Under the pieces are notes generated by a model. That model did no database searches, was not told where the DNA came from, and saw nothing but the letters and a program-made list of their open reading frames with translations. 64,000 nucleotides of DNA from positions 124,001-188,000 of the forward strand of contig NZ_JYFC01000005.1 in assembly GCF_000938265.1 (NCBI RefSeq). The letters are read 5' to 3'. How positions within the stretch are numbered: position 1 is the stretch's first letter; every line of letters starts with the position of its first letter. The translations under genes were made by a program, and so were the position numbers. This stretch comes from Agreia bicolorata (lineage in GTDB: Bacteria; Actinomycetota; Actinomycetes; Actinomycetales; Microbacteriaceae). Shown in pieces: positions 1-64,000 of this stretch.

Positions 1-464
1 TCGCGGTGCACGGGCCTGGCCTGGCGCAGACCACGCAGGGTGTTGAGATAGACCGGAATGAACACGGCGAGAGCAGCGACGAGTTGCCTCGCCGTCTCTT
101 TGTCGGCGCCGAACATCGTGTAGAACACGGGGGCCAGCGCGACGATGGGAATCACCGATGCGGCCGCGACGAGTGGTGCGCTCAGCTCGTCGGTGATGGG
201 CAGCACGGTGGCGATGATCGCCGCAATGATGCCCACGACCGCCCCGATCAGGAGACCGATGAGCGCGTTCGCCCCCGTCACAAGACTCGCCGCCCATACG
301 CTCGAAACGCTTCCTGAGAACTCCGTCGCTATGGAGACCGGCGATGGCAGAACAAACGGCTTGATCTCGAGCGCGACCACGGCCAGCTGCCAGAGCGCGA
401 CCGCGAGCACGCCGAGAAGGATCGGCGCGAGGATCGTGCGCGGCAACGACGCGGACTGTTTCAT
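1..464 (-). CDS. ABC transporter permease, SsuC/TauC type (partial, C-terminus off the left edge)
   Basis: About 154 codons of an inner-membrane permease are present; the gene runs off the left edge. The ATG at 464 overlaps the stop of the upstream ATPase gene as ATGA. The product begins MKQSASLPRTILAPILLG and holds several hydrophobic helices. It has the ALIGLLIGAVVGI and APVFYTMFGA stretches usual in the BPD_transp_1 (PF00528) domain of nitrate/sulfonate/taurine-type importers. It is the second permease of the cluster beside 1315-2199, so the transporter probably uses a permease heterodimer. No substrate-binding protein gene is visible; it may lie left of the window. The substrate is inferred from the amidase and hydantoinase genes upstream to be a pyrimidine- or hydantoin-like compound. 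Confidence 0.85.
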   Translation of the reverse strand, partial: MKQSASLPRTILAPILLGVLAVALWQLAVVALEIKPFVLPSPVSIATEFSGSVSSVWAASLVTGANALIGLLIGAVVGIIAAIIATVLPITDELSAPLVAAASVIPIVALAPVFYTMFGADKETARQLVAALAVFIPVYLNTLRGLRQARPVHR

Positions 465-1318
465 CGTTGATCGACCCCTCTCGCGGCGGGCGCCCCCGCG
501 GCCTCGCCGTGCAGGCTCTCGCGCACGGCCACCACAGCTTCGAAGAAGCTGTCGGCCTCGCGCAGCCCCTCGCCACGCCCTTCCGCACGACCGAGGTCGA
601 CGGCGATGACGTCGCGGATGCGTCCGGGGCGGGGCGACATCACCACGACCCTGTTCGATAGGAATACCGCTTCGGGGATCGAGTGCGTGACAAAGACCAC
701 GGCTGCCCCTGTCTCAGCGCAAATGCGCACGAGCTCGGTCTGCATGCGCTCGCGCGTCATCTCGTCGAGCGCTCCGAAGGGCTCGTCCATCAGCAGCAGG
801 CCGGGGCTCTCGGCAAGGGAACGGGCGATGGCGACGCGCTGCTGCATTCCGCCCGACAGCTGGTCCGGGTACTTGTCGGCGAAGTCAGCGAGCCCGACGA
901 GCGACAGCAGCTCCGAAGACCGCGCACCGCGCTCTGCCTTGCCGACCTTGTGCAGCTCGAGCGGAAGCTCGATGTTCGCGCGCACCGTTCGCCAGGGCAG
1001 CAGTCCTGCCTGTTGGAACGCGATGCCGTAAGCCTGGTCGATGCGAGCCTGACGGGCCGTTTTGCCGAACACCTCGATCGATCCGCTCGTGGGCGTGTCG
1101 AGGTCGGCGATCAGCCGCAGCAGCGTCGACTTGCCGCACCCGGACGGACCGATGAGCGACACGAACTCGCCCGGCGCGATCGTGAGGTCGACGGCTTCGA
1201 GCGCCGTCACATCCGCGCCCTTGCGTGAGGCGAATACCTTGCCCACCCCGGTCACAGAGACGGCCGCAGGGCCGGTGGATGCGATGGGCTGGTTCTGTGC
1301 AGACGATTCGGTGCTCAT
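461..1318 (-). CDS. ABC transporter ATP-binding protein, SsuB/TauB family
   Basis: A 285-residue ATPase that would power the importer formed by the two flanking permeases. Visible motifs are Walker A GPSGCGKST, the Q-loop in AFQQAGLLPW, the signature LSGGMQQR, Walker B LLLMDEPFGALD and the switch His in VFVTHSIPEA. That order and spacing fit the nitrate/sulfonate/taurine ATPase family. The start is the ATG at 1318, which overlaps the upstream permease stop as ATGA. The reading frame stays open further upstream, to 1969, but that stretch lies inside the permease gene and has no family similarity. The gene is translationally coupled on both sides. Family assignment is firm; the substrate is not readable from the sequence. 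Confidence 0.92.
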   Translation of the reverse strand: MSTESSAQNQPIASTGPAAVSVTGVGKVFASRKGADVTALEAVDLTIAPGEFVSLIGPSGCGKSTLLRLIADLDTPTSGSIEVFGKTARQARIDQAYGIAFQQAGLLPWRTVRANIELPLELHKVGKAERGARSSELLSLVGLADFADKYPDQLSGGMQQRVAIARSLAESPGLLLMDEPFGALDEMTRERMQTELVRICAETGAAVVFVTHSIPEAVFLSNRVVVMSPRPGRIRDVIAVDLGRAEGRGEGLREADSFFEAVVAVRESLHGEAAGAPAARGVDQR

Positions 1319-2199
1319 GCGGGGGTTTCTCCTCGACGGTAGCGGGCGAGGGCTAGGCCGATCAGGGCGACGACGCCGGCGGCCAGGAGGCCGACCAGGA
1401 CCGCCCCGAAGATGGGCGCCCACGGTTTGGCGGGGTCTCCCCCGGCCGCGGCGGCATACTCCACGATCATTCGTCCGATGCCGCCGCGCAGACCGATCGA
1501 CACCTCGGCCACGACGGTGCCGATGACGGCGTTGGCCGCGGCGAGCCGCAGGGCGGGAAGCAGATAGGGCACGCTCGCCGGCAGACGGAGCCTGACGAGC
1601 GTCGCCCACCAGCCCACGGAGTAGGTGCGCATGAGTTCGACGTGGTTCACATCGGGAGATCCGAGCCCGCGCAGGGCTCCGATCGACACGGGGAAGAACG
1701 CGAGGTACGAGGCGATCAGGGCGACCGACATCCAGTTCTCCCAGCTGAACGATCCGATCTCGATCTGCGAGCCCCACCGCTTGACCAGCGGAGCGATGGC
1801 GATGAGTGGAACGGTCTGGCTGAGCACGATCCACGGAAGGAGCGCCGACTCCGCCGTTCGGAAGCGCTGCATGAAAATGGCGAGCACCATGCCCACGACA
1901 ACGCCGACGAACCATCCCACAGCGGCCACGCCGAGGCTGAAGAACGATGCCTGCAGCACGGCCTGCCACATCATCTCGTCGTCACCGGCCGAGCGAACGG
2001 GGCGGAACAGCCGGGCAACCATGTCCCAGACGTGGGGCATCGCCAGGTCGCTGGTGCGCGGGAGCACAGTGAGGTCGCCGATCACCACACCGGTCGCCGG
2101 CCCGAGCGCCTTGTACAACTCCCAGATTGCGGCCAGCACTACAACCCCGAGCACTCCGAGGAGTACGCGGCGGCCGAGTGGAGAACCGGTTCGGGTCAT
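1315..2199 (-). CDS. ABC transporter permease, SsuC/TauC type
   Basis: A 294-residue integral membrane protein. It has an N-terminal helix (RVLLGVLGVVVLAAIWELY), further helices, and an EAA-type cytoplasmic loop in the second half (RTYSVGWWATLVRLRLPASVP) that docks onto the ATPase. A PLVKRWGSQIEIG segment is typical of NitT/TauT permeases. The ATG at 2199 overlaps the stop of the oxidoreductase gene (ATGA), and its own stop overlaps the ATPase start. It probably forms the channel with the permease at 1-464. The shared operon with a hydantoinase and an amidase suggests uptake of a ureido or pyrimidine compound, which is inference from context only. Confidence 0.9.
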   Translation of the reverse strand: MTRTGSPLGRRVLLGVLGVVVLAAIWELYKALGPATGVVIGDLTVLPRTSDLAMPHVWDMVARLFRPVRSAGDDEMMWQAVLQASFFSLGVAAVGWFVGVVVGMVLAIFMQRFRTAESALLPWIVLSQTVPLIAIAPLVKRWGSQIEIGSFSWENWMSVALIASYLAFFPVSIGALRGLGSPDVNHVELMRTYSVGWWATLVRLRLPASVPYLLPALRLAAANAVIGTVVAEVSIGLRGGIGRMIVEYAAAAGGDPAKPWAPIFGAVLVGLLAAGVVALIGLALARYRRGETPA

Positions 2200-3212
2200 G
2201 CCTTGGCCGTGATGTGCTCTTTGAGCGCCGGGATGACCGTCTCGCCGTACACGCGGAGGGTCTCCTCCTTGTTGTCGTGCTGCAGGTAGCCCGCGAACTG
2301 GGTCACGCCGATGTCTTTCAGCTTCTTGAGCTTCTCGATGTGGTCGTCTGCGGTTCCGAGCAGGCAGAATCGGTCGACGATCTCGTCGGGCACGAAGGCG
2401 GTGTGGCTGTTGCCGGCCCGACCGTGCTCGTTGTAGTCGTAGCCCTCACGGTCTTTGATGTAGTCGGTCAGCGCGGTCGGAACGGACGAGTCGGAGCCGT
2501 ACTTCGACACGATGTCGGCCACGTGGTTGCCCACCATGCCGCCGAACCAGCGGCACTGGTCGCGCATGTGCTGCCAGTCGTCGCCGATATACATCGGGGC
2601 TGCGACGCAGAAGGCGATCTCGTCGGGATCGCGGCCGACGTTCTCCGCTGCCGCACGAACGGTCTTGATCATCCACTCCGCGATGTCGAGGTCGGCCAGC
2701 TGCAGGATGAAGCCGTCGCCGACCTCGCCCGTGAGTTTCAACGCGAGCGGACCGTATGCGGCGACCCAGACATCCAGCTCACTGCCGACGCTCCACGGGA
2801 ACCGCAGCTCCGCGCCGTTGTACTCGACGGGTCGGGAGTTGGCCAGCTCGCGGATCACGTGGATCGACTCGCGCAGCGCCTTGAGGGTGGTGGGCGCACC
2901 GTTGGTAACGCGCACCGCCGAGTCACCCCGACCGATGCCCATGATGGTGCGGTTGCCGTACATCTCGTTGAGCGTGGCGTAGAGCGATGCCGTGACGGTC
3001 CAGTCTCGCGTGGCCGGATTCGTGACCATGGGGCCGACCTTGACCCGATGGGTCTCGTTCAAAATCTGGCTGTAGATCACATAGGGCTCCTGCCAGAGCA
3101 GGTGGGAGTCGAACGTCCACACGTATTCGAATCCGTGCTGCTCTGCCAGCTTGGCGAGATGCACCGTGCGGGAGGCGGGCGGGTTGGTCTGGAGTACTGC
3201 GCCGAATTCCAT
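2196..3212 (-). CDS. LLM-class F420-dependent oxidoreductase, TIGR03842-like
   Basis: A 338-residue luciferase-like monooxygenase-fold protein (PF00296). It opens MEFGAVLQTNPPASRTVHLA and carries ATLNEMYGNRTIMGIGRGDS, the cofactor-binding region of the fold. The pattern fits the TIGR03842 group (CPS_4043 type), which is often found beside dihydropyrimidinase and nitrilase genes. In F420-producing actinobacteria the cofactor is likely F420, although FMN cannot be excluded. Its stop overlaps the permease start; the next upstream gene ends only 9 bases away. A role in reducing or oxidising a pyrimidine or hydantoin ring would suit the operon, because no dihydropyrimidine dehydrogenase is present here. 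That role is inferred. Confidence 0.85.
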   Translation of the reverse strand: MEFGAVLQTNPPASRTVHLAKLAEQHGFEYVWTFDSHLLWQEPYVIYSQILNETHRVKVGPMVTNPATRDWTVTASLYATLNEMYGNRTIMGIGRGDSAVRVTNGAPTTLKALRESIHVIRELANSRPVEYNGAELRFPWSVGSELDVWVAAYGPLALKLTGEVGDGFILQLADLDIAEWMIKTVRAAAENVGRDPDEIAFCVAAPMYIGDDWQHMRDQCRWFGGMVGNHVADIVSKYGSDSSVPTALTDYIKDREGYDYNEHGRAGNSHTAFVPDEIVDRFCLLGTADDHIEKLKKLKDIGVTQFAGYLQHDNKEETLRVYGETVIPALKEHITAKA

Positions 3213-3221
3213 GCGTGGTCC

Positions 3222-4643
3222 TTAGATGAGGTACTGCGAGAGGCCGCGTTTGATGAACCTGCCGTCGCCCTTGGCGCCGAGGTACTGGTTGTCGTCGACG
3301 ACGACCTTTCCGCGAGAGAGCACCGTGTCGACATGACCGTCGATCTCGTAGCCCTCGTAGGCCGAGTAGTCGAGGTTCATGTGATGCGTCTTCTCGTAGC
3401 CGATCGACGTGTGGCCATTGGGGTCGTAGACGAGAATGTCGGCATCGGCGCCCGGCTGGATCACGCCTTTCTTTCCGTACATGCCGAACATACGCGCGGG
3501 CGTGGTCGAGGTGATCTCGACCCAGCGCTCCAGCGAGATGTGGCCGTTGACGACGCCCTGATAGAGCAGATCCATGCGGTGCTCGACGGAGCCGATGCCA
3601 TTGGGGATCTTGGTGAAATTGCCCACGCCGAGCTCTTTCTGACCCTTCATGCAGAAGGGGCAGTGGTCGGTCGAAACCATCTGGATGTCGTTGGTGCGGA
3701 GCGCCTGCCACAGCTGGTCCTGGTGGTGCTCGTGCTTCGATCGCAGCGGCGTGGAGCACACCCACTTGGCACCCTCGAATCCCTCGGCTCCCAGGTTGTC
3801 TTCGAGAGACAGGTACAGGTACTGCGGGCAGGTCTCTCCGTAGACGTTCTGTCCGTTGTCGCGTGCAGTCGCGATCTGCCCGACCGCCTGCTTTGCCGAG
3901 ACATGCACCACGTAGAGCGGCGCACCTGTGAGATTCGCGAGCATGATCGCGCGGTGCGTGGCCTCCTCCTCCATCTGCCACGGGCGGGAGACGCCGTGAT
4001 AGTAGGGCTCGGTGTAGCCGTCTTTCACGAGCTGCTGCGCGAACACGTCGATGGCCGACCCGTTCTCGGCGTGCATCATCGTCATGAGGCCGGTAGCCGC
4101 CGACTTCTGCATCGCCTGCAGGATCTGCCCGTCGCTGCTCAGGAACACCCCGGGGTAGGCCATAAAGAGCTTGAAGCTCGAGACGCCCTCGTCGAGGAGA
4201 CCGTCCATGGCTCGCAACGACTCCTCGTTGACATCTCCGATGATCTGGTGGAATCCGTAGTCGATGGCGCAGTTGCCGGCGGCCTTCTCATGCCACGCCG
4301 CCAGGCCATCCTGAACCTTTTCGCCATACGACTGGATCGCGAAGTCGACGATCGTGGTTGTGCCGCCCCAGGCCGCGGCCCGGGTTCCGGTCTCGAACGT
4401 GTCGGATGCCTCGGTTCCGCCGAACGGCATCTGCATATGGGTGTGGGCGTCGATGCCACCCGGGATGACGTACTTGCCCGTTGCATCGATGACCGTGTCG
4501 ACGGCGGAGGTGAGGTCGGTGCCGAGAAGCACCGAGCCGGGCTCGAGAACCGCGGCGATCGTCTCGCCGTCGATGAGCACATCTGCCCGGGCGCGACCGG
4601 TCGAGGAGACGACCGTTCCGCCGGTGATCAGCGTCGTTGCCAT
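3222..4643 (-). CDS. dihydropyrimidinase / hydantoinase
   Basis: A 473-residue amidohydrolase that opens dihydropyrimidine or hydantoin rings to N-carbamoyl amino acids. The binuclear metal ligands are all visible: His67 and His69 in IDAHTH, the carboxylated Lys158 in SSFKLFMAY, His191 in MMHAENG, His247 in YVVHVSA and Asp326 in STDHCPF. Length and motif order match cyclic amidohydrolases of the D-hydantoinase/DHPase group. The start is the ATG at 4643 with a strong GAGGAGGAC ribosome site just before it; an in-frame extension to 4730 would run into the amidase gene and lacks family similarity. Product transfer to the neighbouring carbamoyl amidase makes biochemical sense. Whether uracil derivatives or hydantoins are the natural substrate is not decided by sequence. 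Confidence 0.93.
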   Translation of the reverse strand: MATTLITGGTVVSSTGRARADVLIDGETIAAVLEPGSVLLGTDLTSAVDTVIDATGKYVIPGGIDAHTHMQMPFGGTEASDTFETGTRAAAWGGTTTIVDFAIQSYGEKVQDGLAAWHEKAAGNCAIDYGFHQIIGDVNEESLRAMDGLLDEGVSSFKLFMAYPGVFLSSDGQILQAMQKSAATGLMTMMHAENGSAIDVFAQQLVKDGYTEPYYHGVSRPWQMEEEATHRAIMLANLTGAPLYVVHVSAKQAVGQIATARDNGQNVYGETCPQYLYLSLEDNLGAEGFEGAKWVCSTPLRSKHEHHQDQLWQALRTNDIQMVSTDHCPFCMKGQKELGVGNFTKIPNGIGSVEHRMDLLYQGVVNGHISLERWVEITSTTPARMFGMYGKKGVIQPGADADILVYDPNGHTSIGYEKTHHMNLDYSAYEGYEIDGHVDTVLSRGKVVVDDNQYLGAKGDGRFIKRGLSQYLI

Positions 4644-4656
4644 GTCGTCCTCCTCG

Positions 4657-5505
4657 TTACGGTGCGACCGTCGCCGTGTAGGAGTCGGGGCGACGATCGC
4701 GATAGAACTGCCACGAATTGCGCACCTCACGCAGCACCTCGAGGTCGAGGTCGCGCACGACGATCTCCTCGGTGTCGGTCGACGCGACGTCTCCGACGTA
4801 GTTGCCGCGCGGGTCGACGAAGTACGAGCTGCCGTAGAAGGTCACGGCGTCGTCACCGAACTCCTCGGTCTCGGTGCCGATGCGGTTATTCGCGCCGATG
4901 AAGTACTGGTTAGCCGCGGCCGCGGCGGGCTGCTCGAGTTCCCACAGGCGGTTCGACAGTCCGGGCTTCGTGGCCGACGGGTTGAAGACGATCTGGGCGC
5001 CGTTCAGACCGAGTTCGCGCCACCCCTCAGGGAAGTGGCGGTCGTAGCAGATGTAAACGCCGACCTTGCCGACAGCGGTGTCGAAGACGGGGTAGCCGAG
5101 ATTGCCGGGGCGGAAGTAGAACTTCTCCCAGAACTGCTGCAGATTCGGGATGTGATGCTTTCGGTACTTGCCGAGCACACTGCCGTCGGCATCGACGACG
5201 ACCGCGGTGTTGTAGAGAACGCCGGGCTGCTCCTCTTCGTAGATCGGCAGCACGATCACCATCGATAGTTCCTTGGCCAACGCCTGGAACCTCTGCACTG
5301 TGGGGCCATCGGCTGCCTCGGCATAGTCGTAGTACTTCGCATCTTGAATGATGCCGAAGTAGGGGCCGTAGAACAGCTCCTGGAAGCAGATGATCTGCGC
5401 TCCCTGAGCAGCCGCGTCGCGCGCGAACTGCTCATGCTTGGCGATCATCGACTCTTTGTCGCCTGTCCAGGTCGCCTGGGTGAGTGCTGCACGTACTACC
5501 GTCAT
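4657..5505 (-). CDS. nitrilase-family N-carbamoyl amidase (beta-ureidopropionase-like)
   Basis: A 282-residue carbon-nitrogen hydrolase. The catalytic triad of the superfamily is present: Glu43 in CFQELFYG, Lys116 in YRKHHIP and Cys153 in YICYDRHFPEG. The family removes the carbamoyl group from N-carbamoyl-beta-alanine or similar compounds, releasing ammonia and CO2, which is the step after the hydantoinase encoded next to it. N-carbamoylputrescine amidase is the main alternative, and sequence alone does not separate them well. The start is taken at ATG 5505, preceded by GAGAGGAC. An upstream in-frame start at 5535 adds MLSAQREDDA, which has no family match and would leave no room for a ribosome site. 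It is the first gene of the operon, facing the MocR regulator. Confidence 0.92.
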   Translation of the reverse strand: MTVVRAALTQATWTGDKESMIAKHEQFARDAAAQGAQIICFQELFYGPYFGIIQDAKYYDYAEAADGPTVQRFQALAKELSMVIVLPIYEEEQPGVLYNTAVVVDADGSVLGKYRKHHIPNLQQFWEKFYFRPGNLGYPVFDTAVGKVGVYICYDRHFPEGWRELGLNGAQIVFNPSATKPGLSNRLWELEQPAAAAANQYFIGANNRIGTETEEFGDDAVTFYGSSYFVDPRGNYVGDVASTDTEEIVVRDLDLEVLREVRNSWQFYRDRRPDSYTATVAP

Positions 5506-5559
5506 TGCATCGTCCTCTCGCTGAGCGCTGAGCATTTCCGCTCGAACCCCGTTTTGTTA

Positions 5560-5588
5560 TTGTCAGGGTTGAACATTTCTCTTAGATT
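5560..5588 (+). promoter_or_regulatory. candidate promoter for the MocR regulator gene
   Basis: TTGTCA (5560-5565) and TAGATT (5583-5588) are separated by 17 bases, a good fit to a housekeeping sigma promoter. Transcription would start near 5595, about 55 bases before the GTG start. It lies directly beside the divergent promoter at 5591-5619. Confidence 0.5.
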
Positions 5589-5628
5589 TCAGATTGTGAC
5601 GTCGGCGTAAATAAGTCAAGGGTTGACC
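5562..5628. promoter_or_regulatory. direct-repeat operator candidate for the MocR regulator
   Basis: GTCAGGGTTGAAC (5562-5574) and GTCAAGGGTTGACC (5615-5628) are near copies in direct orientation, and a weaker inverted version lies in CTCGAACCCCG near 5541. MocR-type regulators are known to bind direct repeats in the gap between their own gene and the regulated one. Each copy sits on one of the two predicted promoters. The assignment is inference from spacing and similarity. Confidence 0.4.
5591..5619 (-). promoter_or_regulatory. candidate promoter for the amidase-hydantoinase-transporter operon
   Basis: Read on the minus strand, TTGACT (5614-5619) and CAATCT (5591-5596) are 17 bases apart. 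This would drive the operon starting at 5505. The -35 element overlaps one of the repeated GGGTTGA motifs, so a bound regulator would meet RNA polymerase here. Confidence 0.5.
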
Positions 5629-5650
5629 GCACCACGAAAGGACGGCCGAA

Positions 5651-6988
5651 GTGCTCGACACCATCACTGGCGCCGTTGAGACCAAGACTCCAGAGGGAAT
5701 CGCCTCGGCCATCTCCCGCTTGATTCGTGGAGGCGCGCTGCGATCGGGAGAACGCCTGCCGACGGTTCGCGACGTGGCGGCGGCCCTCGGAGTGAGCCCG
5801 GCAACGGTGAGCAATGCGTGGCAGGCTCTCTCGAAAGTGGGGCTCATCACCTCACGCGGCAGGGCCGGCAGTTATGTGCTCGAAGCGTCGACAGCCTGGA
5901 TGCCCCCGCACTACGGCGAGCTCGCGGGCTCGCATGTCGTGGCCAGGCTCGATCTTTCGACGGGAACGCCTGATCCCTTGCTGCTGCCCGATCTGGCGCT
6001 CGCGCTGGGCCACGTTCCGACCCGAGCAGACACGGCGAGTTACCTCGACATGCGTGTGCTGCCCGACCTCGAGAAGCAGCTGCGCGCATCCTGGCCCTTC
6101 GTGCCGGCGAGCCTCACGATTCTCGACGGGGCCCTGGATGCGATCAGCCGGTCGCTCGAGGCGATCGTGCGTTACGGAGACAGGGTCGTGGTCGAGAACC
6201 CTGGATTCCCCGCTTTCCTCGACCTGCTCGAACAGCTCGGGGTCGAGGCGATTCCCGTGGCGATCGACTCCGAGGGCATGAGGCCCGAGCTGCTCTCGTC
6301 CGCGCTCGATCTCAATCCCGCGGCCATCATCATTCAGCCCCGGGCACAGAACCCCACAGGGGTATCGCTCACCGCCGGCCGAGCGCGCGAACTGGCGCGC
6401 GTCATCCGCGCCAAGTCGCACCTCACTGACCCCGTGATCATCGAGGACGACCATTCGGGCGAGATCACGACGGGCCCGGCGTTCAGTCTCGGTGAGTGGT
6501 TTCCGCATCGCACTCTGCATGTTCGGAGCTTCGCGAAGTCGCACGGTCCCGATCTGCGCATCGGAGCGCTTGGCGGCCCCACCGCCATCATCGACCGGGT
6601 GGTCGCGAGGCGCATGGTGGGACCAGGCTGGACCTCGCGCATGCTCCAGACGATCCTCTATCAGTTGCTCACCGCATCGCCGAGTGTTACGCAGATCTCG
6701 GAGGCAAGGCGCGTCTATCACGCCCGGCAACGCGCCCTTTCCGAGGCGCTCGTTCGCAACGGCGCAGACCACTCCCCTTCGGATGGCATCAATACGTGGC
6801 TCCGCGTGCGCGACGAAAAGGCGGCGATTCTCTCACTCGCAGCGTCCGGAATCAAGGTCGCCGCCGGAAGCTCGTTCTACGCGGTTCCTCTCGAAAGCGA
6901 GCAGTTCATTCGCATTACGGCGGGCCGTGTCCGCGACGACTTCGACCAGGTCGGCAGGCTGCTGGCCTCGGCGGCCATCGCATCCTAG
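5651..6988 (+). CDS. MocR-type transcriptional regulator (GntR HTH fused to aminotransferase domain)
   Basis: A 445-residue two-domain regulator. Residues 15-75 form a GntR winged helix (RSGERLPTVRDVAAALGVSP, then ATVSNAWQAL). Residues 95-445 resemble fold-type I aminotransferases, with the PLP lysine at Lys296 in RSFAKSHGPDLRIG and an NPTG segment at 234-237. In this family PLP binds as an effector-sensing group and catalysis is usually lost. The start is GTG 5651, preceded by GAAAGGAC. It is divergent from the hydantoinase operon, with paired promoters and repeats between them. Control of that operon by an amino-containing metabolite such as beta-alanine is plausible but unproven. Confidence 0.88.
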   Translation: MLDTITGAVETKTPEGIASAISRLIRGGALRSGERLPTVRDVAAALGVSPATVSNAWQALSKVGLITSRGRAGSYVLEASTAWMPPHYGELAGSHVVARLDLSTGTPDPLLLPDLALALGHVPTRADTASYLDMRVLPDLEKQLRASWPFVPASLTILDGALDAISRSLEAIVRYGDRVVVENPGFPAFLDLLEQLGVEAIPVAIDSEGMRPELLSSALDLNPAAIIIQPRAQNPTGVSLTAGRARELARVIRAKSHLTDPVIIEDDHSGEITTGPAFSLGEWFPHRTLHVRSFAKSHGPDLRIGALGGPTAIIDRVVARRMVGPGWTSRMLQTILYQLLTASPSVTQISEARRVYHARQRALSEALVRNGADHSPSDGINTWLRVRDEKAAILSLAASGIKVAAGSSFYAVPLESEQFIRITAGRVRDDFDQVGRLLASAAIAS

Positions 6989-7055
6989 GGGCCGTTCGTT
7001 CTCGACGACGCGCCGCCGCCTCGCCTCTGCGTACGCTGCCGACGTGGGCTGCGCG

Positions 7056-8237
7056 TCAGGCCGACATGGCTATCCAGTCTCGGACCGCCGCGAAGTTCAT
7101 CTGCGCCTCGGCATGGAGCTCGATGCTTCGTGAGCCCAGCTGCGCAGAAACGATCGCACGGCGCTCGATGAGATCGTTCAGACTCGCGGCGACCTTGTCG
7201 ACCGCGAACGGCTCATTGATATCGACTGTCCACGGCTCCAGCTTGAGCATCGTCGCGAGTTCTTTCACCTTGACGTCGTATGCAAGGACAAAAGCGGGAA
7301 CCCCGAGGATGGAGGCCATAACGATCGCGTGGAGCCGCTCGCTGACGATGATGTCGCACCGGGCGATTGTCTCCGCGGCGTCGACGTGCGATGCCAACGG
7401 ACTGCGAACGAACGGGATCGATGGAATACGCGCTGCGAACGCGTTCAGCACCTCTGCATCGTCGTGCTCCTTGAATCCGATCTGCATCGGAAGGGAGTGC
7501 AATTCGATCGGATGATCCGCGTGGACCTGCTCGAGCACACGAGCCAGATCCGTGAGAAAGCGTTCCCAATTGGAGGGGTTCTCGATATCGAAGTTGAGAT
7601 TCAGCGCGATCCGCACCGGTCGTGTCGCGGCGGCTGCGGAGTGGACGGGCGGCGCCGGTTCGCCAGGTGTGCGATCTCCAGCCCCGAGCAATGCGACACG
7701 GTCGAGAGAGAAGACGGCATCGGTGGCGAGAATAGGCTCGACTCCGACCGATAGACACGTCGATGCCGATCTCTCGTCGCGCACGGTCAACTCGTCGACC
7801 TGCGACAGGATCATGCGGGCCAGACGGAGACCGCGCGGTGTACGCAAGGGGCCAACGCCGATGTTGAGCATCGCGATTGGTTTGCGCGCTATTCGATGCG
7901 CGAACGTCACGATTGCGAGGATCATCAGCAGCGTGGAATAGCGGTTCCGCCCGGTCGAGGCATAGAGCTCTTTGACGATGGAGCCTCCACCGAAGACGAG
8001 AAGGTCGCAGTGCAGCAGCTCGCGGAGGAGTTTCAGCCTGTCTCGCGCCGTGTCTATGACATCGACGGTGAAACGGCCCTTCAACTGGGTGCGGGTGTAT
8101 TCCGGGTCGTAGCTGTTCACGACGTAGTGATGCTGTGCACCCAGCTGGGTGAGGAAGGTCTCGAGAAGCAGCTCGTCACCGATGTTGTATTGGCCATGGG
8201 TTCCGAGGAACACGATTCGCCGCGGTGTCGTGGTCAT
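7056..8237 (-). CDS. polysaccharide pyruvyl transferase family protein
   Basis: A 393-residue protein of the PF04230 family (CsaB/WcaK-like). It begins with a Rossmann-type segment (RIVFLGTHGQYNIGDELLLE), then LLVFGGGSIVKEL, and later IARCDIIVSERLHAIVMA, a family hallmark near the active site. These enzymes add pyruvate ketals from phosphoenolpyruvate to sugars of cell-surface polymers. The start at 8237 shares one base with the stop of the large membrane protein gene (TAATG), so the two are coupled. It is the last gene of a minus-strand set with a hybrid kinase and a large membrane protein, and it faces away from the glycosyltransferase operon at 14.2 kb. The target polymer is unknown. Confidence 0.85.
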   Translation of the reverse strand: MTTTPRRIVFLGTHGQYNIGDELLLETFLTQLGAQHHYVVNSYDPEYTRTQLKGRFTVDVIDTARDRLKLLRELLHCDLLVFGGGSIVKELYASTGRNRYSTLLMILAIVTFAHRIARKPIAMLNIGVGPLRTPRGLRLARMILSQVDELTVRDERSASTCLSVGVEPILATDAVFSLDRVALLGAGDRTPGEPAPPVHSAAAATRPVRIALNLNFDIENPSNWERFLTDLARVLEQVHADHPIELHSLPMQIGFKEHDDAEVLNAFAARIPSIPFVRSPLASHVDAAETIARCDIIVSERLHAIVMASILGVPAFVLAYDVKVKELATMLKLEPWTVDINEPFAVDKVAASLNDLIERRAIVSAQLGSRSIELHAEAQMNFAAVRDWIAMSA

Positions 8238-11200
8238 TATGGAGACTCCTTATCGGTGGATGGGTGAGTGCTGTCTTCGGGGTCTGGCTCGTCTGGCTCG
8301 TCCGGCCGCAGTCGCGCGCGCCAGCGAACAAGAAGCCCGCTGAACGCAAGGAGCAGCACGGTCAGGCCGATGCCGATCCAACTGGAGCCGACGACGCCTC
8401 CCGCCGGGGGCTCGAGGTCCTGCACGTCTGCGGCGGCAAGGTTGAGGAGCTCATCCTGGGTCAGGTTCGCGTGTTCGGGGTTTGCGGCCGGATCGACGTA
8501 GCCGTCCTTGCCGCCGGCGCTCTCCGTGTGCTCTGAGCAGCCAAGGTCGTCCGGATTGGTGATGGGCGTGACATTAGAGGGCAGTTCGAGCGTCTGGTAG
8601 ACGTCATCCGGAACGAGCATGATTCCCTCGAACAGCATGGGATTCGTGTCGGTCTTGTCGATGGAGAACGTGTGGGAACCGGCGTCCGCATCGACCACAC
8701 CGAGGTCTTGATAGCTGTAGCCGAAGTTCACCGGCACGAGCTGATCGGGAATCTCGCTCTCCAGCTGGTCGACGGACATGCCGCTGGTGTCGACCGCCAC
8801 CCTGTCGGTCTTGTACACGTCGCCAGCGGCGAACATCTTGACGTTCTCTGCGGAGGACCGCAGCTCCATTGTCTGGTCGTAGCCGAGAGACGGGGCCGTC
8901 ACGTGCAGCGTGTTCGCCGTGTTCGCCGTGCGCATGAGCACGTGATAGCGGCCGGCATTCGCGACCTTGACAGGAACGCTGATCTCCGTGGCTCGCGGCA
9001 AGCCGATGAACGAGCCGCGCAGCGTGCCGAACACGCCCGGTGTGATCATGCCCGTGCGATTCCATTTCGTATTCGAGAAGAGCAGGAACGATCGGAACAT
9101 CGGCGACAGGTAGTAGTTCGACGCGACGACGTCCGGATTGAAGGCGAACATGCGCGTGTCAGGACCGGAGATCGCGTCCGGATGGTCGAGCAGATACATG
9201 TCGAGCGCCGACGTGGGTTCGTCGTCGGTGAGGAGGGTGATCGGCGAGTCCTGGCGAACGGTCTTCGGATCGAAGTACGGGGTGAACTCGAACGTGTAGC
9301 AGCGACTCAGATTCCGCCGGCTGAACACGAGGTCGAGGTAGCTCTGCCAGCTCGAGTCGACGAGCAGCGTCGGGCGGTCGGCCTTCGGCTGGTCGGTGAT
9401 CTCGTAGAGCGCATAGCTGCTGTTCTGAAAACGCAGGGTGACATCGTCTTTCAGACGGGCGAGACCCGGCTCGACATAACTCTCGACATTCGGCAGATAC
9501 TCCGCTCCGACTCCGTTGTTGGAGTGGATCTTCCTGTTCACGATGATGTACTTCACGTTGATGTCTCGAGCGACGTTGATCCACCAGTCTTGCTGGTAGT
9601 ACAACCCGCGCAGGATGAGGAAGAACTCGAACTTGTTCTTCACGTCTCCCGTGAGCCCGTAGTAGTAGCTCGGCTTGTCGAGGTAGTAGATGAAGAACTT
9701 GTCGATGAACTTGTGGTCGACCCCGTTGCTGTCGGCGACCAGTTTGGCGGTCTCCGTCGGAGGAAGGACGACGGTCTTGCCCTCGGGGAGCTCATTCAGG
9801 GCCTGCTTCACCTGCTTGAGGTCATCGAGCGGGAACGGCGAGAGGAAGCCCGCCATGTTGCCGGAGCCGAAGACGGATCTGTAGGGATCGTTCGACCAGA
9901 ACGGCGTGAAGAACACGGCGCCGATGCAGGCGGTGGCGAGCAGCTTGACCAGAAGCTCCGTACGCGCCTGGGTCCTCGTGGCGTTTCGCAGCGGTCGACT
10001 CGCACGAATGGGTCTAGACGCACGCACCCGAGGCTTCTTACGCGGGGAGTGCCGAAGCCACCGCCCACTGACGAAATCGATGAGGTAGGCGAGGGTCAAG
10101 GACATCACCAGAGGCGCGAGCATAAAGAGAATGAGCTGGAACCGATGCGGGAACCTCAGGATCTGCACGACCGTGCCCGCAGCCGTGACCACGAGATTGC
10201 CGATCGCCGAGTGGCTGTCGTTGGCGGTGATCGCCAGCGCGGCCAGCGTGCGGTGGAAGGTCGGGAACCACAGCGGCTCGCCGTATCCGATCGTGGCCCA
10301 GAGCGCGAAGCCGATCGCCACGTAGATCACGCCGAGCAGCTGCCGGTGGGGCCTGGTGCGGAAGAGGCGTCGCCGAACGGCCGGAATGACGAGCGGAACG
10401 AAGAGGAGCAACGTGTAGATCGCATCGGGATACCGGGGCACCTTCGCGAGGTAGTCTCCGAACAGGATCTTGTCGGTGATACCGGCCAGATCCCAAGAGA
10501 GTTCGTGCAGCCACGAGACCGACGCATCCTGAATGAAATAGAAGTCGCCCGGCACGGTGTCACTGAGATTGGACACCCCCGCGAGGGCGACGTACTTCAC
10601 GAACAGTGCATACGGCACGAGGGTGATGAGCGCGTACATGCCGAACGCGAGCACGGTTCGCCCCGTGGTAGTAGCCGACCACAGCCGGAACCAGGCTAGG
10701 AGCCGTCGAGCGCGCCCGCGTTCGACCACCAGCCGATGAACCCGCCGCGGAAGCATCCCAAGGCGTGCGGGACCGCCCTTGCGGATCCAGTTGCCGATCT
10801 CGCCGACGAGCAGAGTGACGATCGTGAGGGCGAAGAACAGACTGAACAGAATCAGGTAGTGGATCGCGGGGTTCAGTAACGTCGCAATACAGGCGATCAG
10901 CATGTAGCGCTTCCACCTGCGGCCCGCGAAGAGTAGCGCGTACAGCATCCACAATGACGAGATGGTCATCAGCACCAGGCCGAGGATCAGGGTGTAGAAG
11001 TGCGTGATCTTGGAATACACCATGATCAGGTAGATGAGGCTGACGGGAAAGAACGTCGCCAGGTAAATCGCCTGCGATGACACCGAGGTGAACACCCGAT
11101 CCATGAAACGGGCGACGGTGAGATAGGCCGCCCAGAAGAGCGCGGGAATAACGATCAGAATCGCGAACGGCAGAATCGTGTAGTAACGCAACCAGGTCGT

Positions 11201-11479
11201 GAGAAACGCGTAGCGCACCCGGAACTCGTATCCGTTGACCAGTTCGTTGAACTGCCCGGCAGCTTGATCGAGCAGCTGGCTGTGCCAGTTGAAGAACGGC
11301 ACGAGCTCGTCGCCGGCGATGACGGCGTCGCCCCGCAGCACCGAGGGGATGGCCGTGAGCACGTCTCGGAAGATGATCAGGGAGGCGGCGAAGTACACGG
11401 CACCGGCGAGCAACGCGATCGTCCTGGCGGACAGACCGGCCGCTCCGGGCGGCCGCTCACTCCGACGGCGGATGCGCAC
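8237..11479 (-). CDS. large polytopic membrane protein, GT-C glycosyltransferase-like (function unknown)
   Basis: About 1080 residues. The first ~530 hold a dozen or so hydrophobic helices, with an early loop rich in acidic residues ([17 protein letters not shown]) that resembles the first extracytoplasmic loop of GT-C enzymes. A long probably extracytoplasmic region follows (roughly residues 560-1020), with beta-rich, carbohydrate-module-like stretches such as [19 protein letters not shown]. One helix ([17 protein letters not shown]) and a charged tail end it. The start is taken as GTG 11479, 23 bases inside the kinase gene; the longer frame up to 11755 is only a shadow of that gene. Context suggests transfer of sugars to a surface polymer or its remodelling. 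I do not recognise a named family. Confidence 0.7.
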
Positions 11480-14024
11480 GGGCTTCTGCTTCGATATCGC
11501 GAACGACGGCGTCCAATGCCAGACGCACGGCGTCGAGTCGCGGTGCGTTGCCGAGCTCATCGCCAGGTGGCGCAAGCTCGATCGCGAGGCAGGCCTGCGC
11601 GAGGTCGGTCGCTCCCAGCGCGAGGCTTCCGCCGCGAAGCCGATGGGCAATGAATCGAAGGTCTCCGGCGTCATTGTCCGCGAGCGCGCGTTCGAGCACG
11701 AGGATATCCTCCGCGCTGCGCACAACGAAAGTGCGCAGCACGTCGGCCTTCGCATCGGCTCCCAACTCGTCGAGCAGGCCGAAAGGACGAGCGCCCTCCG
11801 GTGCGACCTGCGGGTCGGCGACGACCGCAGCGAGCTCCACGGAAAGGAATGCGTGTCTCAGGTCCTCCGACGTGAACGGCTTCGAGATGTAGGCGTCCAC
11901 GCCGGCCGCGAAACAGTCCTCACGGTCGCGAGTCGTCGCTCCTGCCGTGAGCGCGATGATGTACGGCTGGGCGATGCTCGCGTCCGCTGATCGGATGCGG
12001 CGCGTCGCATCAAGACCGTCGAGGATCGGCATGTGTACGTCCATCAGCACTACGTCGTAGCGTTCGCGCTCGACCGCCTCGACGGCGGCCTCGCCGTTCG
12101 ACACCGTCGACGCGACATGTCCGAGTTTGGCCACAAGCCGTGTGGAGAGCAGCTGCAGTGTTGGATTGTCTTCGGCGATCAGGACCCGAAGCGGTCTAGA
12201 CAACGGGCGCGCGGGCTCCGTGGTCGTGGCGACGAGCGAAGCGTCGGCGGTGTCGGCCTGCGCCGCCTGGTTCTGTGCCGCCTCGTTCTGTGCCACCTCG
12301 TTCTGCGCCGCCTCGTTCTGTGCCGCACTGGCCTCCATAACGATCTCGAACCAGAAGCGGGATCCTCTCCCCGGCTCGCTCTCGACCTCGATGAGGCCTC
12401 CCATCATGCCGACGAGCGACTGGCAGATCGACAATCCCAGCCCGGTTCCGCCGTGCACCCGTGTGGTGGACTCGTCACTCTGAGTGAAGGGTTCGAACAG
12501 GCGCGTCACCTGGTCCGGTTCGATGCCGGGACCCGTGTCGGTGACCTCGAATCGGATCGCATCGTTCTGGACACCGCGTGACACGATCAGGCGCACTTCG
12601 CCGCTACTGGTGAACTTCACGGCATTGCCGAGCAGATTGACCAGCACCTGTCGTAGGCGCGTCGCGTCGCCCACGACGAATCGGGGCACATCGGCGGCAT
12701 ACTCGGCGATGATGGGCAGCTGTTTGCTCTCCGCAGCGAACGAGAGCACCGTCGCGCTGCCGGTGACCAGTCGCTCGAGGTCGAAGCCGCGATGCTCGAG
12801 CTCGATGGCGCCTGCCTCGATCTTCGAAAAGTCGAGGACATCGGTGATGAGCTCCAGAAGCAGCGATCCGCTGAGCGATGCCTTCTCGACGTAATCGCGC
12901 TGAGTCGGGTCGAGGTCGGTGTCGAGCAGCAGCTCGTTCATACCGAGCACGGCGTTGAGCGGCGTCCTGATCTCGTGACTCATCGTGGCGAGGAACGTGC
13001 TCTTCGCCGCCGCGGCCTCGAGGGCCCTGTCTCGGGCACGTTCCAGATCGCCGTTCAGCGACTTCTCGTTCTGCCTCAGGCGCTCCGCGTCTGCAACGGC
13101 GATCAACAATCGCAGCAGTCCCGCCGCCAGAGCCCCGAAGGCGAAGTACTCCGGCACGTCGACGCTCGGCCCCATCTCGTTGAGCACGAGGATTGCGAGA
13201 GAGGCGGCCGAGAAGATCGCCGGAGCGAAGACGATTCCACGAAGCCGGGACTTCTGTGATTGCGGCTTCGGCACCGAGCACCATGCCGCGAGCGCGAACA
13301 ACGCGGTCGCCGCAGGCCACATCACGTCGACGGGCGACCCCACACCGTAGTCGCCCACTGCCATCGACGGGGTCAGCATGATGTTGGATGCGACCATCAG
13401 CACGGATCCCGTGGCCAGCAGCGACCAGGCCAGGCTCGGCCTTCTGTCGAGGGCCGTCAGCGCGGCCACAAGCATGGCGAGGAACAACAACGGTGCAGAC
13501 GGATACAACAATTCGACGGCCTCGGTGGACGTGAACGTCTCTCCCGCTGTGAAGGTGAAATAGGAGACGACGGCGAGCAGCCCCAGAGCGGCGATGAGCC
13601 CGTCGAGCCACACCGAGAGCGAGACTCGGGCCACGCGCGCCCGGATGATGAGGCCGAGACCGACGAAGACGCAGAGCGCGAAGACGACGTAGAGAATCTG
13701 CGAGGCCTCGGAATTCGGCTGCGGATCACCTGGCGCCACGGAGAGAGATTCGATCGCATCACCCGCCGTGAGCGAGAGGAGCGCGAGGCACAGGAACGAC
13801 CACGCGAGACGCTCGCGCACCACCATCGCGACGCGCAAGCCGATGAACAGAGCAGAAGCAGCCTCGATCGCCAGGTAGCCCGCCGTGAACCACGCTCGGG
13901 CCCCGGGCGACGGAGCCAGAAGCCAGAGCGACGCCCCGTAGACCGCGGTCAGCGCGAAGAGAGCGATCAGCCCCGCTGCGACCGGTCGCGACGTCTCGAG
14001 CGGTCCGATCAGTTCTCTCGGCAT
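11457..14024 (-). CDS. hybrid sensor histidine kinase with receiver and Hpt domains
   Basis: About 855 residues. The first ~300 hold around nine membrane helices without an obvious ligand domain. Then follow HisKA with the phospho-His in [18 protein letters not shown], HATPase with [21 protein letters not shown] and GGTGLGLSI, a receiver domain with [14 protein letters not shown] and the Lys in YISKPF, and a C-terminal Hpt domain with [12 protein letters not shown]. That set supports a His-Asp-His relay inside one chain; an output protein must be separate, and the lone receiver at 20060-20428 is a candidate. The start is ATG 14024 with GGAGG seven bases ahead. A stretch of AAQNE-type repeats links HATPase and receiver. 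Confidence 0.92.
12259..12327. repeat. 15-bp tandem repeat inside the histidine kinase gene
   Basis: Four nearly identical 15-base units of the form TGYGCCRCCTSGTTC run from 12259 to 12318, followed by a decayed fifth. On the minus strand they encode repeated [15 protein letters not shown] pentapeptides in the linker between the HATPase and receiver domains. Because the unit is a multiple of three, copy-number change would lengthen or shorten the linker without a frameshift. Confidence 0.85.
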
Positions 14025-14199
14025 TCTCACGCCTCCAGACCTCCCCCTGCTGCGACCGCGATCCGTGCTCGGCGTGGTCTCAAGAGTGCACCCCGCCGAA
14101 CTCGTGGTCAACGATGTCGACATCACGTTTGAAAACTTTCCACGACTAGCGCGCCCGCGGGGCTATGCTCGGCTACACACCTCGCGTGGGGAGACGAGC

Positions 14200-15432
14200 A
14201 TGGTGTACGACGATTCGAGCGTTTCTGCGGGCGCCCATGAATCCCGCGGCCTCCGGATCGGCGTGGTGTCTGCATTTCCTCCGGGCCGCAACAGCCTCAA
14301 TGAGTTCGGCTTCCACCTGGTGAAGCACCTTGCCCGACTCGACGAGGTGAACGAGGTGCTTGTCTACTCGGACGAGACCACGGCTGGCGATCCGGACGCC
14401 ATACAGAAGGTGACATTCCGCCCCTGCTGGCGTTTCAACTCGCTGAAGAACGTGCTGACCGTTCCCCGGGCGATCGCTCTGACGGCGCCCGACGCCGTCA
14501 TCCTCAACCTGCAATTCGCCTCGTTCGGCGATAAGAGGATCCCCGGAGCTCTCGGCCTGTTCATCCCAGCGCTTCTGCGGTTCCGACGGGTGCCGACGCT
14601 TCTGATCCTGCACAACCTCGCCGACAATGTCGACATGAAAGACGCGGGCTTCGCGGGATCCGCTGTCGCCGCCCGAGCGATGACGTTAGCCGGGCGGATT
14701 CTGACACGCGTGCTGCTGCGCGCCGATCTGGTGGCGCTCACGATCCCGCGGTACGTCGAATTCCTCCAGTCGAGCTACGGGGCGCGCAACGCGATACTCG
14801 CACCGCATGGCAGCTTCGAAGAGATCGCCACCCCCTCCTTCGGCTCACCCTCCGGGCCCCGGACGATCATGGCCTTCGGCAAGTGGGGCACGTACAAGAC
14901 GGTCGACATGCTCGTCGACGCCTACAGCGAGCTCCTTCGGCGCGGAGAGAAGAACATCCGGCTGGTGCTCGCGGGCACGGACAGTCCGAACTCGAGCGGG
15001 TATATGGCCGCGGCAGCAGATCGCTACGCCGACGTGCCGAATCTGGAATTCCCCGGATACATCGCGGAAGCCGATATCGCGAACCTTTTTCTCTCGGCCT
15101 CCGTTGTGGCATTTCCCTACACCTCGACAACCGGAAGCTCGGGGGTGCTCCACCAGGCAGGCGAGTACGGCAGGGCCGCCGTGCTTCCCCGTATCGGTGA
15201 TCTCGTCGACATCGTCGAGGAGGAGGGCTTCCGCGGCGTGTACTTCGAGCCGGGCGACCCGATGAGCCTGGCGGATGCGCTGGCGCAGGTGCTCGACGAC
15301 CCGGCGACTCAGGAGGCGCTCGGGCGCCGCAATTTCGCTGCCGCAACCGGCATTCCCATGTCCGAGGTCGTGCAGTGGCACATCGCGCATATCGAGCGGA
15401 TCCTCGAGAAACGGCGACGGAGCATCCGATGA
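14200..15432 (+). CDS. glycosyltransferase family 4 protein
   Basis: A 410-residue GT-B fold glycosyltransferase. The N-terminal half has the acceptor-side pattern (RIGVVSAFPPGRNSLNEFG). The C-terminal half holds the nucleotide-sugar site (RTIMAFGKWGTYKTVDMLV, FPYTSTTGSSGVLHQAGEYG), ending with the usual EPGDPMSLADAL region. Family 4 enzymes build exopolysaccharide or lipid-linked repeat units on the cytoplasmic side of the membrane. The start is ATG 14200 behind GGGGAG; the frame is open from 14065 but that stretch has no similarity and lacks a ribosome site. It begins an operon whose next gene, a flippase, overlaps its stop as ATGA. Confidence 0.88.
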   Translation: MVYDDSSVSAGAHESRGLRIGVVSAFPPGRNSLNEFGFHLVKHLARLDEVNEVLVYSDETTAGDPDAIQKVTFRPCWRFNSLKNVLTVPRAIALTAPDAVILNLQFASFGDKRIPGALGLFIPALLRFRRVPTLLILHNLADNVDMKDAGFAGSAVAARAMTLAGRILTRVLLRADLVALTIPRYVEFLQSSYGARNAILAPHGSFEEIATPSFGSPSGPRTIMAFGKWGTYKTVDMLVDAYSELLRRGEKNIRLVLAGTDSPNSSGYMAAAADRYADVPNLEFPGYIAEADIANLFLSASVVAFPYTSTTGSSGVLHQAGEYGRAAVLPRIGDLVDIVEEEGFRGVYFEPGDPMSLADALAQVLDDPATQEALGRRNFAAATGIPMSEVVQWHIAHIERILEKRRRSIR

Positions 15433-16715
15433 GCACGCCAGAAGTGACCACGACCGGAGCGAGCCGCAGGCTCGTGCGCGGCGGTTCGCTTCTGGCCGTT
15501 TCTATGCTCGTGGCCAATGCAGGCAACTACGCGCTCAACCTCTTTCTCGGTCGCGTGCTCACTCCCGCAGAGTTCTCTGACGCCAACCTGATGGTGACGT
15601 TCCTCTTCACGCTCACGTCAATCGCGCTCTGTCTGCAACTTGTGGCCGCGCGGTTCATCGCCCGCGCAGACGAGCTGGGATTCGCCGGAGACTCAGACGC
15701 GTTGGCGCGTCGCCTTCGCCGGATCGCGCTGATCGCCGGTACGGCGACCGGTGCAGTGCTCGCGGCAGCCTCGCCATTCTGGTCAACGATCTTCCAGACG
15801 GCGTCACCGTGGCCCTTCGTGATCCTCGGAGCGGGCATTCCGTTCTGGCTCGTGCAGGCGGTCGGCCGTGGGGTGATGCAGGCTCGCCTGTTGTTTCCGG
15901 CCCTGGCACTCTCTTTTGTACTGGAGATGGTCACGCGAGTCGGCTTGGGGATTCTGCTCGTGTCGTTCGGCTTTGGAGTTGAGGGCGCGACGATCGCACT
16001 GACCGTGTCGTTCATCGTGACCTGTGTGGCAGTGAGCTTCTTGAGCCACTCTCGCAGCGACCGCACCGGTGACGGGATCAGTGCAGTCGAGGTGCGCTCA
16101 TATGCGGCACTCGTATCGGTTCTGCTCCTGGGACAGATCATCGCGAACAACAGCGATACATTCGTCGCGAAGGCATTCTTCGCACCCACCGACGCCGGCA
16201 TCTACGCGGCGGTGGCACTCGTGGGACGCGCCGTCTTCTTCCTCACCTGGTCTGTGGCCACGGTCATCTTTCCGGTGGTGGCGCGTCGCCATGCGGCCGG
16301 GCGCGAGTCGTCCGCAGTGCTGCGGACAGGCATCCTGGTCGTCGTCGGCATCGGCGCGGCATGCGCCGCCGGCGCACTCTGGCTCGGCGGACCCGTTCTG
16401 GGAATCGTGCTCGGCCCGGCATATGGAGGCCTGTCGACGCCGCTCGCTGCGTACGCCGGAATGACGACGCTTTTCGCCGTCGGCAATCTCGTCGCGAGCT
16501 ATCGCCTGTCGCAATCCCGAGTGACCGAATCGTGGATCCTGCTCGGCGCCTCGGTGCTGCAGGTCGCACTCCTGCTGGTCTGGCATGGCGACATTGCGAC
16601 CCTGATCGCCATGCAGTTCATCGCCATGTCGACGCTGATCCTCGCCCTCGGCGGCCGGGCGATCGCCGGCCTGATCGGACAACCCGCCCGCACGTCCAGA
16701 GAGGTACTGCCATGA
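15429..16715 (+). CDS. polysaccharide flippase, Wzx/MATE-like
   Basis: A 428-residue membrane protein with about twelve helices. It begins with a short cytoplasmic tail and the segment RGGSLLAVSMLVANAGNYAL, followed by LFLGRVLTPAEFSDANLM, a hallmark of polysaccharide biosynthesis transporters (PF01943/PF13440 type). It would flip a lipid-linked sugar unit made by the flanking GT4 and GT2 enzymes. The ATG at 15429 overlaps the GT4 stop, and its own stop overlaps the GT2 start (ATGA both times), indicating coupled translation. The transported unit cannot be told from sequence. Confidence 0.87.
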   Translation: MSTPEVTTTGASRRLVRGGSLLAVSMLVANAGNYALNLFLGRVLTPAEFSDANLMVTFLFTLTSIALCLQLVAARFIARADELGFAGDSDALARRLRRIALIAGTATGAVLAAASPFWSTIFQTASPWPFVILGAGIPFWLVQAVGRGVMQARLLFPALALSFVLEMVTRVGLGILLVSFGFGVEGATIALTVSFIVTCVAVSFLSHSRSDRTGDGISAVEVRSYAALVSVLLLGQIIANNSDTFVAKAFFAPTDAGIYAAVALVGRAVFFLTWSVATVIFPVVARRHAAGRESSAVLRTGILVVVGIGAACAAGALWLGGPVLGIVLGPAYGGLSTPLAAYAGMTTLFAVGNLVASYRLSQSRVTESWILLGASVLQVALLLVWHGDIATLIAMQFIAMSTLILALGGRAIAGLIGQPARTSREVLP

Positions 16716-17560
16716 CCGAGGTCTCATCCGCCTATCGCGCATACCGAGCGTGGGTGACCGAACCGCTGAGCAGTCCCCCGGCGGTATCTGTGGTCATTCC
16801 CGCATACAACGAGGAGTGGCGGATCCTGCCCACCATCGGGGCGATCGCCACGCATATGAGCGCCCGCGAGCAACCGTGGGAACTGATCATCGCCGACGAC
16901 GGATCCACGGACTCGACAGTCTCTTTGGTGCGCGATCTGCGGTTCGCGAATCTGCGGCTGCTCGTCGCAGAGAAGAACGCCGGCAAAGGAGATGCGGTGC
17001 GGCGTGGAATGCTCGCAGCACGAGGACAAGTCGTGTTGTTCGCCGACGCGGATCAGTCCACGCCGATCGAACAGTACGATCGGCTCGCCGCCCTTCTCGA
17101 CCACGACTTCGACGTAGTCGTCGGATCCCGCGCCGTCGAGGGGGCGGATGTGAGCGGCAAGAGCATGGGACGCCGTATTCTCAGCGCAGGACTGCACCTG
17201 CTTGTGTCGCGAGGCTTCGGTGTAGAGGTGGCCGATACACAATGTGGTTTCAAGCTCTTCACAGCGGGCGCAGCGAAGAAGTTGTTCTCGACGCAGCTGG
17301 TTGACGGTTTCTCGTTCGATCTCGAAGTGCTCTACCTCGCCCACAAATTTGGATTCCGCACGGCGGAAGTTCCGGTTGAGTGGATCGACGCCCCGGGCTC
17401 GACGGTCGATGCGGCGAAGGTGAGTCTGCAGTTCGTACGCGATCTGATGCGCATCCGCCTCTACGACCTGCGGGGCCGATATCAAGAAATGAGCCCGACG
17501 CATCCGCTCGGTTCAACACCCGTACCATTCGACAAGATCGACAGGGGAACACCGTCATGA
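16712..17560 (+). CDS. glycosyltransferase family 2, dolichyl-phosphate beta-glucosyltransferase-like
   Basis: A 282-residue GT-A enzyme. It shows SVVIPAYNEEWRI, the nucleotide-binding DDGSTDST, and the metal-binding DAD in VVLFADADQSTP. It also has GSRAVEGADV and DTQCGFKLF, a combination typical of ALG5/polyprenyl-phosphate sugar transferases. Such enzymes load a sugar onto a polyprenyl phosphate carrier. That carrier could feed a GT-C-type transferase such as the large membrane protein at 8237-11479; this link is inferred. The start ATG 16712 overlaps the flippase stop and follows GAGAGG. No C-terminal membrane helices are present, unlike DPM/GtrB relatives. Confidence 0.88.
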   Translation: MTEVSSAYRAYRAWVTEPLSSPPAVSVVIPAYNEEWRILPTIGAIATHMSAREQPWELIIADDGSTDSTVSLVRDLRFANLRLLVAEKNAGKGDAVRRGMLAARGQVVLFADADQSTPIEQYDRLAALLDHDFDVVVGSRAVEGADVSGKSMGRRILSAGLHLLVSRGFGVEVADTQCGFKLFTAGAAKKLFSTQLVDGFSFDLEVLYLAHKFGFRTAEVPVEWIDAPGSTVDAAKVSLQFVRDLMRIRLYDLRGRYQEMSPTHPLGSTPVPFDKIDRGTPS

Positions 17561-17880
17561 TCATCAGAACCGAGATCGAGCCGTCGCACCGCATCGTGCG
17601 CCTCGTCGGCCGCTTCGACGCCCACGAGACACCGTCTTTTCGGGCATCCGTCCTGAGCCTCGTCACCGCCGAGACGAATGTGCTGCAGATCGATCTCTCC
17701 CAGGTCGCCTTCGTCGACTCGACAGCTCTGGCCGAACTCGTCCGGCTGCAGAAGACGGCGAAGTCGTTCGGCGGCGAAGTGATCCTCGTGGATCTCTCGG
17801 ACCCCGTTCGAGTGATTCTGGAGATCACAGACCTCGCGGAGATGTTCACCATCATCGATGCGGCGGAAGACTCGCCGTGA
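17557..17880 (+). CDS. STAS-domain anti-sigma factor antagonist (RsbV-like)
   Basis: A 107-residue single STAS domain. The phospho-acceptor region is FVDSTALAELVRLQ, with Ser55 as the predicted residue phosphorylated by an RsbW-type kinase. In its unmodified form such a protein binds the kinase and frees its partner. The start ATG 17557 overlaps the GT2 stop (ATGA) and follows CAGGGGAA. Its stop overlaps the SpoIIE phosphatase start (GTGA), so antagonist and phosphatase are coupled. A second STAS gene lies at 19683. The position directly behind three polysaccharide genes suggests post-translational control of the same process. Confidence 0.88.
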   Translation: MIIRTEIEPSHRIVRLVGRFDAHETPSFRASVLSLVTAETNVLQIDLSQVAFVDSTALAELVRLQKTAKSFGGEVILVDLSDPVRVILEITDLAEMFTIIDAAEDSP

Positions 17881-19265
17881 CCGCTATTCCGCCGTCGATG
17901 AATGGAATCCAACCGGCTGGCTCCGGTGTGCCATCTCCCGTCGATGCCATCGACCTTCTGGCAGACTTGGCGATGCGGGATGCACGAGAATCGCCTCCAT
18001 CGCTCGATGCCGTGCGGCGCGCCGCCGCGGTGGCGAAGCAATCGATAGCCGATCTCGAGTCGACGCAGCTCGCGCTTACCGAGGCCCTGATCGCGAGCCA
18101 GGATCGTCTGATCGCCGTGAGGGCGCTGGCTCAGATCAACGTTCAGGGAGTGGCCAGTGATGACACCGTCGGACTGCTTCTCGACAAAGCCCTCGCCCTC
18201 AGCGGGGCGTCGCAGGTGCTGCTCTTCGAGGAGAGGGTTGTGACGCTGGTCAGAGGCGAGGCGAGAGACCTGCACGAGCACACCGACATCGCTCTCCACA
18301 GCATTTCCGAGGCACCGGATCAGCTGCTCCGCACGACCGCATCCGACACCGCGATCATCAGCAGGCTCGATCCTGACGGTGAGGCCGAACGCCATCTGGT
18401 CTTCTTCCGCCCTCCCGACCACCCGTTCGCGACATCCGACGTTCCGCTCGTCGAGGCGATCAACTCGGCGCTCGGGGTGATGATGGCATTCAACGAGCTG
18501 CATCAGCGTGAGCTTCAGCAGGCGGCGGTCGAACGGGAGCATCAACTCGCCTCCGCGTTGGCTCAGTCGGTCATCACCGACGAGCCGCCGCGGTCGGCGA
18601 CGATCGACATCTTCGCGAGGACCGTGCCAGCCTCGCTCACGGGAGGCGACTTCTACGTGTTCGGTCAGACAGACGGGGCGATCTGGTTCGCGGTCGGAGA
18701 TGTCGCGGGAAAAGGGCTGCCGGCTGCCATGCTCATGACTCGGGCCGTCGCTGCCTGTCGGGTCGCTTTTCTCGCGCACCGCGACGAGTCGATCATCGAG
18801 GTCTTCACCCGAATCGAAGACGAGCTGTTCGATCACCTCGACGAGGCAGGCGTCTTCATCACCATGACTGTGGGCCACCTCGACGAGTCCACGCGGGCGG
18901 TCTCGCTGGTCAACGCCGGACACTCTCCCGTGCTCTTCATGGATGGGGAGAGCGCCCTCTCCCTGGCGGCATCCGTGCCGCCGCTGGGTGTCATTCGAGG
19001 TCGGGTCCCCATCGTCGCGACCTTCGTCATCGACGGAATCACGAGTCTCATCATCGGTTCCGATGGTCTGGCGGAGCAGAGTTCTCCCGACGAAGAGCTG
19101 TTCGGCTACGACAGATTCACCGAACTCTGCCGCGGATTGCAGGGACTGTCCAGCTCCGTCATCGGAGATGGCATCTTCGAGACCGTGGGCTCTTTCGCAG
19201 CGGGCAGCCCCGCGTCGGACGACTCGACCCTCGTCGTCATCACGCGATCAGGGGCCAGGTCGTGA
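17877..19265 (+). CDS. PP2C-type SpoIIE-family serine phosphatase (RsbU-like)
   Basis: A 462-residue phosphatase. A helical N-terminal part and a GAF-like middle (roughly residues 80-200) precede the SpoIIE domain. That domain has the metal-binding pattern TGGDFYVFG, GDVAGKGLPAAMLM, VNAGHSPVLF and DDSTLVVI. It should dephosphorylate one or both STAS proteins of this operon. It has no membrane segment, so the input may be a small ligand or protein bound by the GAF-like region. The start is GTG 17877 overlapping the STAS stop; the first ATG inside would remove only a few residues. It is coupled to the RsbW-like gene downstream by another GTGA overlap. Confidence 0.88.
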   Translation: MTAIPPSMNGIQPAGSGVPSPVDAIDLLADLAMRDARESPPSLDAVRRAAAVAKQSIADLESTQLALTEALIASQDRLIAVRALAQINVQGVASDDTVGLLLDKALALSGASQVLLFEERVVTLVRGEARDLHEHTDIALHSISEAPDQLLRTTASDTAIISRLDPDGEAERHLVFFRPPDHPFATSDVPLVEAINSALGVMMAFNELHQRELQQAAVEREHQLASALAQSVITDEPPRSATIDIFARTVPASLTGGDFYVFGQTDGAIWFAVGDVAGKGLPAAMLMTRAVAACRVAFLAHRDESIIEVFTRIEDELFDHLDEAGVFITMTVGHLDESTRAVSLVNAGHSPVLFMDGESALSLAASVPPLGVIRGRVPIVATFVIDGITSLIIGSDGLAEQSSPDEELFGYDRFTELCRGLQGLSSSVIGDGIFETVGSFAAGSPASDDSTLVVITRSGARS

Positions 19266-19693
19266 CCGTGGTCGCGGAGTCGAGCCTCCAACTTCAGCCG
19301 ACCGCTCTCGCCATGCGCGAGATCGGGGGTTGGCTGCGTTCGGCGATCGATCACCTCGACGACACGACCGCGGCAGCGCTCTTCCCACGCGCCGAACTCG
19401 CGGTGCACGAGGCCTGCATGAATGTGATCGAACACGGGCAGCTGCCGGCCGGTGCGGTGGTCGACGTGAATCTCGTACTCGACAGCACCGAACTCACGGT
19501 CTGGGTCAGAGACTCCGGAACGGAGTTCGACCTCGCGGCAGTGACAAGCCCGGCACCGAACACGCTCCAGGAGCGCGGATACGGAATCAAGATCATCCGC
19601 TCCCTCGTGAGCGAACTCAGCTACAGGCGCATCGGCGAACAGAACGAACTCACGCTGCGGATCGACTTCGGAGGCACCCAGAATGCACAATGA
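19262..19693 (+). CDS. RsbW-like anti-sigma factor serine kinase
   Basis: A 143-residue HATPase_c-type (PF13581) protein. The N box is AVHEACMNVIEHG, and the G1 and G2 boxes are WVRDSGTEFD and GYGIKIIRSL. Such kinases phosphorylate STAS antagonists and hold a sigma factor or another target inactive. No sigma factor gene is in the operon, so the output partner may be encoded elsewhere or may be one of the neighbouring enzymes. The start GTG 19262 overlaps the phosphatase stop; its end overlaps the next STAS gene by 11 bases. Confidence 0.88.
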   Translation: MTVVAESSLQLQPTALAMREIGGWLRSAIDHLDDTTAAALFPRAELAVHEACMNVIEHGQLPAGAVVDVNLVLDSTELTVWVRDSGTEFDLAAVTSPAPNTLQERGYGIKIIRSLVSELSYRRIGEQNELTLRIDFGGTQNAQ

Positions 19694-20063
19694 CCACAAC
19701 GAACCCGCGACGGCCTCAGACACACAACTGAGCATGTCGGTCGAACCGAATGGCCCTGACCACGCGGTCGTCACGTTGGCGGGGCGCTTCGATGCAGTGG
19801 AGGCGATCGGAGTACGGGAACGATTCGCCGACCCCTACCTCGTCGGTGTCGGGCATCTCATGATCGATCTCCGCGCCGTCACCTTCGTCGACAGCGCAGG
19901 CCTCGCGGTGCTTGCCCGAGCTCGGCGAGACCGCGTCCTCGCCGGCGGCTCCGTCACGCTCATCCGTCCGGCATCCGTTGACGCGATGCGCGTGTTCCGG
20001 CTGACTCAATTCGACGAGATCTTCACAATGCTCGACGCGCCAGAAGAAGGGCCGGCGAGGTGA
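19683..20063 (+). CDS. STAS-domain anti-sigma factor antagonist, second copy
   Basis: A 126-residue protein with a ~20-residue N-terminal tail and one STAS domain. The acceptor region is VTFVDSAGLAVLARARR, with Ser71 as the predicted phosphorylation site. It is longer and clearly different from the first STAS protein at 17557, so the pair may act as antagonist and target, or respond to different signals. It overlaps the RsbW-like gene by 11 bases and the receiver gene by 4 (GTGA). Which STAS protein the kinase prefers cannot be read from sequence. Confidence 0.85.
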   Translation: MHNDHNEPATASDTQLSMSVEPNGPDHAVVTLAGRFDAVEAIGVRERFADPYLVGVGHLMIDLRAVTFVDSAGLAVLARARRDRVLAGGSVTLIRPASVDAMRVFRLTQFDEIFTMLDAPEEGPAR

Positions 20064-20428
20064 GCCTCGCGCTCGTGGTCGACGACGACCCGGTGACCCG
20101 GCTCGTGCTCTGCCATATGCTGCGAAGTCGCGGCTGGACCGTGAGTCAGGCAGCGGATGCGCCCGATGCCGTCGGCATGGTTGGCGAGACACCGTACGAC
20201 CTGGTCATCTCCGACTTTCATCTGCCATCGGGAACGGGAGTCGATGTTCTCGACGCGGTCGAGCGCGCTGAGAGTTCTCCCGCGTTCCTTCTAGTGACGG
20301 GCATCCTCGAACATTCGTCGCTGTCGGCCGAGATCGCGTCGCGCATCACGGCGCAGCTCACGAAGCCGGTCAGCTCGGAGGATCTCGGAGCCGCGTTGGA
20401 CGTGCTCTTCCCACCCAAACGCGAGTGA
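20060..20428 (+). CDS. single-domain response regulator receiver
   Basis: A 122-residue CheY-like protein with no output domain. The acidic pocket is Asp8-Asp10 in LVVDDDP, the phospho-acceptor is Asp52 in VISDFHLPSG, with Thr80 in LLVTG and Lys102 in LTKPV. It could accept phosphate from the Hpt domain of the hybrid kinase at 11457-14024, whose gene is the only kinase gene nearby, and pass the state to the partner-switching proteins. That link is inferred. The start is GTG 20060, overlapping the STAS stop. Confidence 0.88.
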   Translation: MSLALVVDDDPVTRLVLCHMLRSRGWTVSQAADAPDAVGMVGETPYDLVISDFHLPSGTGVDVLDAVERAESSPAFLLVTGILEHSSLSAEIASRITAQLTKPVSSEDLGAALDVLFPPKRE

Positions 20429-21423
20429 TGGCATCCGCTTCTCGTGCGACGCGCCTCTTCGGAGTCATCGGATGGGTCGTGGCCTGCGGGTTGTCAGCCG
20501 CGGTTGTGATCCGCGTCTGGCGCTCCGACTCGATATCGATACTCATCGGCGTGCAGGGGGTCGCCGTGTGGATGCTGATGGTCGCCTACCCGCTCGCCGC
20601 AGTTGCGATCTGGAAGCGCCGAATCGCACTGTCCATCACGGCCGCGGCGCTCGTCGCGTGTCAGATCGTTCTGATGGTGGGCGCGATCGGATGGCACGGA
20701 GCTCAGCCCCTGCCGGCCGACGAGCAGGCAATCCGATTGGTGTCGGCGAACGTGCTTTACGACAATCAGCACATTCGGGAGCTCGGCGACGACATCGCCG
20801 CGGAGGAACCCGACGTCGTGGTGTTGCAAGAAGTGACGCCGGAGGTTCTGACGGAACTCGGCCGATCCGACCTCTGGACGATGTATCCCTACCGCATGAC
20901 CGCACCGGAGCCCCTGTTCCACGGTGCTGCGACGTTCTCCAAGTACCCGATCGATGACGGCCACTCGATCGATGTGGGCGGATCGCCGATGCTGCTCACC
21001 GATCTCCAGACACCGTCCGGAACACTCCGCGTCATCAACGTGCACACCGTCGCACCCCTCACGACTCAGGATGCCCGGAGCTGGGCTGGGCAGTTCCCCG
21101 ACCTTGCGAAGATGGTTTCGACAAGCCCGTACCCGATCGTGCTTGCCGGTGACTTCAACGCGACGCTCGATCACGCGCCGCTCGATGCGCTCGTCGACGG
21201 AGATGTGCGAGATGCCTTTCAGGAAGCCGGGTCGGGATTCGGCAACACCTGGCCCGAGTGGGGTGGTCCATTGCCACCGCTTATGCGACTGGACCACATT
21301 CTCGTGAATGACGAGATTCAGGTCGGATCCGTCGTCGAGGAAGTCAGCATCGGCAGTGACCACCGACGACTCAACGTTGAACTGGGGCTTCCAGCTAACG
21401 CGCGCGATAAACTCGCCTGGTGA
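20428..21423 (+). CDS. membrane-anchored endonuclease/exonuclease/phosphatase-fold protein
   Basis: About 331 residues. Three N-terminal helices (roughly residues 8-95) precede an EEP domain (PF03372) likely outside the cytoplasm. Catalytic landmarks are Asn in VSANVLYDN, Glu in VVLQEVTPE, His in INVHTVAP, Asp-Asn in LAGDFNATLD and the last His in GSDHRRL, all present. The substrate could be a phospholipid head group, a lipid-linked sugar phosphate or nucleic acid; the operon favours a cell-envelope role. I take ATG 20428, which shares one base with the receiver stop; GTG 20425 is an equally possible start three bases earlier. It overlaps cofD by GTGA. Confidence 0.82.
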   Translation: MASASRATRLFGVIGWVVACGLSAAVVIRVWRSDSISILIGVQGVAVWMLMVAYPLAAVAIWKRRIALSITAAALVACQIVLMVGAIGWHGAQPLPADEQAIRLVSANVLYDNQHIRELGDDIAAEEPDVVVLQEVTPEVLTELGRSDLWTMYPYRMTAPEPLFHGAATFSKYPIDDGHSIDVGGSPMLLTDLQTPSGTLRVINVHTVAPLTTQDARSWAGQFPDLAKMVSTSPYPIVLAGDFNATLDHAPLDALVDGDVRDAFQEAGSGFGNTWPEWGGPLPPLMRLDHILVNDEIQVGSVVEEVSIGSDHRRLNVELGLPANARDKLAW

Positions 21424-22421
21424 AGATCGCCGTACTCGCGGGAGGTGTCGGCGGGGCCAAGTTCCTGCGGGGACTCCGCCACCACCTGTCCATCATCCAT
21501 CCCGACGGCGACGGTGGCCACACCGACGAGGTGAGTGCGATCGTCAACACCGGTGACGACGTGTGGCTCACAGGCCTCAAGGTGTGCCCCGACCTCGACT
21601 CGATCATGTACTCGCTCGCCGGCGCGAACGACGAGGTGCGCGGCTGGGGCCGGGCGGGCGAATCAGAGCGAGTGAGCGCCGAGCTCACCGCCTTCGGAGT
21701 GGGCTGGCCGTGGTTCACCCTGGGCGACCTCGACCTCGGCACGCACATCGCACGTTCGCACTTCTTGCGCGAGGGGCTTCGCCTGACCGAGGCGACCGAG
21801 CGCATCCAATCTCGGTGGCCGTCGATCGGGGTGCGTCTCCTGCCCGTGACGGATGCCGACGTACCGACCTTCGTATCCGTCACCGATGAAGGTGTCGACA
21901 CCCAGATCCACTTCGAGGAGTGGTGGGTGAAGCATCGCGCCGCGATCCCCACACGGGGCTTTGTGCAGCGCGGCGTCGAGAGCGCGAGCATCACGCCCGA
22001 GGCGCGCACCGCCATCCTCGATGCCGATGTGGTGCTGATCGCACCGTCGAACCCGGTCGTCTCGATCGGCACGACTCTGGGTATTCCCGGAGTTCGCGAG
22101 GCGGTTGCCGAGACCCGTGCACCTGTCGTCGGGGTCTCCCCCATCATCGACGGCTCGGCCGTGCGTGGTATGGCAGCTGCCTGCCTGACGACGATCGGCG
22201 TCGGGGTGACCGCCGAGGCTGTCGGGCTGCACTACGGCGCCCGCACGAACGGCGGCATCCTCGACGCGTGGCTCGTCGACTCGACCGATGCGGGCGCTGT
22301 TCCGGCGCTGCACGGCGCAGGAATCCGCTCGCGCCCGGTGCCGCTCTGGATGAACGACGACGAGGTCAGCGGGGTACTCGCCGCCACGGCACTGAAGACG
22401 GCGCGAGAACTCGGGGTCTAG
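21420..22421 (+). CDS. cofD: 2-phospho-L-lactate transferase (coenzyme F420 biosynthesis)
   Basis: A 333-residue CofD/FbiA protein. It joins the activated phospholactate (or phosphoenolpyruvate-derived) unit to FO, giving F420-0. It opens MKIAVLAGGVGGAKFLRGL, the diagnostic N-terminus, and has AIVNTGDD, WFTLGDLDLGTHI and LIAPSNPVVSIGTTL, all typical. The start is GTG 21420, overlapping the EEP gene stop. It therefore sits at the end of the polysaccharide/partner-switching operon, well away from cofC and cofE at 33.3-34.8 kb; no FO synthase gene is in the window. Its stop shares the palindrome CTAG with the stop of the convergent gene. Confidence 0.95.
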   Translation: MKIAVLAGGVGGAKFLRGLRHHLSIIHPDGDGGHTDEVSAIVNTGDDVWLTGLKVCPDLDSIMYSLAGANDEVRGWGRAGESERVSAELTAFGVGWPWFTLGDLDLGTHIARSHFLREGLRLTEATERIQSRWPSIGVRLLPVTDADVPTFVSVTDEGVDTQIHFEEWWVKHRAAIPTRGFVQRGVESASITPEARTAILDADVVLIAPSNPVVSIGTTLGIPGVREAVAETRAPVVGVSPIIDGSAVRGMAAACLTTIGVGVTAEAVGLHYGARTNGGILDAWLVDSTDAGAVPALHGAGIRSRPVPLWMNDDEVSGVLAATALKTARELGV

Positions 22422-23926
22422 GCGAGTCCGAGTCGTCGGTATCGGATGAGCCTGGCCTCCAGGCGGGGGCCAGGACTCTGCCCGCGCAGCTCCGCTAAGA
22501 AGTACTCGAGGGTCGACGAGACCCGCTCGCAGAACGCGGCGGGCTCGTCCGCGGCATCCGGTAGTTCCGGAACGACCCAGTCGACGATGCCGTCGGTGAG
22601 CAGTGCGGCTGCACCGATGCCCTGTGCCGCCGCCATCTGCGGCGCGTGCGTGATGTCTCGATGCACGATGGCGCTCGCCCCCTCCGGCGGAAGCGGTGAC
22701 AGCCACGCGTGCCGACCAGCGAGAGTCCGGTCGGCCGGCAGAAGAGCAAGTGCTCCGCCGCCGGTTCCCTCGCCGAGAATCACCGAGATGGTCTGCCCGG
22801 GATGCATCACGAGCTCGGCCAGACAGCGCGCGATCTCTCCGGCCAGGCCGCCCTCCTCGGCCTCGGTCGAGAGGGCCGCTCCGGGGGTGTCGATGACCGT
22901 GACCAGGGGAAGTCTCAGATCCGTCGCCAGCCGCATGCCCCGCCGTGCTTCGCGCAGGGCCGCCGGGCCGAGAGGAGTTCGAGCGCGCTGAGCCTGCCTG
23001 TCCTGCCCCATGACCACGCACGACATCGAGCCGAACTTCGCCAGCGCGAGCACAAGGCCGGGGTCGCGCTCGCCCTGACCCGTACCGTTCAGCGGCACCA
23101 CATGCCGAGCGCCGTGGTGCAGCAGCGCCCGGATGCCGGGGCGGTCGGCGCGCCGAGAGAGCAGAACCGACTCCCAGGTGTCGCCATCCACACCGTCCCA
23201 GCGTTCCGGCTCTGGCACCGAGACCGAGTCCGAGTCCGAGTCCGACGTGGAGCGTTCAAGCACCGTGAGCACTCGCGCGACGAGCTCGGGAAGCTGCCGT
23301 GGACTCGCGATTCCGTCGATGAGTCCGTTGCGATACAGGTTCTCCGAGGTCTGCACACCCTCGGGAAACGCCTCACCGTAGATGGCCTCGTACACGCGAG
23401 GGCCGAGGAACCCGATCAACGCGTTCGGCTCGGCGATGGTGACGTTGCCGAGCGAGCCCCACGACGCGAACACCCCGCCCGTGGTGGGATGCCGGAGGTA
23501 GACGAGATAGGGCAGCCCCGCGGCCTTGTGCCTGGAGACCGCCGCCGAGATCTTCACCATCGACAGGAAGGCGAGGGTGCCCTCCTGCATTCGCGTTCCA
23601 CCGGATGCGGGGCCGGCGAGGATGGGAAGGCCTTCGAGGGTCGCACGCTCGATCGCGAGAACAAGCCGCTCGGCCGCGGCCAAGCCGATCGAGCCGCCGA
23701 GAAAGCCGAACTCACAGGCCACGATCGCGACCCTGCGCCCGCGGATCCGCCCCTCGCCGGTCAGAACCGACTCATCGACACTGGAGCGTTCCCGCGCTCT
23801 GGCCAATTCGGCGCGGTAGGCCTCGTCGGGAACCACGTCGATCGGCGCCACGTCCCACGAGCGAAAACTGCCCGCATCCGTCAGCAGGGAAATCAGCTCG
23901 GTCGCGCTCGTGCGTGGTGCGGTCAT
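22418..23926 (-). CDS. fused carboxyltransferase (acetyl-CoA carboxylase beta-alpha type)
   Basis: A 502-residue carboxyltransferase. The N-terminal half is AccD-like (GFLGGSIGLAAAERLVLAIE, ASGGTRMQEGTLAF) and the C-terminal half AccA-like (VTVIDTPGAALSTEAEEGG, VILGEGTGGGALAL). A linker of repeated Asp-Ser pairs around residue 235 comes from a short GAGTCC repeat in the DNA. The N-terminal zinc finger of bacterial AccD is not seen. It needs a biotinylated partner, not present here, so a carboxylase role on acetyl-, propionyl- or another acyl-CoA is likely but unproven. The start ATG 23926 overlaps the CaiB-type gene stop; the extension to 23950 is a shadow. Confidence 0.85.
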   Translation of the reverse strand: MTAPRTSATELISLLTDAGSFRSWDVAPIDVVPDEAYRAELARARERSSVDESVLTGEGRIRGRRVAIVACEFGFLGGSIGLAAAERLVLAIERATLEGLPILAGPASGGTRMQEGTLAFLSMVKISAAVSRHKAAGLPYLVYLRHPTTGGVFASWGSLGNVTIAEPNALIGFLGPRVYEAIYGEAFPEGVQTSENLYRNGLIDGIASPRQLPELVARVLTVLERSTSDSDSDSVSVPEPERWDGVDGDTWESVLLSRRADRPGIRALLHHGARHVVPLNGTGQGERDPGLVLALAKFGSMSCVVMGQDRQAQRARTPLGPAALREARRGMRLATDLRLPLVTVIDTPGAALSTEAEEGGLAGEIARCLAELVMHPGQTISVILGEGTGGGALALLPADRTLAGRHAWLSPLPPEGASAIVHRDITHAPQMAAAQGIGAAALLTDGIVDWVVPELPDAADEPAAFCERVSSTLEYFLAELRGQSPGPRLEARLIRYRRLGLA

Positions 23927-25146
23927 CTCGTTGCGCCCTCCGAAAGCCATTCTCGAATAGACGAGCCGTGCTCGTCGAGCAGCGGCGGCGGGCGGTGCCG
24001 GCGCTTGGTCGTCTCCCGCTCCGCTTCGCCGTCCGTTGCGAAGAAGCGAATGGGTGGGCCGGGAAGCTCGATGGGGCCGAGCGTCGGATGATCGACCTCG
24101 AGCAGCAGGCCCTGCGAGATCACCTGATCCCAGCGATAGACCTCGTCGAGGCTGCGCACGGTGCCCGCCGGGATGCCGGCCTCCGCGAGCGCAGCCAGCA
24201 GTTCGGCCGCGGTGAAATCAGCGAACGCCCGCTCGACCACCTCGATGGTGTGCCGCCGGTGGCGCACCCGCTGGCTGTTGTCGACCAGCAGTGGATCGGT
24301 GCCGTCGATGCCGAACCGTTCACAGAGTCGCTGCCAGAGCGACTCGTTGCCGACACTGATCTGCACCGAACCGTCTGCGCATCCGAACAGCCCGTAAGGC
24401 GCGATCGACGGATGGTGATTGCCCTGGGCCTCGGGAACCTCGTCGGCGACCGTCACCCGGGTGCCCTGAAACGCGTGCACGCCGACCACCGCGGAGAGCA
24501 GAGAAGTGCGCACGACGGCGCCGACACCGGTCGCGGTTCGCTCGAGCAGCGCGGCAAGAACACCGTAGGCGCCGTACATTCCCGACAGCAGATCCGCGAT
24601 CGGAACGCCCACACGTTGAGGATCGTCGACTCCGGATCCGGTGATCGACATCAGACCGGCCTCGCCTTGAACGATCTGGTCGTAGCCGGCGCGACCCGCC
24701 TCAGGCCCGTCGTGGCCGAAGCCCGTGATCGAGAGAATGACGAGCCGGGGATTGATCTCGTGCAGCCGGGTCATCGACAAGCCAAGCCTGTCCATCACGC
24801 CCGTGCGGAAGTTCTCGATCACCACGTCTGCGCGCTCGAGAAGCGCCGTGAGAATCCGGATGTCCGCCGCCGACTTCAAGTCGAGCGCGAGCGACTCCTT
24901 GTTGCGATTGCACGACAGAAAGTAGCTCGACTGGCGATCGTCATCCGGCCCGACGAACGGCGGACCCCAGCGCCGGGTCTCGTCTCCCGAGCCCACGGCC
25001 TCGATCTTCACCACGCGAGCGCCGAGGTCACCGAGCATCATGCCGGCGTGCGGACCGGCCAGTGCTCTGCTCAGGTCGACGACCAGGGTTCCTGCGAGAG
25101 GGCCGGCCGACTCTGCCCCGTCGACCGCAATGTTTTCGCGAGTCAT
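23923..25146 (-). CDS. CaiB/BaiF-type CoA transferase (family III)
   Basis: A 407-residue CoA transferase. It shows LVVDLSRALAGPHAGMMLGD, GARVVKIE, RNKESLALDLKS and ENFRTGVMDRLGL, the standard family III pattern. The catalytic Asp is probably in YDQIVQGEAGLMS. These enzymes move CoA between carboxylic acids. It overlaps its neighbours by four bases on each side, linking esterase, CoA transfer and carboxylation. One reading is that an ester is hydrolysed, the acid is activated here and then metabolised. The substrate is not known. Confidence 0.9.
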   Translation of the reverse strand: MTRENIAVDGAESAGPLAGTLVVDLSRALAGPHAGMMLGDLGARVVKIEAVGSGDETRRWGPPFVGPDDDRQSSYFLSCNRNKESLALDLKSAADIRILTALLERADVVIENFRTGVMDRLGLSMTRLHEINPRLVILSITGFGHDGPEAGRAGYDQIVQGEAGLMSITGSGVDDPQRVGVPIADLLSGMYGAYGVLAALLERTATGVGAVVRTSLLSAVVGVHAFQGTRVTVADEVPEAQGNHHPSIAPYGLFGCADGSVQISVGNESLWQRLCERFGIDGTDPLLVDNSQRVRHRRHTIEVVERAFADFTAAELLAALAEAGIPAGTVRSLDEVYRWDQVISQGLLLEVDHPTLGPIELPGPPIRFFATDGEAERETTKRRHRPPPLLDEHGSSIREWLSEGATR

Positions 25147-26699
25147 GAGGCACTCACCTTCGCCGTCTCGAGCCAGAATCGGCGGAGGCCGGCGAGCGGG
25201 TCATTCAGGAGCGTCGGCCGGGTGTTCAGTTCCATCGTCGAACGAGCGCTCGGTTCGTACGGTGTCCATTCCGGCAACGCCGCAGACATCGGCACACCTG
25301 TGTCCGCGAAGCGCACCCAGGTGGCGCTCATCCAGTCAGAGAGCTGCTGCGGCGGATGCTCACCAACCAGCGACACCGCCTCGATTCGATCGAGCTGCCG
25401 AAAGACGAAGGGAACATCGAGCACATGGCAGGCGCCGAGCCGGCCATCGAACAGCGGGGTCTCCCAGGTGAACAGATAGGCGTAGGTCTCGGCAACGCTG
25501 GATGCGCGCGCGTCGAGCAGCCGATTCGTGGGCTGGCGGTACAGCCTGTCGGTCAGGAGCGACTCGAGCACCTGCCGATCGCGGGGCTCGTGGCCGAGCT
25601 CGTCGGCGAGAACGGCCTTGTAGTGTGCCGCCTGGCCACCGGTATCCGCCGGAAGCTCCTCGGCGAAGACCGCCGCAAGCTTCGCCTCAGTGGCTTCTTT
25701 CGAATCTCCGTCACCCGACATCGGCTCCGTGAAAATCGAGGTCTCGTTGCGGTTCGTTCCGACCAGAAGAGGCACGCCGCCGTTGACACCCCGACGCACG
25801 GCATCCAGAGGCATTTCTGACAGCACCCTGCCGTCGATGGTCGGCTGAAACGGAAGCGCGAGGCCGACGACGCCCCTGGCGAAACGGCCGGCGAAACGCT
25901 GTTGCGCGGCGAGCACCTGGTCGAGCGGAAGGTCGAGGAGCCGATGGGCGGTCTCTTCGGTCAAGCCCGCCGCCTCAAGAAAGGCCGCCGTTATCGCCTC
26001 CGATTCCGGCAGCCCACGAGCTCGCTCCGCCGTTCCGCTCTGCACGATGGCGCGATGGAAGAGCCCCTCAGTTCGAGGTGTACCGAGCAGTGTGGCGACG
26101 GCCGCGCCTCCAGCCGACTCGCCGAAAACGGTCACACACTGCGGATCTCCGCCGAAGGCAGCGATGTTGTCCCGCACCCATTCGAGTGCCGCGATCTGAT
26201 CGAGCACCCCGAGATTGCCGGCGTCGGCGAACTCCTCGCCGAGCAGGTGCCCCAGCTGCAGATAGCCGAGCGCGCCCAGCCTGTAGTTGATCGAGACCAC
26301 AACAACGTCGAAGGTCGCCGCGAGTTCCGCTCCATTGTTTAGCCCGCTCGAGTTGGAGCCGCCGACGTAGCCGCCGCCATGGATCCACACCATAACGGGG
26401 CGCGCCTGGGCGTCCGCTCGCGGAGTCCAGACGTTCAGGTTGAGACAGTCCGCCTCCGAGCTCGGCGGCTGAAAGTAGTCGTTTGCCGTCATGAACGGGT
26501 CGGGATTCTGCGGCGCGGCAGGTCCGAATCTCTTCGCTTCGAGCTCGCCCGGCCAGGGTTCGACGGGCTGCGGAGGCCGGAAGCGCAGTGTTCCGACCGG
26601 CGATGCGGCGAACGGGATGCCGAGGTAGCACTGAACGTCGGCGCGCTTGGTGAGGGCCGTCGACCCGTGCACCACGCCCGACGGCAGAATCAGCCTCAT
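25143..26699 (-). CDS. carboxylesterase type B family protein
   Basis: A 518-residue alpha/beta hydrolase of the PF00135 family. The oxyanion segment is VMVWIHGGGYVGGS and the nucleophile elbow is VTVFGESAGGAA, with the Ser as catalytic residue. The acid and His come later, with GACHVLDVPFVF as the usual His region. No signal peptide is visible, so it acts in the cytoplasm after import by the adjacent ABC system. It overlaps the ATPase gene upstream and the CoA transferase downstream. Family members cleave diverse esters and carbamates. Confidence 0.9.
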   Translation of the reverse strand: MRLILPSGVVHGSTALTKRADVQCYLGIPFAASPVGTLRFRPPQPVEPWPGELEAKRFGPAAPQNPDPFMTANDYFQPPSSEADCLNLNVWTPRADAQARPVMVWIHGGGYVGGSNSSGLNNGAELAATFDVVVVSINYRLGALGYLQLGHLLGEEFADAGNLGVLDQIAALEWVRDNIAAFGGDPQCVTVFGESAGGAAVATLLGTPRTEGLFHRAIVQSGTAERARGLPESEAITAAFLEAAGLTEETAHRLLDLPLDQVLAAQQRFAGRFARGVVGLALPFQPTIDGRVLSEMPLDAVRRGVNGGVPLLVGTNRNETSIFTEPMSGDGDSKEATEAKLAAVFAEELPADTGGQAAHYKAVLADELGHEPRDRQVLESLLTDRLYRQPTNRLLDARASSVAETYAYLFTWETPLFDGRLGACHVLDVPFVFRQLDRIEAVSLVGEHPPQQLSDWMSATWVRFADTGVPMSAALPEWTPYEPSARSTMELNTRPTLLNDPLAGLRRFWLETAKVSAS

Positions 26700-27580
26700 C
26701 GCACGGTCTCTCGGGCCGCATCCGCCGCCCGCTGCGAGGCGAGAAGAGCGTGGCGCTCAGACCGGCGCACCGCCTGCCTTCTCGGGTGAGGAACCGGGGC
26801 GGCCATCAGAAGACGCTGGGTATACGGATGCTCGGGCGCACCCGTCACGGCCGCAGCATCTCCCGTCTCGACGATCTCGCCGCGATACATCACGGCGACG
26901 CGGTGGCTGATGTGCCGAACGACGCTCAGGTCGTGCGAGACGAAGAGGTAGGCCACGCCCGTATGCTCCTGGATGTCGATGAACAGGTCGAGCACGCGGG
27001 CCTGCGTCGAGAGGTCGAGGGCCGAGACCGGCTCGTCGCAGACGATGAGGCGAGGGCGCAGGGCGAGGGCCCGGGCGATCGCGACGCGCTGCCGCTGGCC
27101 GCCGGAGAACTCGCGCGGCAGACGATCCACGGCATCCGCCGGGAGATTGACCTGGTCGAGGAGTTCGCGGATCCGATCGCGGGCCGCGACTCGTGCGATC
27201 CCCGACGTGAGAAGGGGTTCGGCGAGAATGTCGCCGATGGTCATCGCCGGGTTGAGCGACGTATAGGGGTCTTGGAATACGACCTGGATGTCTGAGCTGA
27301 GCGCCCGACGCTCCGTGCGCGACAGCCGGGTCGTGTCACGCCCGTCGAAGGTGATCGAGCCTGCCGTGATCGGTGCGAGTCCGAGCACAGCGCGGCCGAT
27401 TGTCGTCTTGCCCGAGCCCGACTCGCCCACAAGCCCCATGGTCTCGCCGGGCAGAATGTCGAGCGAGACGCCCTTGAGTGCCTTGAACGGCGGACGGCGC
27501 CATCCCTTGACGGGGAACTCGACCTCAAGCCCGCTGATGGTCAGAAGCGGAGCTTCGGCGACGTTCGCGTTGTCGGTCAT
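26696..27580 (-). CDS. ABC transporter ATP-binding protein, OppF/DppF type
   Basis: A 294-residue ATPase of the peptide/nickel importer family. Motifs are Walker A GESGSGKTT, Q-loop QVVFQDPYTSLNP, signature FSGGQRQR, Walker B LIVCDEPVSALD and switch His in FVSHDLSVVRH, with the C-terminal HPYTQRLLMAAPVP typical of oligopeptide ATPases. It pairs with the ATPase half of the fused protein upstream, giving the usual two different ATPase subunits. Its start ATG 27580 overlaps the fusion gene stop. The C-terminal 20 residues are basic and Ala-rich without known role. Confidence 0.92.
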   Translation of the reverse strand: MTDNANVAEAPLLTISGLEVEFPVKGWRRPPFKALKGVSLDILPGETMGLVGESGSGKTTIGRAVLGLAPITAGSITFDGRDTTRLSRTERRALSSDIQVVFQDPYTSLNPAMTIGDILAEPLLTSGIARVAARDRIRELLDQVNLPADAVDRLPREFSGGQRQRVAIARALALRPRLIVCDEPVSALDLSTQARVLDLFIDIQEHTGVAYLFVSHDLSVVRHISHRVAVMYRGEIVETGDAAAVTGAPEHPYTQRLLMAAPVPHPRRQAVRRSERHALLASQRAADAARETVR

Positions 27581-29433
27581 CGTGCCGTTCCTCTCGATGA
27601 AGCGGCGTGCGTACCGCGTGCCGCTCGCGGCTCCGTGTCCTCGAGAGTCGAAGAGAGCAGCATGCGCGTGTACGGGTTGTGCGGGTCGTCGAACAGTTCG
27701 AGCGCCTCGGCCTGCTCGACGAGCCGGCCGGCCTGCATCACCGCCACGCGGTCGCAGATGTCGGCGACGACACCGAAGTTGTGGGTCACCATGATCATGC
27801 CCATGCTCCGCTCTCTCTGCAGCCCGCGCAGCAAGTCGAGAACTTCCGCCTGCACGGTCACATCGAGGGCGGTTGTGGGCTCGTCAGCGATCAAGAGTTC
27901 GGGGTCGCAGGCGACGGCACCGGCGATGAGCACCCGTTGCGCCATTCCTCCCGAGACCTCGTGCGGATACGCGTCGAATGTGCGTCGAGGATCGGCAATG
28001 CCCACGCGGTCGAGCAGTTCGAGAGCCCTGGTCTTTGCTGCGGGGCGGCTCAGGCCGAGGATGTGCCTCATCGGCTCCACGAGTTGGAATCCGAGAGTGA
28101 AACTCGGGTCGAGATTCGACATGGGTTCCTGTGGGATGTACCCGAACTGACGACCCCGGAGAGCGGCGGCTCCATGAGTCGCGCCGTCGGCCGACGCGAT
28201 GGTGCGACCCGCGAAAGAGATGGATCCGCCGAGAACGGCTCCCGTATCCGGCAGCAGCCCAAGGATCGAGAAGGCCGTCTGCGACTTGCCGGAACCGGAC
28301 TCGCCGACCAGTCCGAGCACCTCGCCGCGGTCGACGTGCAGCGACACCCCGTCGACGACGATCGTCGTACTGCCATCCGGCTGCGGATATCCGACCTGAA
28401 GATCGCGCACCACAAGCAGAGCGTCGCTCGGCTCGAGATCCTCGTGGCCCCCGTCCCGCGGGGAGACGACCGCGGCCGTGGCGGCCGTGCTCAGGTCGAG
28501 GCGGCGCATCGACGCACTCTCTTCACTCGTCGGCTTACGGCGCCGAGGTCTCCGCACCGGTTCCGCTCCCTGCACGGTGTCGCGCAGCGCCGCGCCGAAG
28601 ATGGCGAGCGACCCTACGGTGATGCCGATGATCAGACCCGGCCAAAGAATCATGGTTGGCGCCACGTAGATGTTCGAGAAGGCTTCGCTCAGCATCTGAC
28701 CCCAGCTGGCGGTCGACGAATCGCCGACGCCCAAGAACTCGAGGCCCGCCTGAAGCACAATGGCGATTCCCGCGATCATGGATGCCTGAATCACCAGCGG
28801 TGCCCGGATCACGCCGAGCACATGGCGCGAGATGATGCGGTAGTTGCTGAGACCAGAGACCTTGGCGGCATCGATGTAGAGCTCTCGGCGCACCGAAACG
28901 ACGCCGGAACGAGTCAATCGGAAGACGCCAGGCGAGAGAAGGGCGCCGAAGGTCACCATGACCCCGACGATTCCCGGGCCGATCACCGAGATCAGCGCGA
29001 GAACCACGATGAGTCCAGGCATAGCCATCAGCAGGCTCGCGAACCAGCTCGAGAGCGAGTCGAACCAGCCCTGGAAGTATCCGGCGATCAGGCCGGTGGG
29101 AATTCCGATCGCGAGGGCGGTCGCGAGCGCGATAAGTGCGCCGACGAGACTGACTCGAGCCCCGAAGATGAGTCGGGCGAAAATGTCTCTGCCCGACGCA
29201 TCGGCACCGAGCAGATGCTCGCCGAACGGTGCCGCCAGTGCGTCTGAGAGCTCGGCCCTGTTCGGATCCCAGCCGGTGATCAGGCCGGCGAAGACAGCAC
29301 TGAGGATGACAAGGGCCAGCACGCCGAGGGAGCCCACTGCCATGGGATTCTTGAGGACTCGGCGATACAGCTTCTGTCGCCCTGCGGTGGCGGGAAGAAC
29401 GACCGCGCCCGCCGGGATAAGTGCTTCACTCAT
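27577..29433 (-). CDS. fused peptide-type ABC permease (DppC-like) and ATPase (DppD-like)
   Basis: A 618-residue single chain. Residues ~1-300 form a DppC-type permease with helices from KNPMAVGSLGVLALVILSAV onward and the EAA loop around LYIDAAKVSGLSNYRIISRH. Residues ~340-600 form an ATPase with Walker A GESGSGKSQT, PQEPMSNLDPSF, signature VSGGMAQRV, Walker B LLIADEPTTALD and switch His in VTHNFGVV. The joint (PVRRPRRRKPTSEESASM) is a charged linker without a stop. Such permease-ATPase fusions occur in actinobacterial peptide importers, so this is unlikely to be an artefact. The start ATG 29433 overlaps the DppB stop; the open frame up to 30132 is a shadow. Confidence 0.9.
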   Translation of the reverse strand: MSEALIPAGAVVLPATAGRQKLYRRVLKNPMAVGSLGVLALVILSAVFAGLITGWDPNRAELSDALAAPFGEHLLGADASGRDIFARLIFGARVSLVGALIALATALAIGIPTGLIAGYFQGWFDSLSSWFASLLMAMPGLIVVLALISVIGPGIVGVMVTFGALLSPGVFRLTRSGVVSVRRELYIDAAKVSGLSNYRIISRHVLGVIRAPLVIQASMIAGIAIVLQAGLEFLGVGDSSTASWGQMLSEAFSNIYVAPTMILWPGLIIGITVGSLAIFGAALRDTVQGAEPVRRPRRRKPTSEESASMRRLDLSTAATAAVVSPRDGGHEDLEPSDALLVVRDLQVGYPQPDGSTTIVVDGVSLHVDRGEVLGLVGESGSGKSQTAFSILGLLPDTGAVLGGSISFAGRTIASADGATHGAAALRGRQFGYIPQEPMSNLDPSFTLGFQLVEPMRHILGLSRPAAKTRALELLDRVGIADPRRTFDAYPHEVSGGMAQRVLIAGAVACDPELLIADEPTTALDVTVQAEVLDLLRGLQRERSMGMIMVTHNFGVVADICDRVAVMQAGRLVEQAEALELFDDPHNPYTRMLLSSTLEDTEPRAARGTHAASSRGTAR

Positions 29434-30371
29434 GACACACGCGCCTTCGGATTGAGCCACCCGGTGAGCAGGTCGATGACCAGGTTGACGATGACGACGA
29501 GAACGACCATAACGACGACGAGCCCGAGAATCTGAGGCAGGTCTCCCTGAAGGGTGGCGTTGACCGCGAGGCTGCCGATCCCTGGAAGAGCGAAGATCTT
29601 CTCGATAATGATGGCGCCGCCCAGGAGGCCGACGAACTGCAGGGAGAGAACGGTGAGCGCAGGAGGGGCGGCGTTGCGCAGCACATGCCTGAAGAGCAGA
29701 GAGCGATGGCTGATCCCCCGGCTGCGCAAGGTGCGCACGTAGTCCTGTCTGAGTACGTCGATGGTGGCGCCTCTCACCTGCTGCGCCGTGGAGGCTATCG
29801 TTCCGACGACGAGGGCCGTGACCGGCAAGATGAGCCCGAGCCCCCAACGCCAGGGATCCGTCGCGAACGGCACGAAACCCGTCGCTGGAAGCAGCTTCAG
29901 GTTGACCGCGAAGACAGTCACCAGAACCAGCGCCACCCAGAAGTTGGGCAACGCGAAGCCGAGAACGGCGAACATCTGAACGAAGCGGTCGACCCAGCCC
30001 CTCCTCACGGCCGCCGTGACGCCGAGGATCGCGCTGAGGATCGCGGTGACCAGGATGGCCGTGACCACAACGGAGAGGGACACGGGGAACTTGTTGGCCA
30101 GAGAGGTCATCACCGGTTCGTTCGTGAACCACGATCGACCGAAATCACCGGTGACAGCGGCGCCGAGCCAGTCGACATAGCGCACGGCCAGAGGCTGATC
30201 GAGTCCAAGCTCGGCTGACTTGGCCGCGACCTGCTCTACCGTCGCCCCGTCGCCCAGAATATTTCGGGCCGGGTCACCGCCCGTCATGCTCATGAGCAGA
30301 AATGTCATGGTCGCGATCACGAACACGAGCACAACGGCCGCACCGAGCCGGCGAAGCAGGAAAAGCGCCAT
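29430..30371 (-). CDS. ABC transporter permease, OppB/DppB type
   Basis: A 313-residue permease with the N-terminal helix of the family (FLLRRLGAAVVLVFVIATMT), about six helices, and the EAA loop QDYVRTLRSRGISHRSLLFR. GLLGGAIIIEKIFALPGIG is the usual DppB segment near the fifth helix. It pairs with the permease half of the fused protein downstream, with which it overlaps by ATGA. It lies 67 bases behind the substrate-binding protein gene, with a strong hairpin in the gap. Confidence 0.92.
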   Translation of the reverse strand: MALFLLRRLGAAVVLVFVIATMTFLLMSMTGGDPARNILGDGATVEQVAAKSAELGLDQPLAVRYVDWLGAAVTGDFGRSWFTNEPVMTSLANKFPVSLSVVVTAILVTAILSAILGVTAAVRRGWVDRFVQMFAVLGFALPNFWVALVLVTVFAVNLKLLPATGFVPFATDPWRWGLGLILPVTALVVGTIASTAQQVRGATIDVLRQDYVRTLRSRGISHRSLLFRHVLRNAAPPALTVLSLQFVGLLGGAIIIEKIFALPGIGSLAVNATLQGDLPQILGLVVVMVVLVVIVNLVIDLLTGWLNPKARVS

Positions 30372-30401
30372 GGTCTCTCTTCTTCCTTGAAGGTGGTGGG
30401 A

Positions 30402-30432
30402 CGGGCGGCGTCGAACGATCCGACGCCGCCCG
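30402..30432 (-). terminator. intra-operon hairpin behind the binding-protein gene
   Basis: CGGGCGGCGTCG (30402-30413) pairs perfectly with CGACGCCGCCCG (30421-30432) around a 7-base loop. It lies just after the stop of the binding-protein gene and before the DppB gene, with no T-tract. Such hairpins commonly stabilise the upstream message or partly stop transcription, giving more binding protein than membrane parts. Confidence 0.65.
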
Positions 30433-30438
30433 GGATAT

Positions 30439-31968
30439 TCAGCTCGCGGGCGCGTAGTTCCAGATGTAGGGAACGACGTTCTGCGGCTGCATGGTGGCCG
30501 CGGTCTTTGCGGAGCTCAGGTAGATGTTGTTCTGCACATACCAGGGCGCGAACCAGGCCTGATCGACGACATAAGCACTCAGCTTCTGGAACGCCGCATC
30601 CGCGTCATCTCCGGTCGCGGTCTGTGCAGCCGAGATCAGCGTGTCGAGTTCTGGATCCTGGTCTTTCAGCATGTTCCAGGGAGCGGTCGGTGTGAGCAGC
30701 TTGATGGTGTCCTGCCAGGCGTTGGAAGAGCCCCACGAAAAGATGAATACCGGGTACTCGCCGCTGATCAGCTTCGAGATCGACTGGTCTGCCGACACAG
30801 GCTCCGTCGTGACTCGGATGCCGATGTCCTTCAGTGACTGCACAGTGATCGTGGTGAGATCGGAGAAGCCAGCTACATCGGGGATCACAAGGTCAAAGCC
30901 ATCTGCATAACCTGCCTCGGCAAGCAGCTCTTTCGCCTTCTTGGGGTCGTATGGGTAGGCGCCGTCGAGCGATGCGTCATACGCCTGGCTGCTGGGGTTG
31001 AAGATCTGCGTGGTCGACTCGCCCTCGCCGAGGCGGATCGACTTGAGGATCGCGTCGCCGTCGATCGCGTAGTTCAGAGCCTGACGTACTCGCTCATCGG
31101 CAAGCGCGGGAACTTTCGCGCCCGCCCGATCGACGATGAAGAGGCCTTGCCAGTCGCCCAGCATCTTGCCCACAGTGAGACCGCTGGCCTGAGCCTCGGC
31201 CATGCTCTTGGCATCGGCGCTCGCGGCATCGATCTCGCCCGCCTTCAGCGCATTGAGCCGAGCCGTGAGGTCTGACAGCGGCTTGATCACAATGCTGTCG
31301 TAGGGGAACGCCTCGGCGTTCCAGTAGTCGGCGTTGCGCTTATAGGTGTACTGGCTGCCCGTCACCGTCGCGGCGGCGTCGAGAACGTAGGGACCGCTGC
31401 CGACGGGGGTCGTCTTCAACGAACCGGTGTCGAGCTGGGCAGGCGAGGCCATCATGCCCGATACAAGAGCAAGGTTGCGCAGCAGCGCGGGATCAGGAGC
31501 ACTGAGTACGAGCACGACCTCGGTGGGACTCGTGACCTCGACCGACGAGAGCAAGGCGAGAGTGATCGAGTTCTGCCCGGTTCCCTTGGCGAAGTGTTCG
31601 AGGTTCGCCTTCACCGCATCGGCATCTAAGGCCGTGCCATCGGTGAACGTGACGTCGTCTCGGAGAGTCAGCGTGAGGCGCGTGTTGTCGTCGTTGTAGC
31701 TGAAGGCCGACGCGAGCCACGGCGTGATCTCCAGCTTCGAATCGATGTGCAGGAGCGAGTCGTAGACGGGCTGCATGTACTGCAGGCGGTTTCCGAACTC
31801 GGCATCTGCCGTGTCCCACGAGGTGGCATCGAACGCAGAACCGAGCGTGAGCGTTCCCCCGGTCGAGGTGGCGGAATCGGTGGAGGCCGGGGAGCCCGCG
31901 GAGCATCCGGCGAGCATAAGACTCGCCGCGACGACAAGCGCCCCGAGCCCGAGAATCGATCTCTTCAT
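30439..31968 (-). CDS. ABC transporter substrate-binding lipoprotein, family 5
   Basis: A 509-residue extracytoplasmic binding protein (SBP_bac_5, PF00496). The signal peptide MKRSILGLGALVVAASLMLA ends in the lipobox LAGC with Cys22 as lipid anchor. Family landmarks follow: TLTLRDDVTFTDGTALDADA, a VGSGPYVL segment and RVRQALNYAIDGDAIL. It delivers the ligand to the permeases encoded downstream. Family 5 proteins bind peptides but also many other compounds; the esterase and CoA transferase in the operon suggest a non-peptide ester, which is inference. It is the first gene of the operon, under a promoter containing a TetR-like operator. Confidence 0.93.
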   Translation of the reverse strand: MKRSILGLGALVVAASLMLAGCSAGSPASTDSATSTGGTLTLGSAFDATSWDTADAEFGNRLQYMQPVYDSLLHIDSKLEITPWLASAFSYNDDNTRLTLTLRDDVTFTDGTALDADAVKANLEHFAKGTGQNSITLALLSSVEVTSPTEVVLVLSAPDPALLRNLALVSGMMASPAQLDTGSLKTTPVGSGPYVLDAAATVTGSQYTYKRNADYWNAEAFPYDSIVIKPLSDLTARLNALKAGEIDAASADAKSMAEAQASGLTVGKMLGDWQGLFIVDRAGAKVPALADERVRQALNYAIDGDAILKSIRLGEGESTTQIFNPSSQAYDASLDGAYPYDPKKAKELLAEAGYADGFDLVIPDVAGFSDLTTITVQSLKDIGIRVTTEPVSADQSISKLISGEYPVFIFSWGSSNAWQDTIKLLTPTAPWNMLKDQDPELDTLISAAQTATGDDADAAFQKLSAYVVDQAWFAPWYVQNNIYLSSAKTAATMQPQNVVPYIWNYAPAS

Positions 31969-32030
31969 GTCTGTCTCTCTTCGTTGAGTGAATGGCGTGA
32001 GGCGAAGACTGATCGCCGCGTCCGGTGATT

Positions 32031-32060
32031 AACATACCGTGTACTCGGTCGGTAAATCAA
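32031..32060 (-). promoter_or_regulatory. candidate promoter of the transporter-esterase-CoA transferase operon
   Basis: On the minus strand TTGATT (32055-32060) and TATGTT (32031-32036) are 18 bases apart, about 65 bases ahead of the binding-protein start. The spacer holds the palindrome at 32036-32049, so a repressor bound there would block polymerase. Confidence 0.55.
32036..32049. promoter_or_regulatory. TetR-type operator candidate
   Basis: ACCGTGTACTCGGT is a palindrome matching its own reverse complement at 12 of 14 positions; a further CGGTA copy extends it to about 32054. It lies between the -10 and -35 elements of the downstream operon and 57 bases beyond the end of the TetR gene. 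The size and symmetry suit a TetR dimer. A related sequence occurs ahead of the TetR gene at 32770-32788. Confidence 0.55.
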
Positions 32061-32066
32061 TCGAAA

Positions 32067-32096
32067 AAAAGAGCCACCCCGAAGGATGGCTCTTTT
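32067..32096 (-). terminator. rho-independent terminator of the TetR gene
   Basis: AAAAGAGCCA (32067-32076) and TGGCTCTTTT (32087-32096) form a perfect 10-bp stem around a 10-base loop. On the minus strand the hairpin is followed by a run of seven T. It starts 10 bases after the TetR stop and separates the regulator gene from the operon it probably controls. Confidence 0.85.
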
Positions 32097-32105
32097 GGGC
32101 TGAAG

Positions 32106-32723
32106 TCAGACCGCGGTCGGTGTCGTCGCCATCGACTCGACGAGCGCACGAGCAACGAGATCGAAGGCAGCTCCCATATCGACCTGCGCGTTGTAGATCC
32201 ACTGCAGCTGAATGCCGTCCATCAGGGCGATCAGCGCGGATGCCAGCACCTCGAGATCGGCGTCGGCGCGGATCTCGGCGCGCTGGATGCCGATCGACAA
32301 TGCACCCACCAGCCTGTTGCGGAGACGATCGTAGCGCGCCTTCATGTAGTCGTGGCCCGGATGATCGACGGAGGTGCTTTCGGCGACGAGAACGGCGAAA
32401 AGCCGCACGGATACTCGGTTCTCCGAGTTCTGCACGATCAGCTCGCGCAGCCCGGTGATCACGTCGGCCCCGCCCAGGCTCAGCGGGCCGATCAGTAGAG
32501 CGTCATCATCTCGGTTGTGTTGTTCGAGCACCGCGACGAGGAGTTCGTCTTTCGAGTTGAAGTGATGCAGCAGGCCCGACTGAGTCACCCCGGCACGCTC
32601 GGCGATGTTCGCCAGCGAGGCCCCTCGATAACCGGACTCGGCAAAGAGCTGCTCCGCCGCGGCCAGGATGGCGGTTTTCGTCTGCTCACCCTTGACGTTG
32701 TTCTGGCCCAATTTTGCGCCCAT
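32106..32723 (-). CDS. TetR-family transcriptional regulator
   Basis: A 205-residue repressor-type protein. Residues ~12-60 form the TetR_N helix-turn-helix (KTAILAAAEQLFAESGYRGA, then SLANIAERAGVTQSGLLHHF). The C-terminal ligand domain is helical and resembles the TetR_C_6-type group. It is transcribed in the same direction as the downstream transporter operon but ended by its own terminator. An operator-like palindrome sits in the operon promoter and a similar one ahead of this gene, consistent with control of both. The inducer is probably the imported compound or a CoA derivative of it; that is inference. Confidence 0.9.
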   Translation of the reverse strand: MGAKLGQNNVKGEQTKTAILAAAEQLFAESGYRGASLANIAERAGVTQSGLLHHFNSKDELLVAVLEQHNRDDDALLIGPLSLGGADVITGLRELIVQNSENRVSVRLFAVLVAESTSVDHPGHDYMKARYDRLRNRLVGALSIGIQRAEIRADADLEVLASALIALMDGIQLQWIYNAQVDMGAAFDLVARALVESMATTPTAV

Positions 32724-32769
32724 GAGTCGACTCCGCTCTGATCCTTCGACGCGCCAAGCCTATATCCAG

Positions 32770-32788
32770 ACCGACCACAAGGTCAGGT
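32770..32788. promoter_or_regulatory. possible second TetR operator ahead of the TetR gene
   Basis: ACCGACCACAAGGTCAGGT contains the inverted pairs ACC/GGT and GACC/GGTC and shares the ACCGACC half with the site near 32050 read on the minus strand. It is 47 bases ahead of the TetR start, where self-repression would act. Symmetry is weaker than at the first site. Confidence 0.35.
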
Positions 32789-32801
32789 ACTTGACAGGCG
32801 G

Positions 32802-33299
32802 CTATTCCGTTCCCGGCCTTTTGAAAGCCGAGTGGTCGACCCTCCGCTGGCGCTGCCTGAATCTCGGGGGACCGAATTGCAGCGCCTCGCGCTGCGGCGC
32901 GCCCTCCGCAAGAGACGCTGCCGGCGGAGATTCGACCGTCGGAGTCGTCGCGGGGTGGTCGGCGCGACGCGCCTCGCTGGCTGCCGAAGCCGCACGTCTG
33001 GCCACGACCAGCAGCGCGGCGCGAAGAGCCAGCGAGACAACGATGGCGAGCAGGCCGACGGCTACGACCGCGGGCGCGAGCGCATAGACCATCTGTGTCG
33101 CCATGAAACTCTCGCTGTTGGTCGCAACGCTACCCCCGCCGTAGCGACCCGTGGCCCATTGCAGCGACACGACTCCGCCGACGACGAGCACCACGGCCAC
33201 AGCCCAGAGCGCGATCTCGAACGGATTGATCGAGCCTGTGCGCGGCTCCTCCGGCTCCGACTCGGGTACGCCGTGGAATTGATCGTCGAATCGACTCAT
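32802..33299 (-). CDS. hypothetical membrane protein
   Basis: A 165-residue protein of unknown function. An acidic N-terminal tail (SESEPEEPRT-like) is followed by two membrane helices (FEIALWAVAVVLVVGGVVSL and VYALAPAVVAVGLLAIVVSL) and an Ala/Arg-rich cytoplasmic tail with a Pro-Thr segment. Similar small two-helix proteins are common in Microbacteriaceae. The ATG at 33299 stands 26 bases after the end of cofC, so it may be the last gene of the F420 gene run. No domain was recognised. Confidence 0.65.
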   Translation of the reverse strand: MSRFDDQFHGVPESEPEEPRTGSINPFEIALWAVAVVLVVGGVVSLQWATGRYGGGSVATNSESFMATQMVYALAPAVVAVGLLAIVVSLALRAALLVVARRAASAASEARRADHPATTPTVESPPAASLAEGAPQREALQFGPPRFRQRQRRVDHSAFKRPGTE

Positions 33300-33325
33300 T
33301 CATCAACTCTCGCACGAACTGCCTA

Positions 33326-33964
33326 TTACCCGAGCACCGCTCTCGCCCGCGGGCCGAGGCCGAGGGCGCGCGCGGTCGCCAGATCGTCGGCCGTGTCGAT
33401 GTCGAGGCGCATCCGGTCGCCCCGCGCGATATCGAGCTCGATATGGCCCGCCTCGCGGTGCCGCCGGGCAGAACCCAGCCCGAACCGGGGCAGGAGTTCG
33501 CGTGGCGACAGGGCGGTCAGCAGTGTCGTTCCCGTGCCGTCTTTGTCGGTGAGCATGCCGAGTGGATGTGCCGATGCGAGTTCGAGCGCGGCGGTCACGT
33601 CTCGGGGCCTGATCGAGGCGAGATCGCTCATCAGAGCCGCGACGGGGCGGCCCGGGTTGAGTTCCATGGCTGCCCGGATGCCTCGGGTGAACGCCGCGTT
33701 GAGGCCGGTTCCCGGGTCGCGGCGAACGAGCGCGCCCAGCGCTTCGAAGCGCTCGGAGACCTCGGCGCTCGTCACCACGATGACCCGCACTACGGGCAGC
33801 GCCGTGCGCACAGCATCCACCGCGTCGAGGGCGAGAGCCAGGGCGAACTCCGCGCGACGCCCCTCGGGGATCTCGGAGTCGGCGAGACCGCCGAGCAGCC
33901 GGCTCTTCGCTCCTGCGGTGCCCTTGACGGGCATCACGACGACCCACTCACCCGTGGCACTCAT
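33326..33964 (-). CDS. cofC: 2-phospho-L-lactate guanylyltransferase (F420 biosynthesis)
   Basis: A 212-residue CofC/FbiD protein of the GT-A nucleotidyltransferase fold. It activates phospholactate (or phosphoenolpyruvate in some actinobacteria) with GTP for CofD. Visible landmarks are [48 protein letters not shown] with the metal-binding Asp, [12 protein letters not shown] and LDIDTADDL near the end. The ATG at 33964 overlaps the cofE stop (ATGA), so both are made together. This gene plus cofE and cofD gives three of the F420 steps in this window. Confidence 0.93.
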
Positions 33965-34827
33965 CGTGCGCTCCGAAGCGAACGAACGCGCAGGCGAACC
34001 CGCGACGGACGGGCCGCCGCGCGATGGCCGCGTCGCGCATCCCGTAGCCCTCGGCCGTATCCCTCGGCGAAGCCCTGCGCATGCGCCTCGTCTGTGCCGA
34101 GCCGGAACATGTCGCCCTCGGGCCGTCGCACCAACGCGCGAGCGGGAGTGTCGAGCGACTCAACAACGAGTCGAGGCAGTCCGCGCACGAGAGCGACAGG
34201 CATGCCGGTGGCTTTGCCCTTCACCAAATCGGTGGCCGACGCCAGCTCGTCGCCTGTGGCAGCCTGGGTCACCGAGAGGGTCTGGCCGAAGGTGTCGGTG
34301 CTGCCTCGGAGATCATCGATGACGATCACTCCGGCCGCGCCGATCGCCGCGTCGATCTGACCTTCGCGCCACGCCCTGCCAAGGGTGTCGGAGATGACGA
34401 TGCCGACACGAGCACCGGATGCCCGACGCAGGGCCGCGCATAGGGCCCGGGCCGAGGCATCCGGATCTTCGGGAAGCAGGAGGACGGTGCCGTCCGGCGT
34501 ATTGCTGGCATCGACGCCAGCCGCCGCCTGCACAAGGCCCTGACGATTCTCGACGATGCGTGTGACCCCGCCGGGGTGCGGGCGCGACGCCACGAGACGA
34601 ACGGTCTCTCGAGTGATCGCATCTTCGCGATCGGTCGCGGCGATCACGCGACCCTCAGCCTTGGAGACGATCTTCGACGTGACGACGAGAATGTCGCCGT
34701 CTTCGAGAACTAGGCCTCGGGCATCCAGTGCCGCGCCGATCAATCCCGCGAGGTCGTCGCCCGGCGTGATCTCGGGGATGCCAGGAACACCGTAGATGCT
34801 CAGCTCGGCTGCGACGCCGGTACTCAC
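33961..34827 (-). CDS. cofE: coenzyme F420-0:L-glutamate ligase
   Basis: A 288-residue CofE/FbiB N-terminal-type ligase that adds gamma-linked glutamates to F420-0. Landmarks are [76 protein letters not shown] and [16 protein letters not shown]. It lacks the nitroreductase-like second domain found in mycobacterial FbiB. The start is GTG 34827, sharing one base with the stop of the oxidoreductase gene (TAGTG); an ORF start at 34875 lies inside that gene. The C-terminus is unusually basic. Confidence 0.92.
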
Positions 34828-35828
34828 TAGCGGTGCAGCTTCGGCAGCACGTCGCGACCGAAGACCTCGATCCACTCCTTCTGGTTGCGGCCGACGTTAT
34901 GCAGGTAGACGCGGTCGAAGCCCAGGTCGATGAAGCTCTGAATATAGGCGCGGTGCACATCGGGGTCGCTCGAGATCACGAGACGACCCTCGAAGTCTTC
35001 GGGGCGAACGAGCTTGGCCATCTGCTCCAGCTCGAAGGGTGAACGGATGTCGCCCTTCGGGAACTTCATGCCACCGTTCGGCCACTCGGTCATGGCGTTG
35101 ACCAGGGCGATCTCGTCGGTCTCTGCCCACGACATGTGCAACTGCAGCACACGCGGCATGGTCGACGGGTCTTTGCCCGCCTCGCGTGCGCCCTCTTCGA
35201 ACTTCGCGAAGAGGCCCTCGATCTTGGCGAGGGGGGCACCGACCGTAATGAGCCCGTCGACGTGCCGGCCTGCCCGCTTTGCGGTGACCGGGCCGGCCGT
35301 GGCCACGAGAATCTCAGGCGCGACGGGCGGCATTGTCCAGAGACGCGTCGACTCGAGCTTGTAGAACTGCCCCGAGTGCTTCACGTCTTTTCCGGCGATC
35401 GACGCCGTGAAGAGCTTGTTGATGATCTCGATGGCCTCGAACATGCGGTTGATGCGCTCAGGGGCCTCGGGCCAGTAACCGCCCACGATGTGCTCGTTGA
35501 GCGCCTCGCCCGAACCCAGTCCGAGCCAGTGCCGGCCCGGGTACATGGCGCCGAGGGTTGCGGATGCCTGGGCCACCATCGCGGGATGCCAGCGGAACGT
35601 CGGGGCCGTGACTCCGGGGCCGAAGTCACCCGTGGTGCGCTCGCCTAAGGCTGCGAGAACCTCCCAGACGAACGCGCTCTGACCTTGCTGCGGAACCCAC
35701 GGTTGGAAGTGGTCCGCCGCCATCACGCCCGTGAAGCCGTGCTGTTCGGCGAGCGCCGACAGAGCGACTGCCTCGGTGGGGTGGAACTGCTCGAGCATGG
35801 CGGCATAGCCGATGGAGAGATCAGACAT
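34827..35828 (-). CDS. F420-dependent LLM oxidoreductase, G6PDH family (TIGR03557-like)
   Basis: A 333-residue luciferase-fold enzyme with the traits of the F420-dependent glucose-6-phosphate dehydrogenase family: [28 protein letters not shown] near residue 40, [16 protein letters not shown], and [20 protein letters not shown]. It would use F420 made by the adjacent CofC and CofE. Whether the substrate is glucose-6-phosphate is uncertain, because many relatives act on other alcohols. It is the first gene of a run with cofE and cofC and lies 67 bases behind coaD. Confidence 0.88.
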
Positions 35829-35895
35829 GCTTCCATCCTCCCACTCACGTGTGAAGATCAGGTTTCGAAGACGAGCCTTATTGCGTGTTCAAGCT

Positions 35896-36378
35896 CTATT
35901 GACTGTTGAGGAAGGTGGCAACGGCGGCCGGCACATAGGGTGCCACGTCGCCCCCCAAAGACGACACCTGCCGCACGAGCGAACTCGACACGTGCGCGTG
36001 CGCAGGGTCAGGAAGCAGGAAAACAGTCTCGACGCCGGCCAGGTTGCGGTTCACGATGGCCATCGGGGTCTCATAGGCCACGTCGACCTGCGAACGGATT
36101 CCCTTGACGAGGGCGCGCGCTCCGACATCGGTGCAGTAGTCGACCAGCAGCCCGACGCTCCACGAGTTGACGACGATGTTCGACGGCAGGCCCTCGTCGA
36201 GGATGGCCTGCTCGATCAGTCGCACCCGCTGCGAGATGGGCAGAAGCGCGGTCTTGGCAGGATTGTGCACCACCAGAACGTGAACCTCATCGAAGAGGCC
36301 CGCTGCTCGCGAGATGACATCGAGATGCCCGAGGGTGACAGGGTCGAAAGACCCGGGGACGACGGCGACGTTGCTCAT
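35896..36378 (-). CDS. coaD: pantetheine-phosphate adenylyltransferase
   Basis: A 160-residue enzyme of coenzyme A synthesis that adenylates 4'-phosphopantetheine. It has the nucleotidyltransferase signature [16 protein letters not shown] with the HxGH-like TLGH, the ligand-binding [19 protein letters not shown] and the SSSLVRQV segment. Length and composition match bacterial CoaD. In many actinobacteria coaD follows recG and rsmD directly; here those genes lie 9-11 kb away, across the disturbed zone at 38-48 kb. It starts 9 bases after the end of the ABC-F gene. Confidence 0.95.
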
Positions 36379-36387
36379 TGTTCGACC

Positions 36388-38043
36388 TTATCGTTCGATC
36401 ACTGTGCCGTCGGTGACCTGCCACTGACGATTGAGCCGAACGGTCTCGAGCATGCGTCGGTCGTGCGTGACGAGCAGCAGGGTGCCGTCATACGACTCGA
36501 TGGCCTGCTCGAGCTGCTCGATCGCCACGAGGTCGAGGTGGTTTGTGGGCTCGTCGAGCACCAGCAGGTTGACTCCGGTCGCCTGCAGCAGAGCCAGGCC
36601 GGCCCGTGTTCGCTCCCCCGGTGAGAGCTCGTCGACGGGGCGCGACACGTGGTCGGCCTTCAGCCCGAACTTGGCCAGCAGGGTGCGGACCTCGGCGACG
36701 GGCCAGTCCGGCACCTGAGCCTCAAAGCTCGCGGCCAGGGTGTCGACGCCCGCGAGCACCGCACGCGCCTGGTCGATCTCGCCGATGGCCACGCTGGCGC
36801 CGAGGCTGGCCGATCCTTCATCGGGGGCCGTACGCCCGAGCAGCAGTCGCAGCAGCGTCGACTTTCCGGCTCCGTTGGGCCCGGTGATGCCGATGCGATC
36901 GCCCGCGTCGACCTGCAGGGAGACGGGCCCGAGAGTGAAGTCTCCCTGACGCACGACGGCCGACGAGAGCGTCGACACGACAGAGCTCGACCGGGGAGCC
37001 GAGCCGATGGTGAACTGCAGCTGCCACTCCTTGCGCGGCTCCTCGACCTCGTCGAGGCGAGCGATCCGGCTCTCCATCTGACGCACCTTCTGCGCCTGCT
37101 TCTCGCTCGACTCGACCGAGGCCTTGCGCCGGATCTTGTCGTTGTCGGGCGACTTCTTCATGGCGTTGCGCACGCCCTGACTCGACCACTCGCGCTGTGT
37201 GCGGGCTCTGCCCACGAGGTCGGCCTTCTTCTCGGCGAACTCGTCGTACTCCTCACGAGCGTGCCGCTTGGCCGTCTCGCGCTCTTCGAGGAACGAATCG
37301 TATCCGCCCCCATAGACACGATTCGTGCCCTGCGCCAGGTCGAGTTCGACCACCCGGGTGACGCTCGATGCCAGAAACGCCCTGTCGTGGCTCACCAGAA
37401 CGACTCCCCCGCGCAACCCCCGGATGAAGCCCTCGAGTCGCTCGAGCCCGTCGAGGTCGAGGTCGTTGGTGGGTTCGTCGAGCAGCACGATATCGAAGCG
37501 CGAGAGCAGCAGTGCGGCGAGCCCGACCCGCGCCGCCTGGCCGCCCGACAAAGAGGTCATCAGCGCGTCAGACGACAGCGCCAGCCCGAGTTCGGCCAGA
37601 ACGATGGGAAGACGGTCGTCGAGGTCGGCGGCTCCGCTGGCGAGCCAGCGTTCCAGCGCAGCCGAGTACACGTCGGCCGGATCGGGTTCGCCCGGTGCGA
37701 CGCCCGCGGTATCTCCGAGAGCCGCGGCCGCGGCATCCATCTCGCTCGTCGCCACCGTCGTGCCGGTGCGTCGCCCGACGTACTCGGCGACCGTCTCGCC
37801 GGCGACTCGCTCGTGCTCCTGCGGCAGCCATCCGACGAAGGCGTCGCCGGGCGCGAGCGTGACCGTGCCCTCGAGGGGCGCGTCCAGCCCCGCGAGAATA
37901 CGCAGCAGAGTGGATTTGCCGGCGCCATTGGCGCCCACGACACCCACGATGTCGCCGGGCGCGACCGTGAGATCGAGAGAAGAGAAGAGTGTGCGGTGGC
38001 CGTGGCCCCCTGCGAGGCCCTTGGCCACGAGTGTTGCGGTCAT
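36388..38043 (-). CDS. ABC-F family ATP-binding protein
   Basis: A 551-residue protein with two ATPase domains and no membrane part. Domain 1 has GANGAGKST, LSGGQAARV and LLDEPTNDLDLD; domain 2 has GPNGAGKST, LSPGERTRA and VLDEPTNHLDL. Between them lies a charged coiled-coil linker with conserved residues typical of ABC-F (SSQGVRNAMKKSPDNDKIRR). ABC-F proteins act on ribosomes, either in translation control or in resistance to ribosome-targeting antibiotics. The linker is not long enough to assign a resistance subtype. Confidence 0.9.
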   Translation of the reverse strand: MTATLVAKGLAGGHGHRTLFSSLDLTVAPGDIVGVVGANGAGKSTLLRILAGLDAPLEGTVTLAPGDAFVGWLPQEHERVAGETVAEYVGRRTGTTVATSEMDAAAAALGDTAGVAPGEPDPADVYSAALERWLASGAADLDDRLPIVLAELGLALSSDALMTSLSGGQAARVGLAALLLSRFDIVLLDEPTNDLDLDGLERLEGFIRGLRGGVVLVSHDRAFLASSVTRVVELDLAQGTNRVYGGGYDSFLEERETAKRHAREEYDEFAEKKADLVGRARTQREWSSQGVRNAMKKSPDNDKIRRKASVESSEKQAQKVRQMESRIARLDEVEEPRKEWQLQFTIGSAPRSSSVVSTLSSAVVRQGDFTLGPVSLQVDAGDRIGITGPNGAGKSTLLRLLLGRTAPDEGSASLGASVAIGEIDQARAVLAGVDTLAASFEAQVPDWPVAEVRTLLAKFGLKADHVSRPVDELSPGERTRAGLALLQATGVNLLVLDEPTNHLDLVAIEQLEQAIESYDGTLLLVTHDRRMLETVRLNRQWQVTDGTVIER

Positions 38044-38055
38044 GACTCCATGGTG

Positions 38056-38660
38056 TCAGGAGCGCGGGCCGCGGGGGAGTTGGCCGACGATGGCATGGCC
38101 GGGATGTGCCCTTACCCGCAGCCGTCGTACATCCCGCCAATTATGGGACGTGCGGGCTATGAAACAGTCAGCTGATTGCGATATGAGCGTTTCGCCCTGG
38201 CCCGACGAGAACGGGACACGCGTCTCTTCGCACCAACGGCCGCGCGAGCTTTCCACAAGAACGGTGACCGCCGATGTTGTTCCGCTCAGCGGCAGTTCCG
38301 CACCGATGATTCGCTGAGCCTGTTGCAATTCCTCGTAGCCGGCGGAGTCGCCCACCGTGGAGTGGGGCACCGATCCATCGTGCAGGCCGCCGTATGGCGG
38401 ATATCCCGGGAATACGCGAGTGACAGCCGCGGTGAGCTCGACGAACCGGGCCGGAGATTTTGGCGCGAGCCAAAGCACCTCCTCGCCGAACCATTCGGTG
38501 TGCGTCAACGAGAAATTGAACTGGCGCACACCACGAACCGTTCGAGCGAGGTGCGACCAAGACAGCATCGACCATCTCTGTTGGCGCGAAGTGAGACGGA
38601 TCCTCACCTCAGGAAGCGCATGAACCTGGAGCGTCGTTACCATCAACCTCGGCATCGATA
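38056..38660 (-). pseudogene. 2'-5' RNA ligase-like (2H phosphoesterase) pseudogene
   Basis: A 199-residue open frame starts at 38655. Its C-terminal two thirds fit the 2H/LigT family: FNFSLTHTEWFGEEVLWLAP, then the HxT motif in SVPHSTVGD. The N-terminal third is broken. The expected first HxT region reads MPRLMVTTLQ, the following piece FMRFLR is in a second frame, DPSHFAPTEMVDAVL is in a third, and SHLARTVRG returns to the first. Several small indels in one short stretch mean the first catalytic motif is lost. A short residual protein could still be made. It adjoins the disturbed zone. Confidence 0.6.
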
Positions 38661-39009
38661 CGACAACACCAACCGGCGGGCCCGTAGAGAAACATCATGG
38701 CCTCGGTGTCGCTCTGGAAACGCCAAATGGTCGGACTACTAAACACGCGAGAGCTTGGCCGTCGCCAGAGGGAAGGGCGTTCGGCTCGATTCCCCTTTCT
38801 TCATCAGATCCAGCGGCTCAGGCGCAGATTGTCTATGCGCGCGCCGAAGGTCGGGCAATGGCCGCCATTGCCATGACTACGTAACGACAAGCTAGCCTGT
38901 TCCGCGCAGTAGCTAGGTACTAGCCCAGCACTACTCGCAGTGTGCTGATGCGCATCGACGTCTAACCGTGGACGGCCCGCGGGTGCCTTCAATGCAAAAC
39001 GTTGGATCC
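38661..39009. other. intergenic stretch without a gene
   Basis: No supported coding frame. The base composition is visibly lower in GC than the flanks. A 19-base palindrome, GGCAATGGCCGCCATTGCC, lies at 38854-38872. A TCGATTCCCC piece near 38787 superficially recalls a tRNA T-arm but lacks a pairing partner. The stretch probably belongs to imported or decaying DNA at the edge of the disturbed zone. Confidence 0.5.
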
Positions 39010-39894
39010 CTAAAAAGACTCTTTGGAGAATTTGTTTCCCGCGGGATCGAGGAGCACGTCTTCGAACATCACGACTCCGCTCAATAACGCAAGGTCGGGC
39101 TGTTCGTCGACTGTGGTGATCGCGAATGATGGATGAATGTAGACATCCATTGGCAGGTGACCCATCCCTAGGCCCCACATGAACAAGCGCATTCCTTGGA
39201 TACTGACGCCGATCTTCAGGCTTCGGTCGTATGGAACGTCGAGGTCAGATCCCTTCGGGAAGTCGCTCTCCGCGACGCCCACATTCGGGCCATACGCGTA
39301 AGTGTCCGTAATCAGACCTTCTCTCATGAGCCCGTTCACAGCGTTGGAGAACCTGACGTCTGAAAAGTCCTTCCCAATTCGATCCATTAGTTCTTCCTGG
39401 GGAAAAATGACACGCTTCATGTGGAGCCAGTTAGCCCTTTGTCCCACGGCAGTGTCAGCAAGAACCTGTCGGGCACTCGCGTAGATCAGATAGTGCAGAC
39501 GAAGCTGATCGGACGAGAGCCTCGCGATAAGGGAGGACCATTCGACACCGCCGTCGTAGGTTCCATCTTCAGATCTTGATGAGGCAAGAACGCCACTGAG
39601 GTACTCGGCGATCATCTCATCGTCGGCGAACTCCGCGTCGTGAAAGACCTTCGATGCGACACGGGGCGAGGCAAACCCCGCCTCACCACTGTGAATGGCG
39701 CGCTGTTCCGTCTTCGCAAGCAGTCGCGCCATATTTTTCTCACGCAATCGATCGGCCCAATGTGCTCCGAGTACGTCGGCGGTGGGGCCAAAGAGGCGCA
39801 AGAAGAGCTGAGCGCCAACTTTTGCCCCTTCCGCAGCGGCAGGGTCCACGGTCTTTGATGCTGCTCCGATAGCAGCCGTCGTAATTGGGTCCAT
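39010..39894 (-). CDS. Abi-alpha/DUF4393-like protein, possible abortive-infection factor
   Basis: A 294-residue soluble protein. The arrangement fits the Abi_alpha (PF14337, DUF4393) family: an N-terminal helix-rich part with FLRLFGPTADVLGAHWADRL and NMARLLAKTEQRA, then PRVASKVFHDAEFADDEMIA and a LIARLSSDQLRLHYLIY stretch. Family members include plasmid- and phage-linked abortive-infection proteins, though most are uncharacterised. GC is lower than in the surrounding core genes and the ribosome site is weak. Its position next to a displaced recG end and a broken gene supports recent acquisition. The antiphage role is inferred from the family name, not proven. Confidence 0.6.
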   Translation of the reverse strand: MDPITTAAIGAASKTVDPAAAEGAKVGAQLFLRLFGPTADVLGAHWADRLREKNMARLLAKTEQRAIHSGEAGFASPRVASKVFHDAEFADDEMIAEYLSGVLASSRSEDGTYDGGVEWSSLIARLSSDQLRLHYLIYASARQVLADTAVGQRANWLHMKRVIFPQEELMDRIGKDFSDVRFSNAVNGLMREGLITDTYAYGPNVGVAESDFPKGSDLDVPYDRSLKIGVSIQGMRLFMWGLGMGHLPMDVYIHPSFAITTVDEQPDLALLSGVVMFEDVLLDPAGNKFSKESF

Positions 39895-40098
39895 AGGTGA
39901 ACATTACTGATGCGTGGCAACGTAGGCGCCTAGTTCTTCGTGAGGGGCGGCAACGCACCTTATCGTCGTTCAGTCGCACGAAGGTAGCAGGTCGGTCACG
40001 TTCTATTCCACTAACGTTCTCGTCATATCCACTGATGGTGAAGACAATGCCGTTCATCAATCCGCTTGGAAACAGAGAACTGCGAAGGTGGCACGCAC

Positions 40099-40679
40099 TC
40101 AGCTCTTAACGAGGAACTCCACCTCAACCTCGCGCAGCCGCCTGTCGAGCGCCTCGCGGATCGCCGGGTGCTGCACGAACCCGGGGTCATCGTCGATGAT
40201 GAGCGACGCGGCCATGCGAGCGTCGACGATGAGGTCGCCGTCGGTGGTGACCCGGAGCAGGCGCAGGCTGGACTTGCCGCCCGACTGGTTGCGGCCCAGC
40301 ACGTTGCCCTCGCGGCGCAGTTCGAGGTCGACCTGGGCGAGCTCGAATCCGTCGAGCGTGGACGCGACCGCATCGACCCGTTGTCGGGCGACGCTCTCGA
40401 CCTCAGCATTCGTGACGAGGAGGCACAGCCCGGGCACTCCCCCGCGCCCGACGCGACCCCGCAGCTGATGCAGTTGCGAGACGCCGAAGCGTTCGGCATC
40501 CATCACGACCATGGTCGAGGCATTCGGTACGTCGACACCGACCTCGATGACTGTAGTCGCGACGATGATGTCGAGCGCACCATCGGCGAACGCGCGCATC
40601 ACCGCCTCTTTCTCGTCGCTCGGCATACGTCCGTGCAGCGGGGCCACCCGCGCCCCCGCGAGCGCCGGGTTGGCTTTGA
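40099..40679 (-). pseudogene. displaced 3' end of recG
   Basis: About 190 codons in frame, matching the C-terminal part of the complete recG at 44834-47044 from ANPALAG to the stop. The two protein segments differ at only about four positions, while the DNA differs at roughly one base in eleven, mostly at third codon positions. The piece starts abruptly at 40679, where unrelated island DNA follows. It has no helicase motor domain 1 and cannot act as RecG. It is best read as the old 3' end left behind when new DNA carrying a different recG end was integrated. Confidence 0.9.
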
Positions 40680-40727
40680 TTGGCCGCCTCCGAGCCCTTA
40701 CTCGTTGGCCCCACAGAGATCACAGAT

Positions 40728-41147
40728 TCAGGCTGTCTCGCACCAAAACTGAAGCATTGCCCCGCCGTGATAAAGGTAGTGCAACCCGGTGAAACCGTGC
40801 CCGCCGACGAAATTGTGTCGCAACCCGCCCCCATCGCCATATTGATACAGCGCACTGAAGAGAATTGCTCCGTCCGCCCCGGCGACGTTGACATGTACTA
40901 CATGCCCGTCCGGCGCATCGCCGATAAATGAGACAGACAGGTTCATCGCCGCGTAGCTCAGCGTCGGATGCTTCGGCCAGCCCAGGCCGTCAATCCGCTC
41001 CACCTCGACCCGGTCTCTCACCCATCCCTCTGTCGACGTGACGTCGGGCCTGTATTGGGTCGTGCAGGTGATAGATGGCGGCAGGTCGCTCGTCGACAGC
41101 GGCGAAATCCGACCGGTCTGTTTCTGTTCCCGCACCTTGTCGTCCAT
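40728..41147 (-). CDS. hypothetical protein of the recG island
   Basis: A 139-residue protein of unknown function, first gene of the island behind the recG fragment. The C-terminal 75 residues look like a compact beta-rich fold (MNLSVSFIGDAPDGHVVHVN and a Gly/His-rich FVGGHGFTGLHYLYHGG). There is no signal peptide or membrane helix. The start ATG at 41147 has only a weak ribosome site. Codon use is less biased to G/C than in the core genes. No family recognised. Confidence 0.5.
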   Translation of the reverse strand: MDDKVREQKQTGRISPLSTSDLPPSITCTTQYRPDVTSTEGWVRDRVEVERIDGLGWPKHPTLSYAAMNLSVSFIGDAPDGHVVHVNVAGADGAILFSALYQYGDGGGLRHNFVGGHGFTGLHYLYHGGAMLQFWCETA

Positions 41148-41267
41148 CTGACAAACCTATGCCGCATCCCCTCCAATGCACCCGGACGTCAGAGAAGTAG
41201 CCCCAGAGCCCGTGTGGGATCCCTCACTGGCACCTAGCCCCGGCCGCTCCTGAGTAGAGTCGCAGTC

Positions 41268-41664
41268 ATGAGCGTCCCGCGAAGCCGCAAGCGGTTTTAC
41301 TTGCTCGGTGCTCTGGTCATCGTCGCCGTGCTGGCGACGCTTTACGCGGCGCGTGTCGGATTTCTCTTGTTGGGCGCGACCGAAGGAGATGTGCCCCCTC
41401 TCTCGTCGATCCCTCTTCCGGCAGGTAGTGAAGTCACTCAGGTAAGCACCAACTGCGCTTCCGGCGGATGCTGGACGCTGATCTCGGTGCGCCCGCCTGA
41501 CGGGACCACCCCCTGAAGACCTGTCCACCGAGTTGGGAACAACCCCTCAATCGCGCCTGCCCGGTTCGTTTTCGGATCCGCGGACAATCTCACTGACGTC
41601 GGAGTCCCAAGGCCAGCTTCTCCTGTTACGAGCCGATTACTGGTCACAGGAGTATGTGCCCTAG
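41268..41664 (+). pseudogene. small secreted or membrane-anchored protein gene with a frameshift in a C-run
   Basis: Frame one gives 82 residues: an N-terminal membrane helix (YLLGALVIVAVLATLYAARV), a short extracytoplasmic part with two cysteines (STNCASGGCWTLIS), and a stop at 41514-41516 right after CCCCC (41509-41513). Dropping one C lets the frame continue to a TAG at 41662 through sensible sequence (PEDLSTELGTTPQSRL, ADYWSQEYVP), giving about 131 residues. Either the gene is broken, the C-run is a phase switch, or the base is a sequencing error. Function unknown. Confidence 0.55.
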
Positions 41665-41707
41665 CGGTGTCCTGACCGACGGCTCGGGGTCGGCAACGGC
41701 TCGACAT

Positions 41708-41914
41708 CTAAGGCCGGTGCTGACGTCTGAACCGAAGAAACACGATGGCGACGAGCGACACGAGCATGCCAGCTGAGCCGAGGATCCATATGCCGTTGGT
41801 CACCAGCAAGGCGAGTTTGGAGCCAAAGTAGTTGTAGACGTGCGCAATTACTAGAGCGGCGGTCGCTGTGGCGGCTGCAGCCACCAGTACGTATAGCCAG
41901 CTTCTTGCTCTCAT
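41708..41914 (-). CDS. small two-helix membrane protein
   Basis: A 68-residue hydrophobic protein with two membrane helices (WLYVLVAAAATATAALVIAH and GSAGMLVSLVAIVFLRFRRQ) and a basic tail. There is no clear ribosome site. A TATTGT box about 12 bases ahead of the ATG could drive a nearly leaderless message, which is common in actinobacteria. An overlapping longer frame (41661-41921) is less plausible because it lacks any protein-like pattern. Function unknown. Confidence 0.45.
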   Translation of the reverse strand: MRARSWLYVLVAAAATATAALVIAHVYNYFGSKLALLVTNGIWILGSAGMLVSLVAIVFLRFRRQHRP

Positions 41915-41979
41915 CAGTCACACAATATTCGCGCGGCCTGACAGCCCGACACCGTTTGTGAGCGTCAACTGCGGGAGTG

Positions 41980-43002
41980 CTACCTCGCTGCTCCCAGCAG
42001 TGTTCCGGAGACGGGGTCGGTTACCACTGCAAGGCAGCGGGCGGTGCGCTCGCCCGCTAGCCACGAGTCTTCCATCGGCCGGTGCACCTGCAGGCTGACG
42101 GAACTCTGAGAAGCCGGAATGCCGATGAACGTCTCGAAAGGCGTTGAGCACCGCTCCATCGCCCGGTAGTAGACCTGTTCATCGCCCGGATAGGGTTCGA
42201 ACGGATCAGCCCCCAGGCTGATCTCCTGGAACACCTCCGTCACGTGCGGCTGGTCGCATCCGACCAACATCGGCAGCGGACCGTCCGCCTGACCTATCGT
42301 CACGGGGTCCACGGCGAGGCAATCGCCCACCACCAGGACCGTGCCATCGCGCGAGTCAGAGTCTGGACCCGTTCCGATGATCGACTCCCCGGTCGACGGC
42401 AGCCCGCTAGTAGCGACAGATATGGCTAGGAGCAGTCCGACAAGACCGACAGTCGAGAGTACTGCCGGCCACCCCAGGCGCAATACGCGTCCTCGGAAAG
42501 TTGTCCACAGAACAGGAACCACACCGATCAGAGTCACCGCCAGAGCCAGGAGACCAGCTGGCAGCCACCCGGACCAGGTCGCCCCGCCGGCCAGACCGTG
42601 CGGTACCGTCTGCCAGAACTCCCCTCGGCCGAGCGCGTCGAGACCGGAGGGGGAATGACCGAGGGCGGCCTGGAAGACCAAGCCAGCTGTGAAACACACC
42701 GCGACGATCACGAACGTCACGACGGCGATCGCGACCGCACCTCGACGGGAGATCACACCGCCCGCGCCTGTCCGGAAGAGCACAGCCACACAGATCGCGA
42801 TACACCAGGGCAGGCTCGCCGACGTCCATCCGGCACCGCTGAGCACAGCCCACACCGGCGCGGCAATAAGGACGATCAACGAGCTGAGGACGATCCCTCG
42901 AGCAAGACTGCCGCGTCTAAGCCTCGGGCGGCGATTGACCGGCCGTCGGACCCCCCTCGAGGGCATGCTGTCAGACGGGCTCCAGTCCCGAGGGCCGGTC
43001 AT
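41980..43002 (-). CDS. membrane protein with C-terminal septum-formation-like domain
   Basis: About 340 residues. A basic N-terminal tail is followed by about five membrane helices (SLARGIVLSSLIVLIAAPVW through PAVLSTVGLVGLLLAISVAT). A ~110-residue extracytoplasmic domain follows with the pattern VGDCLAVDPV, LVGCDQPHVTEVF, ERCSTPFETF and a final TARCLAVV, which fits the Septum_form family (PF13845). Such proteins are widespread in actinobacteria but poorly understood. I take ATG 43002; the open frame to 43323 is unsupported. The start overlaps the stop of a 12-codon upstream frame with a good ribosome site, suggesting coupling. Confidence 0.6.
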   Translation of the reverse strand: MTGPRDWSPSDSMPSRGVRRPVNRRPRLRRGSLARGIVLSSLIVLIAAPVWAVLSGAGWTSASLPWCIAICVAVLFRTGAGGVISRRGAVAIAVVTFVIVAVCFTAGLVFQAALGHSPSGLDALGRGEFWQTVPHGLAGGATWSGWLPAGLLALAVTLIGVVPVLWTTFRGRVLRLGWPAVLSTVGLVGLLLAISVATSGLPSTGESIIGTGPDSDSRDGTVLVVGDCLAVDPVTIGQADGPLPMLVGCDQPHVTEVFQEISLGADPFEPYPGDEQVYYRAMERCSTPFETFIGIPASQSSVSLQVHRPMEDSWLAGERTARCLAVVTDPVSGTLLGAAR

Positions 43003-43037
43003 TCCTCGACCGCGGGTCGCAGCAGTACCTGGTTCAT
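42999..43037 (-). CDS. 12-codon leader frame coupled to the septum-formation-like gene
   Basis: MNQVLLRPAVEE, starting at ATG 43037 behind AGTAGGGAGACGGC, a better ribosome site than the downstream gene has. Its TGA overlaps the ATG of the large frame (AATGA), so ribosomes could restart. It may be a leader peptide, or the original N-terminus of the larger gene separated by a frameshift. No comparative support is available here. Confidence 0.35.
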   Translation of the reverse strand: MNQVLLRPAVEE

Positions 43038-43292
43038 GCCGTCTCCCTACTGAGTTTATGGATCGCGCGGCACTGTACCGCACCGGGAAGAACAGCCCAC
43101 GCCGGTGAGGCCGACAATCCGAATACAGTCCTTCTCGACTGACGCCGGCTGGCTCGCTGCCGCCGTTCGCTTCGCTAGTGCGGCCGTATGCCGGTCCCTC
43201 AGCGCGCACCTCGGAGACGTCTTGGTTGAGCAGTAGGCGGCCGACGAGAATGCCCTTAGAGCTTTCGATGGCGTCGACGCGGGGACAGCTAA

Positions 43293-43676
43293 CTAAAAGC
43301 GCTGATGCTGTCGAGCGAACCACTCATCCGTTTGAGGGATTGGTTGAGCGTTTGCGAGTATCGGGGGCATCTTGCTCTTTGGCCGTCGTCGTTCCTGGGC
43401 GAGCGGACGGAGAGCTCCTTCAAAGTGACGAATGAGCGCGAACGTAACAGCCTTGTCTGCCCAAAGCGAACTACTGAGAGGCAACTCAATTTTGCCGTCC
43501 GTGAAGTACCAACCAGCACTGATCCACAGGCTGGGCATCTCGTCGTCAGCTATCTCTGTCGCCCTCTCGACGAGACCGTCTTCACCGTAAGTCCATAGAT
43601 GAGCCGCACCTTGCGACGCCGAAAAGATGATTCGAAACTTCCTCCGCAAAGTTTGCCCCCCACTCAGACGATCCAC
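43293..43676 (-). CDS. hypothetical protein of the recG island
   Basis: A 127-residue soluble protein without recognised domain, rich in aromatic residues (AAHLWTYGEDGL, LWISAGWYFTDGK). The start is GTG 43676, with GGAG eight bases ahead. It overlaps the upstream end of the open frame of the septum-formation-like gene but not its chosen coding part. Composition is lower in GC than core genes. No neighbours give a clue to function. Confidence 0.4.
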   Translation of the reverse strand: MDRLSGGQTLRRKFRIIFSASQGAAHLWTYGEDGLVERATEIADDEMPSLWISAGWYFTDGKIELPLSSSLWADKAVTFALIRHFEGALRPLAQERRRPKSKMPPILANAQPIPQTDEWFARQHQRF

Positions 43677-43871
43677 GAATGTAACTCCGGTCTCCCGGCT
43701 GTGTGCAGGCAGACTCTACTGGAGCCGCGTTTCAGGCATCCAACGCCCGTAAGCCGATCCCCCAGCGGGCATTCCGTCTACGAGCGGTCGGTAGATGCCC
43801 TTATGACCACCGGCCTACGGGCAAAGATCGCTGACCAGTCCCGATTCGGGAGCGTCTGTGATAGTGGCTTC

Positions 43872-44060
43872 ATGCCAGAACACACAAGGCGAAAGACAAT
43901 CCAATTTGCTCTCCTGGGCGGTTCTCTTTGGATTTTGGGGATCTCTTTGGTGGTGTTTACCGAACCCCTAGCGCTGAGGATCGTTGGAGCAGTGGTTTTT
44001 GCCTCCGGCATTGCCTGCGTCATCTGGGCGAGCATTCGAAGCCGTGGCCGCGAGAGGTGA
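43872..44060 (+). CDS. small two-helix membrane protein
   Basis: A 62-residue protein starting MPEHTRRKTIQFALLGGS, with two helices (ALLGGSLWILGISLVVFTE and IVGAVVFASGIACVIWASI) and a basic C-terminus. The frame is open from 43599, but the N-terminal extension has no protein-like pattern and is rich in rare codons. The ribosome site is weak. Similar small proteins are common and uncharacterised in actinobacteria. Confidence 0.45.
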   Translation: MPEHTRRKTIQFALLGGSLWILGISLVVFTEPLALRIVGAVVFASGIACVIWASIRSRGRER

Positions 44061-44098
44061 TGTGCTAAGTGCCCGCTGAGGGATCCCTCAGCGGGTGC

Positions 44099-44452
44099 TC
44101 AGATACTCGCCTCCCAGCCGTCGTAGTCGCCTCCAGGAACGGTCAGTGCAAGCCGCTCGAAGAATGCGCGCGCCGATAGAACTCTTTCCGGAGTGACAAC
44201 GACACCCTTTTGTTCCGCGATGACAACCCAACCTGTTCCGGAAGCGGCATGATCCACGCGTTGCAGATCCCACCCATCCTCTGACGCCGCACCCGCTATG
44301 ACCTGCGCTCCTGCTTCGTCTGCGCAGTAGATGTAGTGAATCCAATTACGCGGCAAAGTCAAATCACTTCGCTCTCCGATTGCGCGAAGCGTTTCATCGT
44401 CTAGAGGATCGCCGGGGATGACTGCCTTCTTACCGCGTCTAAATAAGCCCAT
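44099..44452 (-). CDS. RraB-like (ribonuclease E inhibitor RraB family) protein
   Basis: A 117-residue protein. The core runs from TLPRNWIHYIYCADEAGAQV through GWDLQRVDHAASGTGWVVIA to a C-terminal GGDYDGWEASI, a pattern of the RraB/DUF695-like family (PF06877). In enterobacteria RraB modulates RNase E; in actinobacteria homologues have no proven role and often sit next to unrelated genes. The start ATG 44452 gives a short basic N-terminal tail (MGLFRRGKKA). It is the last island gene before the recG end. Confidence 0.6.
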   Translation of the reverse strand: MGLFRRGKKAVIPGDPLDDETLRAIGERSDLTLPRNWIHYIYCADEAGAQVIAGAASEDGWDLQRVDHAASGTGWVVIAEQKGVVVTPERVLSARAFFERLALTVPGGDYDGWEASI

Positions 44453-44833
44453 GGCGCGAGCCTAGTAAGGGACCTGCGCCACCCGATCGCGCGCCACACT
44501 CGCTGCCCGCAAGACGGTCCACTAACGGGCATTTCAGTTCCAATCGCGATGCCGCGCCCGCGTCGTTGTTGGGATGCCCGTTTACCCCGCCCGCTATAGA
44601 TGCCCGCGATGGTGCCCTATCTGCAACACGATTTAGCATCCCGTATCCCTGGGGAATTGCGGCGTCGAATCCGACTCGTCACGGCGAGGCCGCTGATTGA
44701 GAAGCCGTTCAGGCAGGTCCTCCACGCCAACCCGACGAGGCGATTCTCCTAACTCCGTCGCGCAACCTCTTACCTCTATTTCCGTGTTAGCCGTCAGCTA
44801 TGAGACACCCTGGAGATCGCCTCCGGCACACAC
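44453..44833. other. intergenic stretch between the island and recG
   Basis: No supported gene. AACGGGCAT (44524-44532) and ATGCCCGTT (44574-44582) form a perfect inverted pair 41 bases apart, with a third ATGCCCG near 44600 and related GGGCAT pieces near 43765 and 43795. These may be scars of a lost mobile element. The last ~10 bases before the recG stop are shared with the displaced recG end at 40090-40100. Confidence 0.5.
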
Positions 44834-47044
44834 TCAGCTCTTGACGAGGAACTCCGCCTCGACCTCGCGCAGACGACGATCGAGCGCCTCGCGAATCGCC
44901 GGGTGCTGCACGAAACCCGGGTCGTCGTCGATGATGAGCGACGCGGCCATGCGGGCATCGAGGATGAGATCGCCGTCGGTCGTCACCCGCAAAAGGCGCA
45001 GGCTGGACTTGCCGCCCGACTGGTTGCGGCCCAGCACGTTGCCCTCGCGGCGCAGCTCGAGGTCGACCTGCGCGAGCTCGAAGCCGTCGAGCGTGGATGC
45101 GACGGCGTCGACCCGCTGTCGGGCGACAGTTTCGAGTTCGGCGTTCGTGACGAGCAGGCACAGCCCCGGCACTCCCCCGCGCCCGACGCGACCCCGCAGC
45201 TGATGCAGTTGTGAGACGCCGAACCTTTCGGCATCCATCACGACCATGGTCGACGCATTCGGCACGTCGACGCCGACCTCGATGACCGTGGTGGCGACGA
45301 TGATGTCGAGCGCGCCGTCGGCAAAAGCTCGCATCACCGCCTCTTTCTCGTCGCTCGGCATGCGTCCGTGCAGCGGGGCCACCCGAGCCCCCGCGAGCGC
45401 CGGGTTGGCTCTGACGAGCGCCGTGATGGCCTCGACGGATGCCACGGGTCGGGCAGGTCCTGCAGACTCGGCTGGCTCGTCGACCGGCTCGCCGCCCGCC
45501 GGATCTTCGCGGGCGACCGCGTCGATGGCCGGGCACACCACGAACGCTTGACGACCGAGGGCGAGCTCTTCGGCCATGCGGGTCCAGATGCGGGAACTCC
45601 ATCCGGGCTTCTCAGCCAGCGGAACGACGAACGTCTCGATGCCCTGGCGCCCGTCCGGAAGCTCCGCAATGGTCGACACGTCGAGGTCGCCGAAGACCGT
45701 CATCGCGACGGTGCGAGGAATCGGCGTGGCCGTGAGCACCAGCACGTGGGGCGGGGTGGCTCCCTTGCGGCGCAGGTCGTCGCGCTGGTCGACGCCGAAG
45801 CGGTGCTGCTCGTCGACGACGACCAGGCCGAGATCGTAGAACGTGACCTTGTCGCCGAGAAGAGCGTGCGTGCCCACGACGATGCGCGCCTGACCCGAGA
45901 CCATGCGCAGCAACGCCTTGCGCCGGTCGGCTGTGGGCATCTGACCGGTGTGCAGGGTGGGCACGAGTTCTGCGGCGAGATCGGGGCCGAGGGCACGCAC
46001 GATCGAGCGCAGGTGCTGCGACGCCAGAACCTCGGTCGGCGCGAGCAGGGCGGACTGGCCTCCCGAATCGGCCGTGGCCAGCATGGCCCTGAGCGCCACG
46101 ATGGTCTTGCCCGAGCCGACCTCGCCCTGCACGAGCCTGTTCATGGGCTCATTGCGTGCCATGTCGTCAGCGATCTCGCGGCCCACCAGCTGCTGGTCGC
46201 CGGTGAGCGTGAAGGCCAGCTGCTTGTCGAAGCGCTCGAGGAAGCCGCCCGGCTTCGGCACGCGGGGAACGGCCTCGTGCTGGTGCGCGAGGCGGCGCTG
46301 CTCGAGCAGCGCTGCCTGCAGCACGAAAGCCTCGTGAAAGCGCAGGGCGTCGCGCGCACGCTGCCAGTCGGAGGTCTTGGTGGGCCGATGGATGAGCTCG
46401 AGCGCCTGCCTGTAAGAGAGCAGGCCTCGCTCACTGGCCACCTCGACCGGCACCGGGTCGGGGACGTCGCCGAGGCCGTCGAGGATGAGCTCGACCGTCT
46501 TCGCGATCTGCCAGCTGGAGATGCTCGAACTCGCGGGGTAGATGGGAAGCGGTTGCTCGAGCCATTTCGATGTGGCGGCCGCGCCGTCTTTGAGCTGGAT
46601 GTCGTCGAACATCTCGTAGTCGGGATGCGCGAGCTGCAGGGCGCCCCGGTAGTCGGACACCTTGCCCGTGAAGATGCCGCGAGCGCCGACGGGCAGCTGA
46701 GCCTCGCGCCACGCCTGGTTGAAGAAGGTGAGGGTGAGAAAGCCTTGGCCGTCAGAGATGCTGACCTCGAGGATCGACCCGTTGCGCGATTTCATGGAGC
46801 GCTTCTTGACGGTGCGCACCTCGGCCACGATCGTGACGTTCTCGCCGAGGGGCAGCTGGTCAAGCGCCGTGAGCTCGCCGCGCTTGACGTAGCGCCGGGG
46901 GTAGTGGCTGAGCAGATCGCCCACCGTGACGATGCCCAGCGACTTGGCGAGGGGCGTCGCCGTCTTGCCGCCGAGGCTGCCGGAGGTGAGCTTGGCGTCG
47001 AGGATGCTATCGCCGTGCGGCGAGACAGTATCCGGCGCGGTCAT
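44834..47044 (-). CDS. recG: ATP-dependent DNA helicase RecG
   Basis: A 736-residue helicase that remodels stalled forks and Holliday junctions. The wedge/OB domain is N-terminal (KRGELTALDQLPLGENVTIV, with ILEVSISDGQGFLTLTFFNQ). Motor motifs follow: GEVGSGKTIVALRAML (Walker A), VVDEQHRFG (DEQH box), LTATPIPRT, and in domain 2 PLHGRMPSDEKE, ATTVIEVGVDVPNA and LHQLRGRVGRG. Length is normal. The C-terminal ~190 codons are duplicated as a separate piece at 40099-40679. Rather than the normal neighbours, the 3' side carries the island. Confidence 0.95.
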   Translation of the reverse strand: MTAPDTVSPHGDSILDAKLTSGSLGGKTATPLAKSLGIVTVGDLLSHYPRRYVKRGELTALDQLPLGENVTIVAEVRTVKKRSMKSRNGSILEVSISDGQGFLTLTFFNQAWREAQLPVGARGIFTGKVSDYRGALQLAHPDYEMFDDIQLKDGAAATSKWLEQPLPIYPASSSISSWQIAKTVELILDGLGDVPDPVPVEVASERGLLSYRQALELIHRPTKTSDWQRARDALRFHEAFVLQAALLEQRRLAHQHEAVPRVPKPGGFLERFDKQLAFTLTGDQQLVGREIADDMARNEPMNRLVQGEVGSGKTIVALRAMLATADSGGQSALLAPTEVLASQHLRSIVRALGPDLAAELVPTLHTGQMPTADRRKALLRMVSGQARIVVGTHALLGDKVTFYDLGLVVVDEQHRFGVDQRDDLRRKGATPPHVLVLTATPIPRTVAMTVFGDLDVSTIAELPDGRQGIETFVVPLAEKPGWSSRIWTRMAEELALGRQAFVVCPAIDAVAREDPAGGEPVDEPAESAGPARPVASVEAITALVRANPALAGARVAPLHGRMPSDEKEAVMRAFADGALDIIVATTVIEVGVDVPNASTMVVMDAERFGVSQLHQLRGRVGRGGVPGLCLLVTNAELETVARQRVDAVASTLDGFELAQVDLELRREGNVLGRNQSGGKSSLRLLRVTTDGDLILDARMAASLIIDDDPGFVQHPAIREALDRRLREVEAEFLVKS

Positions 47045-47088
47045 ACGGCGATTCTAAGTGCGACCGCCGACACGGATAGCATGCAGGC

Positions 47089-47658
47089 ATGACGCGCATC
47101 ATCTCCGGTTACGCAGGTTCCCGGCGTATTTCGGTGCCCAAGACGGGCACACGGCCGACCAGCGATCGGGTGCGCGAGGCGGTGTTCTCGGCCCTCGAAG
47201 CCCGCGACGTGCTGCCGGGTTCCACCGTGCTCGACCTGTATGCGGGATCGGGCGCGCTAGGTCTCGAGGCGGCGAGCCGCGGAGCCGCCACCGTCGTGCT
47301 CGTCGAGAAAAATCCGGCGGCGGCGAAGGTGTGCCGGGAGAACGCGCGGCTCCTGCAGCAGGGCGCTCCGAAACCGGCTCCCCGCATCGACGTGCAGGCG
47401 AGCTCGGTGTCGAGCTACCTGGGCGCATCCGCCGATCGCGGCATCGTCGGCATCGTCTTCATCGATCCCCCTTATGAGCTGAGCGAAGACGAGCTCACCC
47501 AGAACCTCGAGGCGCTGGTCGGCCAGCTGTCGCCCGACGCGGTGGTGGTCGTCGAGCGCAGCGCCCGCTCCCCGCAGCCGGCTCTCCCTGCCGCGCTAGA
47601 ACTCGACCGCCGCAAAGACTACGGCGAGACGACCCTGTGGTGGATCTCCCCCGCTTGA
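47089..47658 (+). CDS. rsmD: 16S rRNA (guanine(966)-N(2))-methyltransferase
   Basis: A 189-residue SAM-dependent methyltransferase. It opens MTRIISGYAGSRRISVPKTG, with TRPTSDRVREAVFSAL, the SAM-binding VLDLYAGSGALGLEAASRGA, and the catalytic IDPPYE. These are the diagnostic RsmD features. It is divergent from recG, separated by 44 bases, and ends before a large inverted repeat shared with the convergent hydrolase gene. Confidence 0.95.
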   Translation: MTRIISGYAGSRRISVPKTGTRPTSDRVREAVFSALEARDVLPGSTVLDLYAGSGALGLEAASRGAATVVLVEKNPAAAKVCRENARLLQQGAPKPAPRIDVQASSVSSYLGASADRGIVGIVFIDPPYELSEDELTQNLEALVGQLSPDAVVVVERSARSPQPALPAALELDRRKDYGETTLWWISPA

Positions 47659-47666
47659 GAGTCTGA

Positions 47667-47758
47667 GCTAAGTGAGGACATACCTCGTCCCACTTCGACC
47701 CCACCCCCGGGAACACGGGGGACAGGGCCTTCGAGCAGGGCACCTGTCCTCAGTTAGC
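47667..47758. repeat. 92-base inverted repeat between convergent genes
   Basis: GCTAAGTGAGGACA (47667-47680) and TGTCCTCAGTTAGC (47745-47758) pair at 13 of 14 positions, and an inner CCCCCG/CGGGGG pair (47704-47721) adds a second hairpin. It fills nearly the whole gap between the stops of rsmD and the hydrolase gene. It could act as a two-way transcription stop or be a small repeat element with terminal inverted repeats. There is no T-tract. Confidence 0.6.
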
Positions 47759-47764
47759 GTCGCC

Positions 47765-48568
47765 CTACGCATCGGAAGCGTGCGACTCTTCGCCTAAGAA
47801 CTCCTTCACGAGCGCGATCCACGCGTCGAAGGAGTCGAGATGAGCGTCGTGCGACGCTCCCGCAATCTCCGCGCATTGCACCTTCCTGCCGCGACGGACG
47901 AACTCCGCTTTCGCGTCCTGCGTGAACAGGCCGTTCTCCGCGAAGACCGCAAGCGTCGGGGCGACAACGCTCTCCCACTCACTCCATCGGGGAACTGCGA
48001 CCGCGTCGATCACACGAACCATGACGTCGGAGTCGAAACGGGGGTAGTAGCCGTCCTCACGACGTTCGAGGTCGCTCGCCCATGCCGACTCGAGTGGACC
48101 ATCACCGAGAAACGCTCGCGCAGCCTCCACCGTGGCAAACGGCACGGGCCACGACGCGAAGAACTCCCCCATCCGAGCGTTCGTTTTCGGGTCACCAGAA
48201 CCTTCGCCTCCTTCGAGAAGGACCAGTCGGTCGACAAGGTCGGGCCGAGCCGCCGCGACGAGCATCGCGGTGTGCGCGCCCATCGATTGACCGATGAGAG
48301 CGATCGGCCCGGTCGATCCGAGCTCGATCAGCGCAACGGCGTCCGCCACGAACGCGGCGCGCGACGTATCCGCTGGTTTCCGACTGCTTTCGCCGTGACC
48401 TCGCTGATCGAGGAGAAGCACGTGACGCTCTGACAGAGCCTCAGCCGTAGGGATCATCTCGTTCGAGCTTCCGGCCAGACCATGAAGAATCAGCACCGTC
48501 GGTCCGGCGCTCTCCGAGACCAGATAGCTGAGCCGCTCGCCCCCTCGATTGAACCAGCGCCTCTCCAT
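47765..48568 (-). CDS. alpha/beta hydrolase
   Basis: A 267-residue hydrolase. The oxyanion region is TVLILHGLAGSSNE, the nucleophile elbow ALIGQSMGAHTA, the acid in the AVFAENGLFTQDAK region, and the last His in AGASHDAHLD. The start is ATG 48568 (MERRWFNRGGERLSYLV), with AGGA nine bases ahead; the longer frame to 48745 reads through the displaced thiL end and is not real. The gene lies between a displaced thiL end and rsmD, so it was probably inserted. Substrate unknown. Confidence 0.82.
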   Translation of the reverse strand: MERRWFNRGGERLSYLVSESAGPTVLILHGLAGSSNEMIPTAEALSERHVLLLDQRGHGESSRKPADTSRAAFVADAVALIELGSTGPIALIGQSMGAHTAMLVAAARPDLVDRLVLLEGGEGSGDPKTNARMGEFFASWPVPFATVEAARAFLGDGPLESAWASDLERREDGYYPRFDSDVMVRVIDAVAVPRWSEWESVVAPTLAVFAENGLFTQDAKAEFVRRGRKVQCAEIAGASHDAHLDSFDAWIALVKEFLGEESHASDA

Positions 48569-48593
48569 ACCGGTCGATCCTAGGCCTGACCAG

Positions 48594-48702
48594 TCAGCCG
48601 GCAGCGCCGTCCCAGTCGGCGTACGGGTCCCATCCGCCCGCACGCTCGTAGGCCGCGCCTCCGATCCCAGACCGCAGCGTGGTCCCGCGGCGCAACACCC
48701 GT
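48594..48702 (-). pseudogene. displaced 3' end of thiL
   Basis: In one frame the minus strand encodes GGAAYERAGGWDPYADWDG and then AAG with a TGA stop, almost the same as the true ThiL end (GGTAYERPGGWDPYADWDG and AAG). Weaker similarity reaches back about another dozen codons. It ends ~130 bases before the real thiL stop. The layout repeats that of recG: complete gene, inserted DNA, old 3' end, though here the inserted gene lies beyond the old end. Confidence 0.8.
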
Positions 48703-48725
48703 CCGCGTAGGACCCCTCGCCGTTA

Positions 48726-48814
48726 TCGACTCGTCGCAGAAGCACCGTCCCATGGCCGCTTAGGTGCTTTTGAGGCGACTCGAATCACCGAAAGGTGCTT
48801 ATGCGGCGAGTCGA
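48726..48814. repeat. cluster of three ~22-base repeats between thiL and its displaced end
   Basis: AGGTGCTTTTGAGGCGACTCGA (48762-48783) and the copy at 48793-48814 differ at three bases; an inverted copy lies at 48726-48746 (TCGACTCGTCGCAGAAGCACC). The inverted and direct copies could fold into a stable hairpin. No other copy was noticed in the window. They may mark the insertion that carried the hydrolase gene. Confidence 0.65.
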
Positions 48815-48829
48815 TCACGGGCGAACACC

Positions 48830-49930
48830 TCAGCCCGCGGCGCCGTCCCAGTCGGCGTAGGGGTCCCATCCGCCGGGGCGTTCGTAGGCCGTGCCTCCGA
48901 CGGTCACGGAGTGCGCACCGCGGGCCCGGACCGTTCCGATCACGCGGAACCCCTCCGGCGCACGGCCCGCAGGGAACGTGGCCAGCAGCGCGTGGTCCTC
49001 TCCCCCGGCGAGCACGAAGTCCCGTGCCCTGCGCCCGACCACGGGGTCAATCGCCGACAGAACATCAGCGGCCTCGTCGATGGCGTCGGCGTGCAGCTCG
49101 ATCGTCACGTCGCTCGCATCTGCGATGCGCGACGCGTCGAGCACGAGCCCGTCCGAGACATCCAGCATCGCCGTGGCTCCGGCATCGGATGCGGCGACTC
49201 CCAGCCCGATCGGCGATCGAGGCGCGACCTGTTCGCGCACCAGCTCCGGATGCTCGTGGCGCACGACGCGTGCCCGTCGCGCATCGGGTTCCCGCCCGCC
49301 CTCGGCATCCGAATCGGTGGAACCGTCTCGATACAGGAGCCACACGCCAGCGCCGGCGAGTCCCAGCGAACCGGCGACCGCAAGGTCGTCGCCCACGGAT
49401 GCACCGGAGCGCAGCACGGGCCCACGCTGTTCAAGATCTCCGATCGCGGTCACGGCGATGGTCAGCGCTCCAGCCGTCGACAGGTCTCCACCGACGACCC
49501 CGCAGCCCGGCGCGAGTTCTGCGCACGCGTCGCGCATGCCGTCTGCGAACTGTTCGAGCACGGCGACCGGAGTCTCAGGCGGGGCGGCGAGAGCAACGAG
49601 CAGCGCGGTCGGAACAGCACCCATCGCGGCCACGTCTGCGAGATTCGACACGGCGGCCTTCCAGCCAAGCTCGTAGGGCGTCGACCAGGCGAGCCTGAAG
49701 TCGGGGCCCTGCACCATCATGTCGGTGGTCAGCACGGTACGCCGGTCTGGAGCGGCCACGACAGCCGCATCGTCACCCGGCCCGAGAAGTTCGGCATGTG
49801 CCTTCGGCAGGCGGCGCACGATTCGGCGCAGCGTCTCTCGCTCGCCGAGGGCGGTGACGGTCTCGCCGGGGGCGGAGACGGGCAGAGCGGTCGAGGGCCG
49901 GTCATCGGGCTGCGCGGAGGTTTCTGTCAC
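48830..49930 (-). CDS. thiL: thiamine-monophosphate kinase
   Basis: A 366-residue ThiL protein that phosphorylates thiamine phosphate to the active diphosphate. Landmarks are LGPGDDAAVV, LTTDMMVQGPDF, WKAAVSNLADVAAMGAVPTA, GGDLSTAGALTIAVTAIG, MLDVSDGLVLDASRIA and FVLAGGEDHALLATF. It is longer than many ThiL proteins because of a charged insertion around residues 200-235 (DSDAEGGREPDARR). The start is GTG 49930, only 20 bases from the divergent lipoprotein gene; an earlier ATG at 50011 would overlap that gene. The 3' end is repeated at 48594-48702. Confidence 0.93.
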   Translation of the reverse strand: MTETSAQPDDRPSTALPVSAPGETVTALGERETLRRIVRRLPKAHAELLGPGDDAAVVAAPDRRTVLTTDMMVQGPDFRLAWSTPYELGWKAAVSNLADVAAMGAVPTALLVALAAPPETPVAVLEQFADGMRDACAELAPGCGVVGGDLSTAGALTIAVTAIGDLEQRGPVLRSGASVGDDLAVAGSLGLAGAGVWLLYRDGSTDSDAEGGREPDARRARVVRHEHPELVREQVAPRSPIGLGVAASDAGATAMLDVSDGLVLDASRIADASDVTIELHADAIDEAADVLSAIDPVVGRRARDFVLAGGEDHALLATFPAGRAPEGFRVIGTVRARGAHSVTVGGTAYERPGGWDPYADWDGAAG

Positions 49931-49953
49931 CTGCAAACGGTAACCTGTGGGTG

Positions 49954-50487
49954 ATGTCACGACCACCTCTCGCGCGCCGAGTCGCCGCCCGCACAGCCGC
50001 AGTTCTCGCAACGGGATTCCTCGCCATCGGCCTCAGCGCCTGCGCGCAGACCGTTTCGCTCGAGCCTGCGGCGGATGCGGCAGATCCGGCGTGCGCCGAC
50101 ATCATCGTGAGCCTGCCCTTGGTACTGCCGAGCGATGCCGACAACCAAGACATCCGGCAGACCGACGCTCAGGCTACGGCCGCGTGGGGCTCGCCCGCCA
50201 GCATCCTGTTGCGCTGTGGAATCCCGCCGCAGGGGCCGACGACTCTCCCCTGCGTCAATATCAACGGCATCGACTGGGTCGAAGACGACTCGAAGAAGCC
50301 GAACTACCGCTTCGTCACCTACGGTCGGGTTCCTACGACCGAGGTCATCATCGACTACGACGTCGTGTCTGGCACATCGACCCTCGTCGACCTCGGCCCC
50401 TCTATCTCCAAGATCCCGCAGACCAACAAGTGCCTCGGAGCCGAAGACACACTGAATATTCCCACCGACGCTCCGTCGGCCGGTTGA
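49954..50487 (+). CDS. DUF3515 family lipoprotein
   Basis: A 177-residue secreted lipoprotein. The signal peptide ends in the lipobox LSAC (Cys30), followed by the DUF3515 pattern: ADPACADIIVSLPLVLPS, ASILLRCGIPPQGPTTLPC and INGIDWVEDD. In actinobacteria DUF3515 genes usually sit beside ddl and thiL, as here beside thiL; the function is unknown. GTG 49951 is an alternative start three bases earlier. The spacing to thiL leaves little room for two separate promoters. Confidence 0.88.
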   Translation: MSRPPLARRVAARTAAVLATGFLAIGLSACAQTVSLEPAADAADPACADIIVSLPLVLPSDADNQDIRQTDAQATAAWGSPASILLRCGIPPQGPTTLPCVNINGIDWVEDDSKKPNYRFVTYGRVPTTEVIIDYDVVSGTSTLVDLGPSISKIPQTNKCLGAEDTLNIPTDAPSAG

Positions 50488-50509
50488 CCTCCACAGACGA
50501 GAGCATCGC

Positions 50510-51487
50510 ATGACCGTCATCGACAACGCCATCTATGCCGACGGCGTGCGCACCGACAACCCCGAGACTCTCGACGAGACCTTCGAGCTGCTCACCGAGC
50601 GCCGTGGCTTCGCCTGGATCGACCTCGACCGCCCGAGCCCCGAAGAACTGCAGGCGGTCGCCGACGAATTCGAGCTGCACCCACTCGCCGTCGAAGACGC
50701 CCTCGCCGGGCACCAGCGGGCGAAACTCGAGCGCTACGGAGACACACAGTTCGTCGTGCTGCGGCCGGCGCTCTACCGCGACGACATCGAGAAGGTGGAG
50801 TTCGGCGAGGTGCATCTGTTCGTCGGCGACACCTTCGTGGTCACGGTGCGTCGGGCCGCCCAGCCAGACCTCAGCGCGGTTCGAGAACGCCTCGAAGCCT
50901 CGCCGGATCTGCTTGCGAGGGGGCCACAGGCCGTGCTGTACGCCGTTCTCGACTGCGTCGTCGACGACTACATGCCGGTGGCCGCCGGGCTCGAGAACGA
51001 CATCGACGAGATCGAAGACGAACTCTTCGAAGGCGGAGCCACGGAGCTCTCCCGGCGCATCTACGAACTCTCCCGCGAGGTCATGATGTTTCAGCGGGCG
51101 ACGCATCCGCTGCTCGATGTCGTCGGCGAGCTCAAGCAACGCGTGGGCGACCACGCGGTCGACCTCGAGGTGTCACGCGGCTTCCGCGACGTGCTCGATC
51201 ACACGCACCGCATCGTCGACCGGGTCGACGCCTACCGCGCGTTGCTCGAGAACGCCCTCACAACTCACCTCACCCTCGTGGGTCAAGATCAGAACGATCA
51301 GGTCAAAAAGATCTCGTCATGGGCCGCGATCCTCTTCGCGCCCACGCTCGTCGGAACGATCTACGGCATGAATTTCGACAACATGCCCGAACTGCACTGG
51401 GCCTTCGGCTACCCGCTCGCTGTCCTCGCCATGATCGTTATGGGCGGGGTGCTCTACAGCGTCTTCCGCCGCAAGGGATGGCTCTGA
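50510..51487 (+). CDS. corA: CorA-family magnesium/cobalt transporter
   Basis: A 325-residue channel-type transporter. A cytoplasmic alpha/beta and helical part (residues 1-260) precedes two C-terminal helices. The CorA hallmark GMN is present in TIYGMNFDNMPELHW, and the second helix (YPLAVLAMIVMGGVLYSVF) ends in the basic RRKGWL. It would let Mg2+ (or Co2+/Ni2+) in along its gradient. It starts 22 bases after the DUF3515 gene, so they may be cotranscribed. Confidence 0.93.
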   Translation: MTVIDNAIYADGVRTDNPETLDETFELLTERRGFAWIDLDRPSPEELQAVADEFELHPLAVEDALAGHQRAKLERYGDTQFVVLRPALYRDDIEKVEFGEVHLFVGDTFVVTVRRAAQPDLSAVRERLEASPDLLARGPQAVLYAVLDCVVDDYMPVAAGLENDIDEIEDELFEGGATELSRRIYELSREVMMFQRATHPLLDVVGELKQRVGDHAVDLEVSRGFRDVLDHTHRIVDRVDAYRALLENALTTHLTLVGQDQNDQVKKISSWAAILFAPTLVGTIYGMNFDNMPELHWAFGYPLAVLAMIVMGGVLYSVFRRKGWL

Positions 51488-51519
51488 CACGTCCCGCAAG
51501 CGCAACAAGTCGAGACGAT

Positions 51520-51525
51520 ATAGTG
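51520..51525 (+). promoter_or_regulatory. candidate -10 box ahead of telA
   Basis: TATAGT at 51520-51525 is a strong -10 element about 50 bases before telA. No good -35 is visible at the right distance, so the promoter may be activator-dependent. It would be the main start of the long signalling operon. Confidence 0.4.
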
Positions 51526-51574
51526 AAACGATTCCGTTGAACTCTGAAGGCTACGCCCCCGTTGTGAGGACATG

Positions 51575-52786
51575 ATGACCGACGCCGCTCCCCTGCAGGC
51601 CCCTTCCGAGAGTGTGCTCACGCTCACCGCGCCCGCGCCAGTCGCCCCGGTGGCCGCCACGTCTGCACCGAAGATGGCGCCGAAAGTCGATCCTGCTGCG
51701 CTGCCCGGACTCGATGCGAAGGTCGACACATACCTCGACACGCTCGTCACCACCGACACCCGCTCACCCGCCTTCGCGGCCAAGGCCAACGACGTGCGCA
51801 CCATGGGTGACATCGACATCCGCCAGGCTGCGGACTCGTCGAACAGACTTCTCGCCACTCCAGTCAAAGCGCTTCAATCGGGCGGCCTGTCCGAAGGCTC
51901 GAAGATCGGTTCCACGCTTCTCGAGCTGCGACGCACCGTCGAAGACCTCGACCCCAGCGAGCAGACCATCGAGCGCAAGATCCTCGGCTTCATTCCCTTC
52001 GGCCGCAAGATCGCCGACTACTTCCGCAAGTACGAGAGCGCGCAGTCGCACCTGAACGCCATCATCAAGGCGCTCTACGACGGCCAAGACGAGCTGCGCA
52101 AAGACAATGCCGCGCTGAACCTCGAAAAGCAGCATCTCTGGGAGACCATGCAGAGGCTCAACGAGTACATCTACGTGGCCGAACGCCTCGATGTGAAGCT
52201 CTCCGCCAAGATCGCCGAGTTCGACACGACCGACCCCGACAAGGCCAAGGCCCTTCGCGAAGATGTGCTCTTCTACGTCCGCCAGAAGCACCAAGACCTG
52301 CTGACCCAGCTCGCCGTCTCGATTCAGGGCTACCTGGCGATCGACGTAATCATCAAGAACAACCTCGAGCTCATCAAAGGCGTCGACCGGGCCACCACGA
52401 CCACCATCTCTGCGCTTCGCACGGCCGTGATCGTGGCGCAGGCCCTGGCCAACCAGAAGCTCGTGCTCGACCAGATCGCCGCACTGAACACCACGACCTC
52501 GAACATGATCGAGGCAACCTCGAAGATGCTGGCCGACCAGTCCGCGTCGATCCAGTCGCAGGCTGCCTCCGCAACCGTGGGCCTGCCTCAGCTTCAAGCC
52601 GCGTTCGCCAACATCTACGCGACCATGGATTCGATCACCGAGTTCAAGGTGCAGGCCCTCGACAGCATGGCCCAGACCATCGGCGTTCTCGAGACCGAGA
52701 CCGAGAAGGCCAAGCCCTACATCGAGCGTGCCCGTCGCAGCGAGACGACCGAGGTCGCAAGCACCCTCGACCTCGACAAGCGCTGA
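51575..52786 (+). CDS. telA: TelA family (toxic anion resistance) protein
   Basis: A 403-residue helical cytoplasmic protein of the TelA/KlaA family (PF05816). Landmarks are ELRRTVEDLDPSEQTIERKI, LGFIPFGRKIADYFRKYESA, EDVLFYVRQKHQDLLTQLAV and RTAVIVAQALANQKLVLDQI. TelA homologues occur with tellurite-resistance and Ter-type stress genes; the biochemical role is unresolved. I take the second ATG (51575), four bases behind GAGGA; ATG 51572 is possible. It heads the operon that runs to the right edge. Confidence 0.88.
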   Translation: MTDAAPLQAPSESVLTLTAPAPVAPVAATSAPKMAPKVDPAALPGLDAKVDTYLDTLVTTDTRSPAFAAKANDVRTMGDIDIRQAADSSNRLLATPVKALQSGGLSEGSKIGSTLLELRRTVEDLDPSEQTIERKILGFIPFGRKIADYFRKYESAQSHLNAIIKALYDGQDELRKDNAALNLEKQHLWETMQRLNEYIYVAERLDVKLSAKIAEFDTTDPDKAKALREDVLFYVRQKHQDLLTQLAVSIQGYLAIDVIIKNNLELIKGVDRATTTTISALRTAVIVAQALANQKLVLDQIAALNTTTSNMIEATSKMLADQSASIQSQAASATVGLPQLQAAFANIYATMDSITEFKVQALDSMAQTIGVLETETEKAKPYIERARRSETTEVASTLDLDKR

Positions 52787-52811
52787 GTCGACGGGTCGAG
52801 CACGTCACGCA

Positions 52812-53330
52812 ATGGGCTTCTGGCAGAACCTCCGCGACTCGGTGACGGGGCGACCTGCCGAGCGCGAATACGAGTTCGAGCTGCCGCCGGCTCCGACCAG
52901 CGCCGACATCCTGTCGTCGATCGCCGACGTGCAGGCCGACACCGCGGGCAAGGTTCCGCCCATCGTGACGGCGCGTATCAACCGCATCGCCAACACGGTC
53001 GCCGTGATGGTTCCGCGGCTCGACCAGCTCGGCGGCGGCAGCGCGCAGGCCCACACGGTGGTGTCCACTGCCACGAGCTACCTGCCCGAGGCCGTCGGCG
53101 GCTACCTTCGACTCCCCCGTGATTTCGCCGACCGTCGAGCCGTCTACAAGGGCAAGACCTCGCTCATGCTTCTGTGCGACCAGCTCGACCTGCTGGGTGT
53201 GACACTCGACAAAATCTCGGATGCCGTGTCTCGCGCCGATGCCGCGGCTCTCGTCGCGCACGGCCAATTTCTTGCGGAGAAGTTTCAGCCCTCATCGAGC
53301 CTGACCCTCCCGTCCGAACCCCTGAGCTGA
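52812..53330 (+). CDS. hypothetical protein of the telA-pknG operon
   Basis: A 172-residue soluble protein starting MGFWQNLRDSVTGRPAEREY, mostly helical (NRIANTVAVMVPRLDQLGGG, then LLCDQLDLLGVTLDKIS). No domain is recognised. In other bacteria a small XpaC-type gene often accompanies telA; this protein occupies that place but shows no clear XpaC motif to me. It lies 25 bases behind telA and 11 before the AAA gene, clearly in the operon. Ribosome site weak (GAGCACGTCACGCA). Confidence 0.7.
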   Translation: MGFWQNLRDSVTGRPAEREYEFELPPAPTSADILSSIADVQADTAGKVPPIVTARINRIANTVAVMVPRLDQLGGGSAQAHTVVSTATSYLPEAVGGYLRLPRDFADRRAVYKGKTSLMLLCDQLDLLGVTLDKISDAVSRADAAALVAHGQFLAEKFQPSSSLTLPSEPLS

Positions 53331-53341
53331 GCGAAGACACC

Positions 53342-54982
53342 ATGACATCCGCTGATTCCCACGAGCTGCGCCAAGCCCTCGACGCCCTCGTCGCCGCGGC
53401 AGAGAGCGCAGGCCTCGATTCCGCCGCAGCCCGAGACGAGGGCGTGCGCATCGCTGCGGCGGTAGCCGAGTCCGCCATCGGCGCGTCGGTGCAGTGGGTC
53501 GATCAGACCGGCGCGGGCAGCGCCGATGAGTTCTTCGAAGCCGCGTCGAGCGCGAGGCGCTGGCGGGCCTCGCCCACCGATCTGCTGAGCAGGCTGGCGG
53601 CCGAGGCTCCCCAGCACGCGGGCGACTACGCAAAGGCTCTCACCGGTGTCGTCGCTGCGGCGAGCGAATTGGGCGAGCCGTCGATCGGCGTGCTCGGGGC
53701 GGCCTCCGCCACAGCGGCCGCGCAGCTCGCCGGCGCCCGCCAGGCTCCGTCGATCCCTCCGCTCTCGCGCACCGAGGCCACTCTGTTCCCCTCGACGACG
53801 CTCGCCCCGATACCTCATGCCGCTCAGCCGCTCACGGCCGATCAACTCTCCACTCAGCAGCCCGACTTCGCACGCCCCGGCGACGCGACGATGGCCGAAC
53901 TCGCCCGCCGAGCCGGGCTCACCTCGTCTGAACCAGAACCGGTCTCTCCGACCGCGACTCAGCCTGCGCCCGCAGCCGCGCCACCCGCCGAAGAAGAAGA
54001 GGAGAAACCGAAGAAGACGGTCGAGGAGCTGCTCGCGGAGCTCGACAGTCTGATCGGGCTCGACCGGGTCAAGAGAGAAATCCACCGGCAGACTCAGCTG
54101 TTGCGCATCGATCAGCTGCGAACGGCCGCAGGCCTCACGACTCCGACGCTCACGAGGCACCTCGTCTTTCTCGGCAACCCCGGCACGGGCAAGACCACTG
54201 TCGCCCGTCTCGTCGCCGGCATCTACGCGGCCCTCGGCATCCTGTCGAAGGGCCATCTCGTCGAGGTCGACCGTTCCGAACTGGTGGGCGGCTACCTCGG
54301 GCAGACGGCGACCAAGACATCCGAGGTCGTCGCCGGAGCCATCGGCGGCGTGCTCTTCATCGACGAGGCCTACGGTCTGGCGCTCGACCAGTACGGAGCC
54401 GAGGCGATCACGACCATCGTCAAAGACATGGAAGATCACCGCGACGACCTCGTTGTGATCGTGGCCGGCTACCCCGAGCCGATGCGCGGATTCATGGAGA
54501 CGAACCCCGGGCTCGCCAGCCGCTTCTCCACCTCCATCACGTTCCAGGACTACACCGACGCCGAGCTGCGCGACATCTTCGTGCGCCTCGCCGAGGCATC
54601 CGATTTCGAGCCGACGCCCGAGGCGCTCGCGCGATTCGAGCAGATCGTGTCGATCGAGCCGCGAGACGAGGGCTTCGGCAACGGCCGCTACGCCCGCAAC
54701 CTGCTCGACAAGGCGATCGCACGGCATGCCTGGCGACTGCGCGGCGTCGCCGAGCCGACGCTCGACGAACTGCGCCTGCTGCTGGCCGACGACCTCAATG
54801 ACTCGAACGACGGCGAGGTGCAGAGCACCGCCGGCGAAGCGGTCGGCGCACCCATCCTCGTCGATGTGCCGCAGACTGATCAGACGAGCGCGATCGAGGC
54901 CGAGTCGGCCGACACCGTGCCCGCCGCCGTTCCCCCCTCAGACGATCCCGCAGAACCGACCACGTCGAAGGACACCGAATGA
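53342..54982 (+). CDS. AAA family ATPase, CbxX/CfqX type
   Basis: A 546-residue protein. The N-terminal ~240 residues are Ala/Pro-rich with an acidic run (EEEEEKPKK) before the ATPase domain (residues ~245-500). That domain has GLDRVKREIHRQ, Walker A GNPGTGKTTVARL, Walker B GVLFIDEAYGL, sensor 1 VIVAGYPEPM, the Arg finger in NPGLASRFSTSITF, and the GNGRYARNLLDKA region. This matches the CbxX group (PF00004), whose members include Rubisco activases and type VII secretion EccA proteins. The N-terminal part probably binds a partner. It overlaps glnX by ATGA. Confidence 0.88.
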   Translation: MTSADSHELRQALDALVAAAESAGLDSAAARDEGVRIAAAVAESAIGASVQWVDQTGAGSADEFFEAASSARRWRASPTDLLSRLAAEAPQHAGDYAKALTGVVAAASELGEPSIGVLGAASATAAAQLAGARQAPSIPPLSRTEATLFPSTTLAPIPHAAQPLTADQLSTQQPDFARPGDATMAELARRAGLTSSEPEPVSPTATQPAPAAAPPAEEEEEKPKKTVEELLAELDSLIGLDRVKREIHRQTQLLRIDQLRTAAGLTTPTLTRHLVFLGNPGTGKTTVARLVAGIYAALGILSKGHLVEVDRSELVGGYLGQTATKTSEVVAGAIGGVLFIDEAYGLALDQYGAEAITTIVKDMEDHRDDLVVIVAGYPEPMRGFMETNPGLASRFSTSITFQDYTDAELRDIFVRLAEASDFEPTPEALARFEQIVSIEPRDEGFGNGRYARNLLDKAIARHAWRLRGVAEPTLDELRLLLADDLNDSNDGEVQSTAGEAVGAPILVDVPQTDQTSAIEAESADTVPAAVPPSDDPAEPTTSKDTE

Positions 54983-56310
54983 GCACGACCGCAGCCGCGC
55001 CCCCGCCGCCGGTACCCCAGGCATCCCCACAGCCGAACGCCCCGGCGACGACTGTCGCACAGCCCCAGGGCGCACTGGCCGCCGCTCCCGTGAAGAAGAC
55101 GCGCTCCACTCCCGCGACTCTCCGCCTGCTGCTCGCCGTCTCTGTGCTCGCCAGCCTGGCGTTCGGTGCCGCGGGATTTCAGACGGGATCGTCGCAGGCG
55201 AGTGCCACGGCCGACGCGAGCGCCGAAGCCGCCCAGCTGATCGGCATCCAGTCTGTGCGCAACGACCTGGTGCGCGCCGACGCGATCGCCGCCAATGCGT
55301 TCCTCGTCGGCGGGCTCGAGCCCGCCGATCAACGTGCTGAGTACGACACCGCCATCGACGACGCGACGCGCGAAATCACCCTTCTCGCGGCCGACGACAA
55401 AGCCGGAGACACCGACTTCGCCAAGGTCAACGCCGAGGTCGCGATCTATACCGGCCTCATCGAGCAGGCGCGCGCGAACAACCGCCAGGGATTCCCGGTT
55501 GGCGCCGCATACCTGTCGCAGGCATCCGCATTGCTCAACGACAGCACGCTTCCTCAGCTCGAGGCACTCGTTCTCGCGAGCGCCGACAGGGCTGCAGGGA
55601 GCTTTACGGCCTCGACCGTGTCGCTGGTCTGGCTCATCATCGCCCTCGCAGCTCTGATCGCTCTGGTCTGGGTGCACCTCTGGATCACCCGGCGCTCGCA
55701 CCGCTACCTCAACTGGCCGCTTCTCATCGCGGCCGTCGCCATGCTCGTGGTCGGCGTCGTCGGCGTGATCACGTTCTCGAACACCACCGGCGCTGCGATC
55801 GAGGCACGGCAGAACTCCTACGCCAAGACCCTCGCCATCTCTCAGGCGTACACCTCGGCCACCGAGGCCAAGTCGCTCGAGAGCTTCACACTCATCAAGC
55901 GCGGCTCGGGGCAGACGCTCGAGGCCGAGGTGCAGACGGCTATCGCCGATGCTCAGGCGCGCCTCGACTCGCGCGGCAAGAACTACCTGATCGGCGACGA
56001 CCTCAAGAACGGCTTCGACTCGTGGGTCGAGAAGCACGCGGCGATCCGCCAGCTCGACGACGCGGGCAACTGGGACGACGCGGTCAAGCAGGCGATCAGC
56101 CAGGAACCCGACAGCGCCAACGCCGCCTTCACCGCGTTCAGCACCGCCGCGCAAGACGACATAGCCTCAAGTGCTGCCACCACCAAGAACGCGCTCGACA
56201 CGGGCGGCTCGCAATCGGCTCTCCTCGGCTGGATCTTCCTCGTGGCCGGCCTCGCCGCCGCCGTGCTCTCCTGGCGCGGCGTCTCCCTTCGACTCAAGGA
56301 GTACCGATGA
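54979..56310 (+). CDS. glnX: GlnX-like membrane sensor of the PknG pathway
   Basis: A 443-residue protein. After a Pro/Ala-rich tail come four membrane helices: LLLAVSVLASLAFGAAGF near residue 55, two around 210-270 (SLVWLIIALAALIALVWVHL, LIAAVAMLVVGVVGVITF), and one at the end (LLGWIFLVAGLAAAVLSW). Two helical extracytoplasmic regions lie between them. This layout and the place next to glnH and pknG match GlnX of mycobacteria and corynebacteria, where GlnH-bound amino acids are signalled through GlnX to PknG. It overlaps both neighbours by four bases. Confidence 0.82.
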   Translation: MSTTAAAPPPPVPQASPQPNAPATTVAQPQGALAAAPVKKTRSTPATLRLLLAVSVLASLAFGAAGFQTGSSQASATADASAEAAQLIGIQSVRNDLVRADAIAANAFLVGGLEPADQRAEYDTAIDDATREITLLAADDKAGDTDFAKVNAEVAIYTGLIEQARANNRQGFPVGAAYLSQASALLNDSTLPQLEALVLASADRAAGSFTASTVSLVWLIIALAALIALVWVHLWITRRSHRYLNWPLLIAAVAMLVVGVVGVITFSNTTGAAIEARQNSYAKTLAISQAYTSATEAKSLESFTLIKRGSGQTLEAEVQTAIADAQARLDSRGKNYLIGDDLKNGFDSWVEKHAAIRQLDDAGNWDDAVKQAISQEPDSANAAFTAFSTAAQDDIASSAATTKNALDTGGSQSALLGWIFLVAGLAAAVLSWRGVSLRLKEYR

Positions 56311-57308
56311 GCGCCATCCGTTCACGCACGGCCCGCATCGCACTCGTCGCGACGCTGATCGGCACGCTCGCTCTCACCGCGTGCGCGCCGCGATCGGGCA
56401 GCGACGACCTGGGTCTCACCCCCACGCCGACGCCCACCGAGAGCGCGCCGAGCACCCCGGCTCCCGCGTCGACCTGCACGAACACCGAGGGCCAGGTGCA
56501 GCCCTCGTACTCGCCTATCTCGCCCGACTCGGTTCCGGCCGGCAGCTCCATCGAGGCGATCAAGAACAACGGCGTGCTCCGGGTCGGTGTCTCCGCCGAC
56601 ACACTGCTGATGGGCGCGCGTAACCCGCTCACGGGTCAGATCGAGGGCTTCGACATCGATGTTCTGCACGAGATCTCCCGGGCGATCTTCGGCGATCCGA
56701 ACAAGCTGCAGTTCAAGGTCATCACCTCTGCTCAGCGCCTCGACGTGCTCACTCCCGACGCCGCCGGCAACACGCAGGTCGACATCGTGGCCCGCACGAT
56801 GACCATCAACTGCGCCCGCTGGGAGACCATCGCGTTCTCGACCGAGTACTACGAGGCCGGCCAGAAAGTTCTCGTCGCGAGCAACTCCGAGGCGAAATCG
56901 ATGGACGACCTCAACGCACTGGGCGACCAGAAGGTCTGCGCGCCCGCGAGCACGACGACGCTCACCCGCCTCGAGAGCTACTCGGGCATAGAGGCGGTCT
57001 CGGCCGCCACCCACACCGAGTGCCTCGTGCTGTTCCAGCAGGGCAAGGTGGATGCCATCACCGGCGACGACACGATCCTCGCCGGATTCGCCGCGCAAGA
57101 CCCGTATGCCATGGTCGTCGGCGACGCGATCAGCGCGGAACCGTATGGCCTCGGTATGCCGGCCGACAAGGTCGACCTCGTGCGTTTCGTCAACGGCGTG
57201 CTCGACCGCATGCGCAGCGACGGCACATGGACGAGCCTCTACAACAAGTGGCTCGGCGTGCTCGGCCCGGCGCCGGCTCCGCCCGCGGCCGTCTATGGAC
57301 GCGGCTAG
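56307..57308 (+). CDS. glnH: GlnH-like glutamate/aspartate-binding lipoprotein
   Basis: A 333-residue extracytoplasmic family 3 binding protein. The signal peptide ends in the lipobox LTAC (Cys26), followed by a Thr/Pro linker and the SBP_bac_3 domain: NGVLRVGVSADTLLMGARNP, GQIEGFDIDVLHEISRAIFG, DIVARTMTINCARWETIAFS and YGLGMPADKVDLV. In actinobacteria the GlnH next to GlnX and PknG senses dicarboxylic amino acids rather than feeding a transporter; no permease genes are present here. The start ATG 56307 overlaps the glnX stop. Confidence 0.88.
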   Translation: MSAIRSRTARIALVATLIGTLALTACAPRSGSDDLGLTPTPTPTESAPSTPAPASTCTNTEGQVQPSYSPISPDSVPAGSSIEAIKNNGVLRVGVSADTLLMGARNPLTGQIEGFDIDVLHEISRAIFGDPNKLQFKVITSAQRLDVLTPDAAGNTQVDIVARTMTINCARWETIAFSTEYYEAGQKVLVASNSEAKSMDDLNALGDQKVCAPASTTTLTRLESYSGIEAVSAATHTECLVLFQQGKVDAITGDDTILAGFAAQDPYAMVVGDAISAEPYGLGMPADKVDLVRFVNGVLDRMRSDGTWTSLYNKWLGVLGPAPAPPAAVYGRG

Positions 57309-57366
57309 GCCCTCGCCCTCACCCGCGATCACCAACCCCACCCCCGATCCGCCGAGAGGAGCAGCG

Positions 57367-58497
57367 ATGACGATGACCGCCAACGGAAGCACGCCGGTCG
57401 CTCCCGGGCGCCTAGGAGAGGCGATCGACCCCGGCGAACTGCTCAGCTATCTCACCGGTCTCGGCGAGTGGGTCGATCGGCAGAGAAAAGAACTCGATCG
57501 TCTGGGCGCTGCGGCCCTCGCGTCGCAGGAGCCCGACTCCTACACCTCCGACATCGTTCTCGCAGAGACGCTGTGGGAGGCCACTCGCAAACGCCGTGAG
57601 AGCCTCGAGAGTGTCTGGGATTCCGGCCGCGTCGACACGGTCGCCAGGCAGAAGATGTCGCAGCTCATCTGGGGTCGGCTCGACTCCGGGGGCGGCGCAG
57701 AGCTCGTCTCGCTCGTCGAGGCCGTGCGACTCGCTGACGCCCTCGTCTCGCAGCTGACGACGCGACTCAGCCTCGACCCGCGGGCCGCGGGCACCACCGC
57801 GCGCATCGTCGGCCTGCGCGCGGAACTCGAGCGCTCACGCGACCTGGCAGCATCCGACCCCGACAGCGCAGCGCGGGTCTCCACCCTGCGCAACCGGCTC
57901 GAGGCCCTCGCCGAGAAGGCCGGCCGAGGCGCCGACGTGACCGGACCGCTTGGTCAACTGGTGCAAGACTCGGCGCACCTCGAACGCGACCTCATCGTCG
58001 CGAGTTCGCAGAAGCGCGACCTGGCCCGGGATGCGCGCAAGGCGGCCGACGACGCGGCCGCCGCAGAGCGACGCGAGCCGGTGCTGCGGGCTCTGGCCGA
58101 GCGCTGCCGCCGCGAGATCGTCGACCCTCCGAAGCTGGCGATCCCCGATGTGTCGAAGCTCGGACCGGTTCCGCAGTCGCGTGCCGCGCTCGACTCCTGG
58201 ATCGCTCGCCTCGCCCTGGTGAACCGCGCCTTCGAGGCTGTCGAAGACGCCTATGCAGGCCAGCTGCGAGAGCGCGCCGAACTGCGCTATCGGCTGTCTG
58301 GCTATCACGCCAAGGCCGAGAGCTCCGGCCGTTCGGCGTCGCCCACTGTCGCGGCCGGCTACCTCGAGGCCAAAGAGGCCGTCGACACCACTCCGTGCGA
58401 TCTGCGCCTCGCCCGCTTCTACGTCGAGCAATACCAATTTCTCACCCGTGACCTGCCGTCGGCATCCCCGCCGCGTCAAGGTCAGGAAGGACGCTAA
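57367..58497 (+). CDS. coiled-coil hypothetical protein between glnH and pknG
   Basis: A 376-residue soluble, mostly helical protein with heptad-like stretches (RIVGLRAELERSRDLAASDP, TLRNRLEALAEKAGRGADVT, SQKRDLARDARKAADDAAAA). No catalytic motif is seen. Its place between the sensor lipoprotein and the kinase is conserved in spirit with the pknG locus but I do not recognise the family. The start ATG 57367 follows GAGAGGAG at good spacing; an earlier ATG 57295 overlaps the glnH end. It stops 5 bases before pknG. Confidence 0.75.
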   Translation: MTMTANGSTPVAPGRLGEAIDPGELLSYLTGLGEWVDRQRKELDRLGAAALASQEPDSYTSDIVLAETLWEATRKRRESLESVWDSGRVDTVARQKMSQLIWGRLDSGGGAELVSLVEAVRLADALVSQLTTRLSLDPRAAGTTARIVGLRAELERSRDLAASDPDSAARVSTLRNRLEALAEKAGRGADVTGPLGQLVQDSAHLERDLIVASSQKRDLARDARKAADDAAAAERREPVLRALAERCRREIVDPPKLAIPDVSKLGPVPQSRAALDSWIARLALVNRAFEAVEDAYAGQLRERAELRYRLSGYHAKAESSGRSASPTVAAGYLEAKEAVDTTPCDLRLARFYVEQYQFLTRDLPSASPPRQGQEGR

Positions 58498-58502
58498 ACG
58501 TC

Positions 58503-60824
58503 ATGACCGATGTCCAGCACTGCCAGCAGCCCGGCTGCACGGGTGTGATCGAAGACGGCTACTGCAACGTCTGCGGTTCGCCCGCAGCGCCAACCCCACT
58601 TCCCCCAGCGTCGGGCAGCGGCACTGCCGCCGCCGCGTCACCCTCGGCCAAGCTGGGCACGGGTTTCTCGGCCGGCCCGCAGGCCGGAGCCGACGCTGAT
58701 CCCGACTTCGCGCAGGCCGGTTCGACGCGCACCGGCCGCACGTCGTCGGCGAGACTCGCCACGGCGGCGCTGGGGTCGGCACGTACCGCCGCGACCGGCT
58801 CCAAGGCGACCCGCCGGTTCGGAACGACCTCCACTCGCCTCCGCGGCCCACGCCTCGGCGCCGGGCTCACCACCGTTCCCACCGAGCCACCCGCAGATCC
58901 GCTGAAAGCGGTCATGGCTGTCGCAGAGCTCCCCGAAGCGAAGCGATTCTGCTCGAACTGCGGCAAGCCGGTTGGTCGCGGTCGCGACGGCAAGCCCGGC
59001 CGCACCGAAGGCTTCTGCCCCAACTGCCGCACTCCCTTCTCCTTCACTCCCCAGCTCAAGCCGGGCGACGTAGTCGGCGGCCAGTACGAGGTCGTCGGCT
59101 GCCTCGCGTTCGGTGGTCTCGGCTGGATCTATCTCGCCCGTGACCAGAACGTCTCGGGCCGCTGGGTGGTTCTGAAGGGCCTGCTCAACTCGGGCGATCC
59201 GGATGCCTATGCCGCGGCGATCACGGAACGCCAGTTCCTCGCCGAGGTCGAGCACCCCCTGATCGTCGAGATCTACAACTTCGTGATGTTCAATGGCGCC
59301 GGCTACATCGTGATGGAGTACGTGGGCGGTCCTTCGCTCAAGGTGATCCTCAAAGAGCGTATGAAGGCGAACAACGGTGTCGTCGACCCTCTGCCGGTCG
59401 ACCAGGCGCTCGCCTACGTGCTCGAGATCCTGCCCGCCTTCCAGTATCTGCACGACATCAATCTGTTGTTCTGCGATTTCAAGCCCGACAACATGATCCA
59501 GGTCGGCGACACGGTGAAGCTGATCGACCTCGGCGGTGTGCGCCGCATCGACGATCAGACCTCGGCCATCTTCGGAACCGTCGGATTCCAGGCGCCCGAG
59601 GTTCCCGACGTAGGCCCCTCCGTCGCAGCCGACATCTACACGATCGGCCGAACCCTGGCCACGCTCGTGCTCGACTTCCGCGGCAACCAGACGACCTTCG
59701 TGTCGTCGCTGCCCGATGTCGCAGACACCCCCGTGTTCCAGAAATACGACTCTTTCTACCGGCTGCTCGCCAAGGCGTGCGCGTTCGATCCGTCAGACCG
59801 CTTCGCGTCAGTCGACGAGCTGCGCGCCCAGCTGTTGGGAGTGCTGCGCGAGGTCGTAGCCACCGACCGCGGACCGGGCCACCCCGCGCTGCACTCCGCG
59901 GCATCCGTTCTCTTCGAGGCGCCCGTCGCCGACGTCGTCGATCGACCACTGCCCTGGGATGCGCTGCCGGGGCTGAAGGTCGACGAGTCCGACCCCGCCC
60001 GCAGCTGGCTCGCGGGGGTGAACATGGAAGACCCGGCCGCGCGCCTGATCGCCCTCGAGTCCGCTCCGAACGTCACTGTCGAGATCCGTCTCGCCCGTGC
60101 TCGGGCGGCCATCGAGTCAGGCAATTTTCCGGCCGTCGAAGCCGTGATGAGTGAGATTCTCACCGATGACCCGTGGGAATGGCGGGCCGTGTGGCTTGCC
60201 GGCCTCGCTGAACTCGCCAAGGGAGATGCGCGCAGTGCCCGCGCGTCGTTCAATACCGTCTACGGCCAGGTGCCCGGAGAACTCGCCCCGAAGCTCGCCC
60301 TCGCAGCGGCGTGCGAGGCCAGTGGCGAGCCAGAGATTGCCGAGAGCCTCTACATCATCTGCGCGCGTTCCGATGCGAACTACACCGCCGCGGCCGCGTT
60401 CGGTCTCGCTCGGATCCGCGAGCAGAGAGGTGACCTCGACGGCGCACTGACGGCCCTCGATCTCGTCACGCCCACGCGCAGTTCCTACGTCGACGCCCGT
60501 CGTCGGCGCGCCGAGCTGCTGGCCACGTCGAACCGCGGACTGCCGTCGCTGGCCGCCGCACTCGACAGCGTCGCGACGGTATCGATCGATTCGAGGTCGC
60601 GCGTCGAGCTCACCGCCAGCGTCCTGGCATCCGCCCTGGCGGTGGTGCGCGACTCCGGCCCGTCCACCGACTCCGTTGTCGGCGGCATCCCCGCGCAGGA
60701 AGGGCCGCTTCGCGACGGCCTTGAGCGCGCCTATCGAGAACTCGCCGGCCTTACCGAGAACCCGGCCGAACGCGTGCACCTGGTCGACGAGGCCAACCGC
60801 GTTCGACGGTGGACCCTCTCGTGA
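58503..60824 (+). CDS. pknG: PknG-type serine/threonine protein kinase
   Basis: A 773-residue cytoplasmic kinase. An N-terminal zinc-ribbon-like segment (CQQPGCTGVIEDGYCNVCG, residues 7-25) and a linker precede a rubredoxin-like module with Cys150/Cys153 and Cys172/Cys175. The kinase domain has Lys225 in WVVLKGL, the catalytic Asp325 in FCDFKPDN and Asp342 in LIDLGG. The C-terminal third is a TPR-like helical repeat region. PknG has no membrane helix and in relatives controls the 2-oxoglutarate dehydrogenase inhibitor and thus glutamate metabolism. The extra N-terminal ribbon is unlike mycobacterial PknG. Confidence 0.92.
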   Translation: MTDVQHCQQPGCTGVIEDGYCNVCGSPAAPTPLPPASGSGTAAAASPSAKLGTGFSAGPQAGADADPDFAQAGSTRTGRTSSARLATAALGSARTAATGSKATRRFGTTSTRLRGPRLGAGLTTVPTEPPADPLKAVMAVAELPEAKRFCSNCGKPVGRGRDGKPGRTEGFCPNCRTPFSFTPQLKPGDVVGGQYEVVGCLAFGGLGWIYLARDQNVSGRWVVLKGLLNSGDPDAYAAAITERQFLAEVEHPLIVEIYNFVMFNGAGYIVMEYVGGPSLKVILKERMKANNGVVDPLPVDQALAYVLEILPAFQYLHDINLLFCDFKPDNMIQVGDTVKLIDLGGVRRIDDQTSAIFGTVGFQAPEVPDVGPSVAADIYTIGRTLATLVLDFRGNQTTFVSSLPDVADTPVFQKYDSFYRLLAKACAFDPSDRFASVDELRAQLLGVLREVVATDRGPGHPALHSAASVLFEAPVADVVDRPLPWDALPGLKVDESDPARSWLAGVNMEDPAARLIALESAPNVTVEIRLARARAAIESGNFPAVEAVMSEILTDDPWEWRAVWLAGLAELAKGDARSARASFNTVYGQVPGELAPKLALAAACEASGEPEIAESLYIICARSDANYTAAAAFGLARIREQRGDLDGALTALDLVTPTRSSYVDARRRRAELLATSNRGLPSLAAALDSVATVSIDSRSRVELTASVLASALAVVRDSGPSTDSVVGGIPAQEGPLRDGLERAYRELAGLTENPAERVHLVDEANRVRRWTLS

Positions 60825-62032
60825 GCGATGCACACATCGGGGGCGCTGCTGTGCCTCCCGTCGAGCCTGTGCCCGGCTCCGAGGTCGCACCGACCGTCGA
60901 GGCGGCCCCAGCCGAGACGCCGGCTGCGTCGTCGGTGCCGGTTCTCTGTCCCGCCTGCGGCACGGTCAACGATCCCGACGCGAAGTACTGTGAGGAGTGC
61001 GGCACCCAGCTCGGCGACCTCGTCGAGGTGAGCACCGCTCCCGAAGCAGGCGAGACCGAGGCGGTGGCCGAACAGAACGAGGCCACGTCGTCGACCTCCA
61101 CACCGCGACGCGCCTGCGTCTACTGCGGCGGAAGCATCGCCGATGACGGCTACTGCGAACTCTGCGGCAAGCCCGCTCAGAGCGAGCGCGACCACTGGCA
61201 GGAGGCACCCGCAGCCTGGGTCGGCGGAGTGTGCGACCGCGGCATCCGGCACGAGATCAACGAAGACGCGATGGCTCTGGCGGCAGACCCGCAACCCGGG
61301 GAGTTCGCCGTGCTGGTCGTATGCGACGGGGTCTCATCGACGCCGGGCTCAGACAAGGCGAGCCTCGCCGCCGCTCGCGCCGCAACCGCCCATCTCGCCG
61401 CCGGGCGAGAGACCGACGTCGCCGACGGCCACGGCGACGAACTCGCGCAGGCCCGCTGGTCAGACCGGATGCTCGAGGCCGGCGAACGCTCGAGCGCCGC
61501 GATCTACGAGGCGATCGGCGAACTGGCGGCACGAACGAATCCGCCATCGTGCACCTTCGCGGCAGCCGTCATCGACGGCCCCCTGGTGGTCGTCGGAGGA
61601 GTCGGCGACAGCCGGGTCTACTGGATCGCCGACAGCGGCAAGTCTCGCCAGCTGACCACCGACGACTCGTGGTCGCAGGAGATGATGGCCCACGGCATGT
61701 CACGTCAGCAGGCCGAGAGCGCCCCGCAGGCGCACTCCATCACTCGCTGGCTCGGTGCCGACTCGCCCGACGAGGTTCCCCACGTCGTGCCCACGTATCC
61801 GACGGGCGCCGGTTGGATTCTGGTCTGCTCAGACGGCCTCTGGAACTACTGCTCCGACGCCGACGATCTCGCCGAGCTCGTGCACCGGGTCGTAGGACTG
61901 GTAGGAAGCAACCCCGTTCAGGTGGCCTCGTCGCTTGTCGATTGGGCCAATGAGCAGGGCGGTCAAGACAACATCACCGCCGTGCTCGCTCGATTCGATA
62001 GCGTTGTACCTACACCGGCCCAGCCGGCCTGA
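60821..62032 (+). CDS. PP2C-family phosphatase with N-terminal zinc ribbons
   Basis: A 403-residue protein. Two CxxC zinc-ribbon segments come first (VLCPACGTVNDPDAKYCEEC near residue 45, and CVYCGGSIADDGYCELCG near 105). A PP2C domain follows: GIRHEINEDAMAL, VVCDGVSSTPGSDKAS, GGVGDSRVYWI, LVCSDGLWNYC and GGQDNITAVLARF, so the metal-binding Asp residues are present. It probably reverses phosphorylation by PknG or acts on the FHA/vWA proteins of the operon. The start GTG 60821 overlaps the pknG stop. Confidence 0.9.
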   Translation: MSDAHIGGAAVPPVEPVPGSEVAPTVEAAPAETPAASSVPVLCPACGTVNDPDAKYCEECGTQLGDLVEVSTAPEAGETEAVAEQNEATSSTSTPRRACVYCGGSIADDGYCELCGKPAQSERDHWQEAPAAWVGGVCDRGIRHEINEDAMALAADPQPGEFAVLVVCDGVSSTPGSDKASLAAARAATAHLAAGRETDVADGHGDELAQARWSDRMLEAGERSSAAIYEAIGELAARTNPPSCTFAAAVIDGPLVVVGGVGDSRVYWIADSGKSRQLTTDDSWSQEMMAHGMSRQQAESAPQAHSITRWLGADSPDEVPHVVPTYPTGAGWILVCSDGLWNYCSDADDLAELVHRVVGLVGSNPVQVASSLVDWANEQGGQDNITAVLARFDSVVPTPAQPA

Positions 62033-62057
62033 TCTATGACAGATAGAGGAGTCTCCC

Positions 62058-63338
62058 GTGGCAGAGTTCACAGCCAGCGTTTTTCAGAATGAATTCCTCT
62101 CAGACGGGGCCACCGACGTTCACGCCATCGTGACCGTCACGGTCTCAGGCGCAGGTCAGGCGGGGCAAGGCCAGGGCATGGCTGCGGGCGAGATCATCAT
62201 CGTCGACACGTCTGGATCGATGACCGGCGAGAACCTCGGAGCGGCCAAGCACGCGGCCTCCGTGGCGATCGACCAGATCCTCGACGGCACGTGGTTCGCC
62301 GTGATCTCCGGCACCGACACGGCGGCTCGCGCATTCCCGTACCCGAATGCTCGGCTTCCCATGGTGCAGATGGAGCCGGGTGCCCGTGCCGCGGCCAAGC
62401 AGGCAGTCGCCGCTCTCCAGCCCTCCGGCGGAACGGCGATGGGCACGTGGCTCACGCTGGCACGCGAACTCTTTCAGGCCACTCCGCAGGCCACTCAGCG
62501 TCACGCGATCCTCCTCACAGACGGCAAGAACGAGCACGAATCGGCGCAGGCGCTCAGCCAGGCGATCTACAACGCCACCGGCGTGTTCCAGTGCGATGCC
62601 CGCGGTGTCGGTTCGCGCTGGCAGGTCGACGAATTGCGCCAGATCGCCACGGCTCTGCTCGGCACGGTCGACCTCATCGCCAAGCCCGCCGACATGGCCG
62701 CCGACTTCGAGAGCATCATCAAGCAGTCGATGGGCCGAGGCGTGGCGTCGGCCGAGCTGCGCGTCTGGGCCCCCCAGGGCGCCGAGGTGCTGTTCGTACG
62801 ACAGGTCGCGCCCACGGTCGAAGATCTCACCACCCGCAAGACCATGGTCAACCCGCTCACGGGGTCGTACCCCACCGGATCATGGGGCGACGAATCCCGC
62901 GACTATCACGTTGCCGTGCGGGTCGCATCCAAGCCCGTTGGATCTGAGCAGCTCGCCGCACGTGTGCAACTGACCGTGCGCGACGAGGTCGTCTCATCCG
63001 GTCTCGTGAAAGCGCGCTGGTCGAATGACGACGCGCTCACGGCGCGCATCGACCCGGCCGTGGCGCACTACACGGGCCAGACCGAGCTCGCCTCCGCCAT
63101 CCAGGACGGCCTCGCGGCCAAAGCCGCCGGCGATGCCGCAACGGCCACTGTCAAGCTGGGGCGCGCGGTTCAGCTCGCTGCTGAAACCGGCAACGACGAA
63201 GCGACGGCGAAGCTCCGCAAGGTCGTCGAGATCGATGACGCGAACGAAGGCACCGTGCGGCTTCGTCGCGACGTGGCGAAGCTCGATGAGATGGCGCTCG
63301 ACACGGCGTCGACCAAGACCACGCGGGTGCGCAAATGA
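62058..63338 (+). CDS. von Willebrand factor A-domain protein
   Basis: A 426-residue protein with a vWA domain at residues ~40-230. The MIDAS motif DTSGSMTGE is complete, with the distal Thr in PSGGTAMGTWL and Asp in LLTDGKNE. A beta-rich middle and a helical tail (roughly residues 340-426) follow. There is no signal peptide, so it acts in the cytoplasm. Triads of kinase, PP2C and vWA protein are known from Ter-type stress systems. The start is GTG 62058 with AGAGGAG ahead; its stop overlaps the FHA gene start. Confidence 0.9.
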   Translation: MAEFTASVFQNEFLSDGATDVHAIVTVTVSGAGQAGQGQGMAAGEIIIVDTSGSMTGENLGAAKHAASVAIDQILDGTWFAVISGTDTAARAFPYPNARLPMVQMEPGARAAAKQAVAALQPSGGTAMGTWLTLARELFQATPQATQRHAILLTDGKNEHESAQALSQAIYNATGVFQCDARGVGSRWQVDELRQIATALLGTVDLIAKPADMAADFESIIKQSMGRGVASAELRVWAPQGAEVLFVRQVAPTVEDLTTRKTMVNPLTGSYPTGSWGDESRDYHVAVRVASKPVGSEQLAARVQLTVRDEVVSSGLVKARWSNDDALTARIDPAVAHYTGQTELASAIQDGLAAKAAGDAATATVKLGRAVQLAAETGNDEATAKLRKVVEIDDANEGTVRLRRDVAKLDEMALDTASTKTTRVRK

Positions 63339-64000
63339 CCCTCTGCCCCAACGGACACTCGTCGGCATCGACCGACTACTGCGACGTGTGCGGAACGCCC
63401 ATGGTTGCGGCGGCGCCCGTTGCACCGACACCGACGGCGGCCGCCCCGACCTCCTCGGGCTCGAGCGAGCCGATCACATGCCCGAACTGCTCGTTCCCGA
63501 ACCTGCCGGATGCGCTGTTCTGCGAGAACTGCGGGTATGACTTCACGACGGGGTCGCTGCCCGAACCAGACCCCGACGCGCCGGGATTCGCCGCTCCGCT
63601 TACGGCACCGGCTCCTGTGCCCAACGCGCCCACTGTCGTTCCCGTCGTCGCCCCGGTGTCGAGCCTCGACATCGAGGAGGGCGACCTCGGCAAGCATGAA
63701 GCGTCTGGCGACCCCGGCTACGTCGAGGCTCCCGCCATCGAGGGCCAACCCACGGTTGAGCCCGCCGGCGCGGCCGAACCCTCGGAGCCGGAAGGCCCGA
63801 CGGGTCCTGTGGTCTCCTCCCCCGCCACGTCGACGATCGAGGGTGACAACAGCTGGGTTGCCGAGGTGTGGGTCGATCCCGAGTGGTACGCCGCTCAGAA
63901 GTCCGACGATCCGCTGCCCTCTGGGGGGCTGCCCGAGATCGTGGTTCTCAAGCAGAGCAGCCTATTGGTGGGCCGCACATCCGTCTCTCGTGATATTCAC
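63335..64000 (+). CDS. FHA-domain protein with zinc ribbons (partial, C-terminus off the right edge)
   Basis: The first 222 codons are present. Two CxxC ribbon segments come first (CPNGHSSASTDYCDVCG and CPNCSFPNLPDALFCENCG). A Pro/Ala-rich linker of about 130 residues follows, then a beta-rich start of an FHA domain: VVLKQSSLLVGRTSVSRDIH, with the GR and SR residues that bind phosphothreonine. FHA domains read Ser/Thr phosphorylation, so this protein is a likely target or adaptor of the kinase and phosphatase encoded upstream. The ATG overlaps the vWA stop. Confidence 0.85.
   Translation, partial: MTLCPNGHSSASTDYCDVCGTPMVAAAPVAPTPTAAAPTSSGSSEPITCPNCSFPNLPDALFCENCGYDFTTGSLPEPDPDAPGFAAPLTAPAPVPNAPTVVPVVAPVSSLDIEEGDLGKHEASGDPGYVEAPAIEGQPTVEPAGAAEPSEPEGPTGPVVSSPATSTIEGDNSWVAEVWVDPEWYAAQKSDDPLPSGGLPEIVVLKQSSLLVGRTSVSRDIH

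What the first reader, a model, noticed from the sequence alone, without database searches (positions are those of the whole stretch)
51488..64000. Long operon joining TelA, AAA ATPase, GlnX-GlnH-PknG, PP2C, vWA and FHA proteins
GlnH-GlnX-PknG is an established amino-acid-sensing route in mycobacteria and corynebacteria. Here it sits inside one tightly packed plus-strand operon of at least 12.4 kb with telA, a CbxX-type ATPase, two orphan genes and a PP2C/vWA/FHA set. Kinase-PP2C-vWA triads and TelA are known from Ter-type stress systems. The combination suggests that an extracellular amino-acid signal controls a TelA/AAA/vWA machine through phosphorylation, which I do not know to be described.
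Basis: partly seen in the sequence, partly recalled or inferred. Interest (0 to 1): 0.8.

Follow-up and report, generated by a model that had tools for sequence, protein, structure and literature searches.

The report
Conserved PknG–TelA–vWA signalling gene cluster
An actinobacterium carries one tight run of ten genes that joins a known amino-acid sensor and its protein kinase to what looks like an envelope-stress machine, and the same run recurs in related families, which suggests the kinase controls more than the one metabolic target it is known for.

Summary
In an Agreia genome ten plus-strand genes run from 51,572 to 64,249, just past the window: telA, orfA, a CbxX/SpoVK-type AAA gene, glnX, glnH, orfB, pknG, PP2C, vWA, FHA.

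The run is no accident. All ten, same order and strand, occur at 22 of 29 other pknG loci in a 248-genome sample of the order; 4 more are cut by contig ends. The 'orphans' are core parts: OrfB occurs in 27 of 248 genomes, all with PknG.

Variants show modules. Streptomyces-type loci lack telA-orfA-AAA; Ornithinimicrobium types lack glnH and have a diverged GlnX; one Propionibacteriaceae MAG fuses OrfB to the bare kinase domain.

Three candidate wiring signals: a PknG zinc ribbon that tracks the vWA gene, a near-invariant Thr-rich vWA tail, and an [E/D]YR end on GlnX.

Best reading: a sensor-PknG-OrfB-vWA/FHA/PP2C phospho-switch on a TelA-OrfA-AAA envelope machine. Linkage is shown; biochemistry is inferred, and a GarA homologue elsewhere leaves the classical output open. 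Not a Ter system by TerD.

The parts
51572..52786 (+). telA, 404 aa, TelA family; cluster-specific subfamily
   Evidence: PF05816 E 1.7e-92; in a tree of 55 TelA rows the 36 cluster copies plus one remnant lie apart from 18 other copies, SH-aLRT 94
52812..53330 (+). orfA, 172 aa, directly after telA; no Pfam family
   Evidence: 23 homologues aligned, 50% mean column identity; best Pfam E 0.04 among 23 members; weak relatives beside other TelA genes
53342..54982 (+). CbxX/SpoVK/EccA-type AAA ATPase, 546 aa
   Evidence: AAA and AAA_lid_6; NCBIfam spore_V_K, T7SS_EccA and cbbX all below cut-off; Walker A and B in 65 of 65 homologues, 51 of them different DNA
54979..56310 (+). glnX, 443 aa, membrane sensor/transmitter with four TM-like segments, ending in KEYR
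   Evidence: NF058618 302 bits; TM-like segments and the conserved C-terminal [ED]YR
56307..57308 (+). glnH, 333 aa, solute-binding protein, probable lipoprotein (lipobox seen by eye)
   Evidence: SBP_bac_3; solved GlnH 6h2t/6h1u E about 1e-64; ligand residues
57367..58497 (+). orfB, 376 aa, long all-helical protein of an unnamed family
   Evidence: 25-member alignment; best Pfam E 0.0095 among 25 members; no significant PDB relative by sequence or fold; model mean pLDDT 87, pTM 0.52
58503..60824 (+). pknG, 773 aa: N-terminal zinc ribbon, Thr/Ser-rich linker, rubredoxin, kinase, TPR
   Evidence: kinase motifs present; zinc ribbon
60809..62032 (+). PP2C-type phosphatase with zinc ribbons, 407 aa (first start in frame)
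   Evidence: PF13672, DZR
62058..63338 (+). vWA protein, 426 aa, VWA_3_C domain and C-terminal DTASTKTTRVRK tail
   Evidence: PF13768, PF18571; tail in 57 of 58 loci of different DNA; model
63335..64000 (+). FHA protein with two N-terminal zinc ribbons (by eye), 304 aa; continues to 64,249 outside the window (L002:13335-14249)
   Evidence: FHA domain at C16:187968-188198; sequence

Best explanation
The ten genes are one functional unit built of modules. GlnH, where present, senses an extracellular amino-acid-like ligand and acts through the membrane protein GlnX. GlnX docks PknG, probably by its conserved C-terminal [E/D]YR end in the TPR groove. OrfB is the scaffold that holds the PknG kinase. 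PknG and PP2C set the phosphorylation of a partner, most likely the Thr-rich tail of the vWA protein, which the FHA protein then reads; zinc ribbons on PknG, PP2C and FHA tie the three together. The switch governs a TelA-OrfA-AAA machine that remodels or protects the cell envelope. Shown: gene linkage, co-occurrence, modular variants, conserved motifs, kinase motifs present. Inferred: every binding and phosphorylation step, and the envelope role of TelA.
For: Ten-gene order at 22 of 29 order-sample pknG loci, and all ten genes at 21 of 39 named loci, 12 of which repeat DNA of the unnamed sets. By hand tally: 27 of 29 PknG genomes have TelA (one of them, G309, only a stand-alone copy) against 83 of 248 overall, and all 27 OrfB genomes have PknG. 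Cluster TelA is a separate subfamily. OrfB fused to the PknG kinase domain in a minimal telA-orfA-(orfB::kinase)-vWA-FHA locus, L119. Sensor changed while the other eight genes stay, 10 of 39 named loci. With repeated DNA removed, the PknG zinc ribbon is at 57 of the 58 loci with vWA, and the vWA tail in 57 of 58. GlnX end [ED]YR in 52 of 54 non-redundant sequences against mean conservation 0.435. telA and xpaC-like genes respond to envelope stress in Firmicutes (PMC12791056, PMC3139573, passages).
Against: Linkage is not interaction. The genome also encodes a GarA homologue (E 1.5e-41 to a solved GarA, Thr pair kept), so PknG may act there alone. Streptomyces-type loci keep vWA-PP2C-FHA without telA-orfA-AAA, and 4 of 7 such genomes have no TelA hit at all. 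Genome G139 keeps telA and AAA without a PknG rubredoxin hit. Three order-sample loci (L017, L027, L031) lack most of the extra genes. The OrfB-kinase fusion is one MAG; no second case appeared among the listed matches in 186 family genomes, and two hits that spanned both halves proved to be ordinary separate genes. The vWA tail is only partly unstructured in the model: helix to residue 417, last six residues mean pLDDT 53, and other windows inside the fold are as conserved (0.90 against 0.89). Single transcription is untested.
Confidence: 0.5

Rival explanations
1. Co-location only. PknG works as in mycobacteria, through the GarA/OdhI protein on 2-oxoglutarate dehydrogenase; telA, orfA, AAA, vWA and FHA are co-transcribed stress genes with no phospho-link to PknG.
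For: A GarA homologue is encoded at C19:55786; it matches solved GarA and OdhI at E 1e-41 to 1e-37 and its ETDTTLHF aligns with the VETTSVF stretch of GarA. Mycobacterial-type loci keep only glnX-glnH-pknG.
Against: Retention of the other genes after the sensor changed, the OrfB-kinase fusion, the zinc ribbon/vWA association and OrfB only where PknG is argue for a functional link.
Confidence: 0.27
2. A Ter-type tellurite or oxidative-stress system in which TelA and the kinase-PP2C-vWA set work as in Ter operons.
For: TelA, vWA, PP2C and kinase together; the likeness to Ter-type triads is recalled. A disrupted telA homologue made Listeria 2-fold more susceptible to tellurite, and 4-fold to nisin (passage of PMC12791056).
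Against: No TerD in the genome; no Ter domain among the operon proteins scanned with Pfam. TerC was not searched in the genome.
Confidence: 0.07
3. An antiphage or conflict system with a kinase trigger and AAA/vWA effectors.
For: PADLOC returns kinase matches (PD-T4-6 and others) and weak AAA matches (TRIP13, IetA, mad8).
Against: No PADLOC match at E<=0.001 for telA, orfA, glnX, glnH, orfB, PP2C, vWA or FHA; the same gene order recurs across families; the kinase has PknG's own TPR and rubredoxin domains.
Confidence: 0.05

Closest known systems
GlnH-GlnX-PknG-GarA/OdhI pathway of mycobacteria and corynebacteria (PMC6069109, PMC9769921, PMC8546545; passages read)
   Same: Same three proteins in one gene run; PknG motifs, rubredoxin and TPR present; a GarA homologue elsewhere in the genome.
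   Different: Seven more linked genes, a zinc ribbon on PknG, His instead of Trp232 in the GlnH pocket, and GlnH absent in some clusters.
TelA/XpaC pair of Firmicutes, linked to envelope stress (PMC12791056, PMC3139573; passages read)
   Same: telA next to a small partner gene.
   Different: OrfA matches no XpaC model in the Pfam scan; here the pair is linked to an AAA ATPase and a kinase.
CbbX / SpoVK / EccA AAA ATPases
   Same: AAA module with AAA_lid_6; best NCBIfam matches.
   Different: Below the cut-offs of all three NCBIfam models; the matches cover only about residues 274-549 of the 602-codon frame.
Ter-associated kinase-PP2C-vWA triads (recalled)
   Same: Kinase, PP2C and vWA genes side by side, TelA nearby.
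   Different: No TerD in the genome; the kinase is PknG, with a GlnX/GlnH sensor.

Membership tests
GlnH-GlnX-PknG signalling operon | PknG with kinase and TPR domains (rubredoxin optional) | tested here: met
   PF00069, PF16918, PF16919; PDB 2pzi E 3.8e-141
GlnH-GlnX-PknG signalling operon | GlnX family membrane protein | tested here: met
   NF058618 302.2 bits, cut-off 250; the narrower equivalog NF041460 was below its cut-off, 118 of 780
GlnH-GlnX-PknG signalling operon | GlnH that binds Asp/Glu | tested here: inconclusive
   Arg147, Thr162, Arg169, Asp250 kept, Ser164 to Thr, Trp232 to His (residues from PMC6069109, passage)
GlnH-GlnX-PknG signalling operon | GarA/OdhI substrate with N-terminal Thr pair | tested here: met
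   L071 protein matches solved GarA (8p5r) E 1.5e-41 and OdhI (2kb3) 5.2e-37, Thr pair aligned; that PknG phosphorylates it was not tested
GlnH-GlnX-PknG signalling operon | Control of 2-oxoglutarate dehydrogenase | not testable with these tools
   needs biochemistry
TelA family | PF05816 over its cut-off | tested here: met
   310.5 bits, cut-off 30
XpaC family (for OrfA) | Match to a Pfam XpaC model | tested here: not met
   no such match in 23 members at E<=1; that the library holds an XpaC model is recalled
CbbX, SpoVK or EccA (for the AAA protein) | Score over an NCBIfam equivalog cut-off | tested here: not met
   SpoVK 255 of 423, EccA 234.5 of 466.7, CbbX 223.9 of 459.3 bits
Ter stress system | TerD in the genome | tested here: not met
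   0 matches in the genome; the control search found it in 2 of 14 genomes
Ter stress system | TerC in the genome | not tested
   no whole-genome TerC search was made
Known antiphage defence system | PADLOC match of several operon proteins to one system | tested here: not met
   matches for the kinase and the AAA protein only; the shown matches of the two share no more than the mads system (mad6, mad8), the latter weak at E 0.00046

The most novel reading that the evidence does not exclude
PknG's wider job in Actinobacteria is to run a phospho-switch made of OrfB, a vWA protein with a TKT tail, an FHA reader and PP2C, which gates a TelA-OrfA-AAA envelope machine; the GarA/TCA branch known from mycobacteria and corynebacteria is a stripped-down relative of it. 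GlnX plugs into the PknG TPR groove by a C-terminal [E/D]YR peptide, so different sensors can be exchanged on one machine.
Probability: 0.3. Interest if true: 0.82.

Novelty: new variant of a known kind. Interest (0 to 1): 0.62.

Why it matters
The PknG papers I saw treat the kinase mainly through GarA/OdhI and central metabolism. A conserved locus that joins its sensor to a vWA/FHA/PP2C switch and a TelA/AAA machine points to a second output, gives the poorly understood TelA proteins a regulatory setting, names a new core protein family (OrfB), and makes specific peptides testable: the GlnX C-terminal end for PknG docking, a contact whose mode the 2022 C. glutamicum paper calls still elusive (PMC9769921, passage), and the vWA tail for phosphorylation.

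Tried and rejected
corA as part of the operon: rejected; next to telA only in the Agreia loci. OrfA as XpaC: no Pfam support. OrfB by Pfam, PDB sequence and fold: best Pfam E 0.0095, PDB sequence E 0.047, fold E 0.42. TelA against the PDB: best E 0.62. Ter system: TerD absent. Defence system: kinase and AAA hits only. Promoter and terminator scan: uninformative. More OrfB-kinase fusions: none among the listed matches (list cut off); two hits that spanned both halves (G724, G716) were fetched and are ordinary separate orfB and pknG genes. Gene-tree comparison: TelA and PknG share 18 of 25 splits, other pairs 10 to 21; this fits co-inheritance but also shared species history, so I give it little weight. 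PknG N-terminal Thr/Ser pairs: 53 of 70 by a crude pattern that also caught unrelated stretches; not used. A zinc-ribbon count that depended on start codons (PknG 71 of 85) was replaced by one on whole frames (76 of 86). First kinase patterns missed the Streptomyces-type loop; the alignment corrected this. Rows dropped: G232 (below cut-off, stops inside), L050 (no cluster gene), L059 (too weak for the TelA tree); second or weak PknG hits in G023, G193, G128, G006, G084 and G013 were not fetched.
Full report
What is there. The window is C16:124001-188000 of a 3.9 Mb genome. The named relatives with nearly identical OrfB (94-98%) are five Agreia genomes, and two genomes of the window's genus in the sample hold the same DNA as Agreia sp. 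Leaf210 and Leaf283, so the organism is an Agreia (Microbacteriaceae). From 51,572 to 64,249 ten genes follow each other on the plus strand: telA, orfA, AAA, glnX, glnH, orfB, pknG, PP2C, vWA, FHA. With the starts I chose, four of nine junctions overlap and the widest gap is 58 bases. The last gene is cut by the window end and was completed from the genome.

Is it more than chance? In 248 genomes of the order, 30 have a PknG rubredoxin hit. One (G232) is below the cut-off, has stop codons inside and was dropped, which leaves 29 genomes, the window's included. I took 29 pknG loci from the 28 others; G314 has two. All ten genes are found in the same order and strand at 22 of these 29. Four (L003, L004, L006, L014) run into contig ends with the genes they still hold in keeping; three (L017, L027, L031) lack most extra genes. 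By hand tally, TelA occurs in 83 of 248 genomes but in 27 of the 29 with PknG (one of the 27, G309, has only a stand-alone copy), and OrfB in 27 of 248, all with PknG. These genomes are related and not independent. A scan of named genomes with the OrfB alignment gave 39 loci, 21 of them with all ten genes (order not scripted there): Agreia, Cellulomonas, Serinibacter, Kineosporia, Microlunatus, Miniimonas, Pseudactinotalea, Pengzhenrongella and four MAGs. Fourteen of the 39, and 12 of the 21, are the same DNA as unnamed loci, so the two sets overlap.

The TelA here is its own subfamily. I fetched 20 TelA loci from genomes without PknG, or away from pknG. Nineteen had no AAA, glnX, glnH, orfB, pknG, PP2C or FHA hit at E 1e-4, and one of these (L069) a weak vWA hit; weak OrfA relatives were common. 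L055 is a telA-AAA pair without the rest. L059 had only a very weak TelA hit and was not in the tree. In the tree of 55 rows the 36 cluster copies and L055 lie apart from the 18 other copies (SH-aLRT 94, quick method, several long branches).

Natural variants. (1) Mycobacterial-type loci (L036-L039, L041; the label is my inference) have only glnX-glnH-pknG; L048, a second copy in L041's genome, only pknG. (2) Seven Streptomyces-type loci (L040, L042-L047; again my label) have glnX, glnH, a weak OrfB relative (55-65 bits), pknG, PP2C, vWA and FHA but no telA-orfA-AAA; 3 of these 7 genomes have a TelA elsewhere. (3) Ten of 39 named loci, all Ornithinimicrobium or Serinicoccus, keep telA, orfA, AAA, orfB, pknG, PP2C, vWA and FHA but have no GlnH hit. 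Nine of them have a weak GlnX hit, 18-22% identical to the window's, and in the tenth (L109) an unassigned frame ends in the same RLRDYR; a second membrane protein is found in nine of the ten, not in L108. (4) L119, a Propionibacteriaceae MAG, has telA, orfA, one ORF whose residues 5-213 match OrfB and 219-415 the PknG kinase domain, then vWA and FHA, in a row; no TPR, rubredoxin, PP2C, AAA, GlnX or GlnH was found there. This single case joins OrfB to the kinase physically. A search of 186 genomes of the family of G406, which I take to be the same family, listed no second one; the list was cut off, and two hits that spanned both halves were fetched and are ordinary separate genes.

Candidate wiring signals. 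Counts here leave out the 14 repeated loci unless said. Of 72 pknG loci, 57 have both an N-terminal zinc ribbon on PknG and a vWA gene, 1 has vWA only (L119), 5 have the ribbon only and 9 neither. Of the 5, L014 and L088 are cut by contig ends, L017 is a second copy in a genome with a full cluster, and L034 and L035 have VWA_3_C elsewhere on the contig; of the 9, L104 is a fragment at a contig end. PP2C and FHA carry similar ribbons in most loci (69 of 75 and 59 of 69, repeats included, which depends on start choice). The vWA protein ends in DEMxL[DE]TxSTKTxRV in 57 of 58 loci, and in 30 of 31 below 90% identity; L119 lacks it. In the model the tail begins as a helix (408-417) and its last six residues have mean pLDDT 53. 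VWA_3_C occurs in 9 of 196 phylum genomes, the window's included, each at the pknG locus. GlnX ends in [ED]YR in 52 of 54 non-redundant sequences, with Gly at -10, Arg at -6 and Tyr at -2 in all 54, against a mean conservation of 0.435. Published work proposes that GlnX's short cytoplasmic ends meet the TPR domain (PMC6069109, PMC9769921; passages); a search for 'EYR' in the main texts of those two papers found nothing.

Is the chemistry intact? The five kinase residues checked (Lys, catalytic Asp and Lys, Asn, and the Asp of DLG) are kept in 83 of 84 aligned PknG rows, repeats included; the exception is L108, where the gene appears in two pieces. The Streptomyces type has CDFKVDN for CDFKPDN. 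The AAA Walker motifs are in 65 of 65, repeats included, and the MIDAS motif is in the window's vWA by eye. In 57 different GlnH sequences Arg147 and Arg169 are kept in 57, Ser/Thr164 in 57 and Asp250 in 56, while Thr162 is kept in 34 and Trp232 in 5 (His in 36; residue roles from PMC6069109), so binding of an amino acid is likely and its identity open.

How it most likely works. A sensor (GlnH-GlnX, or GlnX-type proteins alone) acts on PknG; OrfB scaffolds the kinase; PknG and PP2C set phosphorylation of the vWA tail; FHA reads it; the outcome is passed to TelA-OrfA-AAA. The envelope role rests on Firmicutes: an XpaC-like gene and telA1 are in a table of the Lactococcus response to membrane-protein overproduction, in a paper on the envelope-stress couple CesSR, and a disrupted telA homologue made Listeria more susceptible to nisin (4-fold) and tellurite (2-fold) (passages). 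No interaction, phosphate or phenotype was measured here. The strongest rival is that PknG acts only on the GarA homologue at C19:55786, which matches solved GarA at E 1.5e-41 and keeps the Thr pair, while the other genes are merely co-expressed.

Origin. PknG is rare in this family: 5 of 150 genomes in two genera, with a sixth weak hit below the cut-off. In the TelA tree those copies sit next to a family f61 sequence, with Cellulomonas copies close by; the nearest non-Agreia rows for telA, orfB, pknG and vWA are f61 or the second Microbacteriaceae genus. Horizontal gain from a Cellulomonadaceae-like donor is likely but was not tested formally.

Literature. Paper searches and passages of PMC9769921, PMC6069109, PMC8546545, PMC1262709, PMC12791056, PMC3139573 and PMC11322744 showed no description of this ten-gene locus. 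The seven papers that hold both 'PknG' and 'TelA' were seen as listings only. Three hold 'GlnX' and 'TelA'; one was opened, and both words there mean something else. No paper held 'PknG' with 'toxic anion resistance'. Figures, among them the STRING neighbourhood figure of PMC6069109, could not be seen, and most subscription papers are not held.

Noticed in passing
L119:10004-11365: A single ORF joins the N-terminal half of OrfB to the PknG kinase domain, without rubredoxin or TPR, in a minimal telA-orfA-vWA-FHA locus of a Propionibacteriaceae MAG.
   Followed up: partly
L107: A contig labelled Acidobacteria carries an Ornithinimicrobium-type cluster; probably a mis-binned MAG contig.
   Followed up: no
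L108: pknG appears as two separate pieces in this Ornithinimicrobium draft genome.
   Followed up: no
L040, L042-L047 (pknG): Streptomyces-type PknG has CDFKVDN in the catalytic loop where most cluster kinases have CDFKPDN and the mycobacterial type NDLKPEN or NDLKPDN.
   Followed up: partly
L052, L053: Stand-alone TelA genes are followed by three OrfA-like genes in a row; the one scanned (in L053) has no Pfam family.
   Followed up: partly
L055 (genome G139): A telA-AAA pair of the cluster type stands alone in a genome without a PknG rubredoxin hit; a same-genus genome, G273, has a TelA that scores similarly.
   Followed up: partly
L034, L035: In the second Microbacteriaceae genus the vWA gene is parted from the rest of the cluster; VWA_3_C lies roughly 9 to 20 kb from pknG on the same contig.
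   Followed up: partly
window 21420-22421 and 33329-33964: Start residues look like CofD and CofC, enzymes of coenzyme F420 synthesis, with luciferase-like (LLM) proteins at 2199-3212 and 34830-35828 (by eye).
   Followed up: no
window 38001-40000: G+C falls to 0.589, the lowest 2-kb block in the window.
   Followed up: no
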